64,000 nt of DNA from Verrucomicrobium sp. BvORR106 (GTDB lineage Bacteria; Verrucomicrobiota; Verrucomicrobiia; Verrucomicrobiales; Verrucomicrobiaceae): the NCBI RefSeq assembly GCF_000739655.1, contig NZ_BATR01000075.1:62001-126000 (forward strand), in the 5' to 3' direction. The translations under genes and the position numbers were made by a program. Positions 1 to 64,000 of the stretch are shown piece after piece. Positions within the stretch are counted from its first letter, which is position 1. Each line of letters starts with the position of its first letter. A model generated the notes under the pieces. The model searched no databases. It had not been told where the DNA came from and saw only the letters and a program-made list of their open reading frames with translations.

Positions 1-726
1 AAGAAAATTCCAGGCTTCAAATGAGGCTGGCAACTCGCGCACGAAGATGCGGGACAGAGCTACGAGGACATCTGCATCGCGCGTGGTGGCGAGCTCCACC
101 TTCGCATTGAGGATTTCCATGATGACGTGCTTGACGAAGTCTTCTGGTTTCCCGGGCAGTCTTTTGGAGCCATTCAACCACAAGTCTGCGGCGTGAGTTT
201 TGGTGGCGGAGATGAATTTTTCAATGGCATCAATCTGGCCTGTGGTGTCTCCCAGCGAGTCGAAAATTTCTTGTACACCTAACGCGATGTCCAAGCGTTG
301 AGGAAAGAGCGTCCTGGCGTTCTCCAGAATTTTGACAGCCTCCTGCCGACCTGTTGAGTCCAAGAATTTTCCACCATGCATATATCCGGCAGTGCCGAGG
401 TGAACGCGCCCCTGTTCCCTGTCCTCTTTCGTGTCGCGGATTTCCGGGACAAAGAGGCCGGCGGGAAGATTCTCTGGCATGAAGATGACGTCCTCGCCGA
501 GATTGTAAAACCAGTTGGCGATGGCGATATGAGCTTCCGGATCGGCGGAGTTCTTCTTCAGTAGGTCGCGAGCAAGCGGTTTGGGATCCGCTGACGGCTG
601 TTTCTTAATCAGCTTTGACAGGGCATTGATATAGTACTCCTCGCTCTTGGCGGAGCACGGGTTGCTTCCGAGTTGGGTGAGGAGCAGGATCGCCAGGAGA
701 ATCGAGCTTCGCAATGAAGTGCTCAT
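1..726 (-). CDS. Secreted TPR-like protein, C-terminus cut by window edge
   Basis: An open frame of 242 codons starts at ATG 726 and runs off the left end without a stop. The first 26 residues look like a Sec signal peptide: a short N-region, a leucine-rich core, then a cleavage-like CSA-KS. The mature part is mostly amphipathic helix with alternating small and large residues (for example around 'SADPEAHIAIANWFY'), as in degenerate TPR proteins. It begins 35 bp after the stop of the TIR-TM-TPR gene on the same strand, so the two are probably cotranscribed. An envelope partner of that receptor is an inference. No enzymatic motif is visible, and the family is not recognised. Confidence 0.7.
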   Translation of the reverse strand, partial: MSTSLRSSILLAILLLTQLGSNPCSAKSEEYYINALSKLIKKQPSADPKPLARDLLKKNSADPEAHIAIANWFYNLGEDVIFMPENLPAGLFVPEIRDTKEDREQGRVHLGTAGYMHGGKFLDSTGRQEAVKILENARTLFPQRLDIALGVQEIFDSLGDTTGQIDAIEKFISATKTHAADLWLNGSKRLPGKPEDFVKHVIMEILNAKVELATTRDADVLVALSRIFVRELPASFEAWNFL

Positions 727-761
727 GATCTGCAACGGGTGAGTAGAGCTGAAGTGCGGTG

Positions 762-2555
762 TTATTCGGACGGCAGAATATCATTGGCGGGAAAGAGACT
801 CTGGGTCTTGATTCGCACTTCCTGAAGCCGGTGCTTCAGAGGCTCGACCTGACTGACCGGGATGCCCGCACGCTCTTCGTTGTAGATGAGCTGGGTCAAA
901 CAGTAGCCGAGAAGATTGAGCGCTGCCGTGTTCCGGGGCTCCATGGCAAGTAGGTTGTCCAGACGAACGATGCTGTTGTTGTACCGTGTCCTGGCAGAAG
1001 CGAAGCCGTTGCCGCATAGGTGCATGTCTCCAGCCAGTGCCAATGCGCGGGCCAGTTCCAGCTCCCAGATCGAGGACTCCATGTTTAGTGCTTCAACGGC
1101 CGTTGCGCTGTTGTCGGCCAGGGTCGCGGCGTCGCCCACTCTGCCCAGCTCACGCAGAGTGGTGATCACCTTGCTCTGTGCAGTGGCCAAGGACATGACG
1201 AGATCTGCCCGCGCCATCATCTGTTCCTTGGGTGTCGCATCGAGCGCGGTCTTCAGACCACCTGCTATTTTTTCGATCGCCCCGAGCCGTTGGTCCAACG
1301 GCAGCAGGGCTGCCTGGCGTAGTCTCACTGATGACCACAGCTGCTGGGCTACAGGCGAGGTGGGGTCCTCTTTCACAATGCGTTCTGCCACTTGAAGTGC
1401 TTCCGCCCAATGAGGGGAAAGGGTGGGGGATGATGGCGGGGGTGTGACGGCGGCCACAGGCTGTGCTGAGGCGGCTGGCGAGGTGACAGCGGGCCGTGTT
1501 GAATCACCCTCTGATGCAGACAGCCGATAGAGGAGCCATCCGTAGCGGCGGAGGTGCCAGCCTTCTTTTTGGGACCAACCCGCCTGGCGGGCATAGTCCA
1601 TGGATTTCTCAAAGTGAGCCTTTGCAGCAGCAAGATTCTTCAGCTCCAGGAAAGTCTCCCCTTCTTCATACTCCTGGACTGCTTTCAAGGAGAGTTTGCC
1701 CTCGCTAGGCGTGGTGCTTTCTGCCAGGTAGGCTTGGATGGCATTGTGGATGTTGCTCATCAGATCCAGGCGGCCCAGCGTGAGCAGGGAGAAGCGGATG
1801 TCGGTCTGCATCTTTTCCACCAGCTGCTCAGAACTGTGCTGCTCCTTCTCAGCACGAATGCGGCTCTTCTCTTCCGCTTGTCGGGCAAGAGCCTCCTTGG
1901 TGAGGGCTTGCTCCGCCGCGATCCGGGACTTCTCGGCCGCATCCCTGGCCCGGGAGGCGACCAAGGCCCAATTTACTGCGGCAGCGAGAAACGCACACAG
2001 AGCGATGACCACCCCAGTCCAGATGCGGCGGCGTAGCTTGGACACGCGAAAACTTCCTATCGTTGAGGAGAGTTTCTCGACCTCGGTTCCGGGTTGGGCC
2101 TGGCCGGGGGCACTGGGTATGGCGAGAACGTTGTCGACCAACTCACGCAGCTTTCCCTTGGAGTTCACCCAGTCGATGCCCCGGTCCAGTACGATCATGG
2201 GTCTGCGATGTTTGCGCGCCATCTCCGCCTCGAAGCACATCCAGGGGTGGTCAGCAGCACTTGGGCCGGCAATGAAAACCACATGGCGGCTCGCTCTCAC
2301 CTTGGCCTCAATGGCCCGGCGTAGCTCATCGTCATGCGGCAGGTCACGCAGGTCCAGAAAACAGCGCATGGGAGGGCGCCTTTCCTTCTCTGAGCCTTGG
2401 GTGAGGGTGGCCTGTAGTGCAAGGGGATACGCACTCTGTTCATCATCCATTCTGGTATATGAGATGAAGACATCGTAGCCGTAGAGCCTCTCAATGAGAT
2501 GGCCGAACGGATTCCGGGCCGCGATGGCAGCAGGTGCCGGTACGGGCTTGGTCAT
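762..2555 (-). CDS. TIR domain - transmembrane - coiled coil - TPR-like protein
   Basis: A 597-residue protein. Residues about 27-150 are a TIR domain: it opens with YDVFISYTR and has a W-x-x-x-E element (W105, E109) at the position of the catalytic glutamate of NAD-cleaving TIRs. A hydrophobic span (about 178-200) is followed by an alanine/glutamate-rich coiled coil (200-250). The helical C-terminus (about 290-590) has TPR-like pairs, for example EEGETFLELKNLAAAKAHFEKS, and a proline/alanine-rich linker near 365-380. Predicted topology is cytoplasmic TIR with the helical repeats across the membrane, or membrane-apposed if the span is not crossed. Ligand and enzymatic activity are unknown. 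The start is ATG 2555, 26 residues before the TIR. Confidence 0.88.
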   Translation of the reverse strand: MTKPVPAPAAIAARNPFGHLIERLYGYDVFISYTRMDDEQSAYPLALQATLTQGSEKERRPPMRCFLDLRDLPHDDELRRAIEAKVRASRHVVFIAGPSAADHPWMCFEAEMARKHRRPMIVLDRGIDWVNSKGKLRELVDNVLAIPSAPGQAQPGTEVEKLSSTIGSFRVSKLRRRIWTGVVIALCAFLAAAVNWALVASRARDAAEKSRIAAEQALTKEALARQAEEKSRIRAEKEQHSSEQLVEKMQTDIRFSLLTLGRLDLMSNIHNAIQAYLAESTTPSEGKLSLKAVQEYEEGETFLELKNLAAAKAHFEKSMDYARQAGWSQKEGWHLRRYGWLLYRLSASEGDSTRPAVTSPAASAQPVAAVTPPPSSPTLSPHWAEALQVAERIVKEDPTSPVAQQLWSSVRLRQAALLPLDQRLGAIEKIAGGLKTALDATPKEQMMARADLVMSLATAQSKVITTLRELGRVGDAATLADNSATAVEALNMESSIWELELARALALAGDMHLCGNGFASARTRYNNSIVRLDNLLAMEPRNTAALNLLGYCLTQLIYNEERAGIPVSQVEPLKHRLQEVRIKTQSLFPANDILPSE

Positions 2556-3007
2556 GATGAGATGGGTTTGGGTAGGCTGCGTTCCTCTGAAATGCCGGGC
2601 GCCGCAGAAGAGGGGAGTTGCGCGCTTCTACTGGTGCATCACGGCACGACGGTGAGCGGATAGGGGCTGTTGGGACTATACAATAAGGGATACAAAAAAA
2701 CGGGAGAAAAGGCAAGAGTGCAGATGGATCGCGGTGCCCGGAGGATAGGGGGCATGGTGCCTGACAGACCACACCCTGAGACGGGGTCAAATGCTGAAGT
2801 GCGCGTGCGCCAACTTGGTGTCGGGCTGGTATCCCCGAAGCAGGAGGTGAAAGGTAATCTGGAGCGACAAAGGGATATCCAGGAGGATCGCGTATGCTTG
2901 GAGGCAAAGATTATGCCATGCGCATGTGTAATAATTTGCTTGATGAAATATCAGAGCCGCGCATGCTTGGTGGCTGCCGTCTTTATGACCTGCACCCAGT
3001 CTGACCC
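2556..3007. other. Divergent intergenic region
   Basis: The stretch lies between the leftward TIR gene and the rightward amidase gene, so it should contain promoters for both. The sequence near 2674-2695 (ctatacaataaggg) is AT-richer than its surroundings and could hold a -10 element. No convincing paired -35 box, operator palindrome or small gene was found. Confidence 0.4.
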
Positions 3008-4636
3008 ATGGAAAAGCAACTGTATTTTGGCCTCATCCTGTCGAATCATGAATTTGCAACACCGGAGGGGACGTACTTTTTGTCTGCGGTGGCGGAGGAG
3101 GCGGTGGCGAACGCGAGAAGTCATCCCTACGCTCCGGCCCGGGAGCGGGAGGGGCAGTACGTGGCGCTGCGGGCAGTGGTGCATGGTGGGGTGATGCTGG
3201 GCTGCTCGATCGTGGAGGCGGCACCCCCGATCACCTCCCAGCTCCTGGCACGCTTGCTGGAGCAGGAGTCTGGACTGCGGGGGCAGGTGCTGGGGCTGGT
3301 GCGAGAGGTGCGGGACGAACTGGTGGGCAAGCCTGAGCCGGTGGACGAGGTGGAGACGCCGTTGAGTGTGGCACCAAGTGGGCCGTTGCCACTGTGCGTG
3401 CTGGACATTGGCCACCACCCTGATGCTCCAGGGGCGTGCGGCGTATTGGGCGGAGTGAAGTGCTGCGAGTTTCGCTTCAATGAGGAGCTGGCGAAGATGA
3501 TCCTGCCGCTGGTGAAGGAGGCGAGGGTAAGCGTCATGCATCGGGAAAGTGGCAGCGCGGCGGGCTATCGGGCCCTGCCTGCCAAGGTGAATGCGATGGA
3601 GCCGAACTTTGTGATCAGTCTGCACGCGAACGGGAACGGATCCACAGCGCACGGGAGCGAGGTGCTGTACTATGACGGGTCCACGGAGGGGAGGAAGCTG
3701 GCCACGCTGCTGCAGAGGGAGTTCCTCAAGGAACTGGGGTTGCGGGACAGGGGGCTGAAGCCGCGCACCGCAGCGGAGCGCGGCGGCTCGCAACTGGCGG
3801 GCACGAGGGCGACGATCGTGATCGGGGAGCCGTTCTTCATCACCAACGCCGCGGAGTTTGCCGCAGTGAGCGGGAAGAAGGCGGCACTGGCGCGGGCCTA
3901 CGCAACAGCGATCGACGCGTATGCGGTGACGCTCTCCAACCCGCCTGTGACGCTGACCTCCGGGAGGGAGCCTGCCAGCCAGGTGGAGCCGGGGGCGAAG
4001 TTCACCTTTGTGACGGACAATCTGACGAAGGACGAGTTCCTCCAGCGCAATGACGCCGAACTGGAGAAGCTGATCGCGGCGGTCAATGTGCGGCTCCAGG
4101 GGGGATACGGGGCGAACTGCACCCGACTGACACGGGAGGATGTGTGGGTGCTGACGTATTGCGAGGCAGGCCTGCGTGACGGGAAGGTGGACCCGGACCA
4201 CCGCCACTCTGAGGGGGAGCGGGGGATGCTGCCGCTGCCGAAGAATGTGCGGGACTGGAACGGGCCAGATGCGCCGGTGTGGGATCGGCCCATGCCGGTG
4301 GCACGGAATCTGGAGCACTTCTATCTGTACCTGGGCCACCTGAAGAACAAGGATCTGACAGGGGCGCCGCGCCACCTGTATGGGGGCTTGTTCAAGATCA
4401 AGGGCATCGCTGGGCACGCGGCACGGCAGGCGAAGGTGCTGGCCGGGGCGGTGCACGGTTATTTCTACAGTCCCAACTACCGTCCGGGGCCAGCCCCCTA
4501 TGAGCACCTCGTCCACTGCTACCAGACGGACGTGCCGCTGGCGAAGATGATGGAGACCACGACGTATGTGCACGCTGGCACCAGCGTGATGACAGGCCGG
4601 GAGCGGAACATTGAGGTGGCACTGCAACTGGTGTGA
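3008..4636 (+). CDS. N-acetylmuramoyl-L-alanine amidase (Amidase_3-like) with extra N- and C-terminal domains
   Basis: A 542-residue protein. Residues about 128-315 carry the Amidase_3 zinc hydrolase signature: DIGHHPDAPGA (H136 or H137), E154, SLHANG (H206) and GEPFFITNAAE (E274). All four zinc or catalytic positions are therefore present. The family cleaves the amide bond between MurNAc and L-alanine in peptidoglycan. About 125 residues precede the domain and about 220 unrecognised residues follow it. There is no signal peptide or membrane segment, which is unusual for a cell-wall amidase and implies cytoplasmic retention or non-Sec delivery. The TIR-TM-propeller gene starts 31 bp downstream on the same strand, so the two probably form an operon. 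A role as a lytic effector gated by that receptor is inference. Confidence 0.8.
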   Translation: MEKQLYFGLILSNHEFATPEGTYFLSAVAEEAVANARSHPYAPAREREGQYVALRAVVHGGVMLGCSIVEAAPPITSQLLARLLEQESGLRGQVLGLVREVRDELVGKPEPVDEVETPLSVAPSGPLPLCVLDIGHHPDAPGACGVLGGVKCCEFRFNEELAKMILPLVKEARVSVMHRESGSAAGYRALPAKVNAMEPNFVISLHANGNGSTAHGSEVLYYDGSTEGRKLATLLQREFLKELGLRDRGLKPRTAAERGGSQLAGTRATIVIGEPFFITNAAEFAAVSGKKAALARAYATAIDAYAVTLSNPPVTLTSGREPASQVEPGAKFTFVTDNLTKDEFLQRNDAELEKLIAAVNVRLQGGYGANCTRLTREDVWVLTYCEAGLRDGKVDPDHRHSEGERGMLPLPKNVRDWNGPDAPVWDRPMPVARNLEHFYLYLGHLKNKDLTGAPRHLYGGLFKIKGIAGHAARQAKVLAGAVHGYFYSPNYRPGPAPYEHLVHCYQTDVPLAKMMETTTYVHAGTSVMTGRERNIEVALQLV

Positions 4637-4667
4637 GGGATCCTGCCGTTGGGCTGTTGGAACAAGC

Positions 4668-6857
4668 ATGAGCAAGGACAGCAATCCAGTGGGTGGTGTC
4701 AGGCAGCCGGATGGGACGGCGGCCGGGGAGTTTTCAGCCTTTCTGAGCTACTGCACTCATCCTGACTACAAGCTGGCAAAAGCGACCAAACGCTTCTTGG
4801 AGACGTTCCACCGCTGGCCGCCGGTGCGACGGCAGTTCGCAAAGCAGGAGTGGCGCCCCATGAAGATCTGTACGGACGATGGCTCTTTCCGGAGGTCTCG
4901 TGCAGGAACGGAGACTGAGGAGATCATCAAGGCCAACATCCGGGAGATGCTGAAGAGGAGTGCCGCGCTGATCCTGCTCACCCCGGGTGATCCGACGGCG
5001 ATGAAGTGGCAGGACGATGAGCTGGCTGAGTTTCAGCATCAGAATCGCGAGGCAGGTTGGGCCCGTCCTGTGTTCGTGGTCGTGACGCAGGGAGATCCCT
5101 TGTCGGAATCGAAGCCGTTCTGGACGCCGTTGCAAATCAAGGAAGGGCTGCACGAGCAGATCTACTTTGACTTCAGGGAGTGGAGGCCCAAGGAGGCGGC
5201 CCGCCAAGGGAAGGTCAGGGATATGGAAAGCGAAAGGCTGGCCCTGGCTGCGGAGGTGCTGAAACCGGAGGCGAAGCTGGCAAACGGGGGGACGCGAATG
5301 CTGACTGCGGATGAACTGGTGCCGCAGTGGTGGGCCGCGATGGCGCGGCACAGGCTGCGGCTGATCGTGAAGCTGGGGGTGGCCGCCATCGGGTTTGCGC
5401 TGCTGGCTGCGGTGGCATTGCATTTTTGGATCCGTACGAAAAAGGAGCTGGCCCGCTCGCACTTCGCACAGGCGGCGCGCTTGATGGAAGCCAACCAGTC
5501 TGGAAAGGCTCTTGGGTATCTGGCGGCAGCACTGCGGCTGGATCCCAAGTTTGAAGATGCCAGAGACCGTGCCTACAATGTGCTGGTCCAGCGGAGGTTC
5601 CTTGTACCTACGTTGCGTGAGGATGACGGTGGAGTTGGCGAAGAGGTGCTGCTGCCGGTGCGTCAGAGCAAGTCTTCCCAATCGCTGAAGGTCCAGCTTT
5701 CGAAATTGGAAGAGGGAGGTGGTGCCTCTGAGGTGGTGGGCGATCAGACGGTCGATTTTGAGACGACAGAAGGGGTGCCATGGTCGGCCCAGTCATTTGT
5801 CTACAAGCAGCCGGGCAAAGAGGCTCACCTCGTGCTCGTCGTGGCCGATGCCAGCAGCTACATGGTGCTGGCGGGCGCAGAAGGATTCACTTCAGAAGTG
5901 GCAATGCTTCCATGGCGTGCGACAGCTGCCGAGTGCCGGGCGGAGACTGTGAATGTCGCGTTCCGCAAAGTCGGGGCGGGAAATGACTGGGAGGATGCCA
6001 CGCAGCGATTCCGGATGCTTGGCCCAGTTCCGGCTGCGAGCCAAGTTGGGCAGGTTGTTTCCTCGTCGAAAGTCAAAGTCACCAAAACGGAAACGATGCC
6101 GGACGTCGAATGGGTGCCCGTTGGCAAAAGGCGCAGGGAGGTCCGTTACGTATTGGGAGATCCTGGGCACTTTGAGATGCAAACGAAAGGCGGATCCGAT
6201 GCGGTGCGGTTGTTCAGCCCGGATTCAAACATGTATATGCGGGTGCTTTCTCCCTCCCGCACCAAACTCGGGCTGGCGATGGAGGACGGCAGGGCTCTGG
6301 TTTTCAATCTGCTCACTCCGGGAGAAGTCATGGCGGCGCGTCCCCTGGGCCCAGGGTGTCGGAGTGTGGTCTTCGACAGAAGCGAGGGTCGGCTTGGGTG
6401 CCTTTCCGGGAAGATCTCGGGGGACGTGGACCAGCATATCGGGGTCTGGGGGCTGGAGACCAACGAGTGGCTGATGGACCCGCACCTTGTGGGGAGGGAT
6501 AGCGAAGAGGTGGGCTTTACTGAAGATGGCAAGTGCATGGTGATCTGGGGTGAAGAAACCCCGGATCACCATGCCGCTGCCAATGTTCATCTGGTGCGGG
6601 TGAGCCCGGGAAGAGACAGCCGCACGCCAGACTGGTTTCTGGAAGCGATGGAGTGGATAGGTGGATACCGGGTGACAGCAAACCAGTATGCAGTGGAGCT
6701 GGACCTGCGGGAACGGGCGGATGCTCTCGACAAACTGGAGGCCCGGCTGGACAGTCTTCCGGAGAGTGAACATCTAGAACTCCTGCGCAGGCTCTGCAAC
6801 AAGCTTCCGCTGGCGCAGGATCTCCCGGTTGTTCCTGATCCGCCGGAGTCCAATTGA
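4668..6857 (+). CDS. TIR-like - transmembrane - beta-propeller-like receptor
   Basis: A 729-residue protein started at ATG 4668, just after the amidase stop; the frame extends further upstream, but that part overlaps the amidase. Residues about 20-175 form a TIR-like domain (EFSAFLSYCTH, LILLTPGDP, then W114-x-x-x-E118). A transmembrane span lies at about 232-254. It is followed by a single TPR-like hairpin (265-315) ending in QRRF, then some 400 residues of beta-rich sequence with WD-like blades (for example HIGVWGLETNEW). The same order, including the hairpin ending in QRR, recurs in the 16031-19177 protein, so the two are paralogues with diverged propellers. Cotranscription with the amidase is likely. 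The ligand is unknown. Confidence 0.8.
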   Translation: MSKDSNPVGGVRQPDGTAAGEFSAFLSYCTHPDYKLAKATKRFLETFHRWPPVRRQFAKQEWRPMKICTDDGSFRRSRAGTETEEIIKANIREMLKRSAALILLTPGDPTAMKWQDDELAEFQHQNREAGWARPVFVVVTQGDPLSESKPFWTPLQIKEGLHEQIYFDFREWRPKEAARQGKVRDMESERLALAAEVLKPEAKLANGGTRMLTADELVPQWWAAMARHRLRLIVKLGVAAIGFALLAAVALHFWIRTKKELARSHFAQAARLMEANQSGKALGYLAAALRLDPKFEDARDRAYNVLVQRRFLVPTLREDDGGVGEEVLLPVRQSKSSQSLKVQLSKLEEGGGASEVVGDQTVDFETTEGVPWSAQSFVYKQPGKEAHLVLVVADASSYMVLAGAEGFTSEVAMLPWRATAAECRAETVNVAFRKVGAGNDWEDATQRFRMLGPVPAASQVGQVVSSSKVKVTKTETMPDVEWVPVGKRRREVRYVLGDPGHFEMQTKGGSDAVRLFSPDSNMYMRVLSPSRTKLGLAMEDGRALVFNLLTPGEVMAARPLGPGCRSVVFDRSEGRLGCLSGKISGDVDQHIGVWGLETNEWLMDPHLVGRDSEEVGFTEDGKCMVIWGEETPDHHAAANVHLVRVSPGRDSRTPDWFLEAMEWIGGYRVTANQYAVELDLRERADALDKLEARLDSLPESEHLELLRRLCNKLPLAQDLPVVPDPPESN

Positions 6858-7080
6858 AACGCGGATGATGCGGGATGGGGCGCGAAACAGGTTCAACCCT
6901 TGCGGGCGATCACACATTCTGTGTGACAAAAATGTAAAATTGCGTTTGACAATATTATGCGATACACCGATGCAATGGCGCAAACTCTGGTGGTCGGTCT
7001 TGGCGGGGAATACTGGGGCGGAAAGAGGCGGGATGATTGCCAGGGTGGGTCAGTGTCTCGAACACCTCAACCATTCCACT

Positions 7081-7449
7081 ATGGCCAAGAAAGCTGCAAA
7101 ACATGCCGGGCCCGCGAAGAAAACCGCCGCGGTCGCTTTAGGAAAACTTCCCGCGGGCCCCTCTAAAGATGAGGTGAAGATTCGGGTCCTCGCCAAGATT
7201 GATGTCGAGGCCGGCCGCAATCATGCGCCAGAAGGGAAGCGCACCTTTTTGAGGGCGGGCGACGAGACATTGAACCTGGAGACGGACCTCATGATCAACG
7301 GGACGCGGCGTACTGCCCTGTCGGCGGACTACACGGGCATCAGCACCAGCTATGAAGGGGGCAAGATTGTCGGGCAACTCGCCGCCAAAGGTGCAGACAC
7401 TGTGAAGAAGGCGATCGCGCTGGTTCACAAGCGGGCGGGCGGCAAGTAG
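7081..7449 (+). CDS. Small lysine/alanine-rich protein of unknown function
   Basis: A 122-residue protein when started at ATG 7081; the frame remains open upstream to 6829, but the sequence before 7081 does not look like protein. Residues 1-25 are Lys/Ala/Pro-rich, similar in style to flexible basic tails of nucleic-acid-binding proteins. The remainder (about 30-122) is a compact alpha/beta-looking domain (EVKIRVLAKIDVEAG, then KIVGQLAAKGADTVKKAIALVHK). No family is recognised and no catalytic motif is seen. It sits 88 bp upstream of the outer-membrane-type gene on the same strand. The sequence before the start is purine-poor, so there is no clear ribosome-binding site. Confidence 0.55.
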   Translation: MAKKAAKHAGPAKKTAAVALGKLPAGPSKDEVKIRVLAKIDVEAGRNHAPEGKRTFLRAGDETLNLETDLMINGTRRTALSADYTGISTSYEGGKIVGQLAAKGADTVKKAIALVHKRAGGK

Positions 7450-7537
7450 TGCAATACGCCCGGAGGGAAAGCCCGGGCAACGTCCAAGGCGCTCCTGACC
7501 GCGTTTCCGCGTCGAGCCCAGTTTCATCAATCCTGTT

Positions 7538-8656
7538 ATGAAGAATTTGTTTCATCTACCCCTCACGTCCTGCTTGTTGCTGGTGCTCCAGGCATTTGGG
7601 CCCACCCGGATGGACGCTGCAGCCACGCCTGAGCAGGTGGCAGAGTCTCAGAAACTGGTGGCGGAGGAGACGGACCTCCTGGCCCGGCTGGAGGCGTTGA
7701 GGAAACGCAAAAAGGAGCTCGACACGGCGATCACCGCGGGGAAGCCGACTGTGCCGAATGGGGAGGCTGCCAGCCCGAGCCAACCCTCAGAGGTGCCGCC
7801 ATTGGGGGAGGATGACTTTGGGGCGTGGTTCGCCAACTTTCGCGAAGAGTACCAGTTGAAAGTCCGTCAGAGCGTCTTTGACAAGGGTGGTCTGGAGGAG
7901 CCTGCGCTCTTCCAGTACACCATGCCGGCCAGCGGATCTGATAGCTGGCAGGCGGATGTGGGGATCAGTCTGGCGCACGACATCGGCATCGACCTTCCGG
8001 GCCGGCCCTCGTGGAGGGTTCTCGGTGACTACCACTACAACGAAGCCAAGGGTTCGTTGAAAGACACGGTGGTGGCCGCGGCGGGCCTCGACTTTCTCTT
8101 TGGCGGCGATACCGGCACCGCGCAGGCCGTCTCTCTTGAAGGGGGCTACAAGCGGGACAATCTGGTCTCTGGCGAAGGCATCACGGGCAGCCTGGTCTGG
8201 TATCCCACGGTGGAGGTACATGGCATTGGTGATTTCTGGAAGCCCTTTGGCCCTGTGACCGCCAGGCTCAAGCCCTACCTGGGGGTTGAGGGAGAGTCCG
8301 GCAATGGCGGGATCAAACGATTCCCCTCAGGAGAGCGGTGGTCCGGGAAGGCTGGCCTGTCGCTCATCGGGCTCGTGTTACCGGAACACCTTGGCAACCG
8401 GTTGGAGACTTCATTGAACTTTGGCTGGTGGTATCACTTTGCGACCTCTGGTGGCTATGATGCCTACGAGGACTCCCAGGAATACTTCAGCGCGACCATC
8501 ACGTACTGGCTTGATCGTGGCAAGGAAGACGGCCAGACCCTTGCTCCAGAGGAAAAGCACTTTGGCCTGAGTGCCAAGTACTCCTACGGTGACAACCCGG
8601 CCAAAGGCGAATTTGACGCTGATGTGTGGACCTTTGGACTTTCGATCCGGTTTTAG
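7538..8656 (+). CDS. Exported outer-membrane beta-barrel-like protein
   Basis: A 372-residue protein. An N-terminal signal peptide (about residues 1-29, MKNLFHL followed by a leucine-rich core) precedes a coiled-coil helix with LARLEALRKRKKEL (about 35-70). Residues about 120-372 are dominated by alternating polar/hydrophobic beta-strands rich in Tyr, Trp and Gly, and the protein ends in FGLSIRF. A terminal aromatic residue is typical of outer-membrane barrels. The start is ATG 7538. Its ligand or transport role cannot be read from the sequence. It is the only gene in the left third with clear outer-membrane character and has no obvious link to the TIR genes. Confidence 0.7.
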   Translation: MKNLFHLPLTSCLLLVLQAFGPTRMDAAATPEQVAESQKLVAEETDLLARLEALRKRKKELDTAITAGKPTVPNGEAASPSQPSEVPPLGEDDFGAWFANFREEYQLKVRQSVFDKGGLEEPALFQYTMPASGSDSWQADVGISLAHDIGIDLPGRPSWRVLGDYHYNEAKGSLKDTVVAAAGLDFLFGGDTGTAQAVSLEGGYKRDNLVSGEGITGSLVWYPTVEVHGIGDFWKPFGPVTARLKPYLGVEGESGNGGIKRFPSGERWSGKAGLSLIGLVLPEHLGNRLETSLNFGWWYHFATSGGYDAYEDSQEYFSATITYWLDRGKEDGQTLAPEEKHFGLSAKYSYGDNPAKGEFDADVWTFGLSIRF

Positions 8657-8954
8657 GTGAGTGGGATCGAAGGAGCATGGGGCTGAAAGTTGCGACGGCG
8701 GCTGTGCCGCTGCGCTGCCGCCATCAGGTGGCAAAAAACTGCTCATCGAACGTGAGCTGTCTTCTTCATGGCGAGAGAGATGGTCACGATCTCAGTGACC
8801 AGGCTCATTCAGCTACAGTATGGCTGGCTAGAACACTTGCCGTTCTCGCGTCCCGTCAGACTGAGACTGCGATGCGAGGGGTTCTGATATCGTCAGGGCC
8901 GGACTCTTTGTGTCCTGCTGATCCATGTGTTGGTTTACAACAAACAAACACCTC
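8657..8954. other. Convergent intergenic region with a perfect hairpin
   Basis: About 300 bp separate the rightward outer-membrane-type gene from the leftward TIR-nSTAND gene. A perfect 7-bp inverted repeat with a 7-base loop lies at 8781-8801 (TGGTCAC, then GTGACCA). There is no T-tract, so it is at best a weak bidirectional terminator. A GC-rich inverted repeat (GGCGGC at 8697-8702, GCCGCC at 8717-8722) precedes it. No gene is supported. Confidence 0.4.
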
Positions 8955-11900
8955 TTAGTTGCTCTCGACTGCGGGACCGGGCTTCCCGCCATTCAGTACG
9001 GTGTTGCAATGGGCCAGGAGGTTCTCCCATCGGCGGGTGGGGTTCTGCTGCAGGCGGGTTTGTAAATCTTGCACCTGTGTTTTGAGCAGACCTGTCTTGC
9101 CGGAGGCCGGTTTGAGGCCATTCTGTAGCTGGGCAATAGTTTCGATGCAGCAGGTGGCAGCCAGGAGGACCTCGTCTGAGCCCGGTGGCTTGGTCTTACC
9201 CGTGCTATCATTGCGAAAGATGGCGAGAGACTTCTGAACGCATCGCGAGGCGGAAGTGTAGTTGCCAGACATCAACCATGCCTCAGCTTCGAGGGTGTGT
9301 GCTGCGGCGAGGTTGTTGCGCCAGTCGATTCGAGTGGGGCGGTCCTTGCAGGCGGATTCCAGGAATTGAGCTGCTTCAACGGCGAGTGGGGGCGCCTCCT
9401 GGTACTTCCGTGCGAGCAGTTGCACCTCCCCCTGACGAAGCAGGCCTAGTGCGACCAGCCATTTTGCCTCACAGTTGTCCTCAGATCTTGTGGTCATGGC
9501 GCGACGCAGGTCTGTGGCCTGTCGGTAGAGGGCCACTGCAGATTCGAATTGCTTTTGCTCACGCTGGCAGTCACCCAGTCGCTCATAGCTGGCGCTGAGT
9601 TCTCTGGACCAGCGGGGGAGCGTCATGTCCTGGTTGTAGAGCTCCAGTCTTGAGGCCAGCGAGACATTGAAGTACTCGGCGGCAACTTGGGGCTGGCCAC
9701 GCCGCATCGCTACATCTCCCAATCGTTCCGTCATTGATGCCCACTCAGACTGGATGTCTGACTCCGTGGTTCGCTTTTGGTAGACTGGCTTCATCCAGGT
9801 TTCTGCGGCCTTGAGTTCGATTTCGGCGTCGGCATATCGATTGAGTCCCAGCAGAAAATTACCGAAGCCGTGGTGCGTAAGGGCGAGATATCGCTGACAT
9901 TCAAGGCTTCCTGTATTGGCAGTCTGAGCTTGTTTCCTGAGGGCCAGGGCTTCACGCCAGAGTTCCTCCGCTTCCTTTGTGCGTCGGGTGTCCCGCGCCG
10001 TTTGATTGCCAAGAAATTCGATGACGCTTGCCAGGGAGCGCAGGTAGTTCTCGTCTGAAGAAAGCTTGCGGCAGTGTTCTAGCTTCGTCCGAGCATCTTT
10101 CCACAACTTCTCGCCTTCAGCGGCTTTGCCGTGCTCGATGAGGATGTGGCCGAGCCGCACTTGCGCCTGGCAGAGGCTCCATGTGTTGCTGGCCTGGACC
10201 TCGGGCGAGGTGGTTCCGATTTTGGGGATGAGTTCAAGGATTCTGATGCTCTCTTTATAGTGAGCTTCTGCTGTGGCCAAATCATTGTTATCGCGTTCGA
10301 GGTCGCCGGCCAACTCGCATTGTCTGGCCCACTCCACGTGCCAGTGCCGCCAGTCTGCATCATTGACGCCTGATGGACTGGATTTGCCGACTATGGTCGC
10401 CCTGAGTTCCCCACCTTTTTTAAGGAGGTTAACAGCCTCGGAACGACTTCCTTGCTGGTCTCTGATGTTCGCTTCAGCAAGCCGATCATAGGTGCGAGCG
10501 AGATCCGCTTTCCAATGGGCAGGCACGCCTGGTGATTTGCAGAGATATTCTCGATGCCGTTTGCATTCCTCCAGCATTTCTCTGGCAGATGAAGTTCTGC
10601 CCAGTGCCAGCAGGGCATCGCCAGCCGTAAACAAGAACAGGGCGTGCTGCTCTTCTGGTGGCACGTCGGGCATCTCACCGGAGGTAGGATTTTTGAAGTA
10701 GTTTTGCGCGGGAGGGACGGCCGCCTCCAAGAGGTGAAGGCGCCCTTCTTTGCGCAGAGAGTCCCTGAAGTTGAGGAGCACTTGGTTTAAGGTTATTTCG
10801 GCATTTCGTCGTTCCGATTTGGCTTTCTTGCTGTAGTCGAATGCCGCAACTCGCTGTCTGTCAGCCTCTTCCTTCTCATCTTCAGCAGTGCGGTAGTAAC
10901 CAAATGCAATCCCGAAGGCTAACAGGGCCACGATGACAAGCGACCCAGCCACGATGGTAGCCAGCTGAAATTTTCTTCTTAGCGAATCAGAGTGCTGTCT
11001 CGATATTTCGGCTTCATGTGCTGCCTGCTGAGCTGAAGTTGTCGCGTCGTCCGAAACCTTTGCGGCAGCCTCCGCTGCCTGTGTTCGCTGCTTTTCCGCC
11101 GCAAGCAAGGCTCGGCGCTGATTGCGTTTGTCGTGAAGGGTACGAGCGACGTTTGCCCGGGATGCTTTCCAGTAGGCGCGCTCAAGCAAGGTGACCCGGA
11201 GTTTGGTTGCCTTCAGCCACTTTGTGAGATCTGGCAAAGGACCTGCGGCATTAAGCAGTCTTTCTTCCTTTTCGCTGTTCTGCCAACGTTTGGCTGCGTG
11301 GGTCAGGCTTCGGAGAACGGGAATGTCGTGCCGGAAGTGTTCAATCCATCCGCGAATGGTGCCGCAATCTGTGATTAACACTTCATGAGTGATCTCTATC
11401 GCATGGCTGTCCGTGACGATGAGTCTGTTCTCAGGCAGAGTCAGGAATGCGACGACCTTTGAGACCAGGCTCTGATCGATGTTCTCCCAGTCGAGCTCAT
11501 CAAAATCCAACCTGCGCCTCGAGTCGGTGACGCCTTCACCGGGAGAAGTCAGCCTGAGGAACAGGTTCTTTGCGATATCCAGATGTTCGGTGCCCTCGAC
11601 GCAGAGTTGTTTCAGACAATCCTCAGCGCGATTTTGCAGGGCCTTCTCCACGCCTCCGATGACGGTGTAAGCTGCATGGGTAAGGCATGCGCCCACTCGA
11701 TGAGTCCAGAGACTCTGCAGGGCGAGTTGAAGCAAGGGCATGGAACCCCGCTGGCGATAGACGTCCTTGACCATGGTTTCCACCAAGCCTGCTTCGAGGT
11801 AGGCACCCGATCGGGCTGCGGGACCCTTGATGGCCTCGCGCCAGCCCTCATCATCCAGTTCCTTGAGCTTGAGGCGGTGGTGGTCCTTCTCCAACAGGTT

Positions 11901-12992
11901 CCAGAAAGAGGGGGAGACGCGGCAGCGCTGCTCAAAGTCGGAACGGAGGGAAAGGACGATGTGCCAACGGCGGTCGCCGTTTTCGCGCAGATGAACCAGC
12001 CCGTCCAAAATGACGCGGGCACGGTTTCTCTGTTCTTCCTCTGTGCTTGCCACGATACCCCGATGCGTGAATATCTCCTCAAGTTGATCAATGATTACCA
12101 AAACCCTGTCTTCAGGTTTAGGATAGAAAGCACGAAGCTCCGCATCGAGTCCTGCGGCCAACTGCTCTGCTGTGGGGAGAGCCTGGGAGTTGCCAGGGAG
12201 TATCCGTTCCAGTGCCGCGCCGACTGTGGCGGATCTCGAAGCGTCAGGCTCTGTGATGAACAGTTGGGTCAGGACCTCACGTAGGAAGTGGTTGCCAGGT
12301 GTGGCGATGAGCCGTTTCCAGGACCCCAAGTCGGGAATCACGGTCATGGCCGCTTCGGTGGCCAGTCCGGCTCGTGCCAGCGAGGACTTGCCATTGCCGG
12401 ACGGACCCACGATGACGGCGAAGCGCCAGTCCCTGACCTTCGTGGCGAGTGCTTTGCTTTCCGCGGTCCGGCCAAAGAAGAACGAGGCGTCGTCCGGTTG
12501 AAAGGCTTCCAGGCCCCGGTAGGGATTGAGCTTTGGCTCATCGGGAGCAGAGGTGTCGGGCTTGCCCTGGATGGCCTGTTTCAGGCGGTGCAATTCCGCT
12601 TCTTTGTCCGTAAGGCCTTCCGTTAGGTCTACCCAGAGGCGAGTTTTGAGGAACCACCTGAGGTTGCTTGTGTTTGCGCCAGGCAGGAGGACGGGGATGA
12701 TGCGGAACTCATCAGTCGTCCGGGACACTTTGATGGCTTTCCCCAGGAGGGAGTTCACCTCCTCTTGCATCCAATCACCCTCGCCGTGAGGCCCGATGCA
12801 GATGAGGGCGGAGCGGCTGCGCTCCATGGCCTTGCCCAGTTTGTCGCTGAGGATATCGCCAGGTTCGAGGTTGTTCTCATCAAGCCAGTATTTCACACCG
12901 TGACGTCTCAGCCACTCTGCCAAGGCTCGGACGATTGGTTTGTCCTGGCTGTTGTGGGAGAGGAAGACGTCGTACTCAAAGTAGGGAGGCAT
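8955..12992 (-). CDS. TIR - nSTAND NTPase - transmembrane - TPR protein
   Basis: A 1345-residue protein. TIR is at about 5-125 (YDVFLSHNSQDK; W74-x-x-x-E78). An nSTAND-type NTPase follows, introduced by NPYRGLEAF (156-164), with Walker A GPSGNGKSS (196-204) and Walker B LVIIDQLEEI (about 298-307). A coiled coil precedes a transmembrane span (676-700), and the C-terminus (about 760-1310) is a long TPR array (DARTKLEHCRKL, AEELWREALALRKQA and similar repeats). ATG 12992 is preferred over the upstream in-frame ATG at 13022, because the related protein at 41913 starts exactly the same distance before FLSHNS. STAND NTPases usually oligomerise when the repeat region senses a trigger; here that would bring TIRs together. 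The trigger and the TIR product are unknown. Confidence 0.92.
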   Translation of the reverse strand: MPPYFEYDVFLSHNSQDKPIVRALAEWLRRHGVKYWLDENNLEPGDILSDKLGKAMERSRSALICIGPHGEGDWMQEEVNSLLGKAIKVSRTTDEFRIIPVLLPGANTSNLRWFLKTRLWVDLTEGLTDKEAELHRLKQAIQGKPDTSAPDEPKLNPYRGLEAFQPDDASFFFGRTAESKALATKVRDWRFAVIVGPSGNGKSSLARAGLATEAAMTVIPDLGSWKRLIATPGNHFLREVLTQLFITEPDASRSATVGAALERILPGNSQALPTAEQLAAGLDAELRAFYPKPEDRVLVIIDQLEEIFTHRGIVASTEEEQRNRARVILDGLVHLRENGDRRWHIVLSLRSDFEQRCRVSPSFWNLLEKDHHRLKLKELDDEGWREAIKGPAARSGAYLEAGLVETMVKDVYRQRGSMPLLQLALQSLWTHRVGACLTHAAYTVIGGVEKALQNRAEDCLKQLCVEGTEHLDIAKNLFLRLTSPGEGVTDSRRRLDFDELDWENIDQSLVSKVVAFLTLPENRLIVTDSHAIEITHEVLITDCGTIRGWIEHFRHDIPVLRSLTHAAKRWQNSEKEERLLNAAGPLPDLTKWLKATKLRVTLLERAYWKASRANVARTLHDKRNQRRALLAAEKQRTQAAEAAAKVSDDATTSAQQAAHEAEISRQHSDSLRRKFQLATIVAGSLVIVALLAFGIAFGYYRTAEDEKEEADRQRVAAFDYSKKAKSERRNAEITLNQVLLNFRDSLRKEGRLHLLEAAVPPAQNYFKNPTSGEMPDVPPEEQHALFLFTAGDALLALGRTSSAREMLEECKRHREYLCKSPGVPAHWKADLARTYDRLAEANIRDQQGSRSEAVNLLKKGGELRATIVGKSSPSGVNDADWRHWHVEWARQCELAGDLERDNNDLATAEAHYKESIRILELIPKIGTTSPEVQASNTWSLCQAQVRLGHILIEHGKAAEGEKLWKDARTKLEHCRKLSSDENYLRSLASVIEFLGNQTARDTRRTKEAEELWREALALRKQAQTANTGSLECQRYLALTHHGFGNFLLGLNRYADAEIELKAAETWMKPVYQKRTTESDIQSEWASMTERLGDVAMRRGQPQVAAEYFNVSLASRLELYNQDMTLPRWSRELSASYERLGDCQREQKQFESAVALYRQATDLRRAMTTRSEDNCEAKWLVALGLLRQGEVQLLARKYQEAPPLAVEAAQFLESACKDRPTRIDWRNNLAAAHTLEAEAWLMSGNYTSASRCVQKSLAIFRNDSTGKTKPPGSDEVLLAATCCIETIAQLQNGLKPASGKTGLLKTQVQDLQTRLQQNPTRRWENLLAHCNTVLNGGKPGPAVESN

Positions 12993-13222
12993 GGCAGGAC
13001 GGCGTGAGATTACTCCAACCACTATTCATTGCGCAAAGCGATCTTTGGGTACAGGGATTTTTTTGATGGCAAGAATGGTGCAGGTCGTCGTGCTTGCTTA
13101 GTTGGGCAGGGCTTGCCTGCAGCGGCTCGGTATTGATTTCTGGGTTATTATCCGGTGGCGAAAAATTCTTGGGTAGTTACTCTATTGGGTTGAAGTCTCG
13201 CCAGGCATCCTGACCTCCGCCC

Positions 13223-15874
13223 ATGAATGTGAACCCTGTGCCACAACCGTCTTCGCCACTCACTCCTGACCAGAAGGCCGCGCACCTGCTCCTGACGGAG
13301 CTGCGCACCCGCATCGCCACGCAGCCGCTGCCGTACCAGCATGGCAGGGAGGACTGTGCTCTGAAGAGCCTCTATGAGATCTTCGGGCTTACGCGGAAGG
13401 CTATCAATGACAATCCGGGTTGCCAGACCTTTGCCAAACTGGCCACCGAAGTGCTGAACACCGTCATTCGCCCCGTGACGGCCAAGTGGCACGCTGCAAG
13501 TGAGGAGGGATGGCTGAGCACGCGGGATGGGGGCGACGAGTTCCGTGGCGACTTGCTGAAGGTGCAGAAAAAGCTGCAGGATTTTTCCCTGGATCTGCAG
13601 CAGCTGGCTTACGGCACCCGTGTGCGGGATGCCCTGGTAGAGGGGCCGATGGCGCCGCGCGGCAACCCGCCGGTGGATCCCATGGCGGAAATTGAGGCAT
13701 CGTTGCCGTTTGGCATCCCGGAGCAGGATGCTGAGGTTTGGAAATGCGTGGGGTCACAGATGGCTGCCGCCAGCATGGCAACGACGGTCAATCTTGCCGA
13801 GAGTGCGGATGTGCTGGCGCGGCGGAAGAAGATGGCCTCTGCTGCCTGTAGCACAACCGCACCGGAAGATGCGATTGGGCTGGCCTTTTCCGGCGGGGGC
13901 ATTCGCTCCGCCACCTTTTGTCTGGGGGTGGCGCAGGTTTTGGCAGAGAAAAACTTGCTCAGGGATGTGGACTTTCTCTCGACCGTATCAGGTGGCGGTT
14001 ACACGGGCAGCTTTTTGACGCAGATCATTGGGGGTGGGGGCGCCTGGACCCAGGTAGCATCCCCGCATGGCCCAGATACGGCTGGCATTCGGAAACTCCG
14101 GCTGAATGCCAAATTCATCTCTGCCCGAAGTGCCTGGCAGGCGTGGGACATGGCGGTGACGACGCTGGCTGGGATGTTTGTCAACTGGATGGTGCCTCTC
14201 GCCATTCTGGTGCTCATGGCAGCGGTTGCAGTTTCAACGAACCTGCGTCAGCATTTGCCTTTGTGGCCCCTCTGGGTTGGCCTGGGGGGCTCCGTTGTGG
14301 GGGGCTGCTTGTATTTCGGTGCGCTCCGCTGGCGTCTGAAGTGGGGCGACCTGCTCGCCGCCGGGATCCTGGCGCTGTCTATGCTGGTGACCGGACTCTT
14401 TTTTACTGTCGAGGGAGGTCTTGCCTTATACGATGTTCTGTTTCCCAATGCAGGGGCTCAGTTTTGTAACCTCGACAAGCTCTGGGCCAGTTTATCGTCG
14501 TCGCCTCTGTGGAAGGCAATGGGCGTTTCAGGGGTCGTGGCGGGAGGGCTCTCAACGCTGGTCCCGACCGTTGCTCGCTACTTCCGCGTGCTGGAGGATC
14601 CAAAGAAGCGCAAGTGGGTCTTGAAAGGTGCGTTGGTGGTCGCGGCGTTGTTTGTGCCCGTGCTGGGGCTGTTTGTCTTTCTTCTTCTCGTGGGTTTGGC
14701 TGAGGTAAGGACGATAGATTTCTTTGGGGGGGAAGTCAGCGGGCTCTATCTCCTTTGGGTGACGTTTGGTGTCCTCACGTTGGTGACGTTGTTGGCGCTC
14801 AATATCAACCAGACGGGTCCTCACCGTCTCTACCGTGATGGGCTGAGTAAGACGTTCGTTGAAGTGAATGCGGCCGGGCCAGGCAATACACCCATGTCCA
14901 AGATCAATCCCGCGGACTTTGCCCCTTACCATCTGATCAACACCACGGTGAATCTGCCTGGGAGCAAGGCTGAAGCACTTCGAGAGAGGAAGAGTGACTT
15001 TTTCCTGTTCTCCAAGTACTGGTCTGGTTCTCCGGCTGTGGGATATTACAACACCGCTACCTGGCATGCCAACAGCAGCGAGATGGACTTGGCCACGGCC
15101 ATGGCTATTTCAGGGGCGGCATTCTCAGCGAACATGGGCCTGGGATCGATCCCGCCTCTCCGGGCGCTCCTGGCCTTCCTGAATGTGCGACTTGGGTTCT
15201 GGATCCGCAGACCCGATATTGGTGGGTCAGGTTGGTGGGCACAAATCGCCTCGCCAGGGTTCACTTGCTTGCTGAAGGAAATGACCGCCCTTGGGCTGGA
15301 GGAGGACAGGCGCTGGCTGAACCTCTCCGATGGCGGCCACATCGAAAACCTGGGCGTGTACGAGCTCCTGCGTCGCCGTTGCAAGTTCATCGTCTGTGTC
15401 GATGGCGAGGCCGACCCGGAGTTCACCTTCCAGGGGCTGATGACTGTGGTGCGCCATGCCCAGATCGATCTGGGAGTGCGCATTGACCCAGATTTGGATG
15501 ACGTGCGGCAGGACGCCAAGACGACTTACAGCCGGTCTCACTATCACCTGTGCAGAATTCACTATCCTGACCGTGGTCCCGGCAGACCGGCGGGCACTGG
15601 GCTCTTGTTGTACATCAAGCTTTCCGTCACGGGAAACGAAAGTGAGCTGATCCGCCGTTATCGGGGCTCGAATCCTGCCTTCCCCCACCAGTCCACTCTG
15701 GACCAGTTCTTTGATGAAGAGCAGTTCGAGGCCTACCGCCAACTGGGTGTGCATGCTGCAGAGGGGCTGTTTCAGCCGTGTTTGATGGAGGTGGCAGTCC
15801 CTCCGGCGGGTGGCTATCAACCGACATCCATGAGGGACTGGTTTACGAAACTGGCGAGGAACCTGTTGGAATGA
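13223..15874 (+). CDS. Membrane-embedded patatin-like phospholipase
   Basis: An 883-residue protein. Patatin signatures: oxyanion-hole motif SGGGIRSA (223-230), nucleophile elbow STVSGGGY with Ser256, and the dyad aspartate in LSDGGHIENLG (about 700). Between nucleophile and aspartate lie roughly six hydrophobic spans (about residues 310-530), so the catalytic halves are split around a membrane module. Patatins hydrolyse lipid acyl esters, and in several bacterial immune systems they act as membrane-destroying effectors. The N-terminal 215 residues are helical with no recognised fold. A TIR-TM-WD40 gene starts about 155 bp downstream on the same strand. Joint function is plausible but not shown. 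Its promoter presumably lies in the 230 bp shared with the divergent TIR-nSTAND gene. Confidence 0.85.
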   Translation: MNVNPVPQPSSPLTPDQKAAHLLLTELRTRIATQPLPYQHGREDCALKSLYEIFGLTRKAINDNPGCQTFAKLATEVLNTVIRPVTAKWHAASEEGWLSTRDGGDEFRGDLLKVQKKLQDFSLDLQQLAYGTRVRDALVEGPMAPRGNPPVDPMAEIEASLPFGIPEQDAEVWKCVGSQMAAASMATTVNLAESADVLARRKKMASAACSTTAPEDAIGLAFSGGGIRSATFCLGVAQVLAEKNLLRDVDFLSTVSGGGYTGSFLTQIIGGGGAWTQVASPHGPDTAGIRKLRLNAKFISARSAWQAWDMAVTTLAGMFVNWMVPLAILVLMAAVAVSTNLRQHLPLWPLWVGLGGSVVGGCLYFGALRWRLKWGDLLAAGILALSMLVTGLFFTVEGGLALYDVLFPNAGAQFCNLDKLWASLSSSPLWKAMGVSGVVAGGLSTLVPTVARYFRVLEDPKKRKWVLKGALVVAALFVPVLGLFVFLLLVGLAEVRTIDFFGGEVSGLYLLWVTFGVLTLVTLLALNINQTGPHRLYRDGLSKTFVEVNAAGPGNTPMSKINPADFAPYHLINTTVNLPGSKAEALRERKSDFFLFSKYWSGSPAVGYYNTATWHANSSEMDLATAMAISGAAFSANMGLGSIPPLRALLAFLNVRLGFWIRRPDIGGSGWWAQIASPGFTCLLKEMTALGLEEDRRWLNLSDGGHIENLGVYELLRRRCKFIVCVDGEADPEFTFQGLMTVVRHAQIDLGVRIDPDLDDVRQDAKTTYSRSHYHLCRIHYPDRGPGRPAGTGLLLYIKLSVTGNESELIRRYRGSNPAFPHQSTLDQFFDEEQFEAYRQLGVHAAEGLFQPCLMEVAVPPAGGYQPTSMRDWFTKLARNLLE

Positions 15875-16030
15875 GACTGTGGGAATGGGGTTGCTATTCG
15901 CTGGTGATGTTGATTCTGTAGCAAAGACTGACAGAGGGCATGCGAGGCGGGCCAGTGGGGCGGCATCAACGCTGCCATGTTATCAACGTTCATCACGAGA
16001 GAGAGAGAGAAATTTGCAAAGTCGTGTCCC

Positions 16031-19000
16031 ATGAACTCTGCCCCTGCCAATGAGAAGCTCCCCCATCCCGGCCTTGTTGTCTCACAGCACAGGGCATTTA
16101 TTTCCTATAGTCATGGGGCCACCCAGGAACTTGCGGCAAGCCTTCAAAAGGCTCTGCAAACCTATTCCAAGCCGTGGTACAAGCCCCGGCTGTTTCGCAT
16201 CTTTCGCGATACGACCAACCTTAGCGTAACCCCCGAACTTTGGCCTGAAATCGAGAGGGCCCTGCAGGTCACGGAGTTTTTGATCCTGCTGGCATCGCCT
16301 CAGGCTGCCGCCTCCAAGTGGGTTAAGAAAGAGCTTGAGTATTGGATCAATAGGAAACCTCCGGGAAGTTTGATGCTCGTGCTCACAAAAGGGGATCTGG
16401 TCTGGGATGATGACGCTGGCGACTTTGACTTCACCCTGAGCAACGCCATCCCCGAGACGTTGAGGGGAGTGTTCAAAACGGTCCCCCGCTGGGCGGACTT
16501 TTCCAAACTTCCAGCGGAACAGTATCACCTGTCTGACCCTCTGTTCCTGGAGAATGTGGCCTCGATCTCGGCCCAGCTTCAAGGGAAGGGAAAGGAGGAC
16601 CTCATCGGGGACCACGTACGGGAAACGCGCCGCATTCTCCGGCATGTCACTGTGGTTGTCTGTGTCCTTACCGCAGTTCTGCTGTTTGCCCTGGGGATGT
16701 GGCAGCTGGCGGCGAAGCGGGAGCATCAAGTGCGTGTGACCCTTTCCCAGTCCGACTTTGCCAATGCCCACCGGCTGCTTGCGCAGGGGGAGTCTCATCA
16801 AGCGTTGCTGCATCTTGTTCGTGCTGTCCGCCAGAATCCGGAGAACAGCAGCGCGATGCAGCGCCTGACTTCTGCATTGACTCAACGTCGCTGGCCAGTC
16901 TTGACCGTCCCACCCATGGACGCCGGGGGAATGATCGATGAGGTGGCCCTGCTCGAGCAGGGAAAAAGGGTGTTGGCGGCCTCTCCAACAGGGGGAGTTT
17001 CGGTCTTTGATACCGCGACGGGAGCGAGACGATACACTCCCATTCTGCCGAAAGAGGGGGAGTGGACCTCAGGCCGCTTCAAACAGGTTGCAGTGGATGA
17101 GCAAGCGAATCTGATCGCGACCTACGGTGAGGGGAATCGACTCGAGCTGTGGTCACTGTCTACGGGAGAGTTCGTGAGGAGCCTGCCTCTGCCTGTTCCT
17201 GCGGCCCAAGTGGAGTTCCTGGACAACAGGGAAAAGCTCGCGGTCCTGGACGTGGAAGGTGGGCTGAAAGTGTACCGTATCCGTGATGACGGCCTGGCGT
17301 GGCAGATCAATGGCCTGGGTAGGCAGGGGCACCTTCACGCGAGTCCTGACGGCAAGTATGTCATGATGGCTCCAACGGAGGGGGAAGGACTCATTCTTCG
17401 CTCGAGTGACGGTCATCGCATGGGGGAACTTCAGAGTGCTTCGCATCCTGTTGTTTCATCGACATGGTGGGCGGCGGAGAACCGGGGGGCTGCCATCTGC
17501 AAAGACGGGCGGGTCGCCTGGTGGGACTCAGCACCACCAGCACGAAGTTGGGTGTTGCCCATGGGGCAGCCCCTGGATCTGATCATGGCAGGCGCAGATT
17601 CTTCGTCCTGGTATGGAGCCTTTGGTCAGGGTTTCTCTGACGCATGGCGGGTCTATGCCTTTGAGGGGGCTGAATCTGCGGCTCCTCTCTGGACGGTCGT
17701 GCACCCCGTGAGAGAGACTGGCTACCACGTGACTGCGATGGGCTCAGGAGGATTGGATCTGGCACCTGATCATCGGTTGATGATCACTCAGCATTTCACA
17801 GATCGCTTCGCTCGGGTTTGGAAGGTTCCTGGCGGAGCCCCCGCTTGTGAACCGCTTGTGCATGACGCCGGGGTGCGTCAGGCGAAGTTCATGGGTGCGT
17901 CAGATCGTCTGGTGACCGCCACATCCTCCCCCTGGTTGCGACTCTGGCAAATCATGCCGGCTATCGCGGAAACAACTGACACGCGACTGGCAGTTGCTGA
18001 AGGTGAGCATGTCTACACAACTGCCCAGTCGGCGGATGGGGGGAAGCTGGCAGTCGTGACCAATCTGCCGGAGAAGGCCGTCGTGAGGGTGTTTGAGATC
18101 GATCCTGGGCGCAGTGTGAAGGCCGTGTTGGAGGTGTCCGTTCCGAGTGGCGTCTCTGCCATGGACCTCCGGGCTGATGGGAATGCCGTTGCGTGGGTGG
18201 ACGCCGTGGGGGGGCTTGCGGTGATGAAGGTGTATGGAGAGCAGGAAACCTGGAAAAGCGAACTCTCCGGCAAGAATTTGGAAGTGCTCAAGTTTCTTAA
18301 TCGAGAAGGAGTCGCGCAGGAAGACTCCTTGCTGGTAGCGGGAGAGGGGGCGACCCTCTGGTGCGTAGAGAGGGGGCAGACGCGTTCCATTGACCTCAAT
18401 ATGGATGCCACAGAGAAAATCCAGTGTGCGGCCGTCTCGCCCTCTGGGAGGATGGTGGCGGTCGGGAATGATGCAGGCAGGATCTGGCAGTTGAATGCCT
18501 GTCGGGGCACGCTCTTGAGTCAAATAGAAGGACATGATGGGGCAGTCCAAACACTTGGCTACTCTGCAGACGGGGGGAGGCTGTGCAGCGGGGGCAATGA
18601 CTATCTGGTCCTGCAGTGGAAGGCCGGTTCTGGCGAATCTCTGCCCGGGAAGATGCGCTCTGAAGCAGAGCCTATGGGGGCCCGATACTCGCCGGACGGG
18701 CGCTACCTCGTCACATATGGACGGTATCCGCAGGCGAGGATCTGGGATGCCGCAACGGGTCAGCCTATGACCCGCAATCTGGAGCATGACAACTGGATCG
18801 TCAGCGCTCAATTCAGCGAAGACAGCCAGCGCCTTGTGACCTGTACGATCAAAGGGGGAGTCCGGTTCTGGGAGTGTGCCTCTGGGCTTCCCGTGGCGGA
18901 GGAGATCGCTCCACAGGAAAGTCTTGATGTCGCCATGGCGGTGTCCAGCAGCGATGGGACACGTTGGTTTGCGCTGGATCGTTCGACGCGAGTGAGATGT

Positions 19001-19177
19001 GGCCAGTCAGGTGTTGTTCCTTCGGAAGCCGTGGCCAGGTCCATTCTCGACGCGGCGGAGCCGGTTGCCGGAATGATTTTCAATCCGCATGGGGGCATTG
19101 AGGCCAAGGAAGCCGCCACCTCTGCTGAGTGGATGCGATTGGAGGCCGTGTTGAAGGGGGCTATGTCAGGGAAGTGA
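16031..19177 (+). CDS. TIR - transmembrane - WD40/beta-propeller receptor
   Basis: A 1048-residue protein using ATG 16031; an in-frame ATG at 15977 would add 18 residues. The later start follows a purine run at 15999-16012 and matches the N-terminal spacing of the 4668 paralogue. TIR at about 18-130 (HRAFISYSHG, FRDTTNL, W97-x-x-x-E101). TM at about 204-226. A TPR-like hairpin ends in TQRRWPV (about 286), then some 750 residues of WD-like blades, clearest near the end (EGHDGAVQTLGYSADG, FSEDSQRLVTC, GVRFWECASG). WD40 propellers serve as sensors or autoinhibitors in many STAND and TIR receptors. The stop lies 13 bp from the convergent stop of the pentapeptide TIR gene. Confidence 0.88.
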   Translation: MNSAPANEKLPHPGLVVSQHRAFISYSHGATQELAASLQKALQTYSKPWYKPRLFRIFRDTTNLSVTPELWPEIERALQVTEFLILLASPQAAASKWVKKELEYWINRKPPGSLMLVLTKGDLVWDDDAGDFDFTLSNAIPETLRGVFKTVPRWADFSKLPAEQYHLSDPLFLENVASISAQLQGKGKEDLIGDHVRETRRILRHVTVVVCVLTAVLLFALGMWQLAAKREHQVRVTLSQSDFANAHRLLAQGESHQALLHLVRAVRQNPENSSAMQRLTSALTQRRWPVLTVPPMDAGGMIDEVALLEQGKRVLAASPTGGVSVFDTATGARRYTPILPKEGEWTSGRFKQVAVDEQANLIATYGEGNRLELWSLSTGEFVRSLPLPVPAAQVEFLDNREKLAVLDVEGGLKVYRIRDDGLAWQINGLGRQGHLHASPDGKYVMMAPTEGEGLILRSSDGHRMGELQSASHPVVSSTWWAAENRGAAICKDGRVAWWDSAPPARSWVLPMGQPLDLIMAGADSSSWYGAFGQGFSDAWRVYAFEGAESAAPLWTVVHPVRETGYHVTAMGSGGLDLAPDHRLMITQHFTDRFARVWKVPGGAPACEPLVHDAGVRQAKFMGASDRLVTATSSPWLRLWQIMPAIAETTDTRLAVAEGEHVYTTAQSADGGKLAVVTNLPEKAVVRVFEIDPGRSVKAVLEVSVPSGVSAMDLRADGNAVAWVDAVGGLAVMKVYGEQETWKSELSGKNLEVLKFLNREGVAQEDSLLVAGEGATLWCVERGQTRSIDLNMDATEKIQCAAVSPSGRMVAVGNDAGRIWQLNACRGTLLSQIEGHDGAVQTLGYSADGGRLCSGGNDYLVLQWKAGSGESLPGKMRSEAEPMGARYSPDGRYLVTYGRYPQARIWDAATGQPMTRNLEHDNWIVSAQFSEDSQRLVTCTIKGGVRFWECASGLPVAEEIAPQESLDVAMAVSSSDGTRWFALDRSTRVRCGQSGVVPSEAVARSILDAAEPVAGMIFNPHGGIEAKEAATSAEWMRLEAVLKGAMSGK

Positions 19178-19190
19178 CTGCCGTAAAACA

Positions 19191-20567
19191 CTACGGGCAA
19201 CCTTCATTCGTCACGAGCTCGCCCACCACGTGGTTGCCGGCCTGCTTGAGTTCCTCCACTTTGAAGGACTCAGGAAACACGCAGCGGGTGAAGTGGCACT
19301 TCTGGAACCATGAGGGGCGGATCAAGCCGCGGAACCGGCAGGACTCGAAGACGACGTCATGAAAGGTGACTTCGTTTTCAGGACCGCTAAAGTCCAGCAC
19401 TCCGGGAGGAGGGGGTTCTTTGCAGTTGGAGATCACGGCGTTTTCAAAAGAGCAGACGCTGCCTGTGACGACAAATTTTGACGATTCCTCGGGCGGCTGG
19501 GTCTTGAAGCGGACCTGACCAAAGTTCTGCACATCGACATTCGTGCCTATGAACTGACAGTTCGTGAACTCGGCGTCGATGATGTTGGTCGCCAGGAAGG
19601 CTCCGCCGGCGAAGGTGCAGTCCCGGTAAGCAGCTGTGCTGATGTCGAAGGAAGGGGCCTCTCCCCAGAGAACGCCGCCGAAGTGCACTCGCTCAAAGGT
19701 CGCTCCAGAGATGGCGCCTGAGAGGAATGTGGTGTTGGTGAATGATCCGCCCTTGTAGTCGGCATTCTTCCAGTTCAAGCCCTCTACGAACCAGCGGTTG
19801 CGATCATCTCCGGTGGCAGTCGTGAGCGCCATGGCATTGAGCCTCCGGTGCGCTGGAGCGGTGGCGTCATCTGCCAGGAGCAGCAGTTGTTTGCGGAGCC
19901 GGTCGTCGCGCTGGAAGCGGGAGATGTCTGCTTGCACCGAGGTGTTTGGCAGCATTTGCTCTGCGGTCAGGATCCGGTTGATGAGATGCCGTCGATGCCA
20001 TTCCCGACTCAGTTCTGTGATGCCGGCAGCGAGTCCGGTGCAGAGCACCGCGAGCAGGCCGAGGGAGCCCATGGCGCGGATGAGATGCTTCCGACGGACA
20101 CGGGCTTTCAGCGTTGTGAACCGCTTTTTCAGAGCCTCAAAGATGACCGTGGCTGAGGCGGGGGTTGGAACTTCTACGTGCTGGCACTCATTGATGAGGG
20201 TTGCCAGAGGCTCCGGCAGCACCACGGGTGTCGCAGCCTTGAACTTTACGGGGAGCACGGGAAGCTTCATGGTGTGCGCCACATGGAACTCGGCCTGGCA
20301 CCAGGTGCTCTGCCCGTACGCATCAGATACAAGGACAAGCATGGCGTCGGACTCCCGCAAATGCTGCGGTATTTCTGTTTTGAATCTTTCTCCGATGAGG
20401 ATGCCATCCGCATCGAGAAACACCCCGAACCCGTTTTCCACGAGCTTTTCGCAAAGTTCGGCAGCAAGCTCCTTATGGGCAATGGTTGCGTAGCTGATGA
20501 AGATCTTTGCCGGTGGGAAGATGCGGGCGGCCCAGGAGCTCTTGAGCAATGGCTTTGAAAGCGTCAT
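19191..20567 (-). CDS. TIR - transmembrane - pentapeptide-repeat-like protein
   Basis: A 458-residue protein. TIR at about 20-135 (AKIFISYATIAHK; W89-C-x-x-E93). A transmembrane span lies at about 164-185. The C-terminal part (about 265-440) has short repeats of the pentapeptide type, with Phe/Leu/Ala every fifth residue (GGSFTNTTFLSGAISGATF; DAEFTNCQFIGTN), expected to form a right-handed beta-helix. Pentapeptide repeats are common scaffolds or sensors. The start is ATG 20567. It lies 185 bp downstream of the EEP gene on the same strand and might extend that operon. The ligand and the function of the helix are not determinable. Confidence 0.85.
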   Translation of the reverse strand: MTLSKPLLKSSWAARIFPPAKIFISYATIAHKELAAELCEKLVENGFGVFLDADGILIGERFKTEIPQHLRESDAMLVLVSDAYGQSTWCQAEFHVAHTMKLPVLPVKFKAATPVVLPEPLATLINECQHVEVPTPASATVIFEALKKRFTTLKARVRRKHLIRAMGSLGLLAVLCTGLAAGITELSREWHRRHLINRILTAEQMLPNTSVQADISRFQRDDRLRKQLLLLADDATAPAHRRLNAMALTTATGDDRNRWFVEGLNWKNADYKGGSFTNTTFLSGAISGATFERVHFGGVLWGEAPSFDISTAAYRDCTFAGGAFLATNIIDAEFTNCQFIGTNVDVQNFGQVRFKTQPPEESSKFVVTGSVCSFENAVISNCKEPPPPGVLDFSGPENEVTFHDVVFESCRFRGLIRPSWFQKCHFTRCVFPESFKVEELKQAGNHVVGELVTNEGCP

Positions 20568-20752
20568 AGCGGGGAGGGGTGGTGAGCAAACGATTCGATA
20601 TGCTGTTATGCAAAGGCATCAACGTCGGACACGACTCTCCCTTGCGGATGGAGGGGGGGCACGTGCAAACGTGAGGTCGCTATGGCGTACCTCGCGTAAC
20701 GCGATGTCGCAATCACTTCGCAGCGGACGGGGGCGCTCGATTCAGTCAACCG

Positions 20753-21835
20753 CTAGGCCGGTTTGTTTTCTTCTATCGCCAGCATCTGGCGGCCGGGTTT
20801 GAGGCTTTCCAGGTAGGCGGTGGTGAAGTCGACCTTGAGCTGGACCCAAAGGGGGTAGTGGTCTGACATCTGCCAGGTGAGCCACTTGCGGTACTCGGCG
20901 AGGGCTTTGGCTCCGGTCTTGTTTTTGAGCTTGTCGACGGGGATATGGGACTTGTAGATCTTGAAGTCTTCGTCGGTGAAAATGCTTTCGCGGAAGTTGA
21001 GGACGCCAGACTGGCCGATCTCCAGGCGTTTGTCCGAGGGGCGGAGAACGATCTGGTCGTAGAACTTGTCCTGGGCCATGTTGGAGCCGGAGCGCTTGAT
21101 CTGGTCGCCTTTGATGCCTTGGGGCAACTGGAAGCCGTGCTTGGTAAGGGCTTCCATGGTGGGGTGGGCGAGGTCCACGATGTTGAAGTCGCCGAGCAGG
21201 AAGTAGTCGCCGGGTTCCTTGGCCTGGCGTTCTTTGAAGAACTTGGCCAGGGCTTCGATCTCAGCGATGCGGCGCTTCAGTTTTGGGCCGGTGTCCGCGC
21301 CATAGTAGATGTGCACGGAGCAGAGGTTGAACTTGAACCAGCCAGCCTGCCAGGCGGTGACAAAGGGGGTGCGGGAGAACTGGGTCGGGGCGGACTGCCC
21401 GCGCTTGGAGGGGAGGACGACCTCGCCGGCGATCTTGCGGAAGCGGACCTTGCGACGGTCATACACATAGGCCAGGCGCTCGCCGTTGCCGCCAGTGCCT
21501 TCCGTGGTGTCGGTGAGGATGTAGTCGTAGTTGGGCCCGATGAAGGAGATGAGCTTTTCCAGAGGCTGCAAGTCGCGGTTGACCTCCTGGACGGCGATGA
21601 GGTCGAAGGCGTTGAGGATCTCCGCGATGTAGTGGAAGCTCTCGGGCAGGCGGAGGCCGTAGCCGAACTTGTCGCTGTCAAAGTCGCGGATGTTCCAGGT
21701 GCAGAGGAGGAGGGTGTCCTCACTCTTGCGGGGGACCAGCTTGGCGAGCTGAGAGCGGAGGAGGAGGAGTTTTTCGATGACAAACTCGCGGCGAGCGGCG
21801 TCATCGAAGTTTCGAATGGGCCAGTAAGCGGGCAT
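20753..21835 (-). CDS. Endonuclease/exonuclease/phosphatase (EEP) family hydrolase
   Basis: A 360-residue protein with the EEP fold: WNIRDF (Asn48), LIAVQEV (Glu84), GDFNI in the middle and a terminal SDHYPLWVQL with the catalytic histidine. The family uses Mg2+ to cleave phosphodiesters or phosphomonoesters (DNA, RNA, inositol phosphates, sphingomyelin). The substrate cannot be told apart here. There is no signal peptide, so it is cytoplasmic. It starts 49 bp after the stop of the nSTAND gene on the same strand, giving a likely three-gene transcript of TIR, nSTAND and EEP. A second effector of that system, for example a nuclease, is a reasonable inference. Confidence 0.85.
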   Translation of the reverse strand: MPAYWPIRNFDDAARREFVIEKLLLLRSQLAKLVPRKSEDTLLLCTWNIRDFDSDKFGYGLRLPESFHYIAEILNAFDLIAVQEVNRDLQPLEKLISFIGPNYDYILTDTTEGTGGNGERLAYVYDRRKVRFRKIAGEVVLPSKRGQSAPTQFSRTPFVTAWQAGWFKFNLCSVHIYYGADTGPKLKRRIAEIEALAKFFKERQAKEPGDYFLLGDFNIVDLAHPTMEALTKHGFQLPQGIKGDQIKRSGSNMAQDKFYDQIVLRPSDKRLEIGQSGVLNFRESIFTDEDFKIYKSHIPVDKLKNKTGAKALAEYRKWLTWQMSDHYPLWVQLKVDFTTAYLESLKPGRQMLAIEENKPA

Positions 21836-21884
21836 GGTGTTTGGTGAAGGTATGGGGAATAAGGTGGAGAAAGGGTCAACCTTG

Positions 21885-24800
21885 CTACCGTGCGTTCTCG
21901 GCTGCGGTGCCGGTGGGGATCAGGGGCAGCTCGATGAGGACGGAGTCGGTCTCCTTGAGATCCAGCTTTTTGACAAGTCCCTCCGAGAGGCTGGCTTTCA
22001 TGGGAATACCATCAGGCACGATGTCCACGGTGGTGACTTCAATGGCAGAGCTCGTTGAGTTTCCACGAACTCGGGAGACTCGGACTTTGGTGGAGCGGAG
22101 CAAAGCTCTGGAGGTGAATTTGGGGTCCCAAGCGGCGGCGATAAACAGTTTGTCAGTATCCAGTTGCGAGGCGGTGCCCATGTCACGGTTGGGGTCAGCT
22201 TTGAAGAGCCTGCTCAGGGACGGATTGCGTTCCGGGTCTGCATCACTCCAGCTAACGAGGGAGAGTGTCTCTTTGGGACCGATGGGGGTGCCCGTGATTT
22301 CCCCCTTGAAGTAAGCAGAGGCTGGTTGGCGGAGGCTTAAGTCACTTCGTTGGACCTCGTACTGGGAGGCTTTGACGAGGAGCCGTGGTGCCAGGGGAAT
22401 CAGGCCCACCTGCTTGTTTGAATTGACCGCCAGGAAGTCTTCGCTGAAGGACAGGGCTGCCTTGTCGAGCCGTGCGGATGTGTTGGAACTGTCGCTGAAT
22501 CTCGCAGAAATCGGTTCCTTGTATCGCAAGGCTTTCAATTGCGAATCCCACCAAAGGCGGGGCCAAACGAGCACCAGCGCATCATCGTCTACCGTGACAA
22601 GGAAATCACCTTTACGGCTTCCCCAGAGGATGCTGGTGATGCCGCCTTTGTGACCGGGAAGCAATCTGCCTGGCGAGACTGCCTCGCCAGGAGTGGGATC
22701 TGCTTTGCCTGCTCGTATGTCGTTCGCGGCGTTGAGGGCGGAGACGTGCCAGATCATCACTTTGCCGCGAGATTCACCTTTAAGAGGATCAGAGGTCTCT
22801 GTGCCTGCCACGAGAATGTCGCCCCCGCTGTTCACAGCAAGTTGCTTCACCCGGCCGTCGCACTTGAGGCGAAGGGTGCTTTGACGTGCCTGGTCCCACT
22901 CCTGGGAATTGATATATTTCAAGGGAATGGCAACGAGCTCTGGTCCCTGAGTGGCGACGAGCCAGGAACTTTCCTTGCCAAGGAGTGCACAGGGGGACGA
23001 GAGATTCCAATCTGATGGGAAGACGATGGTTTCTCCCGCGTTCCAACAGCCTGCGAGCCGGCCCGGAATCGTTTCGTAAGCGAGAAAGGTGTCCAAAGAG
23101 TGAAGACGCGTGACTGGAACCTTAGGGGCCTTCCCGCTGATGAGAACCTGGGAGGTGAAGCCATTGGGCCCTAGCGCAAAGCTGTGAACCTCTCCCGATT
23201 CGGTTCCAACATAGCCCACAAGAGGATCGGTTGGATCGAATACGGCACACGTCAACTTCTGACCGCTAAGCAGGTTGTTCAGTGGAACTTCAGAAACATC
23301 ACCTCTGCCTGGTTGCAAGAGCTTGAGGGCGTGGTTTTGCACGTAGACAAGGCTTTCGCGATCGGCGCTCACCGATGCATCTGCGGGGATGGCAGGTGGG
23401 GGTGGGCAGTAGGTAAGAGTGCCCAGGGCCTGGATGGCGGCTTCGCCATTCAAAGCGTAGACGAGTGAGTCCACCTTGCGCGCTGTGCTGGAATTGGGGT
23501 CGGGGATTCGACACCAGGCGGCGACACCTGCATCCTTGGGCCTGGCCGCCGCGGCGAGCTTCTTGAGCACGACTGGGGTGAAGAGGCTTTGGATGCCACA
23601 ATTTTTTGCGTCGCCCAGTTGATGCCTTTGCAAGGTGACTCCTGAAGTGCGTAAGACAATGGCACTGACAACCTCGTCCATCTTGGAGTTGAGAAGCGTC
23701 ACCGTGTTCTCTAGGCTGATCTTTGTAGACTCAAGATCCATTTTCTGAATGGTGACTTCAGCAAGAAGATCGCTTTTGGCTTTTGTTTCTGCGGCAAGCT
23801 TTTCAGTGCTTACTTTCAAGTCAGCATTAGCCTGTTTAAGGTTGTTTTTCTCTAACTCAAGGTTGTGGTTTACGGTGCCCAGATCACTGTTGGATTTCTC
23901 CAACTTGTTGTTACTTTCCTTGAGTTCTTCTGATTTAGTGAGCAGTGTGGAAGCTACGATGCATGCCAGCAATACAAAGACGACGAAAACCGGAAACAGG
24001 AATTTTCTCCGGAGGTTGAGCTTGATCCGGCGGTCATTTTCCACCCACGCACGGTGAAGGAAGGGGAGATCCATCGAATGTCGCTTGCCCCACGCGACGC
24101 CGTAGTCGTCCGGGTCGTTTTCGAGATAGTCCTTGGAGCGCTGCTGGAGCCAGGAAGGCGCCAGCTCTGTTGCCCCCATGAGCATGTCATGGACGTGATG
24201 CAGATATCCATTCCAGTCCTTCGGATGGGAGGGGGTCCGTTCTGGTATGGGGCCGGAACCTGTGTTTTCAAGATACAGGGAAAGGGTTTGTGCACGAACG
24301 CGCTCGGCCCCGAGCCATTCCACAAGGGACGACCATCGACGAAAGATGGCCTCGTGGCTGACCTGAATGATTTCCTGCCTCTTTAAGTGCTGCTGCCGGG
24401 TTGGTGACGTCGGATGGGATAGAGGTAAGAGGAAGCAACACTCAGGAGAACGGAAAGCGAAGAGGATGGATTGCAGCCGGGCACGGCCGATCCCGGTGAA
24501 ATGATCGAGTTTTTCAAAGGTGAGTCTCCGCCGCACCCAGAGCGTGGAGTTGGACAGCCCGGATTGAACGCGGCTGGAAAATGATGCCAGGGCGCAAAAG
24601 ATGCTGCGTACGTCCTTGCGGATCTCGTCAACCGGCACTTGCTCGGAGGATGCAATGCTGGCAATGACCTCGGAAGCATGCTGCTCCATCGATGAGACAT
24701 AGCCGCCGACTTCGGGATTGCGAAAGTCGTCCAGTTTCAATACTACTGGTCCGTCTTGAGGTGTTCTGGCTTTGGCGAGGTGCCAAAGGCGGAAGAGCAC

Positions 24801-25682
24801 ATGTTGCAGTGCCGGAAGCTGATCCGCCTCATGGGGGGCTTGGTTGAGCAGTTCCGCCACCAGATCGTCTTCAATTTCGCTCTTGTACAGTTCCAGCGGT
24901 TTGCGAATGGCTTCCTCCACCTGACGCCGCTCCAGGCGTGGGGTGTGGAACTGGCTCTGGCTCACCGCTCTGGCCAGCCCAGGGAAGGATTCGCAGCGCC
25001 AGAAAAAGTCTGAACGCATGGAGATCACCACGTAGATGGGAAACGTCTTCTGCTGGGTGCAGTCCAGCAGGAGCCGAACGTAGCTCTGAGCCTGACTGAG
25101 TGCGGTCTCGTAGTTGCTGGTGGACAGGTTTGGCGAGGAGGCAGACCCGGAATCTTCAGCATCGTCGAGGAATCCAAATAGTTCCTCGAACTGGTCGATG
25201 TAGATGATGAGTGATGACGGTGTCGGGCGGGCGCCGTCGAAAGGCTGGGGGGCATTTGCGACGTCCATGCGAATCAACCCCGAACCAAGCGCACTGGCGA
25301 GACCGGAGGCTCCTCCCTCGAGCGGAGAGGGGCATTTGTTGAAGTCTGCAGCATTGGCCAAAGCGGTGGTCAGCCGGGCAAGTGGATCAAGGCCCGGTGT
25401 GGTGCGCGCGAGGATGTTGCGGTCGGGGTCTACTCCCACCAGGAAGCCCTTTTTGATGTCGGGAAGGAGCCCGGCATAAACCAGTGAGGATTTGCCGGAG
25501 CCGCTGGTTCCCAATACGGCCAGAAAACGCCGTGATTCCAAGAGCCGGAGGAGTTCAAGCTTGTGGTCACGACGACCGCAGAAGATCAGGCTCTCCTCCT
25601 CACTGTAGGCGCGAAGACCTGGGTAGGGGGCTGCGGGCAGACCAGAGACGACCTGCGACTGAGGACGTAGGGTTTCCAGCAT
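21885..25682 (-). CDS. nSTAND NTPase - transmembrane - coiled coil - propeller-like protein
   Basis: A 1265-residue protein without its own TIR. NTPase: PYPGLRAY lead-in, Walker A GTSGSGKSS (58-66), Walker B LIIYIDQFEEL (158-168). A transmembrane span lies at about 557-582, a long Lys/Glu/Leu/Asn-rich coiled coil at about 583-690, then a beta-rich region to the end with WD-like blades (GHKGGITSILWGSRKGDFLV, KVMIWHVSA). It begins 6 bp after the stop of the TIR gene 25689-27140, which points to translation from one transcript and a shared complex. By analogy with fused TIR-nSTAND proteins in this window, the TIR protein is probably the effector subunit and this the sensor and oligomerisation subunit. 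Confidence 0.9.
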   Translation of the reverse strand: MLETLRPQSQVVSGLPAAPYPGLRAYSEEESLIFCGRRDHKLELLRLLESRRFLAVLGTSGSGKSSLVYAGLLPDIKKGFLVGVDPDRNILARTTPGLDPLARLTTALANAADFNKCPSPLEGGASGLASALGSGLIRMDVANAPQPFDGARPTPSSLIIYIDQFEELFGFLDDAEDSGSASSPNLSTSNYETALSQAQSYVRLLLDCTQQKTFPIYVVISMRSDFFWRCESFPGLARAVSQSQFHTPRLERRQVEEAIRKPLELYKSEIEDDLVAELLNQAPHEADQLPALQHVLFRLWHLAKARTPQDGPVVLKLDDFRNPEVGGYVSSMEQHASEVIASIASSEQVPVDEIRKDVRSIFCALASFSSRVQSGLSNSTLWVRRRLTFEKLDHFTGIGRARLQSILFAFRSPECCFLLPLSHPTSPTRQQHLKRQEIIQVSHEAIFRRWSSLVEWLGAERVRAQTLSLYLENTGSGPIPERTPSHPKDWNGYLHHVHDMLMGATELAPSWLQQRSKDYLENDPDDYGVAWGKRHSMDLPFLHRAWVENDRRIKLNLRRKFLFPVFVVFVLLACIVASTLLTKSEELKESNNKLEKSNSDLGTVNHNLELEKNNLKQANADLKVSTEKLAAETKAKSDLLAEVTIQKMDLESTKISLENTVTLLNSKMDEVVSAIVLRTSGVTLQRHQLGDAKNCGIQSLFTPVVLKKLAAAARPKDAGVAAWCRIPDPNSSTARKVDSLVYALNGEAAIQALGTLTYCPPPPAIPADASVSADRESLVYVQNHALKLLQPGRGDVSEVPLNNLLSGQKLTCAVFDPTDPLVGYVGTESGEVHSFALGPNGFTSQVLISGKAPKVPVTRLHSLDTFLAYETIPGRLAGCWNAGETIVFPSDWNLSSPCALLGKESSWLVATQGPELVAIPLKYINSQEWDQARQSTLRLKCDGRVKQLAVNSGGDILVAGTETSDPLKGESRGKVMIWHVSALNAANDIRAGKADPTPGEAVSPGRLLPGHKGGITSILWGSRKGDFLVTVDDDALVLVWPRLWWDSQLKALRYKEPISARFSDSSNTSARLDKAALSFSEDFLAVNSNKQVGLIPLAPRLLVKASQYEVQRSDLSLRQPASAYFKGEITGTPIGPKETLSLVSWSDADPERNPSLSRLFKADPNRDMGTASQLDTDKLFIAAAWDPKFTSRALLRSTKVRVSRVRGNSTSSAIEVTTVDIVPDGIPMKASLSEGLVKKLDLKETDSVLIELPLIPTGTAAENAR

Positions 25683-25688
25683 GATGAG

Positions 25689-27140
25689 CTAAGCTGTAGC
25701 GATGTGCCTGAGGGGGGCGAGATTGTCCGCACCGAACTCAATGACCGAGCTTGGAGCCGGACGATAATAGCGACGGGGCTTGGGAACAGGAGGGAACTCG
25801 CAAATGCCTGGTCGAGCGCGCAAGGTCTTGAACAGCCCGTCTTCGAAGGCATAGAAGAAGTCGCGCAGAAGTTGCCCCTGCACGAGACCGGGGGTTTCTC
25901 CGTGGATGAAGATGATGCCGGTGGATCGATTGCGCTTGATGCGATTGTCCAGTCGCTGGATCCACTCCGGGGGAGGTGGGGTGTCACGGGGGCAGTCTGA
26001 GCCGCAACATTCGGCCGCCCAAAAGAAGGCATCATTTCCAACATTGAATGCTTCCCGATAGTGAGCGTCGACCTCAGCGCAAACGCAGTCCACGAACGGG
26101 CCGTCCGCCTGTTCGGAGGACGCAATAATGAGCAAGCTGCGGGGGGAATCACCCGCATTCGGGGCGGGATAGGCGGGCTGGCCTTCCAGGTCCGCCGCGT
26201 TCTTCAGCCAGTGTACGGCCTCGTCGTAGAGTTCGGAGTCGGTGCCGACAAAGACTCGTCGTTTGCCCGGGAGGAATTTTTCAACCGGAGTGGAAGCATT
26301 GGTTCTGTTGACCCACGTGAGCATCTTTGCAGAGGCGGCCTGGCTCTGGAGCGTCGAGAGGGCGGCAACGTGTTCTTCCCGAAGAGCGTCTGGTGCGCCT
26401 ACAAGTTCCAGGTACAGACAGCAGGATTTCAGGCACAGCGCAGCACTGTTCTGGGCGGCAGGGGTGATGATGCTGACAGATGGAGAGGATGTGGTAATGA
26501 ATCCTTCAGCTTCCAGTTTGTTGGCAATCTGTTCTGCCTGGGGAGTGAACTCGTCGAGCGCCCAGGCGAGATGGATCCTGGGCAGTTTGGAGTTTTCCCG
26601 GACGGTTTTCAGGTGCTCTGCCATCTCATTGGCAAGCGAGTCCAGTGCCTCGTCGAGGGTGCGGTTGTCCCTGTTCCGTTGTATCTGCGGTTTGGCATCG
26701 TGCCGGAAGTTGCGCTGCTCATTGCCACCGTGTGTTGTCTCAAACAACTCGTGGGCGCGGCGGCTATTGATCAGCGGACTGTGATCTTGCTGCGAGTTGG
26801 AGGTTGAGGCCAGGTGCAGAACGCAGATGGCATTGCCATCGCAGCTGGAGTACTCGTGAAGTTCACGCTTGCAGTAGTCAGACCGCTGATAGGCTTCTGA
26901 GTACACGATCACAAAAATAGCAGACCTGCGGGCATGCGCTATGATCTGGTCTTGAATGGGTGCGCCGGCCGCTATTCCTTCATTGCTGTCGAGGTAGACT
27001 TTGCAGCGTTTTGACAGCCTTGCCTCCAGTTTGATGCGCAACTTGCCGTCGATATAGTTGATGAGCCCATCTGTGGCCCTGTCGTCCGCAGTGGCATAGC
27101 TGATGAACACGTCGTGAACGAATCCTGGGGTGTAGGCCAT
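25689..27140 (-). CDS. TIR protein with two further alpha/beta domains (split-system effector)
   Basis: A 483-residue protein. TIR at about 8-130 (HDVFISYATADD; YLDSNEGI; Y89-C-x-x-E93 supplying the expected glutamate). A second domain (about 185-335) again looks TIR- or receiver-like (PRIHLAWALDEF, QIANKLEAEGF, YLELVGAP). A third (about 345-465) starts SLLIIASSEQ and contains GIIFIHGE. The protein divergently encoded at 27480 has the same three-part order, so the two are paralogues. No membrane segment is present. Tight linkage to the following nSTAND gene indicates a two-subunit system. Domains two and three may be ligand-binding or adaptor domains; I do not recognise them. Confidence 0.85.
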   Translation of the reverse strand: MAYTPGFVHDVFISYATADDRATDGLINYIDGKLRIKLEARLSKRCKVYLDSNEGIAAGAPIQDQIIAHARRSAIFVIVYSEAYQRSDYCKRELHEYSSCDGNAICVLHLASTSNSQQDHSPLINSRRAHELFETTHGGNEQRNFRHDAKPQIQRNRDNRTLDEALDSLANEMAEHLKTVRENSKLPRIHLAWALDEFTPQAEQIANKLEAEGFITTSSPSVSIITPAAQNSAALCLKSCCLYLELVGAPDALREEHVAALSTLQSQAASAKMLTWVNRTNASTPVEKFLPGKRRVFVGTDSELYDEAVHWLKNAADLEGQPAYPAPNAGDSPRSLLIIASSEQADGPFVDCVCAEVDAHYREAFNVGNDAFFWAAECCGSDCPRDTPPPPEWIQRLDNRIKRNRSTGIIFIHGETPGLVQGQLLRDFFYAFEDGLFKTLRARPGICEFPPVPKPRRYYRPAPSSVIEFGADNLAPLRHIATA

Positions 27141-27479
27141 GGTCGTCTTGCGGGTTGACAGATGGCGGTGACTGGGGTGTCACGCGTCGCGAGAGGAGAA
27201 TCCGGATTTTGATAGTTCGGCGACAAAAAAGTTAAGCAGGATTTTTGCCGATGTGTCAATAATATTACAAAAAATAGCACGGTCCGAAAAATGGACCCCG
27301 TCTGATTCCGGTGCCTCGCATTCTTGCGAGTTGGTGTGGTGTGCACAAAAAAATTGCTCCAGAGAGGTAAACAATCTAGTTTTGATGGCGTGTCGATTCA
27401 GGTGGGGAATCGGGCAGGCGCCTTGCCAGGTGCCTGACGATGGGGTGCGTCAGTACAGGAACGGATTCGGAAGTAGGTT
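27141..27479. promoter_or_regulatory. Divergent AT-rich promoter region between the two split TIR/nSTAND operons
   Basis: These 339 bp separate the divergent starts and are distinctly AT-richer than their flanks (for example tgtcaataatattacaaaaaata at 27254-27276). Two small perfect hairpins are visible: GGTCC at 27281-27285 with GGACC at 27293-27297, and CTCGCA at 27315-27320 with TGCGAG at 27325-27330. Either could be an operator or attenuator. A shared regulatory region would let both operons respond together. Exact -35/-10 boxes were not assigned. Confidence 0.45.
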
Positions 27480-28904
27480 ATGCTCAACGACGTCTTTATC
27501 AGCTACAGTCACAAGGACAACCTGCCGCTGGCGGTGAGACAGCGACCGGAGGACCCAGAAAAATGGGTGGACTGGTTTCATCTGCGACTACAGACGTATC
27601 TGGCCCAGTTGTTGCAACGGGATGTAAAGGTGTGGCGGGACCGCAGGCTGCGGAACGAGGGGGAGCTGGATGATGAGATCCGGAATGCGGTGGCGAGTTC
27701 CAAAGTGTTGGTGCCTTTGGTTTCACCTTGCTTCGCGGGATCCGGCTGGTGTTCGGACGAGTTTCAGATCTTCCTGGATCACCTCTGCGATATCGGGGAA
27801 GAAAAGCGCGCGGCTTCGCTCATTCACCCGGCGGTGAAGCTGCCCACGCCGGAGTACGAGTTGCCGAGTCTCCTGACGAACAAGCTGGGGGTGCCGTTTT
27901 TCCACAAGGATGAGGTGTCAGAGAGAGTCCAGCAATGGGACCCGACGAACCCGGCCCACGCGCCGCTCTTTGCGGAGGCGCTCTATGGTCTGTGCGAAGA
28001 TATCCGGGGAGCGCTGGAAAAGGGGCTGGTGCCGGTGGAGGGGCGGAAGGTGTATCTGGCACACAGTGACCGGGAGGGGCAATTGCCGAGGATGAGGCGG
28101 GAGTTGATGAAGTTGGACTATCAGATCGTGGAGAAGGAACATGGGGCGGTGGCGCTGAACGAACCTGCCTTGAAGCAGGCGTTGACGGAGATGCTCGACC
28201 AGAGCGAGGTGGTGGTGATGCTGCCGGGCCGCCGGCCTATGGTGAAGGCGGGGGTGGATGTGGAGCGGGTGGAGTGGGAGGCGATCCGGCCGCGCCTGGA
28301 GCAGAAGCGGCTGAAGTGCCTGGCTTGGGTGGATGACCGTCGTACGTCCGTTGACGCTGCGCAGGAGGCGTGGATCGAGTCAATCGGGCAGGTGGCGGGC
28401 GTGGAGCTGCTGCGGTGCCCGTTTCACCAATTCCTGGTGGATCTGGAGGGGCTGATGAAGGGGCTGGTGCCGGTTGAGGCACCTACGGCTCCGGCGCTGC
28501 CGCTGCTGGTGATTGACCACCACGACAGTGATGCGGGGCATCCGCTGCTGATGGCGGGACTGGCAGTCTTACAAGCCGTAGGTCGCTGTACGCTGGAGGT
28601 GGCCTGGACGGCTGGGCTGGACCCTGGGGCGTTGCGACGACGTCGGGCGGATCTGGCGGAGCGGGCGCAGGCGATGGTGCTGTTCTCCGCACGGGGAAAG
28701 GCCCCCTGGTTGAAGGCCAGGTACGATGAAATCATCAAACACCGGCCTGGTTTTGGTCCGAGCCTGCACTACTGCCTGGCTCCTGAGGGAGCGGAGGAAA
28801 AGCGCATGTTCTTCACTCCGGAACACGCCAACTTTCTGCAGGCGGACCGGTTTGACGAATTGCAGGCGCTGGCAACAGCGGTGACTGAAGGGAGGGCGGC
28901 GTGA
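27480..28904 (+). CDS. TIR protein with two further alpha/beta domains (split-system effector, second copy)
   Basis: A 474-residue protein. TIR at about 3-140 (NDVFISYSHKDN, VWRDRRLRNEGELDDEI, W90-C-x-x-E94). The second domain (about 195-330) resembles a degenerate TIR (RKVYLAHSDREGQ, EVVVMLPGR). The third (about 340-474) begins LPLLVIDHHDSDAG. The order matches the divergent 25689-27140 protein, though sequence similarity is low outside the TIR. Its TGA overlaps the ATG of the nSTAND gene (TGATG at 28902-28906), the classic arrangement for translational coupling. Soluble, with no TM. Likely the effector subunit for the NTPase that follows. Confidence 0.87.
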   Translation: MLNDVFISYSHKDNLPLAVRQRPEDPEKWVDWFHLRLQTYLAQLLQRDVKVWRDRRLRNEGELDDEIRNAVASSKVLVPLVSPCFAGSGWCSDEFQIFLDHLCDIGEEKRAASLIHPAVKLPTPEYELPSLLTNKLGVPFFHKDEVSERVQQWDPTNPAHAPLFAEALYGLCEDIRGALEKGLVPVEGRKVYLAHSDREGQLPRMRRELMKLDYQIVEKEHGAVALNEPALKQALTEMLDQSEVVVMLPGRRPMVKAGVDVERVEWEAIRPRLEQKRLKCLAWVDDRRTSVDAAQEAWIESIGQVAGVELLRCPFHQFLVDLEGLMKGLVPVEAPTAPALPLLVIDHHDSDAGHPLLMAGLAVLQAVGRCTLEVAWTAGLDPGALRRRRADLAERAQAMVLFSARGKAPWLKARYDEIIKHRPGFGPSLHYCLAPEGAEEKRMFFTPEHANFLQADRFDELQALATAVTEGRAA

Positions 28905-31900
28905 TGAGAGGGGCGCTGGCGAATCCGTATGTGGGGCTGCGTCCGTTCGAGGAGAAGGATGCCCGCTACTTCTTCGGCCGGGATGGCCAGGTGGACCCGA
29001 TGGTGGACCTCCTGGCGGCGAACCGTTTCCTGGGGGTGGTGGGGGTCTCGGGCAGTGGCAAGTCTTCCCTGGTGCGGGCGGGCCTGCTGCCGGCGCTGCA
29101 TGCAGGGGGGCTGCCCACGGGGCAGCGGGAGTGGGTGGTGGTGGACATGAAGCCGCGCAGCCAGCCGATCCGGAATCTGGCAGAGGCCCTGGCGCGGTCT
29201 GCCGTGCTGGAGGGGGCACCGGAGGAGCTGGGCTCCCGTGAGGATTATGCGGAGGCGGCCCTGCGGCACAGCTCTGCGGGGCTGGCGGCTCTGGCTGGCC
29301 AGCCGCTGACAGGAGAGCGGGCGAACGCGTACAGCCTGCTGGTGCTGGTGGATCAGTTCGAGGAAATCTTCCGGTTTGCGCGTTTGGGATCTGCCGATGA
29401 GGCGGACCAGTTCATTCAGTTGCTGTTATCCGCGGCCGACCAGCGGTTGGTGCCGGTGTATGTGGTGCTGACGATGCGCTCGGACTTCTTGGGCGATTGT
29501 GCCAGGTTCCGTGGGCTGCCGGAGCACCTGAACCGCAGCCAGTACATCATTCCGCGCCTGGAGCGCAAGGACCTGCGGGCGGCCATCGAGGGGCCGGCGC
29601 GGCTGGCCGGGATGGAGGTTGACCCTGCCCTGGTGACGCGCTTGCTCAATGATCTGGGGGAGGAGCCGAACCGCCTGCCGCTGCTGCAACATGCGCTGCG
29701 GCGGCTGTGGGATCGCTGGGAGAAAGACGGGAAGGCGTGCCGGGTCGAGGGGTGTGAGGGCAGATCGGCGGAGGCGATGCCGCTCAGTTTGTATGTGGAG
29801 GAGGTGGGGACTCTGGACGGGGATGTGGAGGCGGCAGAGGAACTGAAGCTGCATGGAGCCCTGCACCGACATGCGCAGGAGGTGTATGAGAGCCTGCCTG
29901 ATGAGGCTTCGAGGAGTGAAGTGGAACAGCTGTTCAAGGCCCTGACGGAACTGGCACCCGACAACCGGCCGATCCGGCGCCCGGAGACAGCGCAGCGGCT
30001 GGCGGCGTTGCTTTGGCCTTCCTTGTCCGGGGAAGAGGCTCTTCAGAATCTAACGCTGCTAACCCTGCCATTCCGTGTGGAGCAGGCGGGCTTTCTGACG
30101 CCTGCATCGCCGCCAGTGGAGCTGGAATCGGAGACGTCCCTAGACATTTCTCATGAGTCCCTCATCTCCCACTGGGGCACGCTCAAGCACTGGGTGCGCG
30201 AGGAGGCTGAGGATGCGAGACAACTACGCCGGGTGCTGGATGATGCGGAGCGCGGCATGCGCTATGATGATGCCCAACTCGAAAAACTGGCAGCATGGTG
30301 GGATCGCAGATGCCCGGATCAGGCGTGGGCGGAGCGCTATGTGCCTGGGCAGTGGGACAAGGTGGAGGGGTTCTATCGTGAGGAACAGGATGCAGCGGGG
30401 CGGCGGGCTATTGACCGAAAAAACGCTGAAGACAGGGCCATTCGCGATGCCACCAGAGTGCGGCATGCGGTCATAGGAGTCGTCGTCCTGTTGGCGACCG
30501 CTTTTGCTGTGTCTACCTGGTACTTTAAGGAAGCTAAAGAGGCGGCAGTGATTGCTAAGAAGGCTGCGGAGGATGCCAATCTGGCGAAGGTGAAAGCACA
30601 AGACGCGTTGGCCTTGTCTTTTGTACGTACCATCGGACGAGGATTCTCATTCTCAATATCTGATGTGGAGTGGGATGCATTGTGGGAGCTCGCGACGCTG
30701 GATGGCAATAATGAAATTGTTCGGGTCAAGGTGCAGAATGCATGGTTTCAGCCGGGCGGTACCCCGACTCTCGCTCAGGGCAATGAGTGGGCGGGCCTTA
30801 GAGCTGCCGTTGGGCTGGATAGAAGCAGGGTCTCTTGGCCGCGGATGGCAGATGCTGCAGTCACGTCTTTGATTGCGAGTGAGGGGGGCGAGTATGGAGG
30901 GAGCCAACAGGCTAAGATGGTCGGGCAGTTGGTGAAACGGATTGACTCCGCGGCATGCACCGCCCTGGCAGAGCAAATCCTTGCGGAGATGAAGACGGCC
31001 AGAATGGATCAGGTTGAACCCCGGCGCTTCATCCTAGGCGATGCTTTAGCAGCGTTGTTGGATCGAGTTGACGATTCGTCGGCAGGCAAGCTTGCGGACT
31101 CAGGGGTAGGTGTCTTGCTCGATAGCCTGAGGGCGTCTGGCGGCTTTGATGCAAATGCATTGTACTTTGATATTGGTGGATTGCGGCGTCTGTGTAGACG
31201 GCTCACCCCTGTCGAAGCGGAATCGCTTTTGAACCAGAAGTTGGTAGCACTTCGTGCAGAAAAGAACCTGGATTATATTTCGATCGGAGTTTATGTCACT
31301 TCTTTTGAAACATTGGCGGACCGGGTCAACAGTGAGTCTGGGAAAGGCAATCTGGTGGAAGGCGCAAATATTCTCGCTGAAGCAATTGAGAAAGTGGCGA
31401 TCAAAAGAGGAGTTCGGGTTAGTTCATTGCGCGAGATGATAAAAGGAATGTCCCAACATTTGAGTCCAGAGGTGGCGTTGAAGTTGTCAGAAGGGTTGTT
31501 CCCGATTCCAGATGGTTCGGCTAAGCCTTCGGGAATCAACTTAGTCGAGGATGCTGAGATGCTTGATTACCTTGTCTCAAGGCTGGATCCGCATGTTGCG
31601 GTGTCCATTTCGCACCGAGGAATCAACCATCTGGCCTCAGTGCTAGAGTTGAATCCGGATGCCTCAATTTTTACGGTTATTGGTGAGAGAGAGTGTTCGG
31701 CGTATCGAAAGCTGATTCAGCGGGCTGAAACGTCAATGGTGCGAGATACAGCCGAACGAGTGCTTAAATTGCTGGAGACCCAAGATGAAATGTTGCCAGA
31801 GCGGCTAGATGCACTGGTTGATTTTCTCGATCTGCTTCAGGCTAGACTGGATACTGATTCGGTGAAGGTGTTGATGACTCGGTTGGCTAATCTAGTGGAG

Positions 31901-32872
31901 GATCCGCATGGCTCAGATATCAAGCGAATTGCACCAATCGCCAAGGCACTGTCGTCCATGGGGAAGCGAGTGGAGCTAAATGATCGAATCTCTATTTTGC
32001 AGCGGGTGGCAGATCAAATGAAGGATGTCATGACTGGACAGCGGATAGCCAAGGTCGATGACTTGGTGGGGTTGGCACGATCGCTTAGGGCCGTGGCTGA
32101 ATGTAGCAGAGGGCGGATTCCTGAGTCACAGTTTCAGCAATCGGCAGAAGGGTTGCTTTCAGCCATGACAAGCTCGCAGAGTATTGACGAAATGAGGGTG
32201 TCGGAGTTTGGGAGAGCTGTTGCCGAGCTAGCCGGCTTGTTGGAATCTACTGTGGCAAATAGGTTGCGGATAGGCGCGGCGGAGAAGCTTGTTCAGCATA
32301 TGGATCCGACATCAAAGAGAAAGGGTGACCGGCTCGCCCCTCTCGGCTCTGCGTTGTTGGCCACGATGGAAGGAATGGATGAGGAGACAGCTGAACTATT
32401 TGCTCAGAAAGGTTGGAATCGGCTGGTAGGTCAAAACGATTCGGAGTGCCGGGCGCTCATGGCAGGCTTTGCCAGACGCTTGCCCGGTGGTTTAATCATG
32501 TATCGTGAATTCGCCCTTGAATGGTCCTTCGAGGAATCAGTTCCTGAAATGGAGGTCGATTCCTCGGGAAAACAAGAGGAACCGGAGAGACGCAGGGACG
32601 TGCGGTTGTTGTGCGAGCAAATGGACACTGAGACGCTGGTGGACATGCTGAAATGGCCGAGCTGTGGTGGGGAGAAACAGAAAATTGTGTTGAAGGTGCT
32701 GGAGCAACGGCTGGGCGCTGAGTTCAACGGGGACGTCTGGAAGTTCGTGGAAAAGGCACCGGGGCTGGGGATCAAGAATCTTGAGCGTCCGCCCCGCAGG
32801 CCGGATCCTCGAAAGCATTTGCTCGGTGCCGCCGGGCCAGTCGACGGCATCCAGATGGAAGGCGGTCAGTAG
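28904..32872 (+). CDS. nSTAND NTPase - transmembrane - long alpha-helical sensor protein
   Basis: A 1322-residue protein from ATG 28904; a GTG one codon upstream is also in frame. NTPase: NPYVGLRPF lead-in, Walker A GVSGSGKSS (47-55), Walker B LLVLVDQFEEI (145-155). A transmembrane span lies at about 521-541, followed by about 770 residues of mostly helical sequence. The start of this region (RTIGR, LWELA) and its end (EFNGDVWKFVEKA) are shared with the TIR-nSTAND protein at 37840-41913. The helical part (about 31000-32560) is visibly AT-richer than the NTPase part. Coupled to the preceding TIR gene by a TGATG overlap. Proposed role: membrane-associated sensor NTPase that activates the TIR partner. 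Confidence 0.9.
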   Translation: MRGALANPYVGLRPFEEKDARYFFGRDGQVDPMVDLLAANRFLGVVGVSGSGKSSLVRAGLLPALHAGGLPTGQREWVVVDMKPRSQPIRNLAEALARSAVLEGAPEELGSREDYAEAALRHSSAGLAALAGQPLTGERANAYSLLVLVDQFEEIFRFARLGSADEADQFIQLLLSAADQRLVPVYVVLTMRSDFLGDCARFRGLPEHLNRSQYIIPRLERKDLRAAIEGPARLAGMEVDPALVTRLLNDLGEEPNRLPLLQHALRRLWDRWEKDGKACRVEGCEGRSAEAMPLSLYVEEVGTLDGDVEAAEELKLHGALHRHAQEVYESLPDEASRSEVEQLFKALTELAPDNRPIRRPETAQRLAALLWPSLSGEEALQNLTLLTLPFRVEQAGFLTPASPPVELESETSLDISHESLISHWGTLKHWVREEAEDARQLRRVLDDAERGMRYDDAQLEKLAAWWDRRCPDQAWAERYVPGQWDKVEGFYREEQDAAGRRAIDRKNAEDRAIRDATRVRHAVIGVVVLLATAFAVSTWYFKEAKEAAVIAKKAAEDANLAKVKAQDALALSFVRTIGRGFSFSISDVEWDALWELATLDGNNEIVRVKVQNAWFQPGGTPTLAQGNEWAGLRAAVGLDRSRVSWPRMADAAVTSLIASEGGEYGGSQQAKMVGQLVKRIDSAACTALAEQILAEMKTARMDQVEPRRFILGDALAALLDRVDDSSAGKLADSGVGVLLDSLRASGGFDANALYFDIGGLRRLCRRLTPVEAESLLNQKLVALRAEKNLDYISIGVYVTSFETLADRVNSESGKGNLVEGANILAEAIEKVAIKRGVRVSSLREMIKGMSQHLSPEVALKLSEGLFPIPDGSAKPSGINLVEDAEMLDYLVSRLDPHVAVSISHRGINHLASVLELNPDASIFTVIGERECSAYRKLIQRAETSMVRDTAERVLKLLETQDEMLPERLDALVDFLDLLQARLDTDSVKVLMTRLANLVEDPHGSDIKRIAPIAKALSSMGKRVELNDRISILQRVADQMKDVMTGQRIAKVDDLVGLARSLRAVAECSRGRIPESQFQQSAEGLLSAMTSSQSIDEMRVSEFGRAVAELAGLLESTVANRLRIGAAEKLVQHMDPTSKRKGDRLAPLGSALLATMEGMDEETAELFAQKGWNRLVGQNDSECRALMAGFARRLPGGLIMYREFALEWSFEESVPEMEVDSSGKQEEPERRRDVRLLCEQMDTETLVDMLKWPSCGGEKQKIVLKVLEQRLGAEFNGDVWKFVEKAPGLGIKNLERPPRRPDPRKHLLGAAGPVDGIQMEGGQ

Positions 32873-32898
32873 GGTGGATGTGCAGGGGTTGCATCTGT

Positions 32899-32925
32899 AA
32901 GCCCGATGTCACGTTCTGCGGGCTT
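32899..32925 (+). terminator. Candidate stem-loop after the nSTAND gene
   Basis: A perfect 7-bp stem (AAGCCCG / CGGGCTT) with a 13-base loop lies 27 bp past the nSTAND stop. It has no U-tract, so intrinsic termination is uncertain; the position is its main support. Confidence 0.35.
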
Positions 32926-33303
32926 CACGGTGTCATCAGAATGTGTGGAGGAAATGCCACAATGAAGCAGTGACTTTTTCCCATGAGGTGACGAACAGTT
33001 GTTTGCCTTCAGTGTGAGGTTCCACGCGATGAGACTTAACCTGTCAGTTACTCCAAGGATCGAGAGAGCGTGAGGCAGAGGCGCGGTGTGGCGGTGGAGA
33101 TGGAGGAGGAACTTCTCTATCTCTATCGGGGACATCTGCGTGGCAGGCTGCCCGTGCGTGCTTTCTCGCTCTGAAGTTTGAGCGTCGTGATAAGAACCGG
33201 AGAGTTTCCCCGTCTAAGTATTTATGCGATATGCATGCTAACGTTGCAGCATTGAGGATCACTCGAGCGGCGGTGATTTTGATGATGGTAGTCTGGCCAG
33301 GGG

Positions 33304-33649
33304 GCGGCTGAGGAGGCGGCGGTTTCCTGGACGGGTGCGGTCGACAACCTCACGTGGAACACTGCGGCCAACTGGTCTGGCAACGCGGTCCCTGCCACCG
33401 GTGATGATGTGACGATCAGCAGCGGGGCTGGCGCGACGCTGGTGCGGAACAGCACCGCGGTGCGGGTGAAGATCCTGAATACCGTATCCAGAGGATCTCG
33501 TCACCTGGCTGCCGCTGCCTGATGCTCCGCACAACACCGGGACAATTGACGGATATGGTGGACAAGCCCCGCCGGTTCTGCCGACTGATCCGCACTTCGA
33601 AACCGTGATCAATGAGCGGGCCCGGGCGGGTATGCGCTGGAACGTCTAA
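33304..33649 (+). pseudogene. Remnants of an autotransporter-type passenger protein and a second C-terminal fragment
   Basis: Frame 33304-33522 reads VSWTGAVDN, then WNTAANWSGNAVP and TGDDVTIS, the beginning of the beta-strand repeat passenger proteins frequent in Verrucomicrobia and relatives. It has no start codon or signal peptide. At about 33480 the readable sequence shifts frame: 33482-33649 encodes PYPEDLVTWLPLPDAP and ends in RAGMRWNV and a stop, a different protein's C-terminus that I do not recognise. Both are fragments, presumably joined by deletion. Confidence 0.5.
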
Positions 33650-33739
33650 CCACAGAGGTCACGGAGTTTCACAGAGGGTTTATGCATCTTGAAACTGTGG
33701 CCAAGGCGACCTCTGTGAAGCTTTGCGACCTCCGTGGTT
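33648..33739. repeat. Large imperfect palindrome (REP/MITE-like)
   Basis: The arms at 33648-33677 and 33710-33739 are 30 bp each and match at 25 positions when one is reverse-complemented; the loop is 32 bp. The arms carry the CACAGAGG / CCTCTGTG core seen in many dispersed bacterial palindromes. No second copy was noticed in this window. It starts at the stop codon of the preceding gene fragment, as such elements often do. Confidence 0.6.
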
Positions 33740-33907
33740 GGATCGGCGAACCACCTGAACCAAGCCCGGAAACACGGCAATCTTCTGGTGCCGTAGGCGG
33801 CGGTGCCATCGTTTCTGAGCCCTGACAGTCGGCTCCTAGCCCTGGAGCGGATTATGTCGCCAGCGGGAACAGGTTAATGGAATGTGTCGCAAAAAGACGT
33901 CATTTGA

Positions 33908-33984
33908 GACATGTTCTTGGGAGGTGCTCCCTCAAGCGACACGATGCGAGAACATGTCGCGGAAACGTGATTTTTCAATCACGT
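33908..33984. repeat. Two short inverted repeats
   Basis: GACATGTTCT (33908-33917) is the exact reverse complement of AGAACATGTC (33949-33958). Immediately after, ACGTGATT (33965-33972) and AATCACGT (33977-33984) form a perfect 8-bp hairpin with a 4-base loop. They lie about 110 bp before the convergent end of the DUF262 gene; function unknown. Confidence 0.45.
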
Positions 33985-34096
33985 CTTGTTGGCAAGGGGA
34001 TAGCCCGCCTTCCCTACCCGCCTCCTTCGCAGCGGTTCCATGGGCTCAGCCTGCCTCCAGACCTCGCTCATGGAGCTTGTACATCGGTCAGTGTTT

Positions 34097-35932
34097 CTAT
34101 TCCCCATTCCAGATCACTTCGCAGATCCGTTGCACCAGCCTCTGTCTCTCATCAATGTCCGCCTTGGCGTACTTGAGGTGCGGCTTGAACTGGAGACCCA
34201 AGCGACCCGCCATTCCCACAAAGTTGGGGTTGTTCTGGTAACAGCTCGGGTGCAGGGACTTCGCCAGCAGGTTTTCCTTCAGGTAGTGATCCACCTTCGT
34301 CGCATAGGGCATCGCTCCGTAGGACTGGTTGGTGCCTTGCGGCAGCAACACCAGGTCGCCGATCCGGTTGCGGTAGGTGTCAAACTCGTGCTGCTGCTCA
34401 AATTCGTCCCTGTGCTCCTCAAACTTGTTCGCCCAGATGTGCTCCACCTGGTAAGGCTTCGTGCCCGGACTGATGAAATAAGTAGTGAAGCTCGTGGACG
34501 CTCCCGACTGCTGCTCAATGTAGCCGGTGATGCGTGAGAGCAGAAACTTCACGAAATACCCGTTCATGGCATGCAGCCTGAAGTTGGCGAGCCCGTCCCA
34601 CGACTCCTCCATCTCTTCCAGCTTTTTGCGCAGAGTGGCTTTGAGTGTTTCAAGGTCCTTCCCGCGCAATTCCTTGACCAGCGAGTACATGGTGTAGCGG
34701 ATGGAGCTCGCGCCAAACTTGCGGAAGTTCACCGCCCGTCGTACCGCAAAGGCTTCCAAGTAGCGGGCCACTGCATTGATCTTCTGCCGCACTACCTCTG
34801 CGGGATCCGTGGACTTGAGGGGGGACAGCATCAGCGGATAACACAGGGAGTCCGCCACACCCCACTGGTAGTGGTAAAACACGTGCTCCCAGCCTGGCAT
34901 TTCCTGGCGTTGCGCCTGGAGGATCTGCAGGTGCGCATGCAGGTAGAACTTCATCTCCACATGCACAAATCGGTGAAAGTCCTCAGGCGCATCCGCACTC
35001 AGCCCGGCCTTGTCGAGATTGTCGCGAAACCAGCTGTGGAACTTCGTGCCGATCTTTTCGAAATCTTCGTTGGAAGATCCGGCCTTGCCCTGCCGGATGG
35101 TATCCGCGTACTGGCTGCGCAGCCATGCCTGGAAAAATGTCTGGTCCTCCTCACTGTTTTGCGTATGCAGCTCCTGGATGGATGCCTTCCAGAACCGGTT
35201 CGCCTTTTCCCGATCCTTGGTGTCAGCGAAGCGGGAGAGGACATAACCCTTGAGCATCTCCGTGGCATTGAGGTTTTTTCCGCGGTCGTTCATCGCCTCA
35301 AAGATGGTGTAGGCGTTGTCGTCCGAGTAGGCGGTGATCTCCACCAGCACGACGTTGTACTTCAGCCAGTCCAGGAAGTAGGGGAATGCCTTGCCCTTCA
35401 ACTCGTCGGGAAAGGCCTCGGCAATGTCCGTATAGCGCAGGGCCATGGTGCGGGTGGACTCGTCGTCTTCCTCTCTCACCTCGTAGCTGCCCGTGAGGAA
35501 GAGTTTCTCAAGGCAGGGCCTGCGTTCCTCCACCTGAATGTTGAATGACTTCTGTCCGTACTTCTCTGAGAAGATCAAGGGTTCGATGGACTCCTTGCCG
35601 CCCAGCTCCTTTTGCAGGTTGTTGAGGAAGATGAGGAACAGCGTAAGCGACGTCAGTCTTTGCTGACCGTCGATGATGCTTTTCATCCCGTCCTTGCTGC
35701 TTACGACGAAGGGGCCAAGGTAGTAATTCGTATAGTGCTCCACGGCAGCCCGCGGGTCTCCCTCAGTATAGGCATCGAGGAAGGTGGATGAGAGGTCTGT
35801 GACGAGCTGCGCAATGTGCTTCTGCTCCCAGGAGTACTCGCGCTGGAAGTAATCCACCGTGTACTTCCGCTCGTTCAGCACGTCGAAGATCTTGCGGTCA
35901 TCCGCGTCTATCTTGTGGTTCTCTTTGCTCAT
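34097..35932 (-). CDS. DUF262 / DUF1524 (GmrSD-like) protein
   Basis: A 611-residue protein. The N-terminal DUF262 (ParB/Srx-like) domain has YFQREYSWE and the hallmark IIDGQQRLTSL (DGQQR at 88-92). Near the C-terminus, YQVEHIWANK followed by NRIGDLVLLP matches the HNH-type DUF1524 pattern (about 495-550). Both halves of GmrS/GmrD-type modification-dependent restriction enzymes are thus fused in one chain. Members restrict phage with modified DNA; the nucleotide requirement and target of this one are unknown. The start is ATG 35932, 28 bp after the DUF429 gene on the same strand, so probably one operon. Confidence 0.85.
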   Translation of the reverse strand: MSKENHKIDADDRKIFDVLNERKYTVDYFQREYSWEQKHIAQLVTDLSSTFLDAYTEGDPRAAVEHYTNYYLGPFVVSSKDGMKSIIDGQQRLTSLTLFLIFLNNLQKELGGKESIEPLIFSEKYGQKSFNIQVEERRPCLEKLFLTGSYEVREEDDESTRTMALRYTDIAEAFPDELKGKAFPYFLDWLKYNVVLVEITAYSDDNAYTIFEAMNDRGKNLNATEMLKGYVLSRFADTKDREKANRFWKASIQELHTQNSEEDQTFFQAWLRSQYADTIRQGKAGSSNEDFEKIGTKFHSWFRDNLDKAGLSADAPEDFHRFVHVEMKFYLHAHLQILQAQRQEMPGWEHVFYHYQWGVADSLCYPLMLSPLKSTDPAEVVRQKINAVARYLEAFAVRRAVNFRKFGASSIRYTMYSLVKELRGKDLETLKATLRKKLEEMEESWDGLANFRLHAMNGYFVKFLLSRITGYIEQQSGASTSFTTYFISPGTKPYQVEHIWANKFEEHRDEFEQQHEFDTYRNRIGDLVLLPQGTNQSYGAMPYATKVDHYLKENLLAKSLHPSCYQNNPNFVGMAGRLGLQFKPHLKYAKADIDERQRLVQRICEVIWNGE

Positions 35933-35960
35933 GTAGGGTGGGGCCAGCCAGGGGCGGGCA

Positions 35961-36629
35961 TCATTTCAACCGGGTGGGCACAATGATCAAGCCGGATTCC
36001 ACGGTGCCCAATGGCAAACACTCCCACTCCAGGGCAGCATGGTGGGCCGTGAGGGCGCAAAGCGCGGCGTCCACAAGGTCGATGTTGGTGAGGTGGGTGA
36101 GGTTGATCCCCGCCTTCTCCAGCAGTGCGCGGCGTTGCGTGCGCTTCTGCCTGGCATCCGCATCTCCGCCCCTCAGGTGCCAGGTGATGGCATGGGGGTA
36201 CGTCTCAAAGCTGCATTGCTGCCCGCGTTTTGGTGTCGCGGTTGCCAGCGGGAAGGTGGGCCCGAGCGCCTGGTACAGCGCCTCGCCTTGTCGCATCCAT
36301 TCGAAGTTCCCTGTCGCGTGATTTACCGCCGTCTCCCGTTTCGGCGTGGCAAAGCACGTGATTCCCTTCTGCGCCAGCTCGCGCTCTGCAGGCCGGCAGC
36401 GGCCATCGGTGCTCCATCGGCAGGGAGCGTCCACGGCGATCATCTGGGCCCCGTGTCCCTGGCACCAGCTAACGATGCGTTCGAACAGATGGGTCCTGTC
36501 TTTCTCCTGCTCCTTGAATGAAGCATGATCCAGATACTTGCCATCTTTCAAGGCGACAGTGTGGAACCCCTTTCTGGTGCCACCCACATCGATGCCGACG
36601 ACGGTGGTGGAAGATGACTTTGCGTGCAT
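35961..36629 (-). CDS. DUF429 family protein (predicted RNase H-fold nuclease)
   Basis: A 222-residue protein. The opening VVGIDVGGTRKGFHTVAL and the internal MIAVDAPCRW carry the two acidic beta-strand motifs of DUF429 proteins. The later region with FETYPHA and DLVDAALCALTAH supplies further conserved acidic residues (D/E). The family is predicted to adopt an RNase H-like fold and act as a nuclease, although biochemical knowledge is thin. Encoded directly upstream of the DUF262/DUF1524 gene, it may be a partner nuclease or regulator. Cytoplasmic, with no signal peptide. Confidence 0.75.
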   Translation of the reverse strand: MHAKSSSTTVVGIDVGGTRKGFHTVALKDGKYLDHASFKEQEKDRTHLFERIVSWCQGHGAQMIAVDAPCRWSTDGRCRPAERELAQKGITCFATPKRETAVNHATGNFEWMRQGEALYQALGPTFPLATATPKRGQQCSFETYPHAITWHLRGGDADARQKRTQRRALLEKAGINLTHLTNIDLVDAALCALTAHHAALEWECLPLGTVESGLIIVPTRLK

Positions 36630-36855
36630 GGGGAATCAAAGTGTTGAGGAAGATGCCTGCCGCAACCGCCACTTCTAGATTCGATTGCAAAAAGTTGCGC
36701 GATGAGGAGCTTTTGCGCTTTCGACATTACCAAAATCCCAGGGTGTCTGACGAAGAGCCTCCTCTGTGGTTGAATCGCTAGGTGCTCAGGTCCGACGCCT
36801 CAAGTCACTAGGTTCCTGTCTGGGGATGCCCCAAACAATGTTTGTGCAACCGGGA

Positions 36856-36907
36856 TTGCAATGTGCTCGTATCGGCATAAAATATCTGTAATAACTTATT
36901 CGAGCAC
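36856..36907 (+). promoter_or_regulatory. Candidate promoter with overlapping inverted repeat upstream of stand-alone TIR gene
   Basis: TTGCAA (36856-36861) and TAAAAT (36878-36883) are separated by 16 bp, fitting a sigma-70-like promoter about 28 bp before the ATG. GTGCTCG (36863-36869) and CGAGCAC (36901-36907) are exact reverse complements flanking the -10 element, a plausible operator position. The repeat ends 3 bp before the start codon. Confidence 0.4.
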
Positions 36908-36910
36908 GCA

Positions 36911-37720
36911 ATGTACGCCGCCTATCAAATCAGCCAACTCCCGAAAGATGCGATGGAATTCGTCGAGACGGGGAGAAGTCGAAAAGAGAAAAAGTCAGCA
37001 TTGGTTCGTCCTCATCTGGACTCCTTTCTGACTCCAGAAGGCACAGTGGACGCTACCAAGATTATGGACGAGTGGTTCACCAACACGCCACATCATGTCT
37101 TCATCTCCCATGCCCGCGGCGACAAAAAAATAGCGTTGGCACTTTCAGAATGGTTGGAAAATAAGTTGGGCCTTACATCCTTCATTGATTCCACTTGCTG
37201 GGGGCATATGGACAATATCTTTGAAATGCTGGATGAGAAACTCGGTCCGCTGGGGAAGAGGCATGCTTCATACGAGAACGCCAGAAAAGCCGCCTCACAC
37301 ATTCACCTGATGCTCAGCACCTCATTGACCAAGATGATGAATCAATGTGAGTGCGTCTTTTTCCTGAATACATCGAACTCAATCAAGAGAGTTTCCGTTG
37401 AGAAAGCGGCCGGGGAGGCGGTTACCCATTCTCCGTGGCTTTTCCACGAGATTGCTATGCTTAAGCTTCTGGGGCGTCGGAAAAAGGAGGTTCATCGGAC
37501 CGAGATGAAGAATTTCTCAGAATCCGCAGGCTCAGCAAGTTTTTTAGATGTTCGCTATCCCGTTGACCTTAGTGGGATTCTAGAGCTGGGCGAGGCAGAA
37601 CTGGAGAAATGGAGTGCACAGTCGCGGATGAGCTTTGTGGAGTACTTCCGTGAGGGGAATAGGTCGCGGCATGCTCTTGACAAACTCTACGATATCAAGC
37701 AACCCTATCCCGGCGCTTAA
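36911..37720 (+). CDS. Stand-alone TIR-domain protein
   Basis: A 269-residue protein. About 60 N-terminal residues of unknown fold precede a TIR domain (HHVFISHARGDKK; FIDSTCW). The TIR has a long insertion between the BB-loop region and the last helices. The candidate catalytic glutamate is E180 in SPWLFHEIAML, four residues after W176. No TM, NTPase or repeat domain is present. It ends 120 bp from the convergent end of the TIR-nSTAND gene. It could be a free TIR effector or an accessory subunit. Its upstream region carries a promoter-like sequence with an inverted repeat. Confidence 0.75.
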   Translation: MYAAYQISQLPKDAMEFVETGRSRKEKKSALVRPHLDSFLTPEGTVDATKIMDEWFTNTPHHVFISHARGDKKIALALSEWLENKLGLTSFIDSTCWGHMDNIFEMLDEKLGPLGKRHASYENARKAASHIHLMLSTSLTKMMNQCECVFFLNTSNSIKRVSVEKAAGEAVTHSPWLFHEIAMLKLLGRRKKEVHRTEMKNFSESAGSASFLDVRYPVDLSGILELGEAELEKWSAQSRMSFVEYFREGNRSRHALDKLYDIKQPYPGA

Positions 37721-37736
37721 GGCCACTATCGCTTTC

Positions 37737-37761
37737 CCTCTTATGCCTTTTTGGCAAGAGG
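37737..37761. terminator. Candidate bidirectional hairpin between convergent genes
   Basis: CCTCTT (37737-37742) and GCC (37745-37747) pair with GGC and AAGAGG (37753-37761) around a TTTTT loop, with a two-base bulge on one side. It lies between convergent stops at 37720 and 37840. No downstream T-tract is seen. Confidence 0.35.
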
Positions 37762-37839
37762 CAATGGCCCATCCTCCATGCCCACCGTTCTCAAAGTGCG
37801 GTCATGAGTGGCAGTACGCCGTGCGGCTTCGTGAATGTT

Positions 37840-40800
37840 TCATTGTTTCTCCACCGATACATCAGGTGATTCCGGCAGATTCAGGGACTTGCGAACCTCC
37901 TCCAGCGTAATGCGCCGCACTGGAGCGCTCAGGTCAATCTCCTTCATCCGCCCCTCTTTCTGCTCCTTCTCCACATAGTCCACAAACTGCCACACATCCC
38001 CGTTGAACTTCTGCCCCGTCTTCTCCTCCAGCGCCTCCAGCACTGCGCTCAGTAGCGGTCCGGAACAGAACGGGGTCTTGAGGGTGTTGACCAAATGGGG
38101 GGTATCCAACGTAACGCAAGCTTGTCGGAGGAGGGCTTTATTGGGAGGAAAAAAAGTTTCTTGCTTGGGCAAAGTCGAGCTCGTGCGGGACTGAGTCACC
38201 TGTTGCAATAGGAATTCAGTCAAGCTTGGGTTATTTATGGGAGCGGGGCCGTCTGTGGCTAAGTGTAGTAGTGCGTGGGTGCACTTCGGGTAACTTGTGA
38301 GCGAGGGGAGGTCGTGCCTGCTGAGGATATCAAGGGTAACCTTGGTGTTGAGATTCTTTGTCTTTTGAGGGGGAAATATTGCCGATAGAGCCATTGATGA
38401 TTCGGCTATTTCGTGAAGATATTTGGTTGGCGAACTGGAGGCTAGAGATGGCAGGCGTGTTGATAATTTTTGGGTGATTAAATCCGATTGAGAGGCTGCT
38501 ATTGTCGTCAGCTTGATAATGGAATTTACGAAAAAAGCGAGGTCAGAAGGTTCTCCTCGGTTTGTGATTCTTTCAACCTCAGCTTCTAAGGTGCCGATCA
38601 TGCTTCTGGACAATTCAGCCGCTTGACTGGCTTTTACGTGGTCGAGCAGGGAGATGAGTATGCTCGTGTTCCGATAAAGGAAATAGAGTTCGCTAGATGC
38701 ATGTCGCTTCATCCCATCAGCCAGCTTGAGTGACCCGTCGAAAACTGTTTGTTCAGGGAGTTGTGCGGATAGGAGTAGAAGTAGTTCGGATGGAGTCTTT
38801 GGGTGAATTTTTGAGAATCTGTCATCGTAAATTGATAAGTCATCAAGTTGTGGGGTGACGAATTGTGCGATATTTTCAGCCATCTGAGCCGTGTCGTCAG
38901 AATGTGTTTCACCAGAAAGTATTGAGAATGCCTCTATCAAATAGGGGGTGCGGTCGGGTTGTTTTTCATCATTTATTGATCGGTGCAACGACTTGAGGAG
39001 TATGTCATTTTGGAGAGGGAAGTTCGGGTTGGCGCTCAGTTGCTTTAGTGACAAGAGTAAATAGGGTAAGTCGTAATCAGTGCTTGCATTTGGGTATGCT
39101 AGCGTTTCAACTATGTGTGATAGAGTTTTTTGGATTAGGGTGGACGATGAGGCGGATGGTGTCTTGCTGCTAACGTTTGCCACCGTTTCTGCTAGTGCTG
39201 GGACGCGTGAGTGCTTGGTCGGGCGCGAGCAATAGACTGTTGGAATGAGAGGTTCCAAATATGATGTGAGTGAATCGCTAATAGCGGAAGCCTCTGCAGG
39301 CGGTATTTTGTCAAGTGTGAGTGCCAGGGGTCTGCTGATTTTCATCGAGTCCACATAACTGGCACTTCTGAACTGTCGCCCAAGCCGCGTTGCCATATCT
39401 ATGAGGGGCGTGTTGCCGAGTTCATCGTGCGTTTGTGCGATCAAGCTCGCAAGGCGATTTTCGTCAGGCGAGGACACGTATTTATCGAAAGATGTTTGCA
39501 CAAGGTAGTAGAGGGACTTTTGGATTATGTTCAGTTGTTGCTCCTTCGTCAGGCGATCGAATGCCATCTGTAATTTTTCTCTGAACCGTGATTCGTCCGT
39601 TACCGTATGATCCAGGTATCTTTCAATCGCGGAAGCCCATTTGGACGTGTCACTTCTTTGGGTGCCCAGTCCTAATGCGGCGTTCATGCCTGCCCCATGA
39701 TTGTGGAACGGAAATTCAGGATTTTGGTTGAACCAACTATCCATCAATAATTGACGAACGCGCTCATGTGATTTTGGGGTCTCCGCCAGTTCCCATAGTG
39801 TCTCTATTTCAATGTTGGATAGCTTTTCGCTTCTTCCGATGATTCTGAAGTAGGTCTTTGACAAGGCTTCCTGTGCCCTTTGCTCATTCGCCTTGGCAAG
39901 GATCGCAACCTGCTTCGCTGTGCCCATCATGGAATAGGCGATGCTCGCCGCGACAGCGAGGAACAGAATCAGAAACCAGACTCCCGCGCTCTTTAGCCAC
40001 GAGTACTGTACGCAGCGCCTCAAAAACCGCTTCTCCAGCTGGGTCAGCCACAGGGTGGTTGTCTTCTGCCAATTTTGCAGTTGTTTCAAAGGATCCGCCG
40101 TCGTCAACAGCGCCAGATTCAAGGGGTCAGCATCCCATTGCCGGGCTGCATGCGTCAGTCTTCTTAGTTTCGGGATCTCGCCGCGCACGTTCTCGATCCA
40201 TTCCTGAATCGTCGGGCAGTCGGTGATCAACACTTCATGGGTCACCTCCAGAGCCTCGCCATCGGCCACGATCAGGCGGTTCTCAGGATCAGAGAGCACG
40301 TTCTTCACGTGCTCCACTTTATCGGCGTCCACGCCGGCCCACTTCAGTTCCGCCAGGTCCATGCGGCGACGAGAGTCGCTGACACCTTCACCCGGCGTCG
40401 TCAGGCGGATGAAGAGGTTGCGCGCGATGTCCCACTGTAACTTCTCTTCCTTTTCGAGTTTTTCCAGGCTCGCCTCCGCCCGTCCTTGCAGCGTCTTGTC
40501 CACGCCACCCATCTGGGTGTATACCGCGTGGGTCAGGCAACGGCCGGAGCACTCTTTCCACAGGCTCTGCAACGCTACCTGCAGCAGTGGCATGGAGCCC
40601 CGCTGGCGGTACACATCCTCCAGCATCTTCTCCACCAACCCGGCCTCTAGATAGGCACCTGCCCGCTCCGCCGGCCCTTTGATGGCGGAGCGCCAGCCTT
40701 CTTCGTCCAGTTCATCCAGCGTGATCTTAAGGTGGTCCTTCTCCAGCATTTGCCAGAACGCTTCTGATGCGCGACACCGGTCCAGAAAGTCCGATCTCAG

Positions 40801-41913
40801 CGTCAAGACCACGTGCCAGCGCTTGTCCGCCAGCCCGCGGAAGTGCGCCAGCGCCTCCAGTTGGAAGCGAATCTCCGTCTGTCTTTTCTCCTCCGTCACC
40901 CCTGTGGAAGGGGCGTGCGTGAAGATTTCCTCGAACTGATCCACCAGGAGCAGCAGCCTTCGCCGCTCCTCCGGGAAGAACAGACGCAGCTCCGCATCCA
41001 GGTTCACCGCCCACTCCTTCGGAGTCGTCTTCGAGGGTTCCGGAAAAATACGCTTGCGTGCCGCTGCCACCTTGTCCCCGCGCTCCTCAGCAGGCGCCCC
41101 GGCGTACAGTTGCGTCAGCAGCGCACCCAGCAGGTCCCGCCCCGGCTTAACCACGAGCCGCTCCCAATGGGGGAGCTCCTTGCTGGCAGAATTCTGGGCT
41201 GCCCCCACCGTGCCGTCCTTCGAGGGAGCGAGGGACTCCCGTAGCCCCGGCAGATAGCCGCCCTGATGCACTGCCTCCGTCACCAAGCCTGCCCGCGCCA
41301 GGGAGGATTTGCCATTGCCTGATGGGCCCACGATGGCCGCGAAGCGCCAGTCCCTCAGCATCTGGGCCAGTTCCTGGCTCCGCTTCGCCCGGCCAAAGAA
41401 GGAGTCCGCGTTCTCCACATCAAATGCGTCCAAGCCCTGGTACGGGTTCTTCGTCTCCGTGGTCCTGCCCTCCGCACTGTGCTCTCCCAGGATGGCGCGC
41501 TTGATCTGGTGCAACGGGGCTTCGTCATCCGTGATCCCGTTTTTCAGGTCTACCCACAGACGCGTGTCCATGAACCAGCGCAGCTTCGAGCGGTCCGCTC
41601 CAGGAAACAAGACCGGGATGAGTCGGAACTCATCCTTCTCCTGCGAGAGCTTGATCGCACGGTTCAACAGGGAGTTCACCTCCTCTCTCTGCCACGGGCC
41701 CTCCCCCTGCGGGCCGATGCAGATCACCGCCGATTCAGACTGGTCCATCGCCTCACTCAACCGGTCTGTCAGCACATCTCCCGGCAGGAGCACTTGATCA
41801 TCCAGGAAGCAGGAGATGCCGTGCTGCTTCAGCCACCCCTCCAGCGCTCTGACGTAACCCTTGTCCAGCGAGTTGTGGGAGAGGAAGGTCTTGTATTTGA
41901 TCGACTTCGTCAT
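37840..41913 (-). CDS. TIR - nSTAND NTPase - transmembrane - helical sensor protein
   Basis: A 1357-residue protein. TIR at about 5-125 (YKTFLSHNSLDK; W74-x-x-x-E78), nSTAND with NPYQGLDAF, Walker A GPSGNGKSS (196-204) and Walker B LLLLVDQFEEI (320-330), TM at about 640-662. The first 640 residues align almost without gaps with the 8955-12992 protein. After the TM the two differ completely: this one continues with RIIGR, LWELAE and a helical region ending in KFNGDVWQFVDYV, matching the 28904-32872 protein. The C-terminal coding part (about 38090-39900) is much AT-richer than the N-terminal part. ATG 41913 is chosen over 41937 because it matches the start of the homologue. Likely a one-chain version of the split TIR/nSTAND systems. 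Confidence 0.92.
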   Translation of the reverse strand: MTKSIKYKTFLSHNSLDKGYVRALEGWLKQHGISCFLDDQVLLPGDVLTDRLSEAMDQSESAVICIGPQGEGPWQREEVNSLLNRAIKLSQEKDEFRLIPVLFPGADRSKLRWFMDTRLWVDLKNGITDDEAPLHQIKRAILGEHSAEGRTTETKNPYQGLDAFDVENADSFFGRAKRSQELAQMLRDWRFAAIVGPSGNGKSSLARAGLVTEAVHQGGYLPGLRESLAPSKDGTVGAAQNSASKELPHWERLVVKPGRDLLGALLTQLYAGAPAEERGDKVAAARKRIFPEPSKTTPKEWAVNLDAELRLFFPEERRRLLLLVDQFEEIFTHAPSTGVTEEKRQTEIRFQLEALAHFRGLADKRWHVVLTLRSDFLDRCRASEAFWQMLEKDHLKITLDELDEEGWRSAIKGPAERAGAYLEAGLVEKMLEDVYRQRGSMPLLQVALQSLWKECSGRCLTHAVYTQMGGVDKTLQGRAEASLEKLEKEEKLQWDIARNLFIRLTTPGEGVSDSRRRMDLAELKWAGVDADKVEHVKNVLSDPENRLIVADGEALEVTHEVLITDCPTIQEWIENVRGEIPKLRRLTHAARQWDADPLNLALLTTADPLKQLQNWQKTTTLWLTQLEKRFLRRCVQYSWLKSAGVWFLILFLAVAASIAYSMMGTAKQVAILAKANEQRAQEALSKTYFRIIGRSEKLSNIEIETLWELAETPKSHERVRQLLMDSWFNQNPEFPFHNHGAGMNAALGLGTQRSDTSKWASAIERYLDHTVTDESRFREKLQMAFDRLTKEQQLNIIQKSLYYLVQTSFDKYVSSPDENRLASLIAQTHDELGNTPLIDMATRLGRQFRSASYVDSMKISRPLALTLDKIPPAEASAISDSLTSYLEPLIPTVYCSRPTKHSRVPALAETVANVSSKTPSASSSTLIQKTLSHIVETLAYPNASTDYDLPYLLLSLKQLSANPNFPLQNDILLKSLHRSINDEKQPDRTPYLIEAFSILSGETHSDDTAQMAENIAQFVTPQLDDLSIYDDRFSKIHPKTPSELLLLLSAQLPEQTVFDGSLKLADGMKRHASSELYFLYRNTSILISLLDHVKASQAAELSRSMIGTLEAEVERITNRGEPSDLAFFVNSIIKLTTIAASQSDLITQKLSTRLPSLASSSPTKYLHEIAESSMALSAIFPPQKTKNLNTKVTLDILSRHDLPSLTSYPKCTHALLHLATDGPAPINNPSLTEFLLQQVTQSRTSSTLPKQETFFPPNKALLRQACVTLDTPHLVNTLKTPFCSGPLLSAVLEALEEKTGQKFNGDVWQFVDYVEKEQKEGRMKEIDLSAPVRRITLEEVRKSLNLPESPDVSVEKQ

Positions 41914-42426
41914 GGGCGGATGCTCAAACCGTATCATAGCCTCTCTGGAAAAACAGGGTATTATGACCCGTCTCTGGTTTCAGGCCGCGCTGGACCTTCG
42001 AAGTGATGGCGCTCGATTCGACTTTCCGGGCATTTTCCTTGGCTGTGTAACGGAGCCAAAGCTGCAACGGAGCGATTGATGGGGCCATCTAGTAGTAAAC
42101 AACAAGGGGTGGAGCAAGAAATTTGATGCAGAGGGTTGTGTTTGAGGGTGTTGGCATGGTGAGGGGGGCTGGGGGTGGTTCAGCGGGGCTGACATCTTGT
42201 GCGTCGTTTCCGGAGGAGGCTGCAACCGGAGGGGGGCGGGTGCGGGAGGCGAGCGGCCTGTGTGTCAGGAATGACACCAGGAAGATGTGGGGCGTACCCA
42301 TTAAGGTGTATATGTAAAAGTTACATGCAAGTGTGTGCTAATGTTAAATAATATAATAGAAAAACTATTGGACGTGGGGCGTATCGAATATTGATTGGCT
42401 GTTCGAGCCTTTATTGGAATTCGTCC
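41914..42426. other. Divergent intergenic region before the DUF4062 operon
   Basis: About 500 bp, with no supported gene. A perfect hairpin GTGTCA-GGAA-TGACAC lies at 42262-42277. The last 130 bp are AT-rich and include TATAAT at 42352-42357, which could be the -10 box for the operon starting at 42427; a good -35 at standard spacing is not evident. Confidence 0.4.
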
Positions 42427-42948
42427 ATGAACTCTGTGTTTATCAGCGCCACGACGAAGGGGTTTGCAGAGCTCCGGAAGCAGATCGCAATGATCCTGAA
42501 GCATCAGCGGATTGAAGTGCTTGAGCAGGAGCATTTTACTCCGGCGTCCAAGATCGTGCAGCGCGAGATCGAAGAGCAGATCTCGCGGGCGGACGGCGTG
42601 TTGTTTCTGGTGGGGCCGTACTACGGATATCCCATGCAGGATGTTCAGCCTGATCTGGCCCGCCGGCATTCCTACACCCAGTACGAGTGGCATCTGGCCA
42701 AGCGGTGGGGGAAGCGCTCGCTCACGTATCTCATTGAGGACAAGTTTTTTCCTAGCGTGGAGAGCGAGCCGGAGCCCGGAAGGGAGGGGCGCTTCCCTGA
42801 CGAGGGGAAGTTCACGGAGTGGCAGCGCAGCTTCTGGGATGAGGTCAGGGCAGGCTCCAAATCATCCGCCCGGGTCACGGTCTCGTCTGAACTGCAACTG
42901 GCGTACGAACTTGCGAAAGTGAACTGGAGGGAATGGTTGAATGGCTGA
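42427..42948 (+). CDS. DUF4062-family (TIR-like fold) protein, first gene of six-gene operon
   Basis: A 173-residue protein from ATG 42427; the frame is open 12 codons further up, but MNSVFISAT is the usual beginning of this family. The DUF4062 pattern is present: NSVFISATTKGFAELRKQI at the N-terminus, REIEEQISRADGVLFLVGPYYG, and SYTQYEWHLA. DUF4062 is related to TIR/SEFIR-like domains and usually fronts STAND or TPR proteins; here it is stand-alone. The stop overlaps the next gene by 8 bp (its ATG at 42941 precedes this TGA), which indicates translational coupling. Enzymatic activity is unknown. Confidence 0.8.
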   Translation: MNSVFISATTKGFAELRKQIAMILKHQRIEVLEQEHFTPASKIVQREIEEQISRADGVLFLVGPYYGYPMQDVQPDLARRHSYTQYEWHLAKRWGKRSLTYLIEDKFFPSVESEPEPGREGRFPDEGKFTEWQRSFWDEVRAGSKSSARVTVSSELQLAYELAKVNWREWLNG

Positions 42949-45139
42949 AGATCCATCGATATCGGGATTGGCTGCAGCTGCGGGCGCTCAAGCTCCCGGT
43001 GCGGGAGCAAATGGAGGTAATGTGGGCGGCGGAGGCGGCAGTCATGCTGCGGCGGGCGTTGGCTCGTCCGGTGGAGCCGACCCTGAGGAGAACAGTGCCA
43101 ATCCCACTGGCAAAAAAGGGGCTTCCCATGACGAGGATCGGGCGGATGCCACGCGGGACCGGTTCGATGAGTTTCTTTCAGACAGCAATCGGGTGACTCG
43201 TCCCCTGGGGGTGCGGTGCAACATTCCGGAGTTTGACCGGTGGGTCAATGACTTCGGGAAGGTGCGGCAACTGGCTATTTCAGGCAACGACTGGGACTCC
43301 TGTCTGTGGAGCGCCTCTGAGATCGCCCTGCGCAACAGTACTTTTGCCCATATTTTCATCTGTGAGCCGGTGACGGTGGGGATCAACATTGAGAAGCTGC
43401 AGGAGCGTTTGCGGAGGTTTGATGCCGAACCGGTATGCATTATCTGGAAGTTTCTCGATCAGATTCACGCGAAAACCTTTGCCGATTGGTTTAGGTCGTT
43501 GGTCAAGGTGGCAGAAGGTCTGGAGCGAACGCCGCATGCGCTGATCTTGTGTGTGCATCAGAAGGGATGTGTCTCGCTGGTGAATGAGAACCGGTGGGCC
43601 TACTTCCACCGCCTGGACCTGCTGGGGCTGGGTGTGGAGCAGCAGGTGGACATGGAGCAGGCAGGGCGGGACAAGCTGGAAGACCTCGTCGGCGGAAGTG
43701 CCGAGAGCCTGGAGAGTCTCCTGACATCTGATGAGAAGATGCATGTTCCGCGGACTCTGGCGCGGCTGGTGGTGCTCTTTCAGGGGCTGGCAGCATCCAG
43801 TGTGGAGATGCTGCTGCAGGGGGCGCTGCGGGAGCGCATGATTGAGGTGACGCCCGCCACGGAGAAGGTGGAGGCGAAGCGGATCAATGCTGGGGAGCTC
43901 TGGCGCAAAGGGCGAGGAATGTTTGAGAAGCAAGCTGGCGTGGGCCGGGGTGGGGCAGATGGTCAGGCGCCTTACAAGTTCGAGTCCACCGCCTATGCAG
44001 AGCGGATCACTGAGTGGGTGTGGAGCTACCCTGAGGAGTTGTTTGAGCTGTTGCTGACGATCTGCAAGGATCGGCCGATTTACTTCGGGGACGTGACGAG
44101 TGAGGCGGAGCGCAATACGTACTGGGAGTTCGCCTCCACGGCTTCGATGATTGCGGTGCAGGCGCCGGGGCTCTTCGCCATGAGATGGCGGGAGTTGATG
44201 GAGAGCGACCTGAGATCGTGGCTGGAGAAACAGTCGGGCGTGCAGGTGGCGAAGGAGGATCTCCTGGGAATGCTGGTCCTCATTGATCAAGCGCACGAGT
44301 TCACCCGGTACTGGTGGCGGAGTGCGGTGAGGCTGGGAGATCTATGTGGACGCCTGACAGTGGCCAAAGCTGGACGCGTGGCGGAGGATTTTATTTACCA
44401 GATGCTGGCGCGCGGGCTGCATGCCATGGCGTTTGAAGTGGTGGTGGCGATGGAGGAGAGCTGCAGTGAGGAGAACCGGTTGAAGTGGTTTTCCCGCATC
44501 ATCAATGAGGGCAAGGCGAGTGTGCGGGAGTTCGTGACACGGCGGATGGCCCGCATCGTTTCTGAGCAGGAGGGGCTGGCCCCTGTGTACCTGCAGATAG
44601 CCGACAAGTGGCTGACGGAGGCTGAGCGTCGCCAGATGCAACCGGTGAGGAAGGTGGCTTTGGCACTGCCAGCGCTGGTGCTGGACAACGTGACGGGCAG
44701 CGTGTTTGACGCGACCAAGGAGGAGTCTCCGTTGCTAAACGTCCTGAACTTGGAGATGAGCGCCGAAGTGACGGCGCTGGATCTCTGCCGCAAGGCGATG
44801 ACGGATGAGGATTTTTCCTCGGCGGCGGCGCCGTTTCATAACATGGACTATCTCAGGGAGATCCATCAGCAGGCCTTTGCCGTGGCTCTGGCTGGCTATC
44901 AGTTGGGGGCGGGATTGCCTGACAGCCGACGCACCATGGCGTTGGATCTGTTCTCCCAGATACTGGAGGGTTTCACGCTGGATGATCGCATCCGTGTGAG
45001 CCAGTGGCTGGACCGGTTTTCCAATCACTGGCTGGAAGAGATGGACAGGGCTGCGGTGGCGCTCGGAGACCGCGCTGTGGCCAGGCAGGCTGAGGCGTTG
45101 CGCCTCTACACGGTGTGTCAGGATCTCCTGGGGTGCTAA
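42941..45139 (+). CDS. Large protein of unknown function in the DUF4062 operon
   Basis: A 732-residue protein. It opens with a Gly/Ala/Ser-rich low-complexity stretch (about 8-55), then a possible alpha/beta domain (about 90-250, containing HIFICEPV, VCIIWKFLDQ and HALILCVHQKG), then mostly helical sequence to the end. No Walker motifs, TM segment or catalytic signature were found. The alpha/beta part could be an inactive nucleotide-binding or TIR-like module; this is a guess. It is coupled to the DUF4062 gene by an 8-bp overlap and followed after 14 bp by the next gene, so it is clearly an operon member. Probably cytoplasmic. Confidence 0.75.
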   Translation: MAEDPSISGLAAAAGAQAPGAGANGGNVGGGGGSHAAAGVGSSGGADPEENSANPTGKKGASHDEDRADATRDRFDEFLSDSNRVTRPLGVRCNIPEFDRWVNDFGKVRQLAISGNDWDSCLWSASEIALRNSTFAHIFICEPVTVGINIEKLQERLRRFDAEPVCIIWKFLDQIHAKTFADWFRSLVKVAEGLERTPHALILCVHQKGCVSLVNENRWAYFHRLDLLGLGVEQQVDMEQAGRDKLEDLVGGSAESLESLLTSDEKMHVPRTLARLVVLFQGLAASSVEMLLQGALRERMIEVTPATEKVEAKRINAGELWRKGRGMFEKQAGVGRGGADGQAPYKFESTAYAERITEWVWSYPEELFELLLTICKDRPIYFGDVTSEAERNTYWEFASTASMIAVQAPGLFAMRWRELMESDLRSWLEKQSGVQVAKEDLLGMLVLIDQAHEFTRYWWRSAVRLGDLCGRLTVAKAGRVAEDFIYQMLARGLHAMAFEVVVAMEESCSEENRLKWFSRIINEGKASVREFVTRRMARIVSEQEGLAPVYLQIADKWLTEAERRQMQPVRKVALALPALVLDNVTGSVFDATKEESPLLNVLNLEMSAEVTALDLCRKAMTDEDFSSAAAPFHNMDYLREIHQQAFAVALAGYQLGAGLPDSRRTMALDLFSQILEGFTLDDRIRVSQWLDRFSNHWLEEMDRAAVALGDRAVARQAEALRLYTVCQDLLGC

Positions 45140-45153
45140 AAATTTTCTATATC

Positions 45154-46386
45154 ATGCAAAATCATCCGCAGATTCAGTTGGTGAAAAGAGGCAGGGAGAG
45201 GCAGGAAACGTTTGGGGAAAGGCGCATCAACTACTCGCCGCCCGCACAGTCGTTTCTGGGGGAGATGCTGCCCAGGGGGTTGGCGAAGGAGCCTTTTGTG
45301 GTGCCGGTGGGCCGACTGGCAGTTCCGGTCGACATGGATGGCACGCCCCTGACGATCTCCAACCGCGAGACGGGTGAGGTGTCCACGGTATACCCGAGGA
45401 TCCGCATCGTGGAGGTGGATGGGGAGACGGGTGCGGAGAGGCTGATCGCTGCGCTGTACAAGCGATTGGATGATCAACTACCTGCCATTCGGGAGAGACT
45501 GGACGGCATCTTCCGTCGATATTTTACCCAGGGGGCGACCTTTGAGTCGATCGAAAAGGTGGCGACCCAGCACCAAGCGCCCAGTGAGCTTCTGGACCGT
45601 ATCTCTCATGATCTGGGGTTGAAGATTGAGTGGTCGATGAATCCAGAGCCCACCACGTCCAACTGGATCCGGACGCTCGTGGGGGCGACCCACCCGCCAG
45701 TGTCGGACAGCCTTGTCTTCAACGAGGAGTTCGAGGAGACAGCGCTGACGCTGACCTTCTCCGTTTCGATTGAGAAGGTGCACCTGCCCAACATCGTGGT
45801 GGCGGAGCGGCGTGCCCGACAGAATTCTGATGCGGGGACGGAGGTGAAGCGGATCTTTGAGCGGGTGCGGGAGATGACGAAGTCTGCCTTCCGTGCGGTG
45901 GTGACCGGGGTGGATGTCTGGAACCGCGAATTGATCCGCGAGCTGGCGCATGATGGATTTGCCTCGGTGGTGAGCTCGAAGATCGCCCGCGAATTTGGTT
46001 ACGTAGTCAAGTTTGGGGACTTCGGTGTGGAGCTGAACCAGGCCCTGGTAAAGTCGATCAAAAGCGGATCGCTGGCAGAGATGTATGACGCCCGGATGGA
46101 TCTGGCCAAGAAAACCTACCTGGCGCTGGCAGACAAGCGGGCGCAGTTGATTGCCGCGGGTTCCTTCCCGGCTGCACAGCGGCTGGACGAGTCTCTTGCC
46201 AAGGCGGAGGAGGAGGTGAAGAAGCTGGCGCAGACACGGGTTGACTCCAACAACCATGTCACTGAGAGGCTGGGTGAATCGAAGGTGGGGCAGAACCAGG
46301 ACGTGCACGAGAAGTTCATCCGGGCACTGCAGCTTGAGGAGAACGCAGAATCGCAACGCAAGTACGGCCGGTCGGCGAGGAATTAG
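45154..46386 (+). CDS. Unrecognised operon protein with long C-terminal helices (SPFH-like?)
   Basis: A 410-residue protein from ATG 45154, which lies 14 bp after the previous stop; the in-frame start at 45115 would overlap the previous gene. The central part (about 200-300) has a strand-helix-strand run (TLTFSVSIEKV, VWNRELIREL, EFGYVVKFGDFGVEL) with faint similarity to band-7/SPFH domains. It is followed by about 100 residues of charged coiled-coil helix (AKAEEEVKKLAQ). No TM is seen. The SPFH resemblance is weak and unsupported by alignment. The gene is 7 bp before the zinc-ribbon membrane protein gene. Confidence 0.7.
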   Translation: MQNHPQIQLVKRGRERQETFGERRINYSPPAQSFLGEMLPRGLAKEPFVVPVGRLAVPVDMDGTPLTISNRETGEVSTVYPRIRIVEVDGETGAERLIAALYKRLDDQLPAIRERLDGIFRRYFTQGATFESIEKVATQHQAPSELLDRISHDLGLKIEWSMNPEPTTSNWIRTLVGATHPPVSDSLVFNEEFEETALTLTFSVSIEKVHLPNIVVAERRARQNSDAGTEVKRIFERVREMTKSAFRAVVTGVDVWNRELIRELAHDGFASVVSSKIAREFGYVVKFGDFGVELNQALVKSIKSGSLAEMYDARMDLAKKTYLALADKRAQLIAAGSFPAAQRLDESLAKAEEEVKKLAQTRVDSNNHVTERLGESKVGQNQDVHEKFIRALQLEENAESQRKYGRSARN

Positions 46387-46393
46387 TTGAGCC

Positions 46394-47218
46394 ATGAAGA
46401 CGCGGTCGTTCATCTGTGACAACCAGCAGTGTTTCCGGTATTCGAAGAGCAAGCAGTCAAAGTTGACGAAGGGCTTCTCGTGCGACTGGGAAGGCTGTCT
46501 GGGCATGGCGATCATGGAGGGGCGGGTGGAGCCCGAGCCGGTGCCCTTCTGGAAGGATCATGTTTTTTTGAGCAAGGCGGCGCTGGGGCTGCTGGCGGCT
46601 TTCATCGCTGCCATGCTCTTGCACGCCTACTGGCCACGGCAGCAGGCAGAGCAGGTTGACATAGGAGGGCGGCGGGAGAAGCTGGAGGAGCCGGTGCCGC
46701 CGGTGCCGCCGGTCCCTGATGAGGTGATCCAGAAGGAGGTGGCACAACTGATGACGCTGGCCTACGAGCTCCGGAGGATCAATGCTGCCGTGGCCTCCCT
46801 GAAAAGGCAGGAAAAGGGGGCGCTGGAAGGGGCCAGTGGCATAACGAGCGCGCGACGCGACGCCGACGGGGTGCTGAAAGAAACGCGCCGGCGAGTGGAG
46901 GATGCGCAGACTTTTCAGGCGGTGGGGCAAGGGCACGAAGGCAGGGCCATGTCCAAGGCGGTGGCTTACTTTGAGAAGTTGGGGGAGGTGGCAAAACTGC
47001 CCCCCGGGCGTGTCGAGACGCTGATCGGCGCACACGTGGACACCAATGAAAAGAAGGCGCGGCTGGAGCCAAACGCAGCTGTGCAGGACCTCAAGATTGA
47101 CTCCTTCCAGTGGAAGTTCGGGGTGTCACTCCTGGTCCGGGAGCATGTGGACAGTTTCAAGGCCGGGGTGGCTGTCACTCTGGAACAAGTGATTCAAGAC
47201 TACAGAAAGGGTGCCTGA
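46394..47218 (+). CDS. Zinc-ribbon, single-TM, coiled-coil protein
   Basis: A 274-residue protein. Residues 1-40 contain two CxxxxC pairs (C8/C13 and C30/C35), a likely zinc ribbon on the cytoplasmic side. One hydrophobic span lies at about 58-79, then a proline-rich hinge (EPVPPVPPVP) and a helical extracytoplasmic part (about 110-274). The type II topology would link cytoplasmic operon proteins with the two lipoproteins encoded next. Its TGA overlaps the ATG of the lipoprotein gene (TGATG at 47216-47220). Function unknown; an envelope adaptor is inferred from topology and position. Confidence 0.75.
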   Translation: MKTRSFICDNQQCFRYSKSKQSKLTKGFSCDWEGCLGMAIMEGRVEPEPVPFWKDHVFLSKAALGLLAAFIAAMLLHAYWPRQQAEQVDIGGRREKLEEPVPPVPPVPDEVIQKEVAQLMTLAYELRRINAAVASLKRQEKGALEGASGITSARRDADGVLKETRRRVEDAQTFQAVGQGHEGRAMSKAVAYFEKLGEVAKLPPGRVETLIGAHVDTNEKKARLEPNAAVQDLKIDSFQWKFGVSLLVREHVDSFKAGVAVTLEQVIQDYRKGA

Positions 47219-47685
47219 TGACCAGACTCAAACTCCATGCTCTCTGTGCCGGCGGCAGTCTCATCCAGCTGCTGACCGTCGTGGCTCTTGTAACGAGCCT
47301 TGCTTCCTGTGCCACCAGCAATCCTTATGAGGACAGTCTCTTCTTCTCTGGCTCCCTGGCTGAGCAAGAGCGGCTGAACCCGCGGCGGCAGGCGCTGCGA
47401 GAGGCGAACTACGCCAGGGCAGGTGAGGAGGAGGATACGCGCTACCTTTCTGAAGAGCTGGGGAGTGCACGGCGCATCAGCTACAACCAGCAGGTGGAGC
47501 TAAACTGGCTCCGAGATGAGATCCGCAGGAAGCGGAGGGAGCTGGATGATCTAAACGATGAGATTCACGAAGTTCAGAACGGGGCGCGAGGGGATCTGCG
47601 GGCTCTCGAGGAGCAGCGCAGGGATCTGGAGGATGAGCTGGATGAGCTTCGCGACAGGTATCAGGAAGTGATGAAAGCAGAGTAA
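47218..47685 (+). CDS. Coiled-coil lipoprotein
   Basis: A 155-residue protein. A signal sequence ends in the lipobox LASC (Cys at about 31), predicting lipidation. The mature part is almost entirely charged coiled coil (RRKRRELDDLNDEIHEVQN and LEEQRRDLEDELDEL). The start overlaps the previous stop. Such lipoproteins often act as periplasmic spacers or tethers. The partner is presumably the preceding membrane protein or the next lipoprotein. Confidence 0.8.
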   Translation: MTRLKLHALCAGGSLIQLLTVVALVTSLASCATSNPYEDSLFFSGSLAEQERLNPRRQALREANYARAGEEEDTRYLSEELGSARRISYNQQVELNWLRDEIRRKRRELDDLNDEIHEVQNGARGDLRALEEQRRDLEDELDELRDRYQEVMKAE

Positions 47686-47698
47686 CTGAATCAACCTC

Positions 47699-48409
47699 AT
47701 GGCAACGATGAAGATGTGTATGCAAGGTGTCATTCGCCCGCTAGGTCTTTGTTTGGTGCTGCTCATGGCGTCATGTGCAGCACCGACCGGACCCGGACCC
47801 TCAAAGGTGCGTCAGGCGCGGAGGGACTTTGAAAACCGGACCCAGCTGAAAACGACCAACACCCTCATCCAGGGCACGGTGGGAGGGGCTGTCATCGGTG
47901 CAGCGCTGGGCGCGGTGGTGGGGGGGCACTCTGGAGGGCGTGGATACAACAAGAACGGAGCCTGGGCTGGCGGGGTGATCGGAGGCTTGGGCGGGGCTAT
48001 GGCGGGCAACCAGTATGCGCAGGCCAAGGTGGCGGAGCGGAGACGCTACGCGGCCATGGAAGAGAATCTCAACAACGCGATCGCCAATTCCCGGAGTGCG
48101 AACGCGAGGGCATCGAGGTTCAACGCGGTGTTGAGAGCGCAATTGCGAACGACGAAGGCGGATTCACGGGAGCGGGCGGCTATGATCGCCGATGCCCGTG
48201 CGGTGGTGGCGGGTCTGGATCGTGACATCCGGAACCAGAAGCAGGCTCTGGCGCAGGCGAGACAGCTCCGGAGAAACTCCAGTGACGCGAATGACCTAAG
48301 AGATGAGATCGGTGAACTGGAGCGAGAGAAAAGAGCTCTGCAGCGGGAGATATCAAGGTGGACGCCGGCTGACCCGGATGGGGTGCGCCCGAGCGGGACG
48401 AGACTCTGA
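47699..48409 (+). CDS. Glycine-zipper lipoprotein with coiled coil
   Basis: A 236-residue protein. The lipobox is MASC after a hydrophobic signal (residues 1-25). A glycine-zipper segment follows at about 55-105 (GGAVIGAALGAVVGG, then GVIGGLGGAMAG), of the type in 17-kDa antigen-like outer-membrane lipoproteins that insert into or span membranes. The C-terminal half is coiled coil (LRDEIGELEREKRALQREI). It begins 13 bp after the previous lipoprotein gene and is the last gene of the six-gene operon. A membrane-inserting or pore-lining role is possible; no direct evidence. Confidence 0.8.
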   Translation: MATMKMCMQGVIRPLGLCLVLLMASCAAPTGPGPSKVRQARRDFENRTQLKTTNTLIQGTVGGAVIGAALGAVVGGHSGGRGYNKNGAWAGGVIGGLGGAMAGNQYAQAKVAERRRYAAMEENLNNAIANSRSANARASRFNAVLRAQLRTTKADSRERAAMIADARAVVAGLDRDIRNQKQALAQARQLRRNSSDANDLRDEIGELEREKRALQREISRWTPADPDGVRPSGTRL

Positions 48410-48445
48410 CCGGGCGTTCACATAGGAGGCTGGTCCCAGCTATGG

Positions 48446-48490
48446 CCTGCCTCGTGCCCGATTCTGAAAGGTGATGGGGCACGTGGCAGG
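48446..48490. terminator. Strong hairpin between convergent genes
   Basis: The arms 48446-48460 and 48476-48490 pair at 13 of 15 positions around a 15-base loop. It lies 36 bp after the end of the six-gene operon and about 78 bp from the convergent stop at 48568, so it is a probable bidirectional terminator, though it lacks a U-tract. Confidence 0.5.
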
Positions 48491-48567
48491 TGAGCGGTGT
48501 AATGCGGGAGATGTGCTTCTGGGGGACTGTGAAAAAGTCCCGCTGTCGGTGTCTGGAGTGCTTTTGC

Positions 48568-51393
48568 TCAAGGAGCCGGGGGGATGGGCTGGATGCGGCG
48601 GGTGCGGCGCATGACGACCCACTCGGCATTTTCCGTGAGGGCTTCTTGTCCCAGGGAGAGGAGCAGTTCCTGGATGTCGTGCACGAGGGATTCAGGGGTG
48701 ACTGCGCCTGCTGGCAGGGGCTGGGCAGGGGCAGGGGCAGGAGCGGGTGCGGGAGCGGGGGTGGCGAGGCTGGCCCTCAGCGCATTGAGCTTCTGGGTGA
48801 GGCGGGTGTTGGCTCCTCGAAAGAGGCTCTGGGTGGCGGCATAGCGTCGCACATTTTCCGCATGAGTGTGGTGCTGGATCCACCCCACGGCCAGACCACT
48901 GGCGCCCAGGAGAAAGGATTTCCAGAACCCGGAGAGTTCCGGGGTGCAGACGGCGGCGGGCAGTCCGGCACACTGCATGGGAAGGGCGCTGAGGAGGAGG
49001 GTGAGACCGAGGCCGAACCCGATGGCGCTGATGAGATGAAGCGCCTGGGCGAGATGCTCCCGCCGGGCCTCTGTCGCCAGCAGGCGGCCGAGGGGCTGCA
49101 TGATGAGGCGCGGCCGGGCGCTCCCGGTGGCCAGTGCCTGCAGGAGCCGGGGGTCATCCAGCCAGAGGCTGGGGAAGAAGATCCGCCAGGGGTGGTGCCT
49201 GGTGGAGGAGCGGGCTTCGTCGGCCTTCATGGCGGGGGTTCTGAGTGAGCGTTCGATGAGCCAACACAGGAATGGAACGCCAAGAAAGAGCAAGGCGCCG
49301 CCGAGGCAGGGAGGGCTGGAGTGCAGAAGGGTCTGGGGCAGGTCGGACGGAGGGACCTGGTGGCTCGCGGCGAGGCTGCTGTAGAGGGAGACCAGCGCCA
49401 TGAGGAAGGCGGCAACGAACAGGGCGAGGCTGAGCGCTCCGAAGGACTCGAGCTGGCGGCGCTGGTTCTTCACGGCATTGTCGAAGTAGCGGATCTGGCC
49501 TTCCACCCACCCTTTCTGCACGGCTTCCAGGAGGAGGAGTTGCTCTGGGAGGGGGCGCTGGAGGAACCACTCCCGGGTGCGCAGATAGGGGAAGGTGACG
49601 CTGCTGATGACGCAGCGGACCCAGCCCAGCTCCCCGCGCAGGCGCTGGATGTAGCGGCTGGCCACGGCGGAGAAGAGCCCGGCTGCGGACCAGTAGGACT
49701 GGACCCGCATGCCCTCGGCGATGGCGCGATAGTCGAACTGGCGGTCCTCGATCTCGCGTGGTGTGGGCACTTTCCTGTTGAGGATGAACTCCAGCCAGCC
49801 GGTGCTGCCGATGCCCTTGTGCAACAGGCAGGCTACGATGAAACAACCGGTGGCGATGACAAAGGCGGCCAGTCGCAGCAGGGCTTCGTGAGGGGCGAGG
49901 GAGGGGAAGTTCGTGAAGGCGGTGGTGGAGATGACGAAACAGAGCAGGGAGAGGATGGCGAGTGCGCCGATGATGCGGTGCAGGGTGGTGGCCCAGCCGC
50001 CCCATTGCTTGCTGATGCTGGCGGTGAGGTCCCGCAGCTGGGCGTAGGCGCCAAAGGGGAAGGTGGGGCAGGCAAGGGTGGCGGCAATGGCTGGCTCAAA
50101 ACGGGCATTGGCCTGAGTGGCCCTGCTGCTGCCGCTGAAGAGCTGGCGCAAGGAGTCCCGGGAGGGCTGGGGAGGGGTGTCCGGGGCCGACAGGAGCTTG
50201 TGATAGGCGGTCAGGTTTCTCGCCAGTGCCAGGAGCAGGCGGTGCCCGCTCTCCTGCCAGCGGGGATGGTGGTTGGGTGGGTTCGATGAAATGGGGATGT
50301 CCTCTGGAAGGGCGTCGAACGGCTGGAGGAACTGGAGAGGGCGGGTGCAGGGGAGGGCGGTGGCCACGGTGGCTGGGGCCAGTTTCTTCTCCCGATCGAG
50401 CGGGAGATGCAGGACGGGGCCTGTGTCTGCCCAGGCGATGATGTTGGGGATGGGCAGCAGGCCGTCTGAGAGGCCGCGGCGCTTGGCCAGGGCGATGACG
50501 GCACTGCCGGGACTCTGAAAGGAGACGAGATCTTCCTCGGTGGCGCGGTCATGCTCCTCATCATATGCGGCGAGTAGGATGTCGCTGTAAGCTGCGATGT
50601 ACTCGCCAGCAGCGCGGAAGCGAATGTACCGGCGGGTGAATTTCTCCGGCGACTCGGTTTTGGCGTCGAGGTCTACGGCGGGATCCCCAGTGGGATTGAG
50701 CAAGGGGTCGGTGCGAACGCTGTCGTGAAGGGGAACGCAAAAGAGATCCCGCTCCTGGCAGTACCCGGGCTGGGCCTGGATCATCCCGACGAGGTGCTGG
50801 AAGCGACGCCGGGGGGCGTCCGAAAGGGCGCAGGGATTCTGGTGAGGTGTGCAGGGGCCGAAGGTGGAGGACTGCAGGTACACTGCCTCCGGGAAGGGGA
50901 GTGGGGCGCGGACGGTGATGTCTGCCTCCGGGTGCCATTTCTTGTAGGCGAATGCGGCCTCGACCACGAGGGTGTCAATGCCGGGGGCGAGGGAGCTGAG
51001 AATGACAACGGGAGTGGAGCCCAGGCCGAGGGGCTGCCAGCAGCTGTGGTAGGTGCCTGCTGTGTCCGGCTGAGTGGGGACCAAGGGGTGAAATCTGCGC
51101 GTCTGGGGATCGAGCCGGCCCGGAGGAAGCTCGGGAGCGGAGGTGTGAGTGAGCCAGTCCAGAATGCCAAAGACGGACTCATAGATGGCCTGGATGGCGG
51201 GATGCAGATCTGGCCCGGCGACTGGTCCGTCTGGCGAGTAAGTGGGAGGCCAGTGCACGTAGCCCACCGGGTCTGTATTTCCTGTAACGCCAAGGATGAA
51301 TGCGGGGCGCAGGGGAAAGTCGTTGATCAGGGCGGGTGGGGCAGGCGGTGCTGGCAAAGGGGGGGCTGCAGCAGGGGAGTCTTGTGCGGACAT
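48568..51393 (-). CDS. SLOG-like sensor fused to a multi-TM domain
   Basis: A 941-residue protein from ATG 51393; a GTG 10 codons upstream is also in frame. The N-terminal region (about 30-220) has a Rossmann-like pattern resembling SLOG domains, which bind nucleotide-derived ligands: FILGVTGNTDPVG, then VVILSSLAPGIDTLVVEAAF and RAPLPFPEAVY. From about residue 460 there are some six hydrophobic spans, and YRAIAEGMRVQSYWSAAG is typical of SLATT/DUF4231-like membrane effectors. SLOG fused to a TM effector is a known bacterial conflict architecture in which the nucleotide signal opens a pore. The low-complexity Pro/Ala tail near the C-terminus is notable. Convergent with the lipoprotein operon. 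Assignment is by motif reading only. Confidence 0.7.
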   Translation of the reverse strand: MSAQDSPAAAPPLPAPPAPPALINDFPLRPAFILGVTGNTDPVGYVHWPPTYSPDGPVAGPDLHPAIQAIYESVFGILDWLTHTSAPELPPGRLDPQTRRFHPLVPTQPDTAGTYHSCWQPLGLGSTPVVILSSLAPGIDTLVVEAAFAYKKWHPEADITVRAPLPFPEAVYLQSSTFGPCTPHQNPCALSDAPRRRFQHLVGMIQAQPGYCQERDLFCVPLHDSVRTDPLLNPTGDPAVDLDAKTESPEKFTRRYIRFRAAGEYIAAYSDILLAAYDEEHDRATEEDLVSFQSPGSAVIALAKRRGLSDGLLPIPNIIAWADTGPVLHLPLDREKKLAPATVATALPCTRPLQFLQPFDALPEDIPISSNPPNHHPRWQESGHRLLLALARNLTAYHKLLSAPDTPPQPSRDSLRQLFSGSSRATQANARFEPAIAATLACPTFPFGAYAQLRDLTASISKQWGGWATTLHRIIGALAILSLLCFVISTTAFTNFPSLAPHEALLRLAAFVIATGCFIVACLLHKGIGSTGWLEFILNRKVPTPREIEDRQFDYRAIAEGMRVQSYWSAAGLFSAVASRYIQRLRGELGWVRCVISSVTFPYLRTREWFLQRPLPEQLLLLEAVQKGWVEGQIRYFDNAVKNQRRQLESFGALSLALFVAAFLMALVSLYSSLAASHQVPPSDLPQTLLHSSPPCLGGALLFLGVPFLCWLIERSLRTPAMKADEARSSTRHHPWRIFFPSLWLDDPRLLQALATGSARPRLIMQPLGRLLATEARREHLAQALHLISAIGFGLGLTLLLSALPMQCAGLPAAVCTPELSGFWKSFLLGASGLAVGWIQHHTHAENVRRYAATQSLFRGANTRLTQKLNALRASLATPAPAPAPAPAPAQPLPAGAVTPESLVHDIQELLLSLGQEALTENAEWVVMRRTRRIQPIPPAP

Positions 51394-51596
51394 GGGCAAT
51401 GGGGAAAGTTCCACGCAGGACACGTGCCATACGGGGATTTTGGTCTATGAGTTGTTGAGTTCAGCATACGTCACCTGCCAACACTCCGTTCCGCAAAATT
51501 TTAGACACCGTAGTTCGTTCTTGCTGAGAGGGTGTTGCTGGAGCGGCGGTGCGGTGATGGTTGCGTGAGGGTGTGGTTTGTGCAAAAAATGATGTA

Positions 51597-54500
51597 ATGA
51601 AGACTCGGGCGCCTCGCATATTCGTCTCTGCGGTCTCGGCGGACTTGCGCAGTACGAAAATGGCGGTGGCGAAGACCTTGCGGAGGATGGATTGTCTGCC
51701 GAAGGTGCATGACGAGTTCCCCCTGGAGCATGGTCCGGTGCCGGAAGTGCTGCGACGGACCATCAAGGACTGCGATGCGGTGATCCACATCGCGGGGTTG
51801 AGGTATGGGTTCGAGCCCTCAAGACGGGAAGACGGTGAATCGCGCCGCTCCTACACGCAGATGGAGGTGGACCTGGCTCGGAAGTTGAAGAAGCCTCTCT
51901 ATCTTTTTCTCTGTGATGAGGCGTATCCCTATGATCCTCCCAGACCCGTGGATCCTGAGCGCGAGGAGGAGGTGCTGCAGGAACTGCAGAAGAGGCACAG
52001 GCTAGCAGTCGAGCGGGATGGCAAATCGCGCGAAAAGGTGACTTCATACCTGCAGCTCGAGAACCACGTGTTGACGTTGGGGCCGAAACTGGAGAAATTG
52101 CGCGACCGGCATGGGTGGGTGAGGTGGGCAGTGTGCCTGTTGCTGGTGCTGGCCGTCGCGCTGGGGCTATACCAGCAGCACTTGGCGCGTGAGGGGCAGG
52201 TGCTGAGCGGAGCTTACGCAACGGACCTGGCCAGCCTGGCCTATGACGTGAGTGAAAGGATGGCAGGACTTGCTTGTGAGAATGATCCAGTGGGAGGTGA
52301 GGACCTGCTTGAGAAGGCCTTGGATGAACTGACTCAAGAGCACAACGAACCACCGGGTAAATTGAGGAAGAAACTGGATGTCTGGGCACAACGCGTAGCG
52401 ACGAGTTGGCGGGCTGATCCTTGTGAGCTGGTCATTCGGGACTATTTGACGGGGCAATACGCGTCAGTGACCTCTCGCGGCGTCAAGTTGGTGGAGTCAC
52501 TTAAGGCGGAGGCGAACAGAGCGACCTATTTTTCAACCAAGAAGCAAGACCAGTTGCTGCGTCCGCTGCTGGTGACCGGGGATGCGCTTTTTTCCGTGGG
52601 GGATCTGGGCAAGGCGAAGCAATTCTATGAAGACGCGTTGAAACTGGCCGATCGCGAGGCGGAGCCGGGCCGATGGGCACGGATCGTGAACCGGCTGGTC
52701 GCGGTGACGCAATGGATGGGCAAGTGGGATGAGGCTGAGAACTGGCAGCGCTCCGTGGTGGCCCTGCTCAAAGTTGGCAAAGGAAACAACTCAACCGAGC
52801 TGGCTGAACAATGTGCCAACCTGGCGGAAGTGCTCTCTGCCAGGCTGTCTCGCGAACGGCGCAATGCCCTCACGGAGCAGGAGATCGAGTCGCTGCTCCA
52901 GGAGGCGGAGAGAATGATCGTCGCCAATGAACGTCATCCCTTGGTGCGTGCCAGTGACCTGTTAAAAATCGCCAAAGTCAGGATTGGCCTGCGGACCGAG
53001 TCTTCCCAAAGGAGCAAGGCCAAACGGCTGCTTGAAACGGCGCTGGTGGATGTAGACGGGCATATGCTGGCCCGCTATGCACTCAAGGCGACGGTGAGGC
53101 TGGAGCTGGGCGGTCTGGAGGCGGATGACAACCATGTGGACAGGGCGCTGCAGCTGCTGACGGACGCTGCAGACCTGTTTCGCCAGGCGGGGCGGAACTA
53201 CGAGCTGGGTGTAATCATGGCCCTACAGAGACAGGCGGGGCTTCTGGAATCCCTGGGCAGGAATGAAGAAGCAGGAAAGCTCTATGAGACCTGCCTGGCG
53301 CAGGCCGACGCTCATCTAGGCAAGACATCCTATATGGGGGTGCAGGCGCGCATCCAGATTGGCAGCTATTTCTTGCGGAAGGGGCAAACGCAACTGGCTT
53401 TGAAATTTGCCGAGCATGCGGTGGAGATATGCAGAGATCAGGGCCACCTGCAGGGGAACTGGGTGCTGGTTGATGCGCTCCACCAACTGGGCAATGTGCT
53501 GGAGGCGATGGGGCGGGACGATGCTGCGATGAAACACTTTGAGGAGGCGCTGGAAGTGATCGCACGCGGTGAAGGAATGGTGGGTGCGACGGGGTACTAT
53601 GAAATCTGCACTGCCCAGTTTTTGGAGCGGAAGGGGCGCTATGAGGAAGCTGAACGCCGCTACAAGGCCGCGGTGGAGGACCAGACGACGCTGAAAGGGG
53701 CTGACCACGAGGATGTACTGAATGCTGAGCTCTGCTTGTCAGTCTTCTTGGGCGGGCAAAACAGGCCTGAAGAGGCTGAGGGGATTGTGCGTAGAGTATT
53801 GAATGTCCAGGAGCTGCGGTTCGGAAGGGATTCACTGGTGTTGATCTACACGCTCACAGATCTGAGCCGCATTCTCCAGCACCGCGGGTTGAACAACGAG
53901 GCGAGGATGGGGTTGGATCGAGTGTTGTCGTTGGCGGAAAAGCACTACGGAAAGGCCAATGTGGCGTTGCTCCCGCAGTTGGAGGAAACAGCGGAATTCT
54001 GCCAGGTGACAGGCGACTGGCTGGCTCTGGAGCGGACGTGCCGCAGGGCTCTTGAGCTTCTGGATCCTGCGCCTGTCGCGAGAGATTATGTGGTATCGTG
54101 GACTAGCAGGTTGGGCTACGCCAGATATCAGAGAAACGGTTGGGTGGAGGCGGAGCTGTATGCTCGCCAGGCGTTGTTGCGGGCGGCGGATGTCTCGGGT
54201 CAAGATTCGCAGTCCGCAGCCATACCCAAGGTTTTGCTGGCGATCAGTCTCGCAAGACAAGATCGGCTGCGGGAAAGTGCGACGCTGGCGAAAGCGGCGG
54301 CGGCAATCCTTGACAGGCCTACAGCGCTGATGGATTCCGTATGGGGTGGGGGCGTGGAGCAAGTGGCCTGGGCGCTGGATGGATCGAGGGAGCAATCTTG
54401 TTCCACTGAGCTGTTTGGAAAGGTCTTTGAATGGTCGCTAAAGGGCTGGAACGCGATGGAGGAACGGCCCGCAGGAAACTACAGAAGCCAGTATCTCGCC

Positions 54501-54602
54501 AGCTTGAAGCGGGGTGGCATGAGCGACTCTGAGGCGGAGGAGAAGACGAGACAGGTGGAGGCTGAGGCTCTGGCCACGGCGGGAAGGCAGGTGTCCCGCT
54601 GA
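51597..54602 (+). CDS. DUF4062 - transmembrane - TPR protein
   Basis: A 1001-residue protein from ATG 51597; an in-frame start at 51561 would add 12 residues. DUF4062 at about 6-110 (PRIFVSAVSADLRSTK, EVLRRTIKDCDAVIHIAG, SYTQMEVDLARK). A TM span lies at about 175-193. The rest is a long TPR array (about 315-930), with repeats such as AKQFYEDALKLADREA, YEEAERRYKAAVED and EAELYARQALLRA. The layout parallels the TIR-TM-TPR protein at 762-2555, with DUF4062 in place of TIR. The stop is 19 bp from the convergent 54622 stop. Signalling function is inferred from architecture only. Confidence 0.88.
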   Translation: MKTRAPRIFVSAVSADLRSTKMAVAKTLRRMDCLPKVHDEFPLEHGPVPEVLRRTIKDCDAVIHIAGLRYGFEPSRREDGESRRSYTQMEVDLARKLKKPLYLFLCDEAYPYDPPRPVDPEREEEVLQELQKRHRLAVERDGKSREKVTSYLQLENHVLTLGPKLEKLRDRHGWVRWAVCLLLVLAVALGLYQQHLAREGQVLSGAYATDLASLAYDVSERMAGLACENDPVGGEDLLEKALDELTQEHNEPPGKLRKKLDVWAQRVATSWRADPCELVIRDYLTGQYASVTSRGVKLVESLKAEANRATYFSTKKQDQLLRPLLVTGDALFSVGDLGKAKQFYEDALKLADREAEPGRWARIVNRLVAVTQWMGKWDEAENWQRSVVALLKVGKGNNSTELAEQCANLAEVLSARLSRERRNALTEQEIESLLQEAERMIVANERHPLVRASDLLKIAKVRIGLRTESSQRSKAKRLLETALVDVDGHMLARYALKATVRLELGGLEADDNHVDRALQLLTDAADLFRQAGRNYELGVIMALQRQAGLLESLGRNEEAGKLYETCLAQADAHLGKTSYMGVQARIQIGSYFLRKGQTQLALKFAEHAVEICRDQGHLQGNWVLVDALHQLGNVLEAMGRDDAAMKHFEEALEVIARGEGMVGATGYYEICTAQFLERKGRYEEAERRYKAAVEDQTTLKGADHEDVLNAELCLSVFLGGQNRPEEAEGIVRRVLNVQELRFGRDSLVLIYTLTDLSRILQHRGLNNEARMGLDRVLSLAEKHYGKANVALLPQLEETAEFCQVTGDWLALERTCRRALELLDPAPVARDYVVSWTSRLGYARYQRNGWVEAELYARQALLRAADVSGQDSQSAAIPKVLLAISLARQDRLRESATLAKAAAAILDRPTALMDSVWGGGVEQVAWALDGSREQSCSTELFGKVFEWSLKGWNAMEERPAGNYRSQYLASLKRGGMSDSEAEEKTRQVEAEALATAGRQVSR

Positions 54603-54621
54603 GTGGGATGAGGTGGGGTGA

Positions 54622-55722
54622 TCACTGCGTTTTCCCCTCCTCGTCGGGAAGAGGGTTCTCCATTTCGGCATCTCGATCGGTTTTGATTTGTAGCAGAGTT
54701 TTGGCCACAGCTTCTGCCAGACCGGGTAGCCCCTCCCTGCTACATTTGTATATCTTTACATCCGGAGCCTTGTCGTTGGACTGTATGATTACTGCCAGAG
54801 CGGCTTCAATGTTCGGATCGATGACCTGACGGGCAACGGCTTCCAGCAAGTGAAGGGGGATTGCTTTCTCAGGATCCCTCATTTCCAGGGTCAACACGGG
54901 TTTTGCGCGACGCCGGGCCGCTTGGATCAGCTCCTCGGGAAGGTCTGCGGCTCCGAAATGGCGTTGTTTCCTTGAGATGACCGCGGAGGCACTTTCAAGC
55001 AAGGAAGGGAATTCTCTCTTCATCGTATCTTGTGCTTCCTTGGTCAGGATAAGAATTGTCTTGTGGGTATGTGCATTGGCCACGACATGATTTAACTCGT
55101 CACTCACTGCTTTGCCAATGTGGTCTAAATCAAAGATCACCAGTGAAGCTGCATCACAGTAGAGCTGAAAGAGGTTGAACCATTCCTGGCCGTCCCCTGC
55201 TACAATTCGGTTGAACGGCATTTGGAAGGCATCCCAATGGTTGATGAACGCAAAGACTGGGAGCTTCCCGTCAAGCTGTTTTGCCAAGTGTTCCTCGCTT
55301 CTGTTCGGGAAAAGCATGATCGGAAGACCGGGGGCACGTCGATACACCGGTTGCTCTGATGCCACGTCGTGGAGGTAGAGGGCGAAGGGCTGCCCTGCTA
55401 GGATTTTGTTCACGACTAGCTGGCGGTTTTCTACGCCCCGGCTTAAACCATTCAGGCACATCGTCTCGATTACGATTTTGTCCAAACCAAAGAGCGTGAG
55501 GGGGGCGGCGAAGATCACAAACAAAATTGAAGCCCAAGTCTTCATCGGGCTGTCCGGAACTAAAGCCTTGCATGCGATGGCGCAGCCGAAGAGCAGCACT
55601 CCACACAATGCCAGAAGTATGGCCCGCCTTCTCGCCGAGCGATGGATTGCGATTTTTGCCTTATAGTCGGATGACTCGGTGACGTCGCTGGCTTGTGTGT
55701 AGCTTGATGCGGACAAGGGCAT
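54622..55722 (-). CDS. Two-TM protein with C-terminal alpha/beta cytoplasmic domain
   Basis: A 366-residue protein from ATG 55722; an in-frame TTG start at 55767 would add 15 residues. Two hydrophobic spans (about 33-52 and 62-82) are followed by about 260 residues of alpha/beta sequence (QPFALYLHDV, LPVFAFIN, EWFNLFQLYCDAASLVIFDL, THKTILILTKEA). The strand-helix spacing with EW near the middle recalls a degenerate TIR-like or nucleotide-binding fold, but no diagnostic residue is clear. Convergent with the DUF4062-TPR gene and about 160 bp from the Roc-COR gene end. Family not recognised. Confidence 0.65.
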   Translation of the reverse strand: MPLSASSYTQASDVTESSDYKAKIAIHRSARRRAILLALCGVLLFGCAIACKALVPDSPMKTWASILFVIFAAPLTLFGLDKIVIETMCLNGLSRGVENRQLVVNKILAGQPFALYLHDVASEQPVYRRAPGLPIMLFPNRSEEHLAKQLDGKLPVFAFINHWDAFQMPFNRIVAGDGQEWFNLFQLYCDAASLVIFDLDHIGKAVSDELNHVVANAHTHKTILILTKEAQDTMKREFPSLLESASAVISRKQRHFGAADLPEELIQAARRRAKPVLTLEMRDPEKAIPLHLLEAVARQVIDPNIEAALAVIIQSNDKAPDVKIYKCSREGLPGLAEAVAKTLLQIKTDRDAEMENPLPDEEGKTQ

Positions 55723-55885
55723 GAGAGAGAGAATCTGGTGGGTGCGATGAATGTCTTCTTGATCCAAAGTCCCCGGATGTGAGCACGGAGATCGTAGCCG
55801 GGGTTTCGGTTGAATTTGGGCAGGATGTCAATGGCCCGCAATATTGGGCTACTATCCGATTGGGCTCTCGCCGGCCTCCGGGCGG

Positions 55886-58647
55886 CTACGGAGCCTGGCA
55901 TTCCCGGCGTCTTGCGAGAATGCGGTCCCGGGCCGCTTTGAGCTCCTTGTCCACGTGGTTGAACGAGCCGCTGGTTGCGGACCACCGGTCGGCGTTCCTC
56001 TTGGGGTGGATGACTTGGAACTTGCTCAGATCGCAGTGAGTGACTTCGTGGGTGTCCCTATCGATGAGCTTGTGAGGTTCCTCCCATGGGCAGTCCGATT
56101 CCAGCACCAGGACCAGGATTTCCACCTCGCCGGCTTGGTGCCGCTTCATGGCGCGAGTCATTTCCACACTGCGGATGTAGTCCGTGGCGAAGAAGCTGGT
56201 GCTGACCATGAAGATGATGATGTCTGAACTTTCGAGTTCCTCGATGATGCGTTGATCCCAGTTCTCGCCTGCGCGAATGAGGCGGTCATACCATGAAGTG
56301 ATGTGGCCGTTCTCCTCCAAGATGGTAAGGTTTTGCAGAAGGCTGTCGCGGTGGCGGTGGTTGTGGCGGGAGTAGCTGAGGAAGGCCTTGATGGCAGGAT
56401 GATCGTCCTTGCGGGCTTCCTTGGTGGAGATGGTGTCGAGTTGCTCGGTCTGTTGGACCTGGACACTGCCAGCGGCCGTGTCGATGGTCGTGACGGCGCG
56501 GTTCTGTTCGTCTTTCTCCAGGATGGCGACGTCCTTGTAGGTGCCGGGACTGCCAGCGATCTCCATCTCCTCGACCGGCTGGAATCCCCGAAGGTTCCGG
56601 TGGATGTGCCTCATGTGAGCGCGCACTAGCTGAACGAGGCGGAGGCGGGGCGCGTCTTTACCTTGAACCGTGACGGTGATACGGCTCTCTGAGAGCTCCG
56701 TTTTGACCAGGGCCTGGGCGCCATCGAGGGCCAGGACGACGCCGTTGCGCCAGCGTTGAAGGCCTTCGCTTAAGGGGTGGGTGCGGACGATGAAGCGGGG
56801 GAGGAGCCCTTCCGGGATGACCTTGTAGGTGTAACGCAGCCGGGTGGCCGGGGCGCTGGACCAAGCCGGGTCCAGCTTGGGCTGGTATCGGGTGAGCACT
56901 TGGGGGACCAGCCAGCGTTTGTCGTGGTCGTCCAGGGCGTAGCAGAGCTCGAACCGCCGCATGAGCTCGATGAGGTAGAGCACCATGTCCTCAGGATCCT
57001 CCGGCAGGGCGTGACAGGCTTCGGCAAGGGTGAGGGTGCCGTCGGAGTTCTGTCCGTCTTTGATGCGGAGGATGCGATACACCCCGTTGGTGACCCATTG
57101 GGGATTGAGCACAGTGGTGTCCTTCAGACGCGGATCATCGCCATAGTGTAGGATGATGCCGAGTGCGTGGAGGATGCGGGCCAGGCTGGATTGCTCGTTT
57201 ATTTCTTTAAGGCCCTTCTGATCGCAGATGGCACGATACTCAGAGAAGGGGAGGTAGTTGCGGTCGGGAGCGCTGAAATGTTCCTTCACGCTCCACCAAG
57301 GGAGAGGAAACAGTTGGCGCACGCCTTGCTGCCCTCGCAGGATATCGCATAGTGCTGACTGGAGCGTGTCGATTCCCAGGCCGGTCGCACAATCGGTCTG
57401 AATGAAGGCCTTGATGGCGGGATAGCGCTCATGCAGAAGGTTCTGATCCACCTCAAAGGGGCGCAACTCCCATTGATTGAGCGCCACGATGATCGGTGAG
57501 TCTCCACCGAACGCAGTGATGAGGCTCAGCCAGTACTCCGCATCACGGTCCTGGTTGTCGGTGCGCCCTTCCAGGACGAGGACATAGACGCTGCGCTCTG
57601 TAAGGAAGAACTGGTGGGTGGCGTGCGTGATCTCCTGACCCGCAAAGTCCCAGACGCGCAGGCGGAGATTTTCGCCATGGCAATTGAGGTTCCACGGCTG
57701 GATGTCGATGCCGGGAGTCTCAGGTTTGTTGGGATCAAAGTGGTTGTGAACCAGCTTGTCCCGCAGAGAGCTCTTGCCTGCCTTGCCACGACCGACGAGG
57801 AGGAGTTTGACTTCGTTCAGACGCCGGGCTTGGCCAGTCTTGGTCCTGAAGTAGTAGTCGAGGATGTCTGCGGGACGGGCAGGGAGTACCCCGCTTTGGG
57901 AGTTGATTTCAAAGTGTTTCGGGCCAAGCACATGATCGGGGATGGACAGGGCGCTGTTGCCGCGAAGATGGAGTCTCTTGAGCCTGGACATCTGCTTCAG
58001 GCAGGCTGGAAGAGATTGCAGGTGATTGTCTTCCAGCCACAAGGACTCCAGATCCCTGCATTCCTCCAGGCTTTGGGGAAGTTGATCCAGGAAATTTGCG
58101 CTGGCATTGAGGTGGGTCAGTTTCCTCCAGCTTCCAAACAGGTCGGGCAGCTCCCGAAGCTGGCAATGGCCTACGCTCAGCCGTTGAAGGTGGGGGAGCT
58201 TCCCAAGCCACTCAGGAAGGGCAAGGAGGGGGTTCTCCTCCAGCCAGAGGGTGTGGAGCTGGGTCAACCTGGCGAGGCTCTCCGGAGGCGGGCAAGCTTG
58301 TTGCGCTGGACAAAGAGACGTTCCAGCCTGGTGCAGTGGCCAAGGGAGGAGGGGAGGGATTCGAGGAGATTGCCCCCGCAGCGAAAATGGGTGAGATGAG
58401 CCAACTTCGCGATGGAATTGGAGATCTCGCTCAACCGGTTTTCGTGCAGGTGCAGGTCCTGGAGATGGGGCAGTCCCCAGACGCTTTCCGGGATGGTGGT
58501 CAGCAGGTTGCCTGAGAGGTCCAGGAAGGTCAGCCTCACGCACTGTCGGATCGCTGCGGGGATCTCGCTCAACCCCAGTCCGGACAAGTCCAGCGTGGAG
58601 AGTTGCTGATTCACGACTTTCCGGATGCGTTCCAAGGCGATCTCCAT
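55886..58647 (-). CDS. LRR - Roc GTPase - COR - TIR protein, interrupted by a frameshift
   Basis: Read from ATG 58647 (or 58722), the frame gives MEIALERIRK and LRRs (LDLSGLGLSEIP and four or more repeats), then leaves frame at about 58284. The −1-related frame continues LRRs (ESLARLTQLHTLWLEENPL) into a Roc P-loop (LLVGRGKAGKSSL), DxxG WDFAGQE and NQWE, a COR region, and a C-terminal TIR (AFLSYSRHNHRH; SVEMTRAM with the likely glutamate). One extra base in the C-run at 58281-58285 restores perfect LRR spacing (NKLARLPESLARL). Full length would be about 920 residues. Roco proteins are GTP-switch receptors; here the TIR would be the output. Whether this is a sequencing error or a real mutation is open. 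Confidence 0.82.
55903..55969 (-). repeat. Direct repeat, copy 1 (3' end of the Roco gene)
   Basis: 67 bp encoding the C-terminal tail (GSFNHVDKELKAARDRILA). It matches 58895-58961 at about 59 of 67 positions in the same orientation. Confidence 0.75.
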
Positions 58648-59102
58648 GGGCGCTTTGTGCTCCGAGGGGCTGGGGGTGTTGCTCGTTCTCCAGAGAGGGT
58701 TTTGAGGAGAATTCTGGGCCATGACGAGGAGGGAGATTGCGGAAGAGCGTGGCGTTGCCGGCCGCCCCAGGCATGTGGCATGCCAGAAGCGCCGTTCCAA
58801 AGAGCGACGAATGTGCATCCACACGACGATGGAGCAACTTATTCGTCATGGGAGGAGGTGGGTCGCCCGTTTTTGGGCTATGGCAACGGGTCTCCCCGGC
58901 GCCTTGCCAGAATGCGGTCCCGGGCCGCTTTGGGTTCCCTGACCACATGGTTGAAGGAGCCACGGGGGCTGAGGGGAAGAGGTGCGTGGTGACGTCCTGC
59001 GTAAATGGTTGAAAAAGACCGGCAGACGTTTATCCGTAAGATGTTGGGATGGGCTCGCTCCGTGTGCGGTCGTCCAGTCCGCGTTGTCTTCAAGTTTTTG
59101 TC
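58648..59102. other. Divergent intergenic region
   Basis: This interval lies between the divergent Roco genes and contains the tail remnant at 58878-58961. Promoters for both neighbours must be here, but I could not assign boxes with confidence. An alternative start of the left gene at ATG 58722 would shorten it. Confidence 0.4.
58878..58961 (-). pseudogene. Remnant 3' end of a second Roco/TIR gene (direct repeat, copy 2)
   Basis: The sequence encodes GSFNHVVREPKAARDRILARRRGDPLP and a stop, the same tail as the Roco-TIR gene at 55886, but the rest of the gene is absent. It lies upstream of the present gene on the same strand, where the end of an upstream tandem copy would be. This points to a former tandem duplication now reduced by deletion. 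Similarity to copy 1 stops beyond the tail on both sides. Confidence 0.65.
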
Positions 59103-61526
59103 ATGTCAAAAAAAACGGGGCCGGAAAGAACTTCGTCAAAGGCGCGTCAGCGGAATTCTTGCATAGTTGTCTGTGCGAGAGATGGGGCGAGCTACGCGAA
59201 GAAGATCGTACAGTATCTGGCCAGGCAAGGTGTGGAGGTTGCGACCAATGCGGACGATGTCGAACTCGTGGAATGGTTTCAGCGAGTGTCCCTTGATGCT
59301 ATTCCAACAACGGTGCTTGTATTTGTCGCTTCTCCACGAGCTTTGAGGCACACCACGTTGTGCATGGTTGCCGCGAGGTGGATGAGTCTGGGAGGGAGGA
59401 TTGCTTCGGTCTGCTTTTTCGACCCCATCGCAAACAAGGAGTTTGCCTCAACGTTTGAAGACAATCTCAGGCTGTTGGACTACACAAACTGTCTGGATGG
59501 CTCGGCGGAAATGGATCCGGCTATATTGGAGGGTGTGGCGGACTTTGTGCTGGCTCAGTCGCCGGGCAGTCGGGCTGAGAAGCAACGCCATTCATTCGAG
59601 AAACGTCCGCTGAATGAGGGGAAGCTCATCCTTGTGGGGCGAGGAGAGGTGGGCAAGACCTCGTTGGTGAATCGTCTTGTGGACGGTGAGTTCGACGAGA
59701 CGGAATCGAAAACCGAGGGGATCCAAATCAGGAGTTGGCTGCTGCCTCACCAGGGCACCTCCTTGAAACTGAATGTGTGGGACTTTGGCGGCCAGGAGAT
59801 CATGCATGCCACGCACCAGTTTTTCCTGACGGAGCGGAGCATCTACCTGCTGGTCATCAACGGACGCAAGGGGGGAGAGGACCTGGATGCTGAATACTGG
59901 CTGAAGCACATTGAGAGTTTCGGCAAAGAGTCGCCGGTGATCGTGGTGCTCAACAAGGCGGCGCAGCAGCCGTGTGACCTCAACTATCGCGGACTGCGTG
60001 CACGGTATCCTCAGATTCGCGGATTCGTAAAAACGGACTGCAAGACGGAAGAGGGCATCGGAAAGCTGCGTGAGTTGATCGAGGAAGTGGTCCAGGGCGT
60101 GCCGGAGGTGCAGATTGAGGTGGCGGGTCGCTGGTTCACTGTGAAGGAGAAGCTTGAGGCGCTGGATGCGGAGTATCTGAGCTATGACGCCTATCAGTCA
60201 CTGTGTGCAGAGGAGGGCGTGGTGGAAGAGAGCGAGCGGGAGCTGTTGACCACCATTTTGCATTGTCTAGGTATTGCCTTGAACTATGGGGGCGATCCCC
60301 GGTTGCAGGAGACGAGTGTGCTGAGGCCCCAATGGGTGACGGAGGGGCTTTACAAGGTGCTCAACTCCAGAAAGCTGGCGGACTGCCAGGGGGAACTGTC
60401 GCTCGCAGATCTGCGAGCCGTCCTTCCGACGGAGCGGTACCCGGTGAGCAAGCATCTTTTTCTGCTGGAGCTGATGCGGAAGTTCAGCCTCTGCTTCCCG
60501 TTTCACGACCAGCAGGATCGTTACCTCGTACCTGAGCTGTTGGGGAAGGAGGAGCCGGAGGTGGTAGAGAGCTTCCTGCCAACGAAGTGTCTGAACTTCG
60601 AGTACCACTATGGGCTGCTGCCAGAAGGGTTGCTGCCCCGGTTCATCGTGCGGACGCACAGCCTCAGCCGGGGGCAGGCGAAGTGGCGGTCGGGGGTGGT
60701 GCTAAGCCATGAAGGCTGCGAGGCGCTGGTCAAAGCCGAGTCGGCGGATCGAAGAGTGACGGTGCGGGTGCGTGGGGCAGACGCGAATGCGCGTCAGCGG
60801 TTGCTGGGTATCATCCGGTATGACCTGGACCAGATTCACCGACACTTTAGCGATACCCTGGAAGTGAAGGAAAAGGTGCCCATGCCAGACCACCCGGAGT
60901 TCTCTGTGGACTATGTCAAGCTGGTGGCGTTTGAGCAGCATGGTCTGAAAGAGTTCCCGGAGTTGATCGGGAATCGGGTAGTACAAGTGCAGGTGCGTGA
61001 GATGCTCAACGGGGTGGACTTCACGGAGCAGCGGGGGAACGTCATCGATGCGCTCCGCCGTGCGAAGTCGGTGTTTTTTTCCTACTCGCACGAGGACGAA
61101 GAGCTGCGTGATCAACTGGATGCGCACTTGAAGCTGCTGCAACGTCAGAGGGTGATCTCGACCTGGCATGACCGGAAGATTTTGCCTGCTGAGGAATGGG
61201 ATCAGAAGATCGACCGCCGGCTGGAAACGGCGGACATCATCCTGCTGCTGGTCAGTGCGGATTTCATTGCCTCAGACTACTGCTGGGACAAGGAGGTGAC
61301 GCGGGCGATGGAGCGCCACGAGGCCAAGGAGGCGGTGGTGATACCCGTTCTCCTGAGGCGGTGTGACTTGAAAGATGCGCCATTTGCGAAACTGCAGGGC
61401 CTTCCCTCGGATGTGAAGGCGGTGAAGGATTGGGAGGACCGGGATGCGGCGTGGACGGATGTGGCGAAGGGCATTCGCAAGATCGTGGAGCAGATGTCGG
61501 CGGAGGCGGAGAGCAGGAAGAACTAG
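59103..61526 (+). CDS. TIR-like - Roc GTPase - COR - TIR protein
   Basis: An 807-residue protein from ATG 59103 (the frame is open to 59049). Residues about 18-135 show a TIR-like alternation (SCIVVCARDG, TTVLVFVASPRA, IASVCFFD), but the site of the catalytic glutamate is replaced (TTLCMVAARWM), so it is probably inactive. Roc: P-loop GRGEVGKTS (179-187), WDFGGQE (226-232), VLNKA. COR follows (about 350-620). C-terminal TIR from about 655 (SVFFSYSHEDEEL; SDYCWDKEVTRAM). Compared with the adjacent 55886 gene, the LRR block is replaced by the N-terminal TIR-like domain, while Roc, COR and TIR are closely similar. An SGNH hydrolase gene starts 59 bp after its stop. Confidence 0.9.
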   Translation: MSKKTGPERTSSKARQRNSCIVVCARDGASYAKKIVQYLARQGVEVATNADDVELVEWFQRVSLDAIPTTVLVFVASPRALRHTTLCMVAARWMSLGGRIASVCFFDPIANKEFASTFEDNLRLLDYTNCLDGSAEMDPAILEGVADFVLAQSPGSRAEKQRHSFEKRPLNEGKLILVGRGEVGKTSLVNRLVDGEFDETESKTEGIQIRSWLLPHQGTSLKLNVWDFGGQEIMHATHQFFLTERSIYLLVINGRKGGEDLDAEYWLKHIESFGKESPVIVVLNKAAQQPCDLNYRGLRARYPQIRGFVKTDCKTEEGIGKLRELIEEVVQGVPEVQIEVAGRWFTVKEKLEALDAEYLSYDAYQSLCAEEGVVEESERELLTTILHCLGIALNYGGDPRLQETSVLRPQWVTEGLYKVLNSRKLADCQGELSLADLRAVLPTERYPVSKHLFLLELMRKFSLCFPFHDQQDRYLVPELLGKEEPEVVESFLPTKCLNFEYHYGLLPEGLLPRFIVRTHSLSRGQAKWRSGVVLSHEGCEALVKAESADRRVTVRVRGADANARQRLLGIIRYDLDQIHRHFSDTLEVKEKVPMPDHPEFSVDYVKLVAFEQHGLKEFPELIGNRVVQVQVREMLNGVDFTEQRGNVIDALRRAKSVFFSYSHEDEELRDQLDAHLKLLQRQRVISTWHDRKILPAEEWDQKIDRRLETADIILLLVSADFIASDYCWDKEVTRAMERHEAKEAVVIPVLLRRCDLKDAPFAKLQGLPSDVKAVKDWEDRDAAWTDVAKGIRKIVEQMSAEAESRKN

Positions 61527-61585
61527 GTGGTGGGTCGCATGGAAAAATCATTGCGTGGATCATGTGCCCTGTGTCAGGGTGTGGC

Positions 61586-63013
61586 ATGGCGGAAAAAATT
61601 CCCAAGGAATATCTGAATCCGAAGCTGATGGTGGTGGGGGATTCCCTGGCGCAGGGGTGCCGATCACTGACGGTGACGAAAGAACTCTGTGCGCAGAGTT
61701 ACGGGGCGCTGCTGGCTGAGGCGCAGGGGTGGGGATTTACTCCTCCTCAGCATCCGCAGCCGGTGGTGGTGGATGTGGAGGAGGTGATCCGCAAGTCCAA
61801 TGACCTGCTCACTTTCACGGGCATTTTCAAGCGGATCGACAGGAACATCAAGGCCTGGCGGTCCACGCTCTCCGCGCCGCCTACCGGGACGCGTATGTGC
61901 TGGGACAATCTGGCCATCGCGGGCTGCAACATCGCGGAGTTCAACCTGCAGACGGGGGCGAGCTGGCGCAAGCAGCTGGAGGAGAAGCTGGCCGAGTACG
62001 ATCGTGCCTCGGGCTTCAAGAAGCTGGGGATCGCGGCGAAGATGCACTTCCCCATCAACGGGACGTACACGCTGAACCCGACGCAGCATCCGGACTTTGA
62101 TCACCTGACCCAGCTTGGCTGGGCGTTCGCGCGCAAGCCGCAGTGCTTGATTGTGCACTTCGGACACAACGATGGGCTCTATCCCGTGGGGGCCTTCGGA
62201 CAGGTCTCCAATCTGCTGGCGGCGAAGGCGGCCTATCTGAACACGGTGAAGCAGGTGCTGGCGGCTCCGGATGCAATCGGCCGGCTGGTGCTGGTCTTGC
62301 TGCCGAAGGTGAGCTGTGTGGCCAATCTCATGCCCCAGGGGCAGCGGCTGCCGGGCTCGGCCTACTACGAGTCCTATGAGGCGAAGTTTCCCTTCACCGA
62401 GGCGATCAGCGGCAAGGATCTGAAGGCGATGGATGAGCAGATCAAGGAGATCAACGGGGAGGCGCGCGTGCTGGTGGGCAAGTCCAAGAACAGCGGGCGG
62501 GTCACGATTGTGGACACGTACAAGATCTTTGGCGAGTTTGACTTCAAGAACACGGGCAATCCCAATGCGCTGATCCGCCCGACGAACAAGGTGGTGGTGG
62601 ACAACCGCTATCTCAAAGGACGGCGCTTGCCGAAGACGCCGGGAGTGTCGATTGAGCAGCCGAAGTACGAGTTCGAGCATGGCGGGTTTCAGAGCATCGA
62701 TGGCATGCATCCCTCTGCAGTGGGGTATGCGGTCTTTGCCGACCAGATGGCTCTGGCAATGAATCTGCCGCGGGATCCGGCAGTGGCTGCGGCGCAGTTG
62801 AAACGATCCCTGGCGAATGAGACGCTGATCACGAAGTTCCCCTCAGCACTGCCGCCCTTTCAAAATCTGCTGAACCTGGTGAAGCAGCTGGCCGATCTGA
62901 TGAGCGATGACAATGCGGGCGAGGAGGTAACAGAGCAGGCGGGGAAAAACAAGCCTGCGGCGCAGGCGACGCTGGGGGCTCTGCACAACTGCTTCTGCCG
63001 TCGGGGGAAATGA
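61586..63013 (+). CDS. SGNH/GDSL-family hydrolase
   Basis: A 475-residue protein from ATG 61586, which follows an AGGG ribosome-binding-like element; an ATG at 61562 is in the same frame. Block I GDS (Ser20 in VVGDSLAQG), block III GHND (193-196) and block V DGMHPSAVGY (Asp372, His375) supply the Ser-His-Asp site. SGNH enzymes hydrolyse esters (lipids, acetylated glycans). The length exceeds the typical 200-250 residues, with large insertions between the blocks. No signal peptide was seen, so it is probably cytoplasmic. Position 59 bp after the TIR-Roc-COR-TIR gene suggests an operon, and it could serve as a lipase-like effector. Confidence 0.82.
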   Translation: MAEKIPKEYLNPKLMVVGDSLAQGCRSLTVTKELCAQSYGALLAEAQGWGFTPPQHPQPVVVDVEEVIRKSNDLLTFTGIFKRIDRNIKAWRSTLSAPPTGTRMCWDNLAIAGCNIAEFNLQTGASWRKQLEEKLAEYDRASGFKKLGIAAKMHFPINGTYTLNPTQHPDFDHLTQLGWAFARKPQCLIVHFGHNDGLYPVGAFGQVSNLLAAKAAYLNTVKQVLAAPDAIGRLVLVLLPKVSCVANLMPQGQRLPGSAYYESYEAKFPFTEAISGKDLKAMDEQIKEINGEARVLVGKSKNSGRVTIVDTYKIFGEFDFKNTGNPNALIRPTNKVVVDNRYLKGRRLPKTPGVSIEQPKYEFEHGGFQSIDGMHPSAVGYAVFADQMALAMNLPRDPAVAAAQLKRSLANETLITKFPSALPPFQNLLNLVKQLADLMSDDNAGEEVTEQAGKNKPAAQATLGALHNCFCRRGK

Positions 63014-63378
63014 GGAGGGGTGGAGCGGTGGGACGGGTTCTAGGAGTCGGGTGACGTGGGCCGTGGTGATGTGAGCGAGCGGTCGCGGTGCTTGATGTTG
63101 TTTGAGCGGTAGGGTGAAGCAGGGGGGAGCGCCAAGGTGGACCCTGAGCCTCAGCATGGGCGCGAGCTGACGACGATGATGGTGTTGTTCATTCAACGAA
63201 GATCTTGTGGCATCACCTCAGTGGGCTGGGCGCTGTGGTGAGGGGCCAATTAGGGATGTCAGATGCGATGTATGGGGTTCCAAAAGTTTACGTCGAACGG
63301 GTTGAAGAATGACGGCGTTGTGTAGAGTGCGATGAATCACGGATCACGAGCACATTCAACCCAGCCAGGAGAGAGCAG
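63014..63378. other. Intergenic region before the last TIR gene
   Basis: About 365 bp with no supported gene. An AGGAGAG motif at 63367-63373, 5-6 bases before ATG 63379, is one of the clearest Shine-Dalgarno sites in the window. Confidence 0.5.
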
Positions 63379-64000
63379 ATGCGAAGCGAAGACCCCGGTG
63401 CGGCAGCGAGTCACAAATATTGGGCGTTCATTTCACACTCCAGCAAGGACCGCGAGTTCGCTAGATGGCTTGCTTCTGCCTTGGGGACGTTTTCCATTCC
63501 GTCCAAGTATCGCAAGGAATACAAACTGCCCGGTTGCCTGTCTCCTGTCTATCTGGACGTCCACGAGGCGCCGGGATCGGGGGATTTGGGGAAGCCTCTG
63601 AGGGATGCCCTGACGGCTTCGAAGGCGCTGATCGTGTTGTGTTCGCCGGACTCCGCGAAGTCAAAGTGGGTCAATACGGAGATTGAACACTACCTGTCGA
63701 GCTCGCCCAACCCGATTGTGTGCTGGGTAGTAGTTGGAGGGCAGTTCAGCGACGGGCGGGGGACCGCGGAGTACTGCATGCCGCCTGCGTCGGAGAGTTA
63801 CTTCAAGTACAATGAGGATGGCAGCATAGCGGAAGGATCCAGTGCCCTCTGTGACTTGGTTCGCGGTGATCCCGAAGAAAAGCGAGGATTGGTGAAGCGA
63901 TTGATTGCCGCCATCGGGGAGGGGGCGCGTGGCGACTTGGCTAGAGAGGTGTCGGCACGAATGAGGCGGCGGGTGTTTATGGGGGGCGCGGCAGCGGCCC
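63379..64000 (+). CDS. TIR-domain receptor, C-terminus cut by window edge
   Basis: 207 codons are open to the right edge. A strong ribosome-binding site precedes ATG 63379. TIR at about 12-150: YWAFISHSSKDRE, YLDVHEAP, then W96-x-x-x-E100 in KWVNTEIEHYL. The final residues (RRRVFMGGAAAA) look like the start of a transmembrane span. It is thus probably another TIR-TM-sensor protein of the kind at 762, 4668 and 16031, with the sensor beyond the window. The TIR resembles that of the 16031 protein in the spacing of the BB-loop (FRD/YLD). Confidence 0.82.
   Translation, partial: MRSEDPGAAASHKYWAFISHSSKDREFARWLASALGTFSIPSKYRKEYKLPGCLSPVYLDVHEAPGSGDLGKPLRDALTASKALIVLCSPDSAKSKWVNTEIEHYLSSSPNPIVCWVVVGGQFSDGRGTAEYCMPPASESYFKYNEDGSIAEGSSALCDLVRGDPEEKRGLVKRLIAAIGEGARGDLAREVSARMRRRVFMGGAAAA

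What the first reader, a model, noticed from the sequence alone, without database searches (positions are those of the whole stretch)
42427..48409. Six-gene operon linking a TIR-like protein to the cell envelope
DUF4062, a 732-residue unknown protein, a 410-residue unknown protein, a zinc-ribbon single-TM protein and two lipoproteins are spaced by −8, 14, 7, −1 and 13 bp. The order goes from cytoplasm to membrane to lipid anchors, one with a glycine zipper. DUF4062 normally sits at the front of a single receptor; here it is free and paired with envelope parts. This looks like a complete, possibly undescribed, trans-envelope apparatus.
Basis: partly seen in the sequence, partly recalled or inferred. 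Interest (0 to 1): 0.85.

Follow-up and report, generated by a model that had tools for sequence, protein, structure and literature searches.

The report
Envelope-linked DUF4062 NADase defence operon
Six adjacent bacterial genes, found in the same order in a second bacterium, look like a rare defence device that joins a predicted NAD-destroying enzyme to parts anchored in the cell's outer layers.

Summary
In detail: six same-strand ORFs with spacings -8, 14, 7, -1 and 13. The unit is real. All six genes recur in order, 26-41% identical, in one other Verrucomicrobiaceae genome (L005), behind a ThsB-type TIR gene and a weakly SLATT-like four-TM gene. It is rare: relatives of genes 2 and 3 were found in 2 of 68 family genomes (one weak fragment dropped).

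Gene 1 is a DUF4062 domain, recently reported to be a TIR-like NADase (Swarozyc; human TEP1 in the vault; PMC13174449); the probable catalytic Glu, E87, is kept. Gene 2 has a STAND/AAA+-like predicted fold without a Walker A motif. Gene 3 resembles a flotillin-type SPFH domain plus coiled coil, but only on a poor model. Genes 4-6 are a zinc-ribbon single-TM protein and two lipoproteins. The convergent SLOG-SLATT-like gene at 48568-51423 probably belongs: its homologue sits beside the same lipoprotein pair in a third genome.

Best reading: a split DUF4062/pseudo-STAND defence system tied to the envelope. Families, synteny and motifs are shown; sensing, assembly, NADase activity and antiphage action are inferred. 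The lipoproteins are not private to it. New variant of a known kind.

The parts
42427..42948 (+). Gene 1: stand-alone DUF4062 (TIR-like) domain, 173 aa; putative catalytic Glu E87 (codon 42685-42687)
   Evidence: Pfam DUF4062 9e-10, over cut-off; 38% identical orthologue P0011; E87 is one of 7 invariant columns in 7 hand-picked DUF4062 domains; DUF4062 NADase activity reported in PMC13174449
42941..45139 (+). Gene 2: 732 aa, disordered N-terminus (1-95), P-loop-less AAA+/STAND-like domain (about 93-230 plus a lid/winged-helix-like part), all-helical C-terminal array
   Evidence: Model pLDDT 57; Foldseek SAMD9 5.2e-6, Avs4 2.6e-3; VIA AAA+ Z 11.6 over 129 residues, AVAST5 filament Z 10.8 over 326 residues with rmsd 19.3; no Walker A in either orthologue; 26% identical orthologue
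45154..46386 (+). Gene 3: 410 aa soluble protein, tentative SPFH/flotillin-like domain (183-290) followed by long coiled coil (304-378)
   Evidence: Poor model, pLDDT 42; VIA flotillin 9l3g_A Z 8.4, rmsd 3.8, 98 residues, 183-290; Foldseek 1win Band 7, E 0.85; profile tests negative; 40% identical orthologue
46394..47218 (+). Gene 4: 274 aa zinc-ribbon-like (Cx4C...Cx4C) protein with one TM segment at 57-75, Pro-rich linker and C-terminal part
   Evidence: Four Cys invariant in orthologue P0014; one TM in both
47218..47685 (+). Gene 5: lipoprotein A, 155 aa, lipobox LASC at 28-31, coiled-coil-like
   Evidence: 29% identical orthologue in G309; relative in G348 beside lipoprotein B
47699..48409 (+). 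Gene 6: lipoprotein B, 236 aa, MASC at 23-26, glycine zipper about 58-105, coiled-coil-like
   Evidence: 41% identical orthologue over two Pfam glycine-zipper cut-offs; relatives in 17 of 68 family genomes, own included
48568..51423 (-). Probable seventh component: 951 aa, SLOG-like N-terminal domain, several TM segments and SLATT-type C-terminus (ORF from GTG; an ATG lies 10 codons in), convergent with gene 6
   Evidence: Full-length homologue in G348 lies divergent from the same lipoprotein A-B pair; two of three remoter relatives scanned carry sub-threshold SLATT_3, YAcAr SLOG or DUF4231 matches; shared C-terminal motif in five members
37840..41937 (-). Neighbour, divergent: TIR-nSTAND1 protein (context; not claimed as a part)
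   Evidence: nSTAND1 3.7e-86, TIR_2 1.4e-16

Best explanation
The genes encode a rare defence-type (conflict) system in which a DUF4062 NADase is carried as a separate subunit, paired with a P-loop-less STAND/AAA+-like scaffold or sensor (gene 2), and tied to the envelope by a coiled-coil, possibly SPFH-like assembly protein (gene 3), a zinc-ribbon inner-membrane protein (gene 4) and two lipoproteins (genes 5, 6). Proposed sequence of events: the membrane and lipoprotein parts, or the helical array of gene 2, sense infection or envelope damage; genes 2 and 3 cluster the DUF4062 subunits; clustering switches on NAD+ hydrolysis; the cell stops or dies, and a SLOG-SLATT-like membrane protein (48568-51423) may respond to the nucleotide product and open the membrane. 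Shown here: gene order conservation, DUF4062 family and Glu conservation, lack of Walker A, predicted membrane features, neighbourhood of the SLATT-like gene. Inferred: sensing, clustering, NADase activity of this copy, envelope assembly, antiphage action.
For: Six-gene synteny at 26-41% identity in a second genus of the family. Patchy: not found in the other three genomes of the own genus, one of them 76% complete. The window is a TIR/nSTAND island: of 29 window proteins scanned with Pfam, TIR_2 passes its cut-off in 9, nSTAND1 in 4 and DUF4062 in 2, and a GmrSD protein is present. DUF4062 domains are NADases that cause abortive infection and need a Glu (PMC13174449); E87 is invariant in the 7 domains aligned. 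Gene 2's model is matched by STAND and AAA+ proteins, including Avs4, Apaf-1 and AVAST5. In G309 a ThsB-type TIR (PF08937, 1e-6, over cut-off) and a four-TM protein head the same run, the latter 32 bp before DUF4062. The SLOG-SLATT-like gene is next to the lipoprotein pair in two genomes in different arrangements.
Against: Only two copies of the six-gene unit are known, so alignments are shallow and models weak (pLDDT 57 and 42). Foldseek's matches to gene 2 have low TM-scores (0.10-0.18 by query length in the 50 rows shown) and include unrelated large helical proteins, such as a nuclear pore chain at 1.5e-4. P0008 has no detectable homologue in G309 at 1e-10, P0008 and P0010 show no significant similarity, and P0010's SLATT likeness is one sub-threshold DUF4231 match (E 0.041). 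Lipoprotein B relatives occur beside an FHA-ABC transporter and apparent kinases. PADLOC and NCBIfam give no match to genes 1-4. No + strand promoter-like site was found in 40500-50000. E87 was not aligned to KpSwz itself.
Confidence: 0.45

Rival explanations
1. The six genes are an envelope stress or homeostasis device, not antiphage: DUF4062 is a non-catalytic adaptor and the SPFH-like protein with lipoproteins organises a membrane microdomain.
For: Lipoprotein B relatives sit beside an FHA-ABC transporter (Pfam on one copy) and apparent Ser/Thr kinases in several genomes; SPFH proteins are general membrane organisers (established knowledge; PMC13347060 passages).
Against: Rare and patchy distribution (2 of 68 family genomes), TIR/STAND island, conserved E87, ThsB-TIR at the head of the G309 run.
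Confidence: 0.2
2. Two separate modules happen to abut: a three-gene cytoplasmic DUF4062 system (genes 1-3) and a mobile envelope module (genes 4-6, or 5-6) that is combined with many partners.
For: Genes 5-6 relatives occur without genes 1-4 in G348 and gene-6 relatives in other settings; zinc-ribbon-TM-like proteins (by eye) and lipoprotein pairs also flank a tubulin-like gene in G331.
Against: All six keep order with short spacings at low identity in G000 and G309; genes 4 and 5 overlap by 1 bp in the window. In G348 the lipoprotein pair is again beside DUF4062 genes.
Confidence: 0.2
3. The system is a second-messenger circuit of Thoeris type: DUF4062 (or ThsB-TIR) makes an ADP-ribose-derived signal read by the SLOG-like domain of the neighbouring SLATT-like protein, which is the real effector; the lipoproteins anchor or regulate the pore.
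For: SLATT was predicted to be a nucleotide-responsive pore and co-occurs with TIR effectors (PMC7159879 passages); P0008 or its homologue is next to the lipoprotein pair in G000 and G348, and a four-TM, weakly SLATT-like protein is in the G309 run.
Against: P0008 is on the opposite strand; the G309 protein is not demonstrably related to it; TEP1's domain was reported to make no ADP-ribose derivatives beyond ADP-ribose.
Confidence: 0.15

Closest known systems
Swarozyc (DUF4062 antiphage NADase, KpSwz; PMC13174449)
   Same: DUF4062 domain; conserved Glu; location among defence-type genes
   Different: Swarozyc proteins carry DUF4062 and a winged-helix auxiliary domain in one chain; here DUF4062 is alone and linked to a pseudo-STAND protein and envelope parts
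TEP1 in the RNA vault (DUF4062-NACHT-helical-WD40 inside an MVP shell; PMC13174449)
   Same: Set of parts: DUF4062, STAND-like protein, and tentatively an SPFH-like plus coiled-coil protein (the MVP shoulder is SPFH-homologous, PMC13347060 passages)
   Different: Separate genes; no Walker A; predicted membrane anchoring; the SPFH match rests on a poor model, and likeness to MVP itself was not tested
STAND proteins (Avs4, AVAST5, Apaf-1, SAMD9)
   Same: Predicted fold and domain order of gene 2
   Different: No Walker A in either orthologue; effector on a separate chain
SLOG-SLATT and Thoeris-type TIR systems
   Same: P0008 family has SLOG-like and SLATT-type signatures; ThsB_TIR in G309
   Different: Six extra genes and a lipoprotein pair; no Pfam family match for P0008 over cut-off; no ThsA-type partner recognised among the genes read
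NTP-dependent conflict systems of Kaur et al. 2020 (PMC7159879; passages read)
   Same: Use of zinc ribbons, TM parts, tubulin-like proteins and SLATT/TIR effectors
   Different: No MoxR, vWA or GTPase domain found in genes 1-6 or P0008; DUF4062 does not occur in the main text held

Membership tests
DUF4062 / TIR-like NADase | Match to PF13271 over its cut-off | tested here: met
   39.1 bits against 24.7; orthologue 44.1
DUF4062 / TIR-like NADase | Conserved catalytic Glu | tested here: met
   E87 invariant in 7 hand-picked aligned domains; equivalence to KpSwz E97 is inferred, not aligned
DUF4062 / TIR-like NADase | NAD+ hydrolysis | not testable with these tools
   needs enzyme assay
Swarozyc | DUF4062 fused to a winged-helix auxiliary domain | tested here: not met
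   gene 1 is 173 aa, with the Pfam domain ending at residue 91 and no second domain detected
Swarozyc | Activation by a phage portal protein; abortive infection | not testable with these tools
   needs phage and biochemical assays
STAND NTPase | STAND/AAA+ fold | tested here: inconclusive
   fold matches on a pLDDT 57 model; no Pfam match
STAND NTPase | Walker A P-loop | tested here: not met
   no [AG]x4GK[ST] in P0002 or P0012
SPFH / flotillin | Band_7 sequence profile | tested here: inconclusive
   no Pfam Band_7 match; hhalign to own-genome SPFH proteins 0.2-1.0%, on a two-row profile
SPFH / flotillin | SPFH fold plus coiled coil | tested here: inconclusive
   flotillin Z 8.4 over 98 residues on a pLDDT 42 model; Foldseek E 0.85
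Bacterial lipoproteins | Signal peptide with lipobox Cys | tested here: met
   LASC and MASC in genes 5 and 6, ITSC and LASC in the orthologues; MASC is slightly atypical, and the pattern used was a loose one of my own
SLOG-SLATT (P0008) | Pfam SLATT or SLOG match over cut-off | tested here: not met
   P0008: SLATT_1 E 0.14 only; relatives: L045 SLATT_3 0.0076 and YAcAr 0.039, L044 DUF4231 3.8e-4, L043 none, all below cut-off; so described only as SLOG/SLATT-like

The most novel reading that the evidence does not exclude
A bacterial, membrane-tethered counterpart of the vault NADase: a DUF4062 enzyme and a STAND-like protein housed by an SPFH-type (MVP-shoulder-like) coiled-coil assembly that is bolted through the envelope by a zinc-ribbon TM protein and glycine-zipper lipoproteins, with a SLATT-type pore as second effector. 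It would mean that the TEP1-vault partnership of DUF4062, STAND and SPFH parts has an operonic parallel in bacteria.
Probability: 0.15. Interest if true: 0.9.

Novelty: new variant of a known kind. Interest (0 to 1): 0.62.

Why it matters
A 2026 preprint (PMC13174449) links DUF4062 to NAD+ depletion, phage defence and the vault. A conserved operon that splits DUF4062 from a STAND-like partner and adds coiled-coil and envelope proteins would give a genetically simple way to ask how such an enzyme is held off and clustered, and whether defence NADases can be wired to sensing at the cell surface. If gene 3 proves to be SPFH-like, the operon would also offer a bacterial model for the unexplained pairing of a DUF4062 NADase with a vault-type shell.

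Tried and rejected
Wider searches for gene 3: P0003 in 288 phylum genomes, 1 hit, itself; A3 in 387 phylum genomes, 3 hits at E 0.01, of which two (0.006 and 0.008) are short fragments, one with stops, dropped as chance; A3 in 68 family genomes, 3 hits, the third (E 0.0011, residues 320-401) dropped as coiled-coil chance; A3 in 326 order genomes, 2 hits. These samples overlap, and the rows of the phylum searches do not list G309 as a hit. Genome contigs: none with P0003, one with A3; that locus, L006, is identical to L005 over the 17,721 bases they share, so it is not a third copy. Viral contigs (P0003, A3, A2) and plasmids (P0003, P0002, P0008): none. P0002 and A2: 2 of 68, 1 of 387.

SPFH by sequence: hhalign of A3 against five own-genome SPFH proteins gave 0.4% (the sixth, L049, was dropped because no ORF was found in frame). 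In one search halves of gene 3 were scored against six SPFH pieces and 250 decoy chunks: SPFH pieces came at ranks 7 to 206 of 256, and the best match of the second half was a decoy (43%, a chunk of a helical protein in L029). L049 was there read on the wrong strand, so one of the six pieces, and one row of the SPFH alignment, was not SPFH. Two tandem SPFH-like repeats were not supported (0.4%). PDB sequence searches gave nothing useful.

'Lipoproteins prove a private apparatus' was rejected: gene-6 relatives are in 17 of 68 genomes. 'P0010 is the same family as P0008' was not supported. Zinc-ribbon likeness of two L028 proteins to gene 4 is by eye only; BLAST at 1e-3 showed none.
Full report
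OBSERVATION. Six + strand ORFs at the stated coordinates have the stated lengths and spacings. Pfam finds DUF4062 in gene 1 (9e-10, over cut-off; TIR_2 4.3e-5, under its cut-off), nothing in genes 2 and 3, and nothing over cut-off in genes 4-6. NCBIfam and PADLOC give no match for genes 1-4 and only weak matches, mostly to coiled-coil or glycine-zipper families, for genes 5 and 6. A simple scan of 40500-50000 found no + strand sigma-70-like site; its two + strand terminator-like sites lie inside genes 2 and 3, and the numbers found do not exceed shuffles clearly. The intergenic stretch upstream, 489 bp, separates gene 1 from a divergent TIR-nSTAND1 gene.

CONSERVED UNIT. A protein search of 68 family genomes with gene 2 found one relative besides itself, in G309 (E 7.4e-60). 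The surrounding stretch, L005, holds all six genes in order on one strand. Identities over MAFFT alignments are 38, 26, 40, 26, 29 and 41% for genes 1 to 6; BLAST E-values in a small set are 1.7e-29, 9.7e-61, 9.7e-96, 4.8e-10, 1.4e-6 and 6.5e-20. Spacings in G309 are -4, 22, 9, 9 and 14 (from coordinates; the -4 uses the ATG at L005:9951). Two genes precede DUF4062 in the same run: a 128-aa protein with ThsB_TIR over its cut-off (1e-6) and a 367-aa protein with four predicted TM segments and one sub-threshold DUF4231 match (E 0.041), spaced 40 and 32 bp. L005 is identical over 17,721 shared bases to L006, from JAEUHK010000024.1, titled as a Verrucomicrobiaceae MAG, and G309 is of the same family as the window's genome, so the family is Verrucomicrobiaceae. 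The unit is rare: 2 of 68 family genomes for gene 2 and, discounting one weak fragment, for gene 3; 2 of 326 order genomes for gene 3; 1 of 387 phylum genomes for gene 2. The samples overlap. It was not found in the three other genomes of the own genus, one of them 76% complete.

GENE 1. Seven DUF4062 domains that I picked from the window and related loci align with seven invariant columns, S7, L24, G67, S82, T84, E87 and A91. The 2026 preprint PMC13174449 (abstract, Results, Discussion and figure legends read) reports that DUF4062 domains are TIR-like NADases with a conserved catalytic Glu, that a bacterial member (Swarozyc, KpSwz) is activated by a phage portal protein and causes abortive infection, and that human TEP1 is an active NADase in the vault. 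I infer that E87 is the catalytic Glu. DUF4062 proteins are common in this family (29 of 68 genomes, 70 rows), mostly in long frames. Nine rows have frames under 230 aa: four run off contig ends (L053, L055, L057, L058), one is split by a stop (G301), one has a separate TPR-looking ORF behind it (L054), one is followed by an overlapping 477-aa gene (L056), and two are the operons described here.

GENE 2. The AlphaFold2 model from a two-row alignment has pLDDT 57. Residues 1-95 are low-confidence and mostly without structure, 98-215 alternate helices and strands, then come a lid and a winged-helix-like part, and 350-731 is helical. Foldseek ranks human SAMD9 first (5.2e-6), with Avs4 at 2.6e-3 and Apaf-1 at 3.4e-2, and many AAA+ proteins; the TM-scores are low (at most 0.18 by query length in the 50 rows shown), and unrelated large helical proteins also rank, such as a nuclear pore chain at 1.5e-4. 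VIA aligns residues 93-230 with a clamp-loader chain, 1jqj_D (Z 11.6, rmsd 2.9, 129 residues; the delta subunit, as I recall), with NSF and p97 close behind, residues 75-691 with the AVAST5 filament (Z 10.8, rmsd 19.3, 326 residues) and 87-642 with EfAvs5 (Z 10.5, rmsd 18.8, 327 residues). The AAA+ domain match is the firmer one. Neither orthologue has a Walker A motif. I read gene 2 as a P-loop-less STAND/AAA+-like scaffold or sensor. DUF4062 beside a STAND domain in one chain is known (TEP1, NWD1, NWD2, NPHP3; L023_941 here has DUF4062, NB-ARC and TPR), so the operon looks like a split receptor.

GENE 3. I noted an SPFH-like pattern in the sequence before any fold search. The model is poor (pLDDT 42). 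Of the 50 VIA rows shown, 49 match the long helix around 304-378; the remaining one, flotillin 9l3g_A, matches 183-290 (Z 8.4, rmsd 3.8, 98 residues). Foldseek lists the flotillin-2 Band 7 domain at rank 30, E 0.85, behind many ferritins. Sequence-profile tests were negative. The MVP shoulder is homologous to SPFH (PMC13347060, passages). SPFH remains a lead.

GENES 4-6. Gene 4 keeps four Cys in two Cx4C pairs and one TM. Its orientation, zinc ribbon inside, is inferred; flank charges do not decide it. Genes 5 and 6 have lipoboxes in both species, with Ala after the Cys in both window copies (outer-membrane sorting by the E. coli rule, recalled). Gene 6 relatives occur in 17 of 68 genomes, own and G309 included. 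Of the 15 others I fetched stretches from nine, plus a second one of G348 and a second copy in G000, and read them; six genomes (G217, G297, G325, G344, G345, G346) were not read. In L024-L027 the gene is beside a roughly 970-aa protein; Pfam on the L024 copy shows FHA, ABC_tran and ABC2_membrane, while the other copies, those in L030 and L031, and the kinases were judged by eye. In L028 (G331) two lipoprotein pairs lie near a Tubulin_2 protein (3.4e-58) and two proteins that look like zinc-ribbon-TM proteins.

SEVENTH GENE. P0008 (48568-51423, minus strand) has a full-length homologue in G348 (36% over 955 aa, 1.7e-140) that lies divergent from homologues of genes 5 and 6 (34% and 40%). DUF4062 fusion genes lie on both sides of that group. 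Five family members share the C-terminal G-x-E-A-L-x-E-N-x-x-W motif and a D-x-R-x-x-A-E-x-x-R-V motif. Sub-threshold SLATT, SLOG and DUF4231 matches in two of three relatives scanned, and a RyR-domain neighbour in L045, fit SLOG-SLATT systems (recalled). Kaur et al. [quoted passage not shown] G217 has a partial homologue at a contig end, so its neighbour is unknown; G190, G291 and G330 have remoter relatives, and by eye their fetched stretches, short for G291, show no lipoprotein pair among ORFs of 90 aa or more. The G309 locus has no P0008 homologue at 1e-10.

MECHANISM. Step 1, sensing through genes 2 or 4-6: inferred. Step 2, clustering by genes 2 and 3: inferred from predicted fold and coiled coil. 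Step 3, NAD+ hydrolysis by gene 1: inferred from family and E87. Step 4, optional pore response by P0008 or P0010: inferred. The defence setting is supported by the island: of 29 window proteins scanned, TIR_2 is over cut-off in nine, including two Roc-COR-TIR proteins, nSTAND1 in four, DUF4062 in two, and there is a GmrSD protein.

NOVELTY. Paper searches for DUF4062 (9 papers), SLATT with SLOG and lipoprotein (2), STAND NTPase with flotillin and TIR (0), SPFH with anti-phage (1), Verrucomicrobia with TIR domain, STAND and conflict system (2), and Swarozyc (0) listed no paper on such an operon by title or abstract. Only the papers named above were opened, the library holds open papers only, and an accented spelling may hide Swarozyc. 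I call it a new variant of a known kind: DUF4062/STAND-type defence with an envelope module.

Noticed in passing
window 762-61526: The window is a dense TIR/STAND island: TIR-nSTAND1 (8955-13022, 37840-41937), nSTAND1 (21885-25682, 28901-32872), TIR-WD40 (15977-19177), TIR with pentapeptide repeats (19191-20567), other TIR genes, and a DUF4062-TPR fusion (51561-54602).
   Followed up: partly
window 55886-58963 and 59049-61526: Divergent pair of Roc-COR-TIR proteins, 42% identical over 587 aa, one with N-terminal LRRs.
   Followed up: no
window 34097-35932: GmrSD-type restriction protein next to a DUF429 gene.
   Followed up: no
L024, L025, L026, L027, L030, L031: Glycine-zipper lipoprotein beside a FHA-domain ABC transporter-like protein (Pfam run on L024 only, others by eye), with apparent Ser/Thr kinases in L024-L027: a recurring Verrucomicrobiaceae neighbourhood.
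   Followed up: partly
L028:1377-10873: Two tandem lipoprotein pairs, zinc-ribbon-TM-like proteins (one with ankyrin repeats) and a Tubulin_2 protein in divergent runs.
   Followed up: partly
L056:3158-5229: Stand-alone DUF4062 (213 aa) overlapping by 4 bp the start of a 477-aa gene that looks AlbA/Schlafen-like by eye.
   Followed up: no
L057:2034-2540: Another glycine-zipper-like lipoprotein (by eye) about 1.6 kb from a DUF4062 match at the contig start (G323).
   Followed up: no
L045:7442-9712: SLOG/SLATT-like protein followed by a RyR-domain gene (PF02026, 1.6e-16).
   Followed up: no
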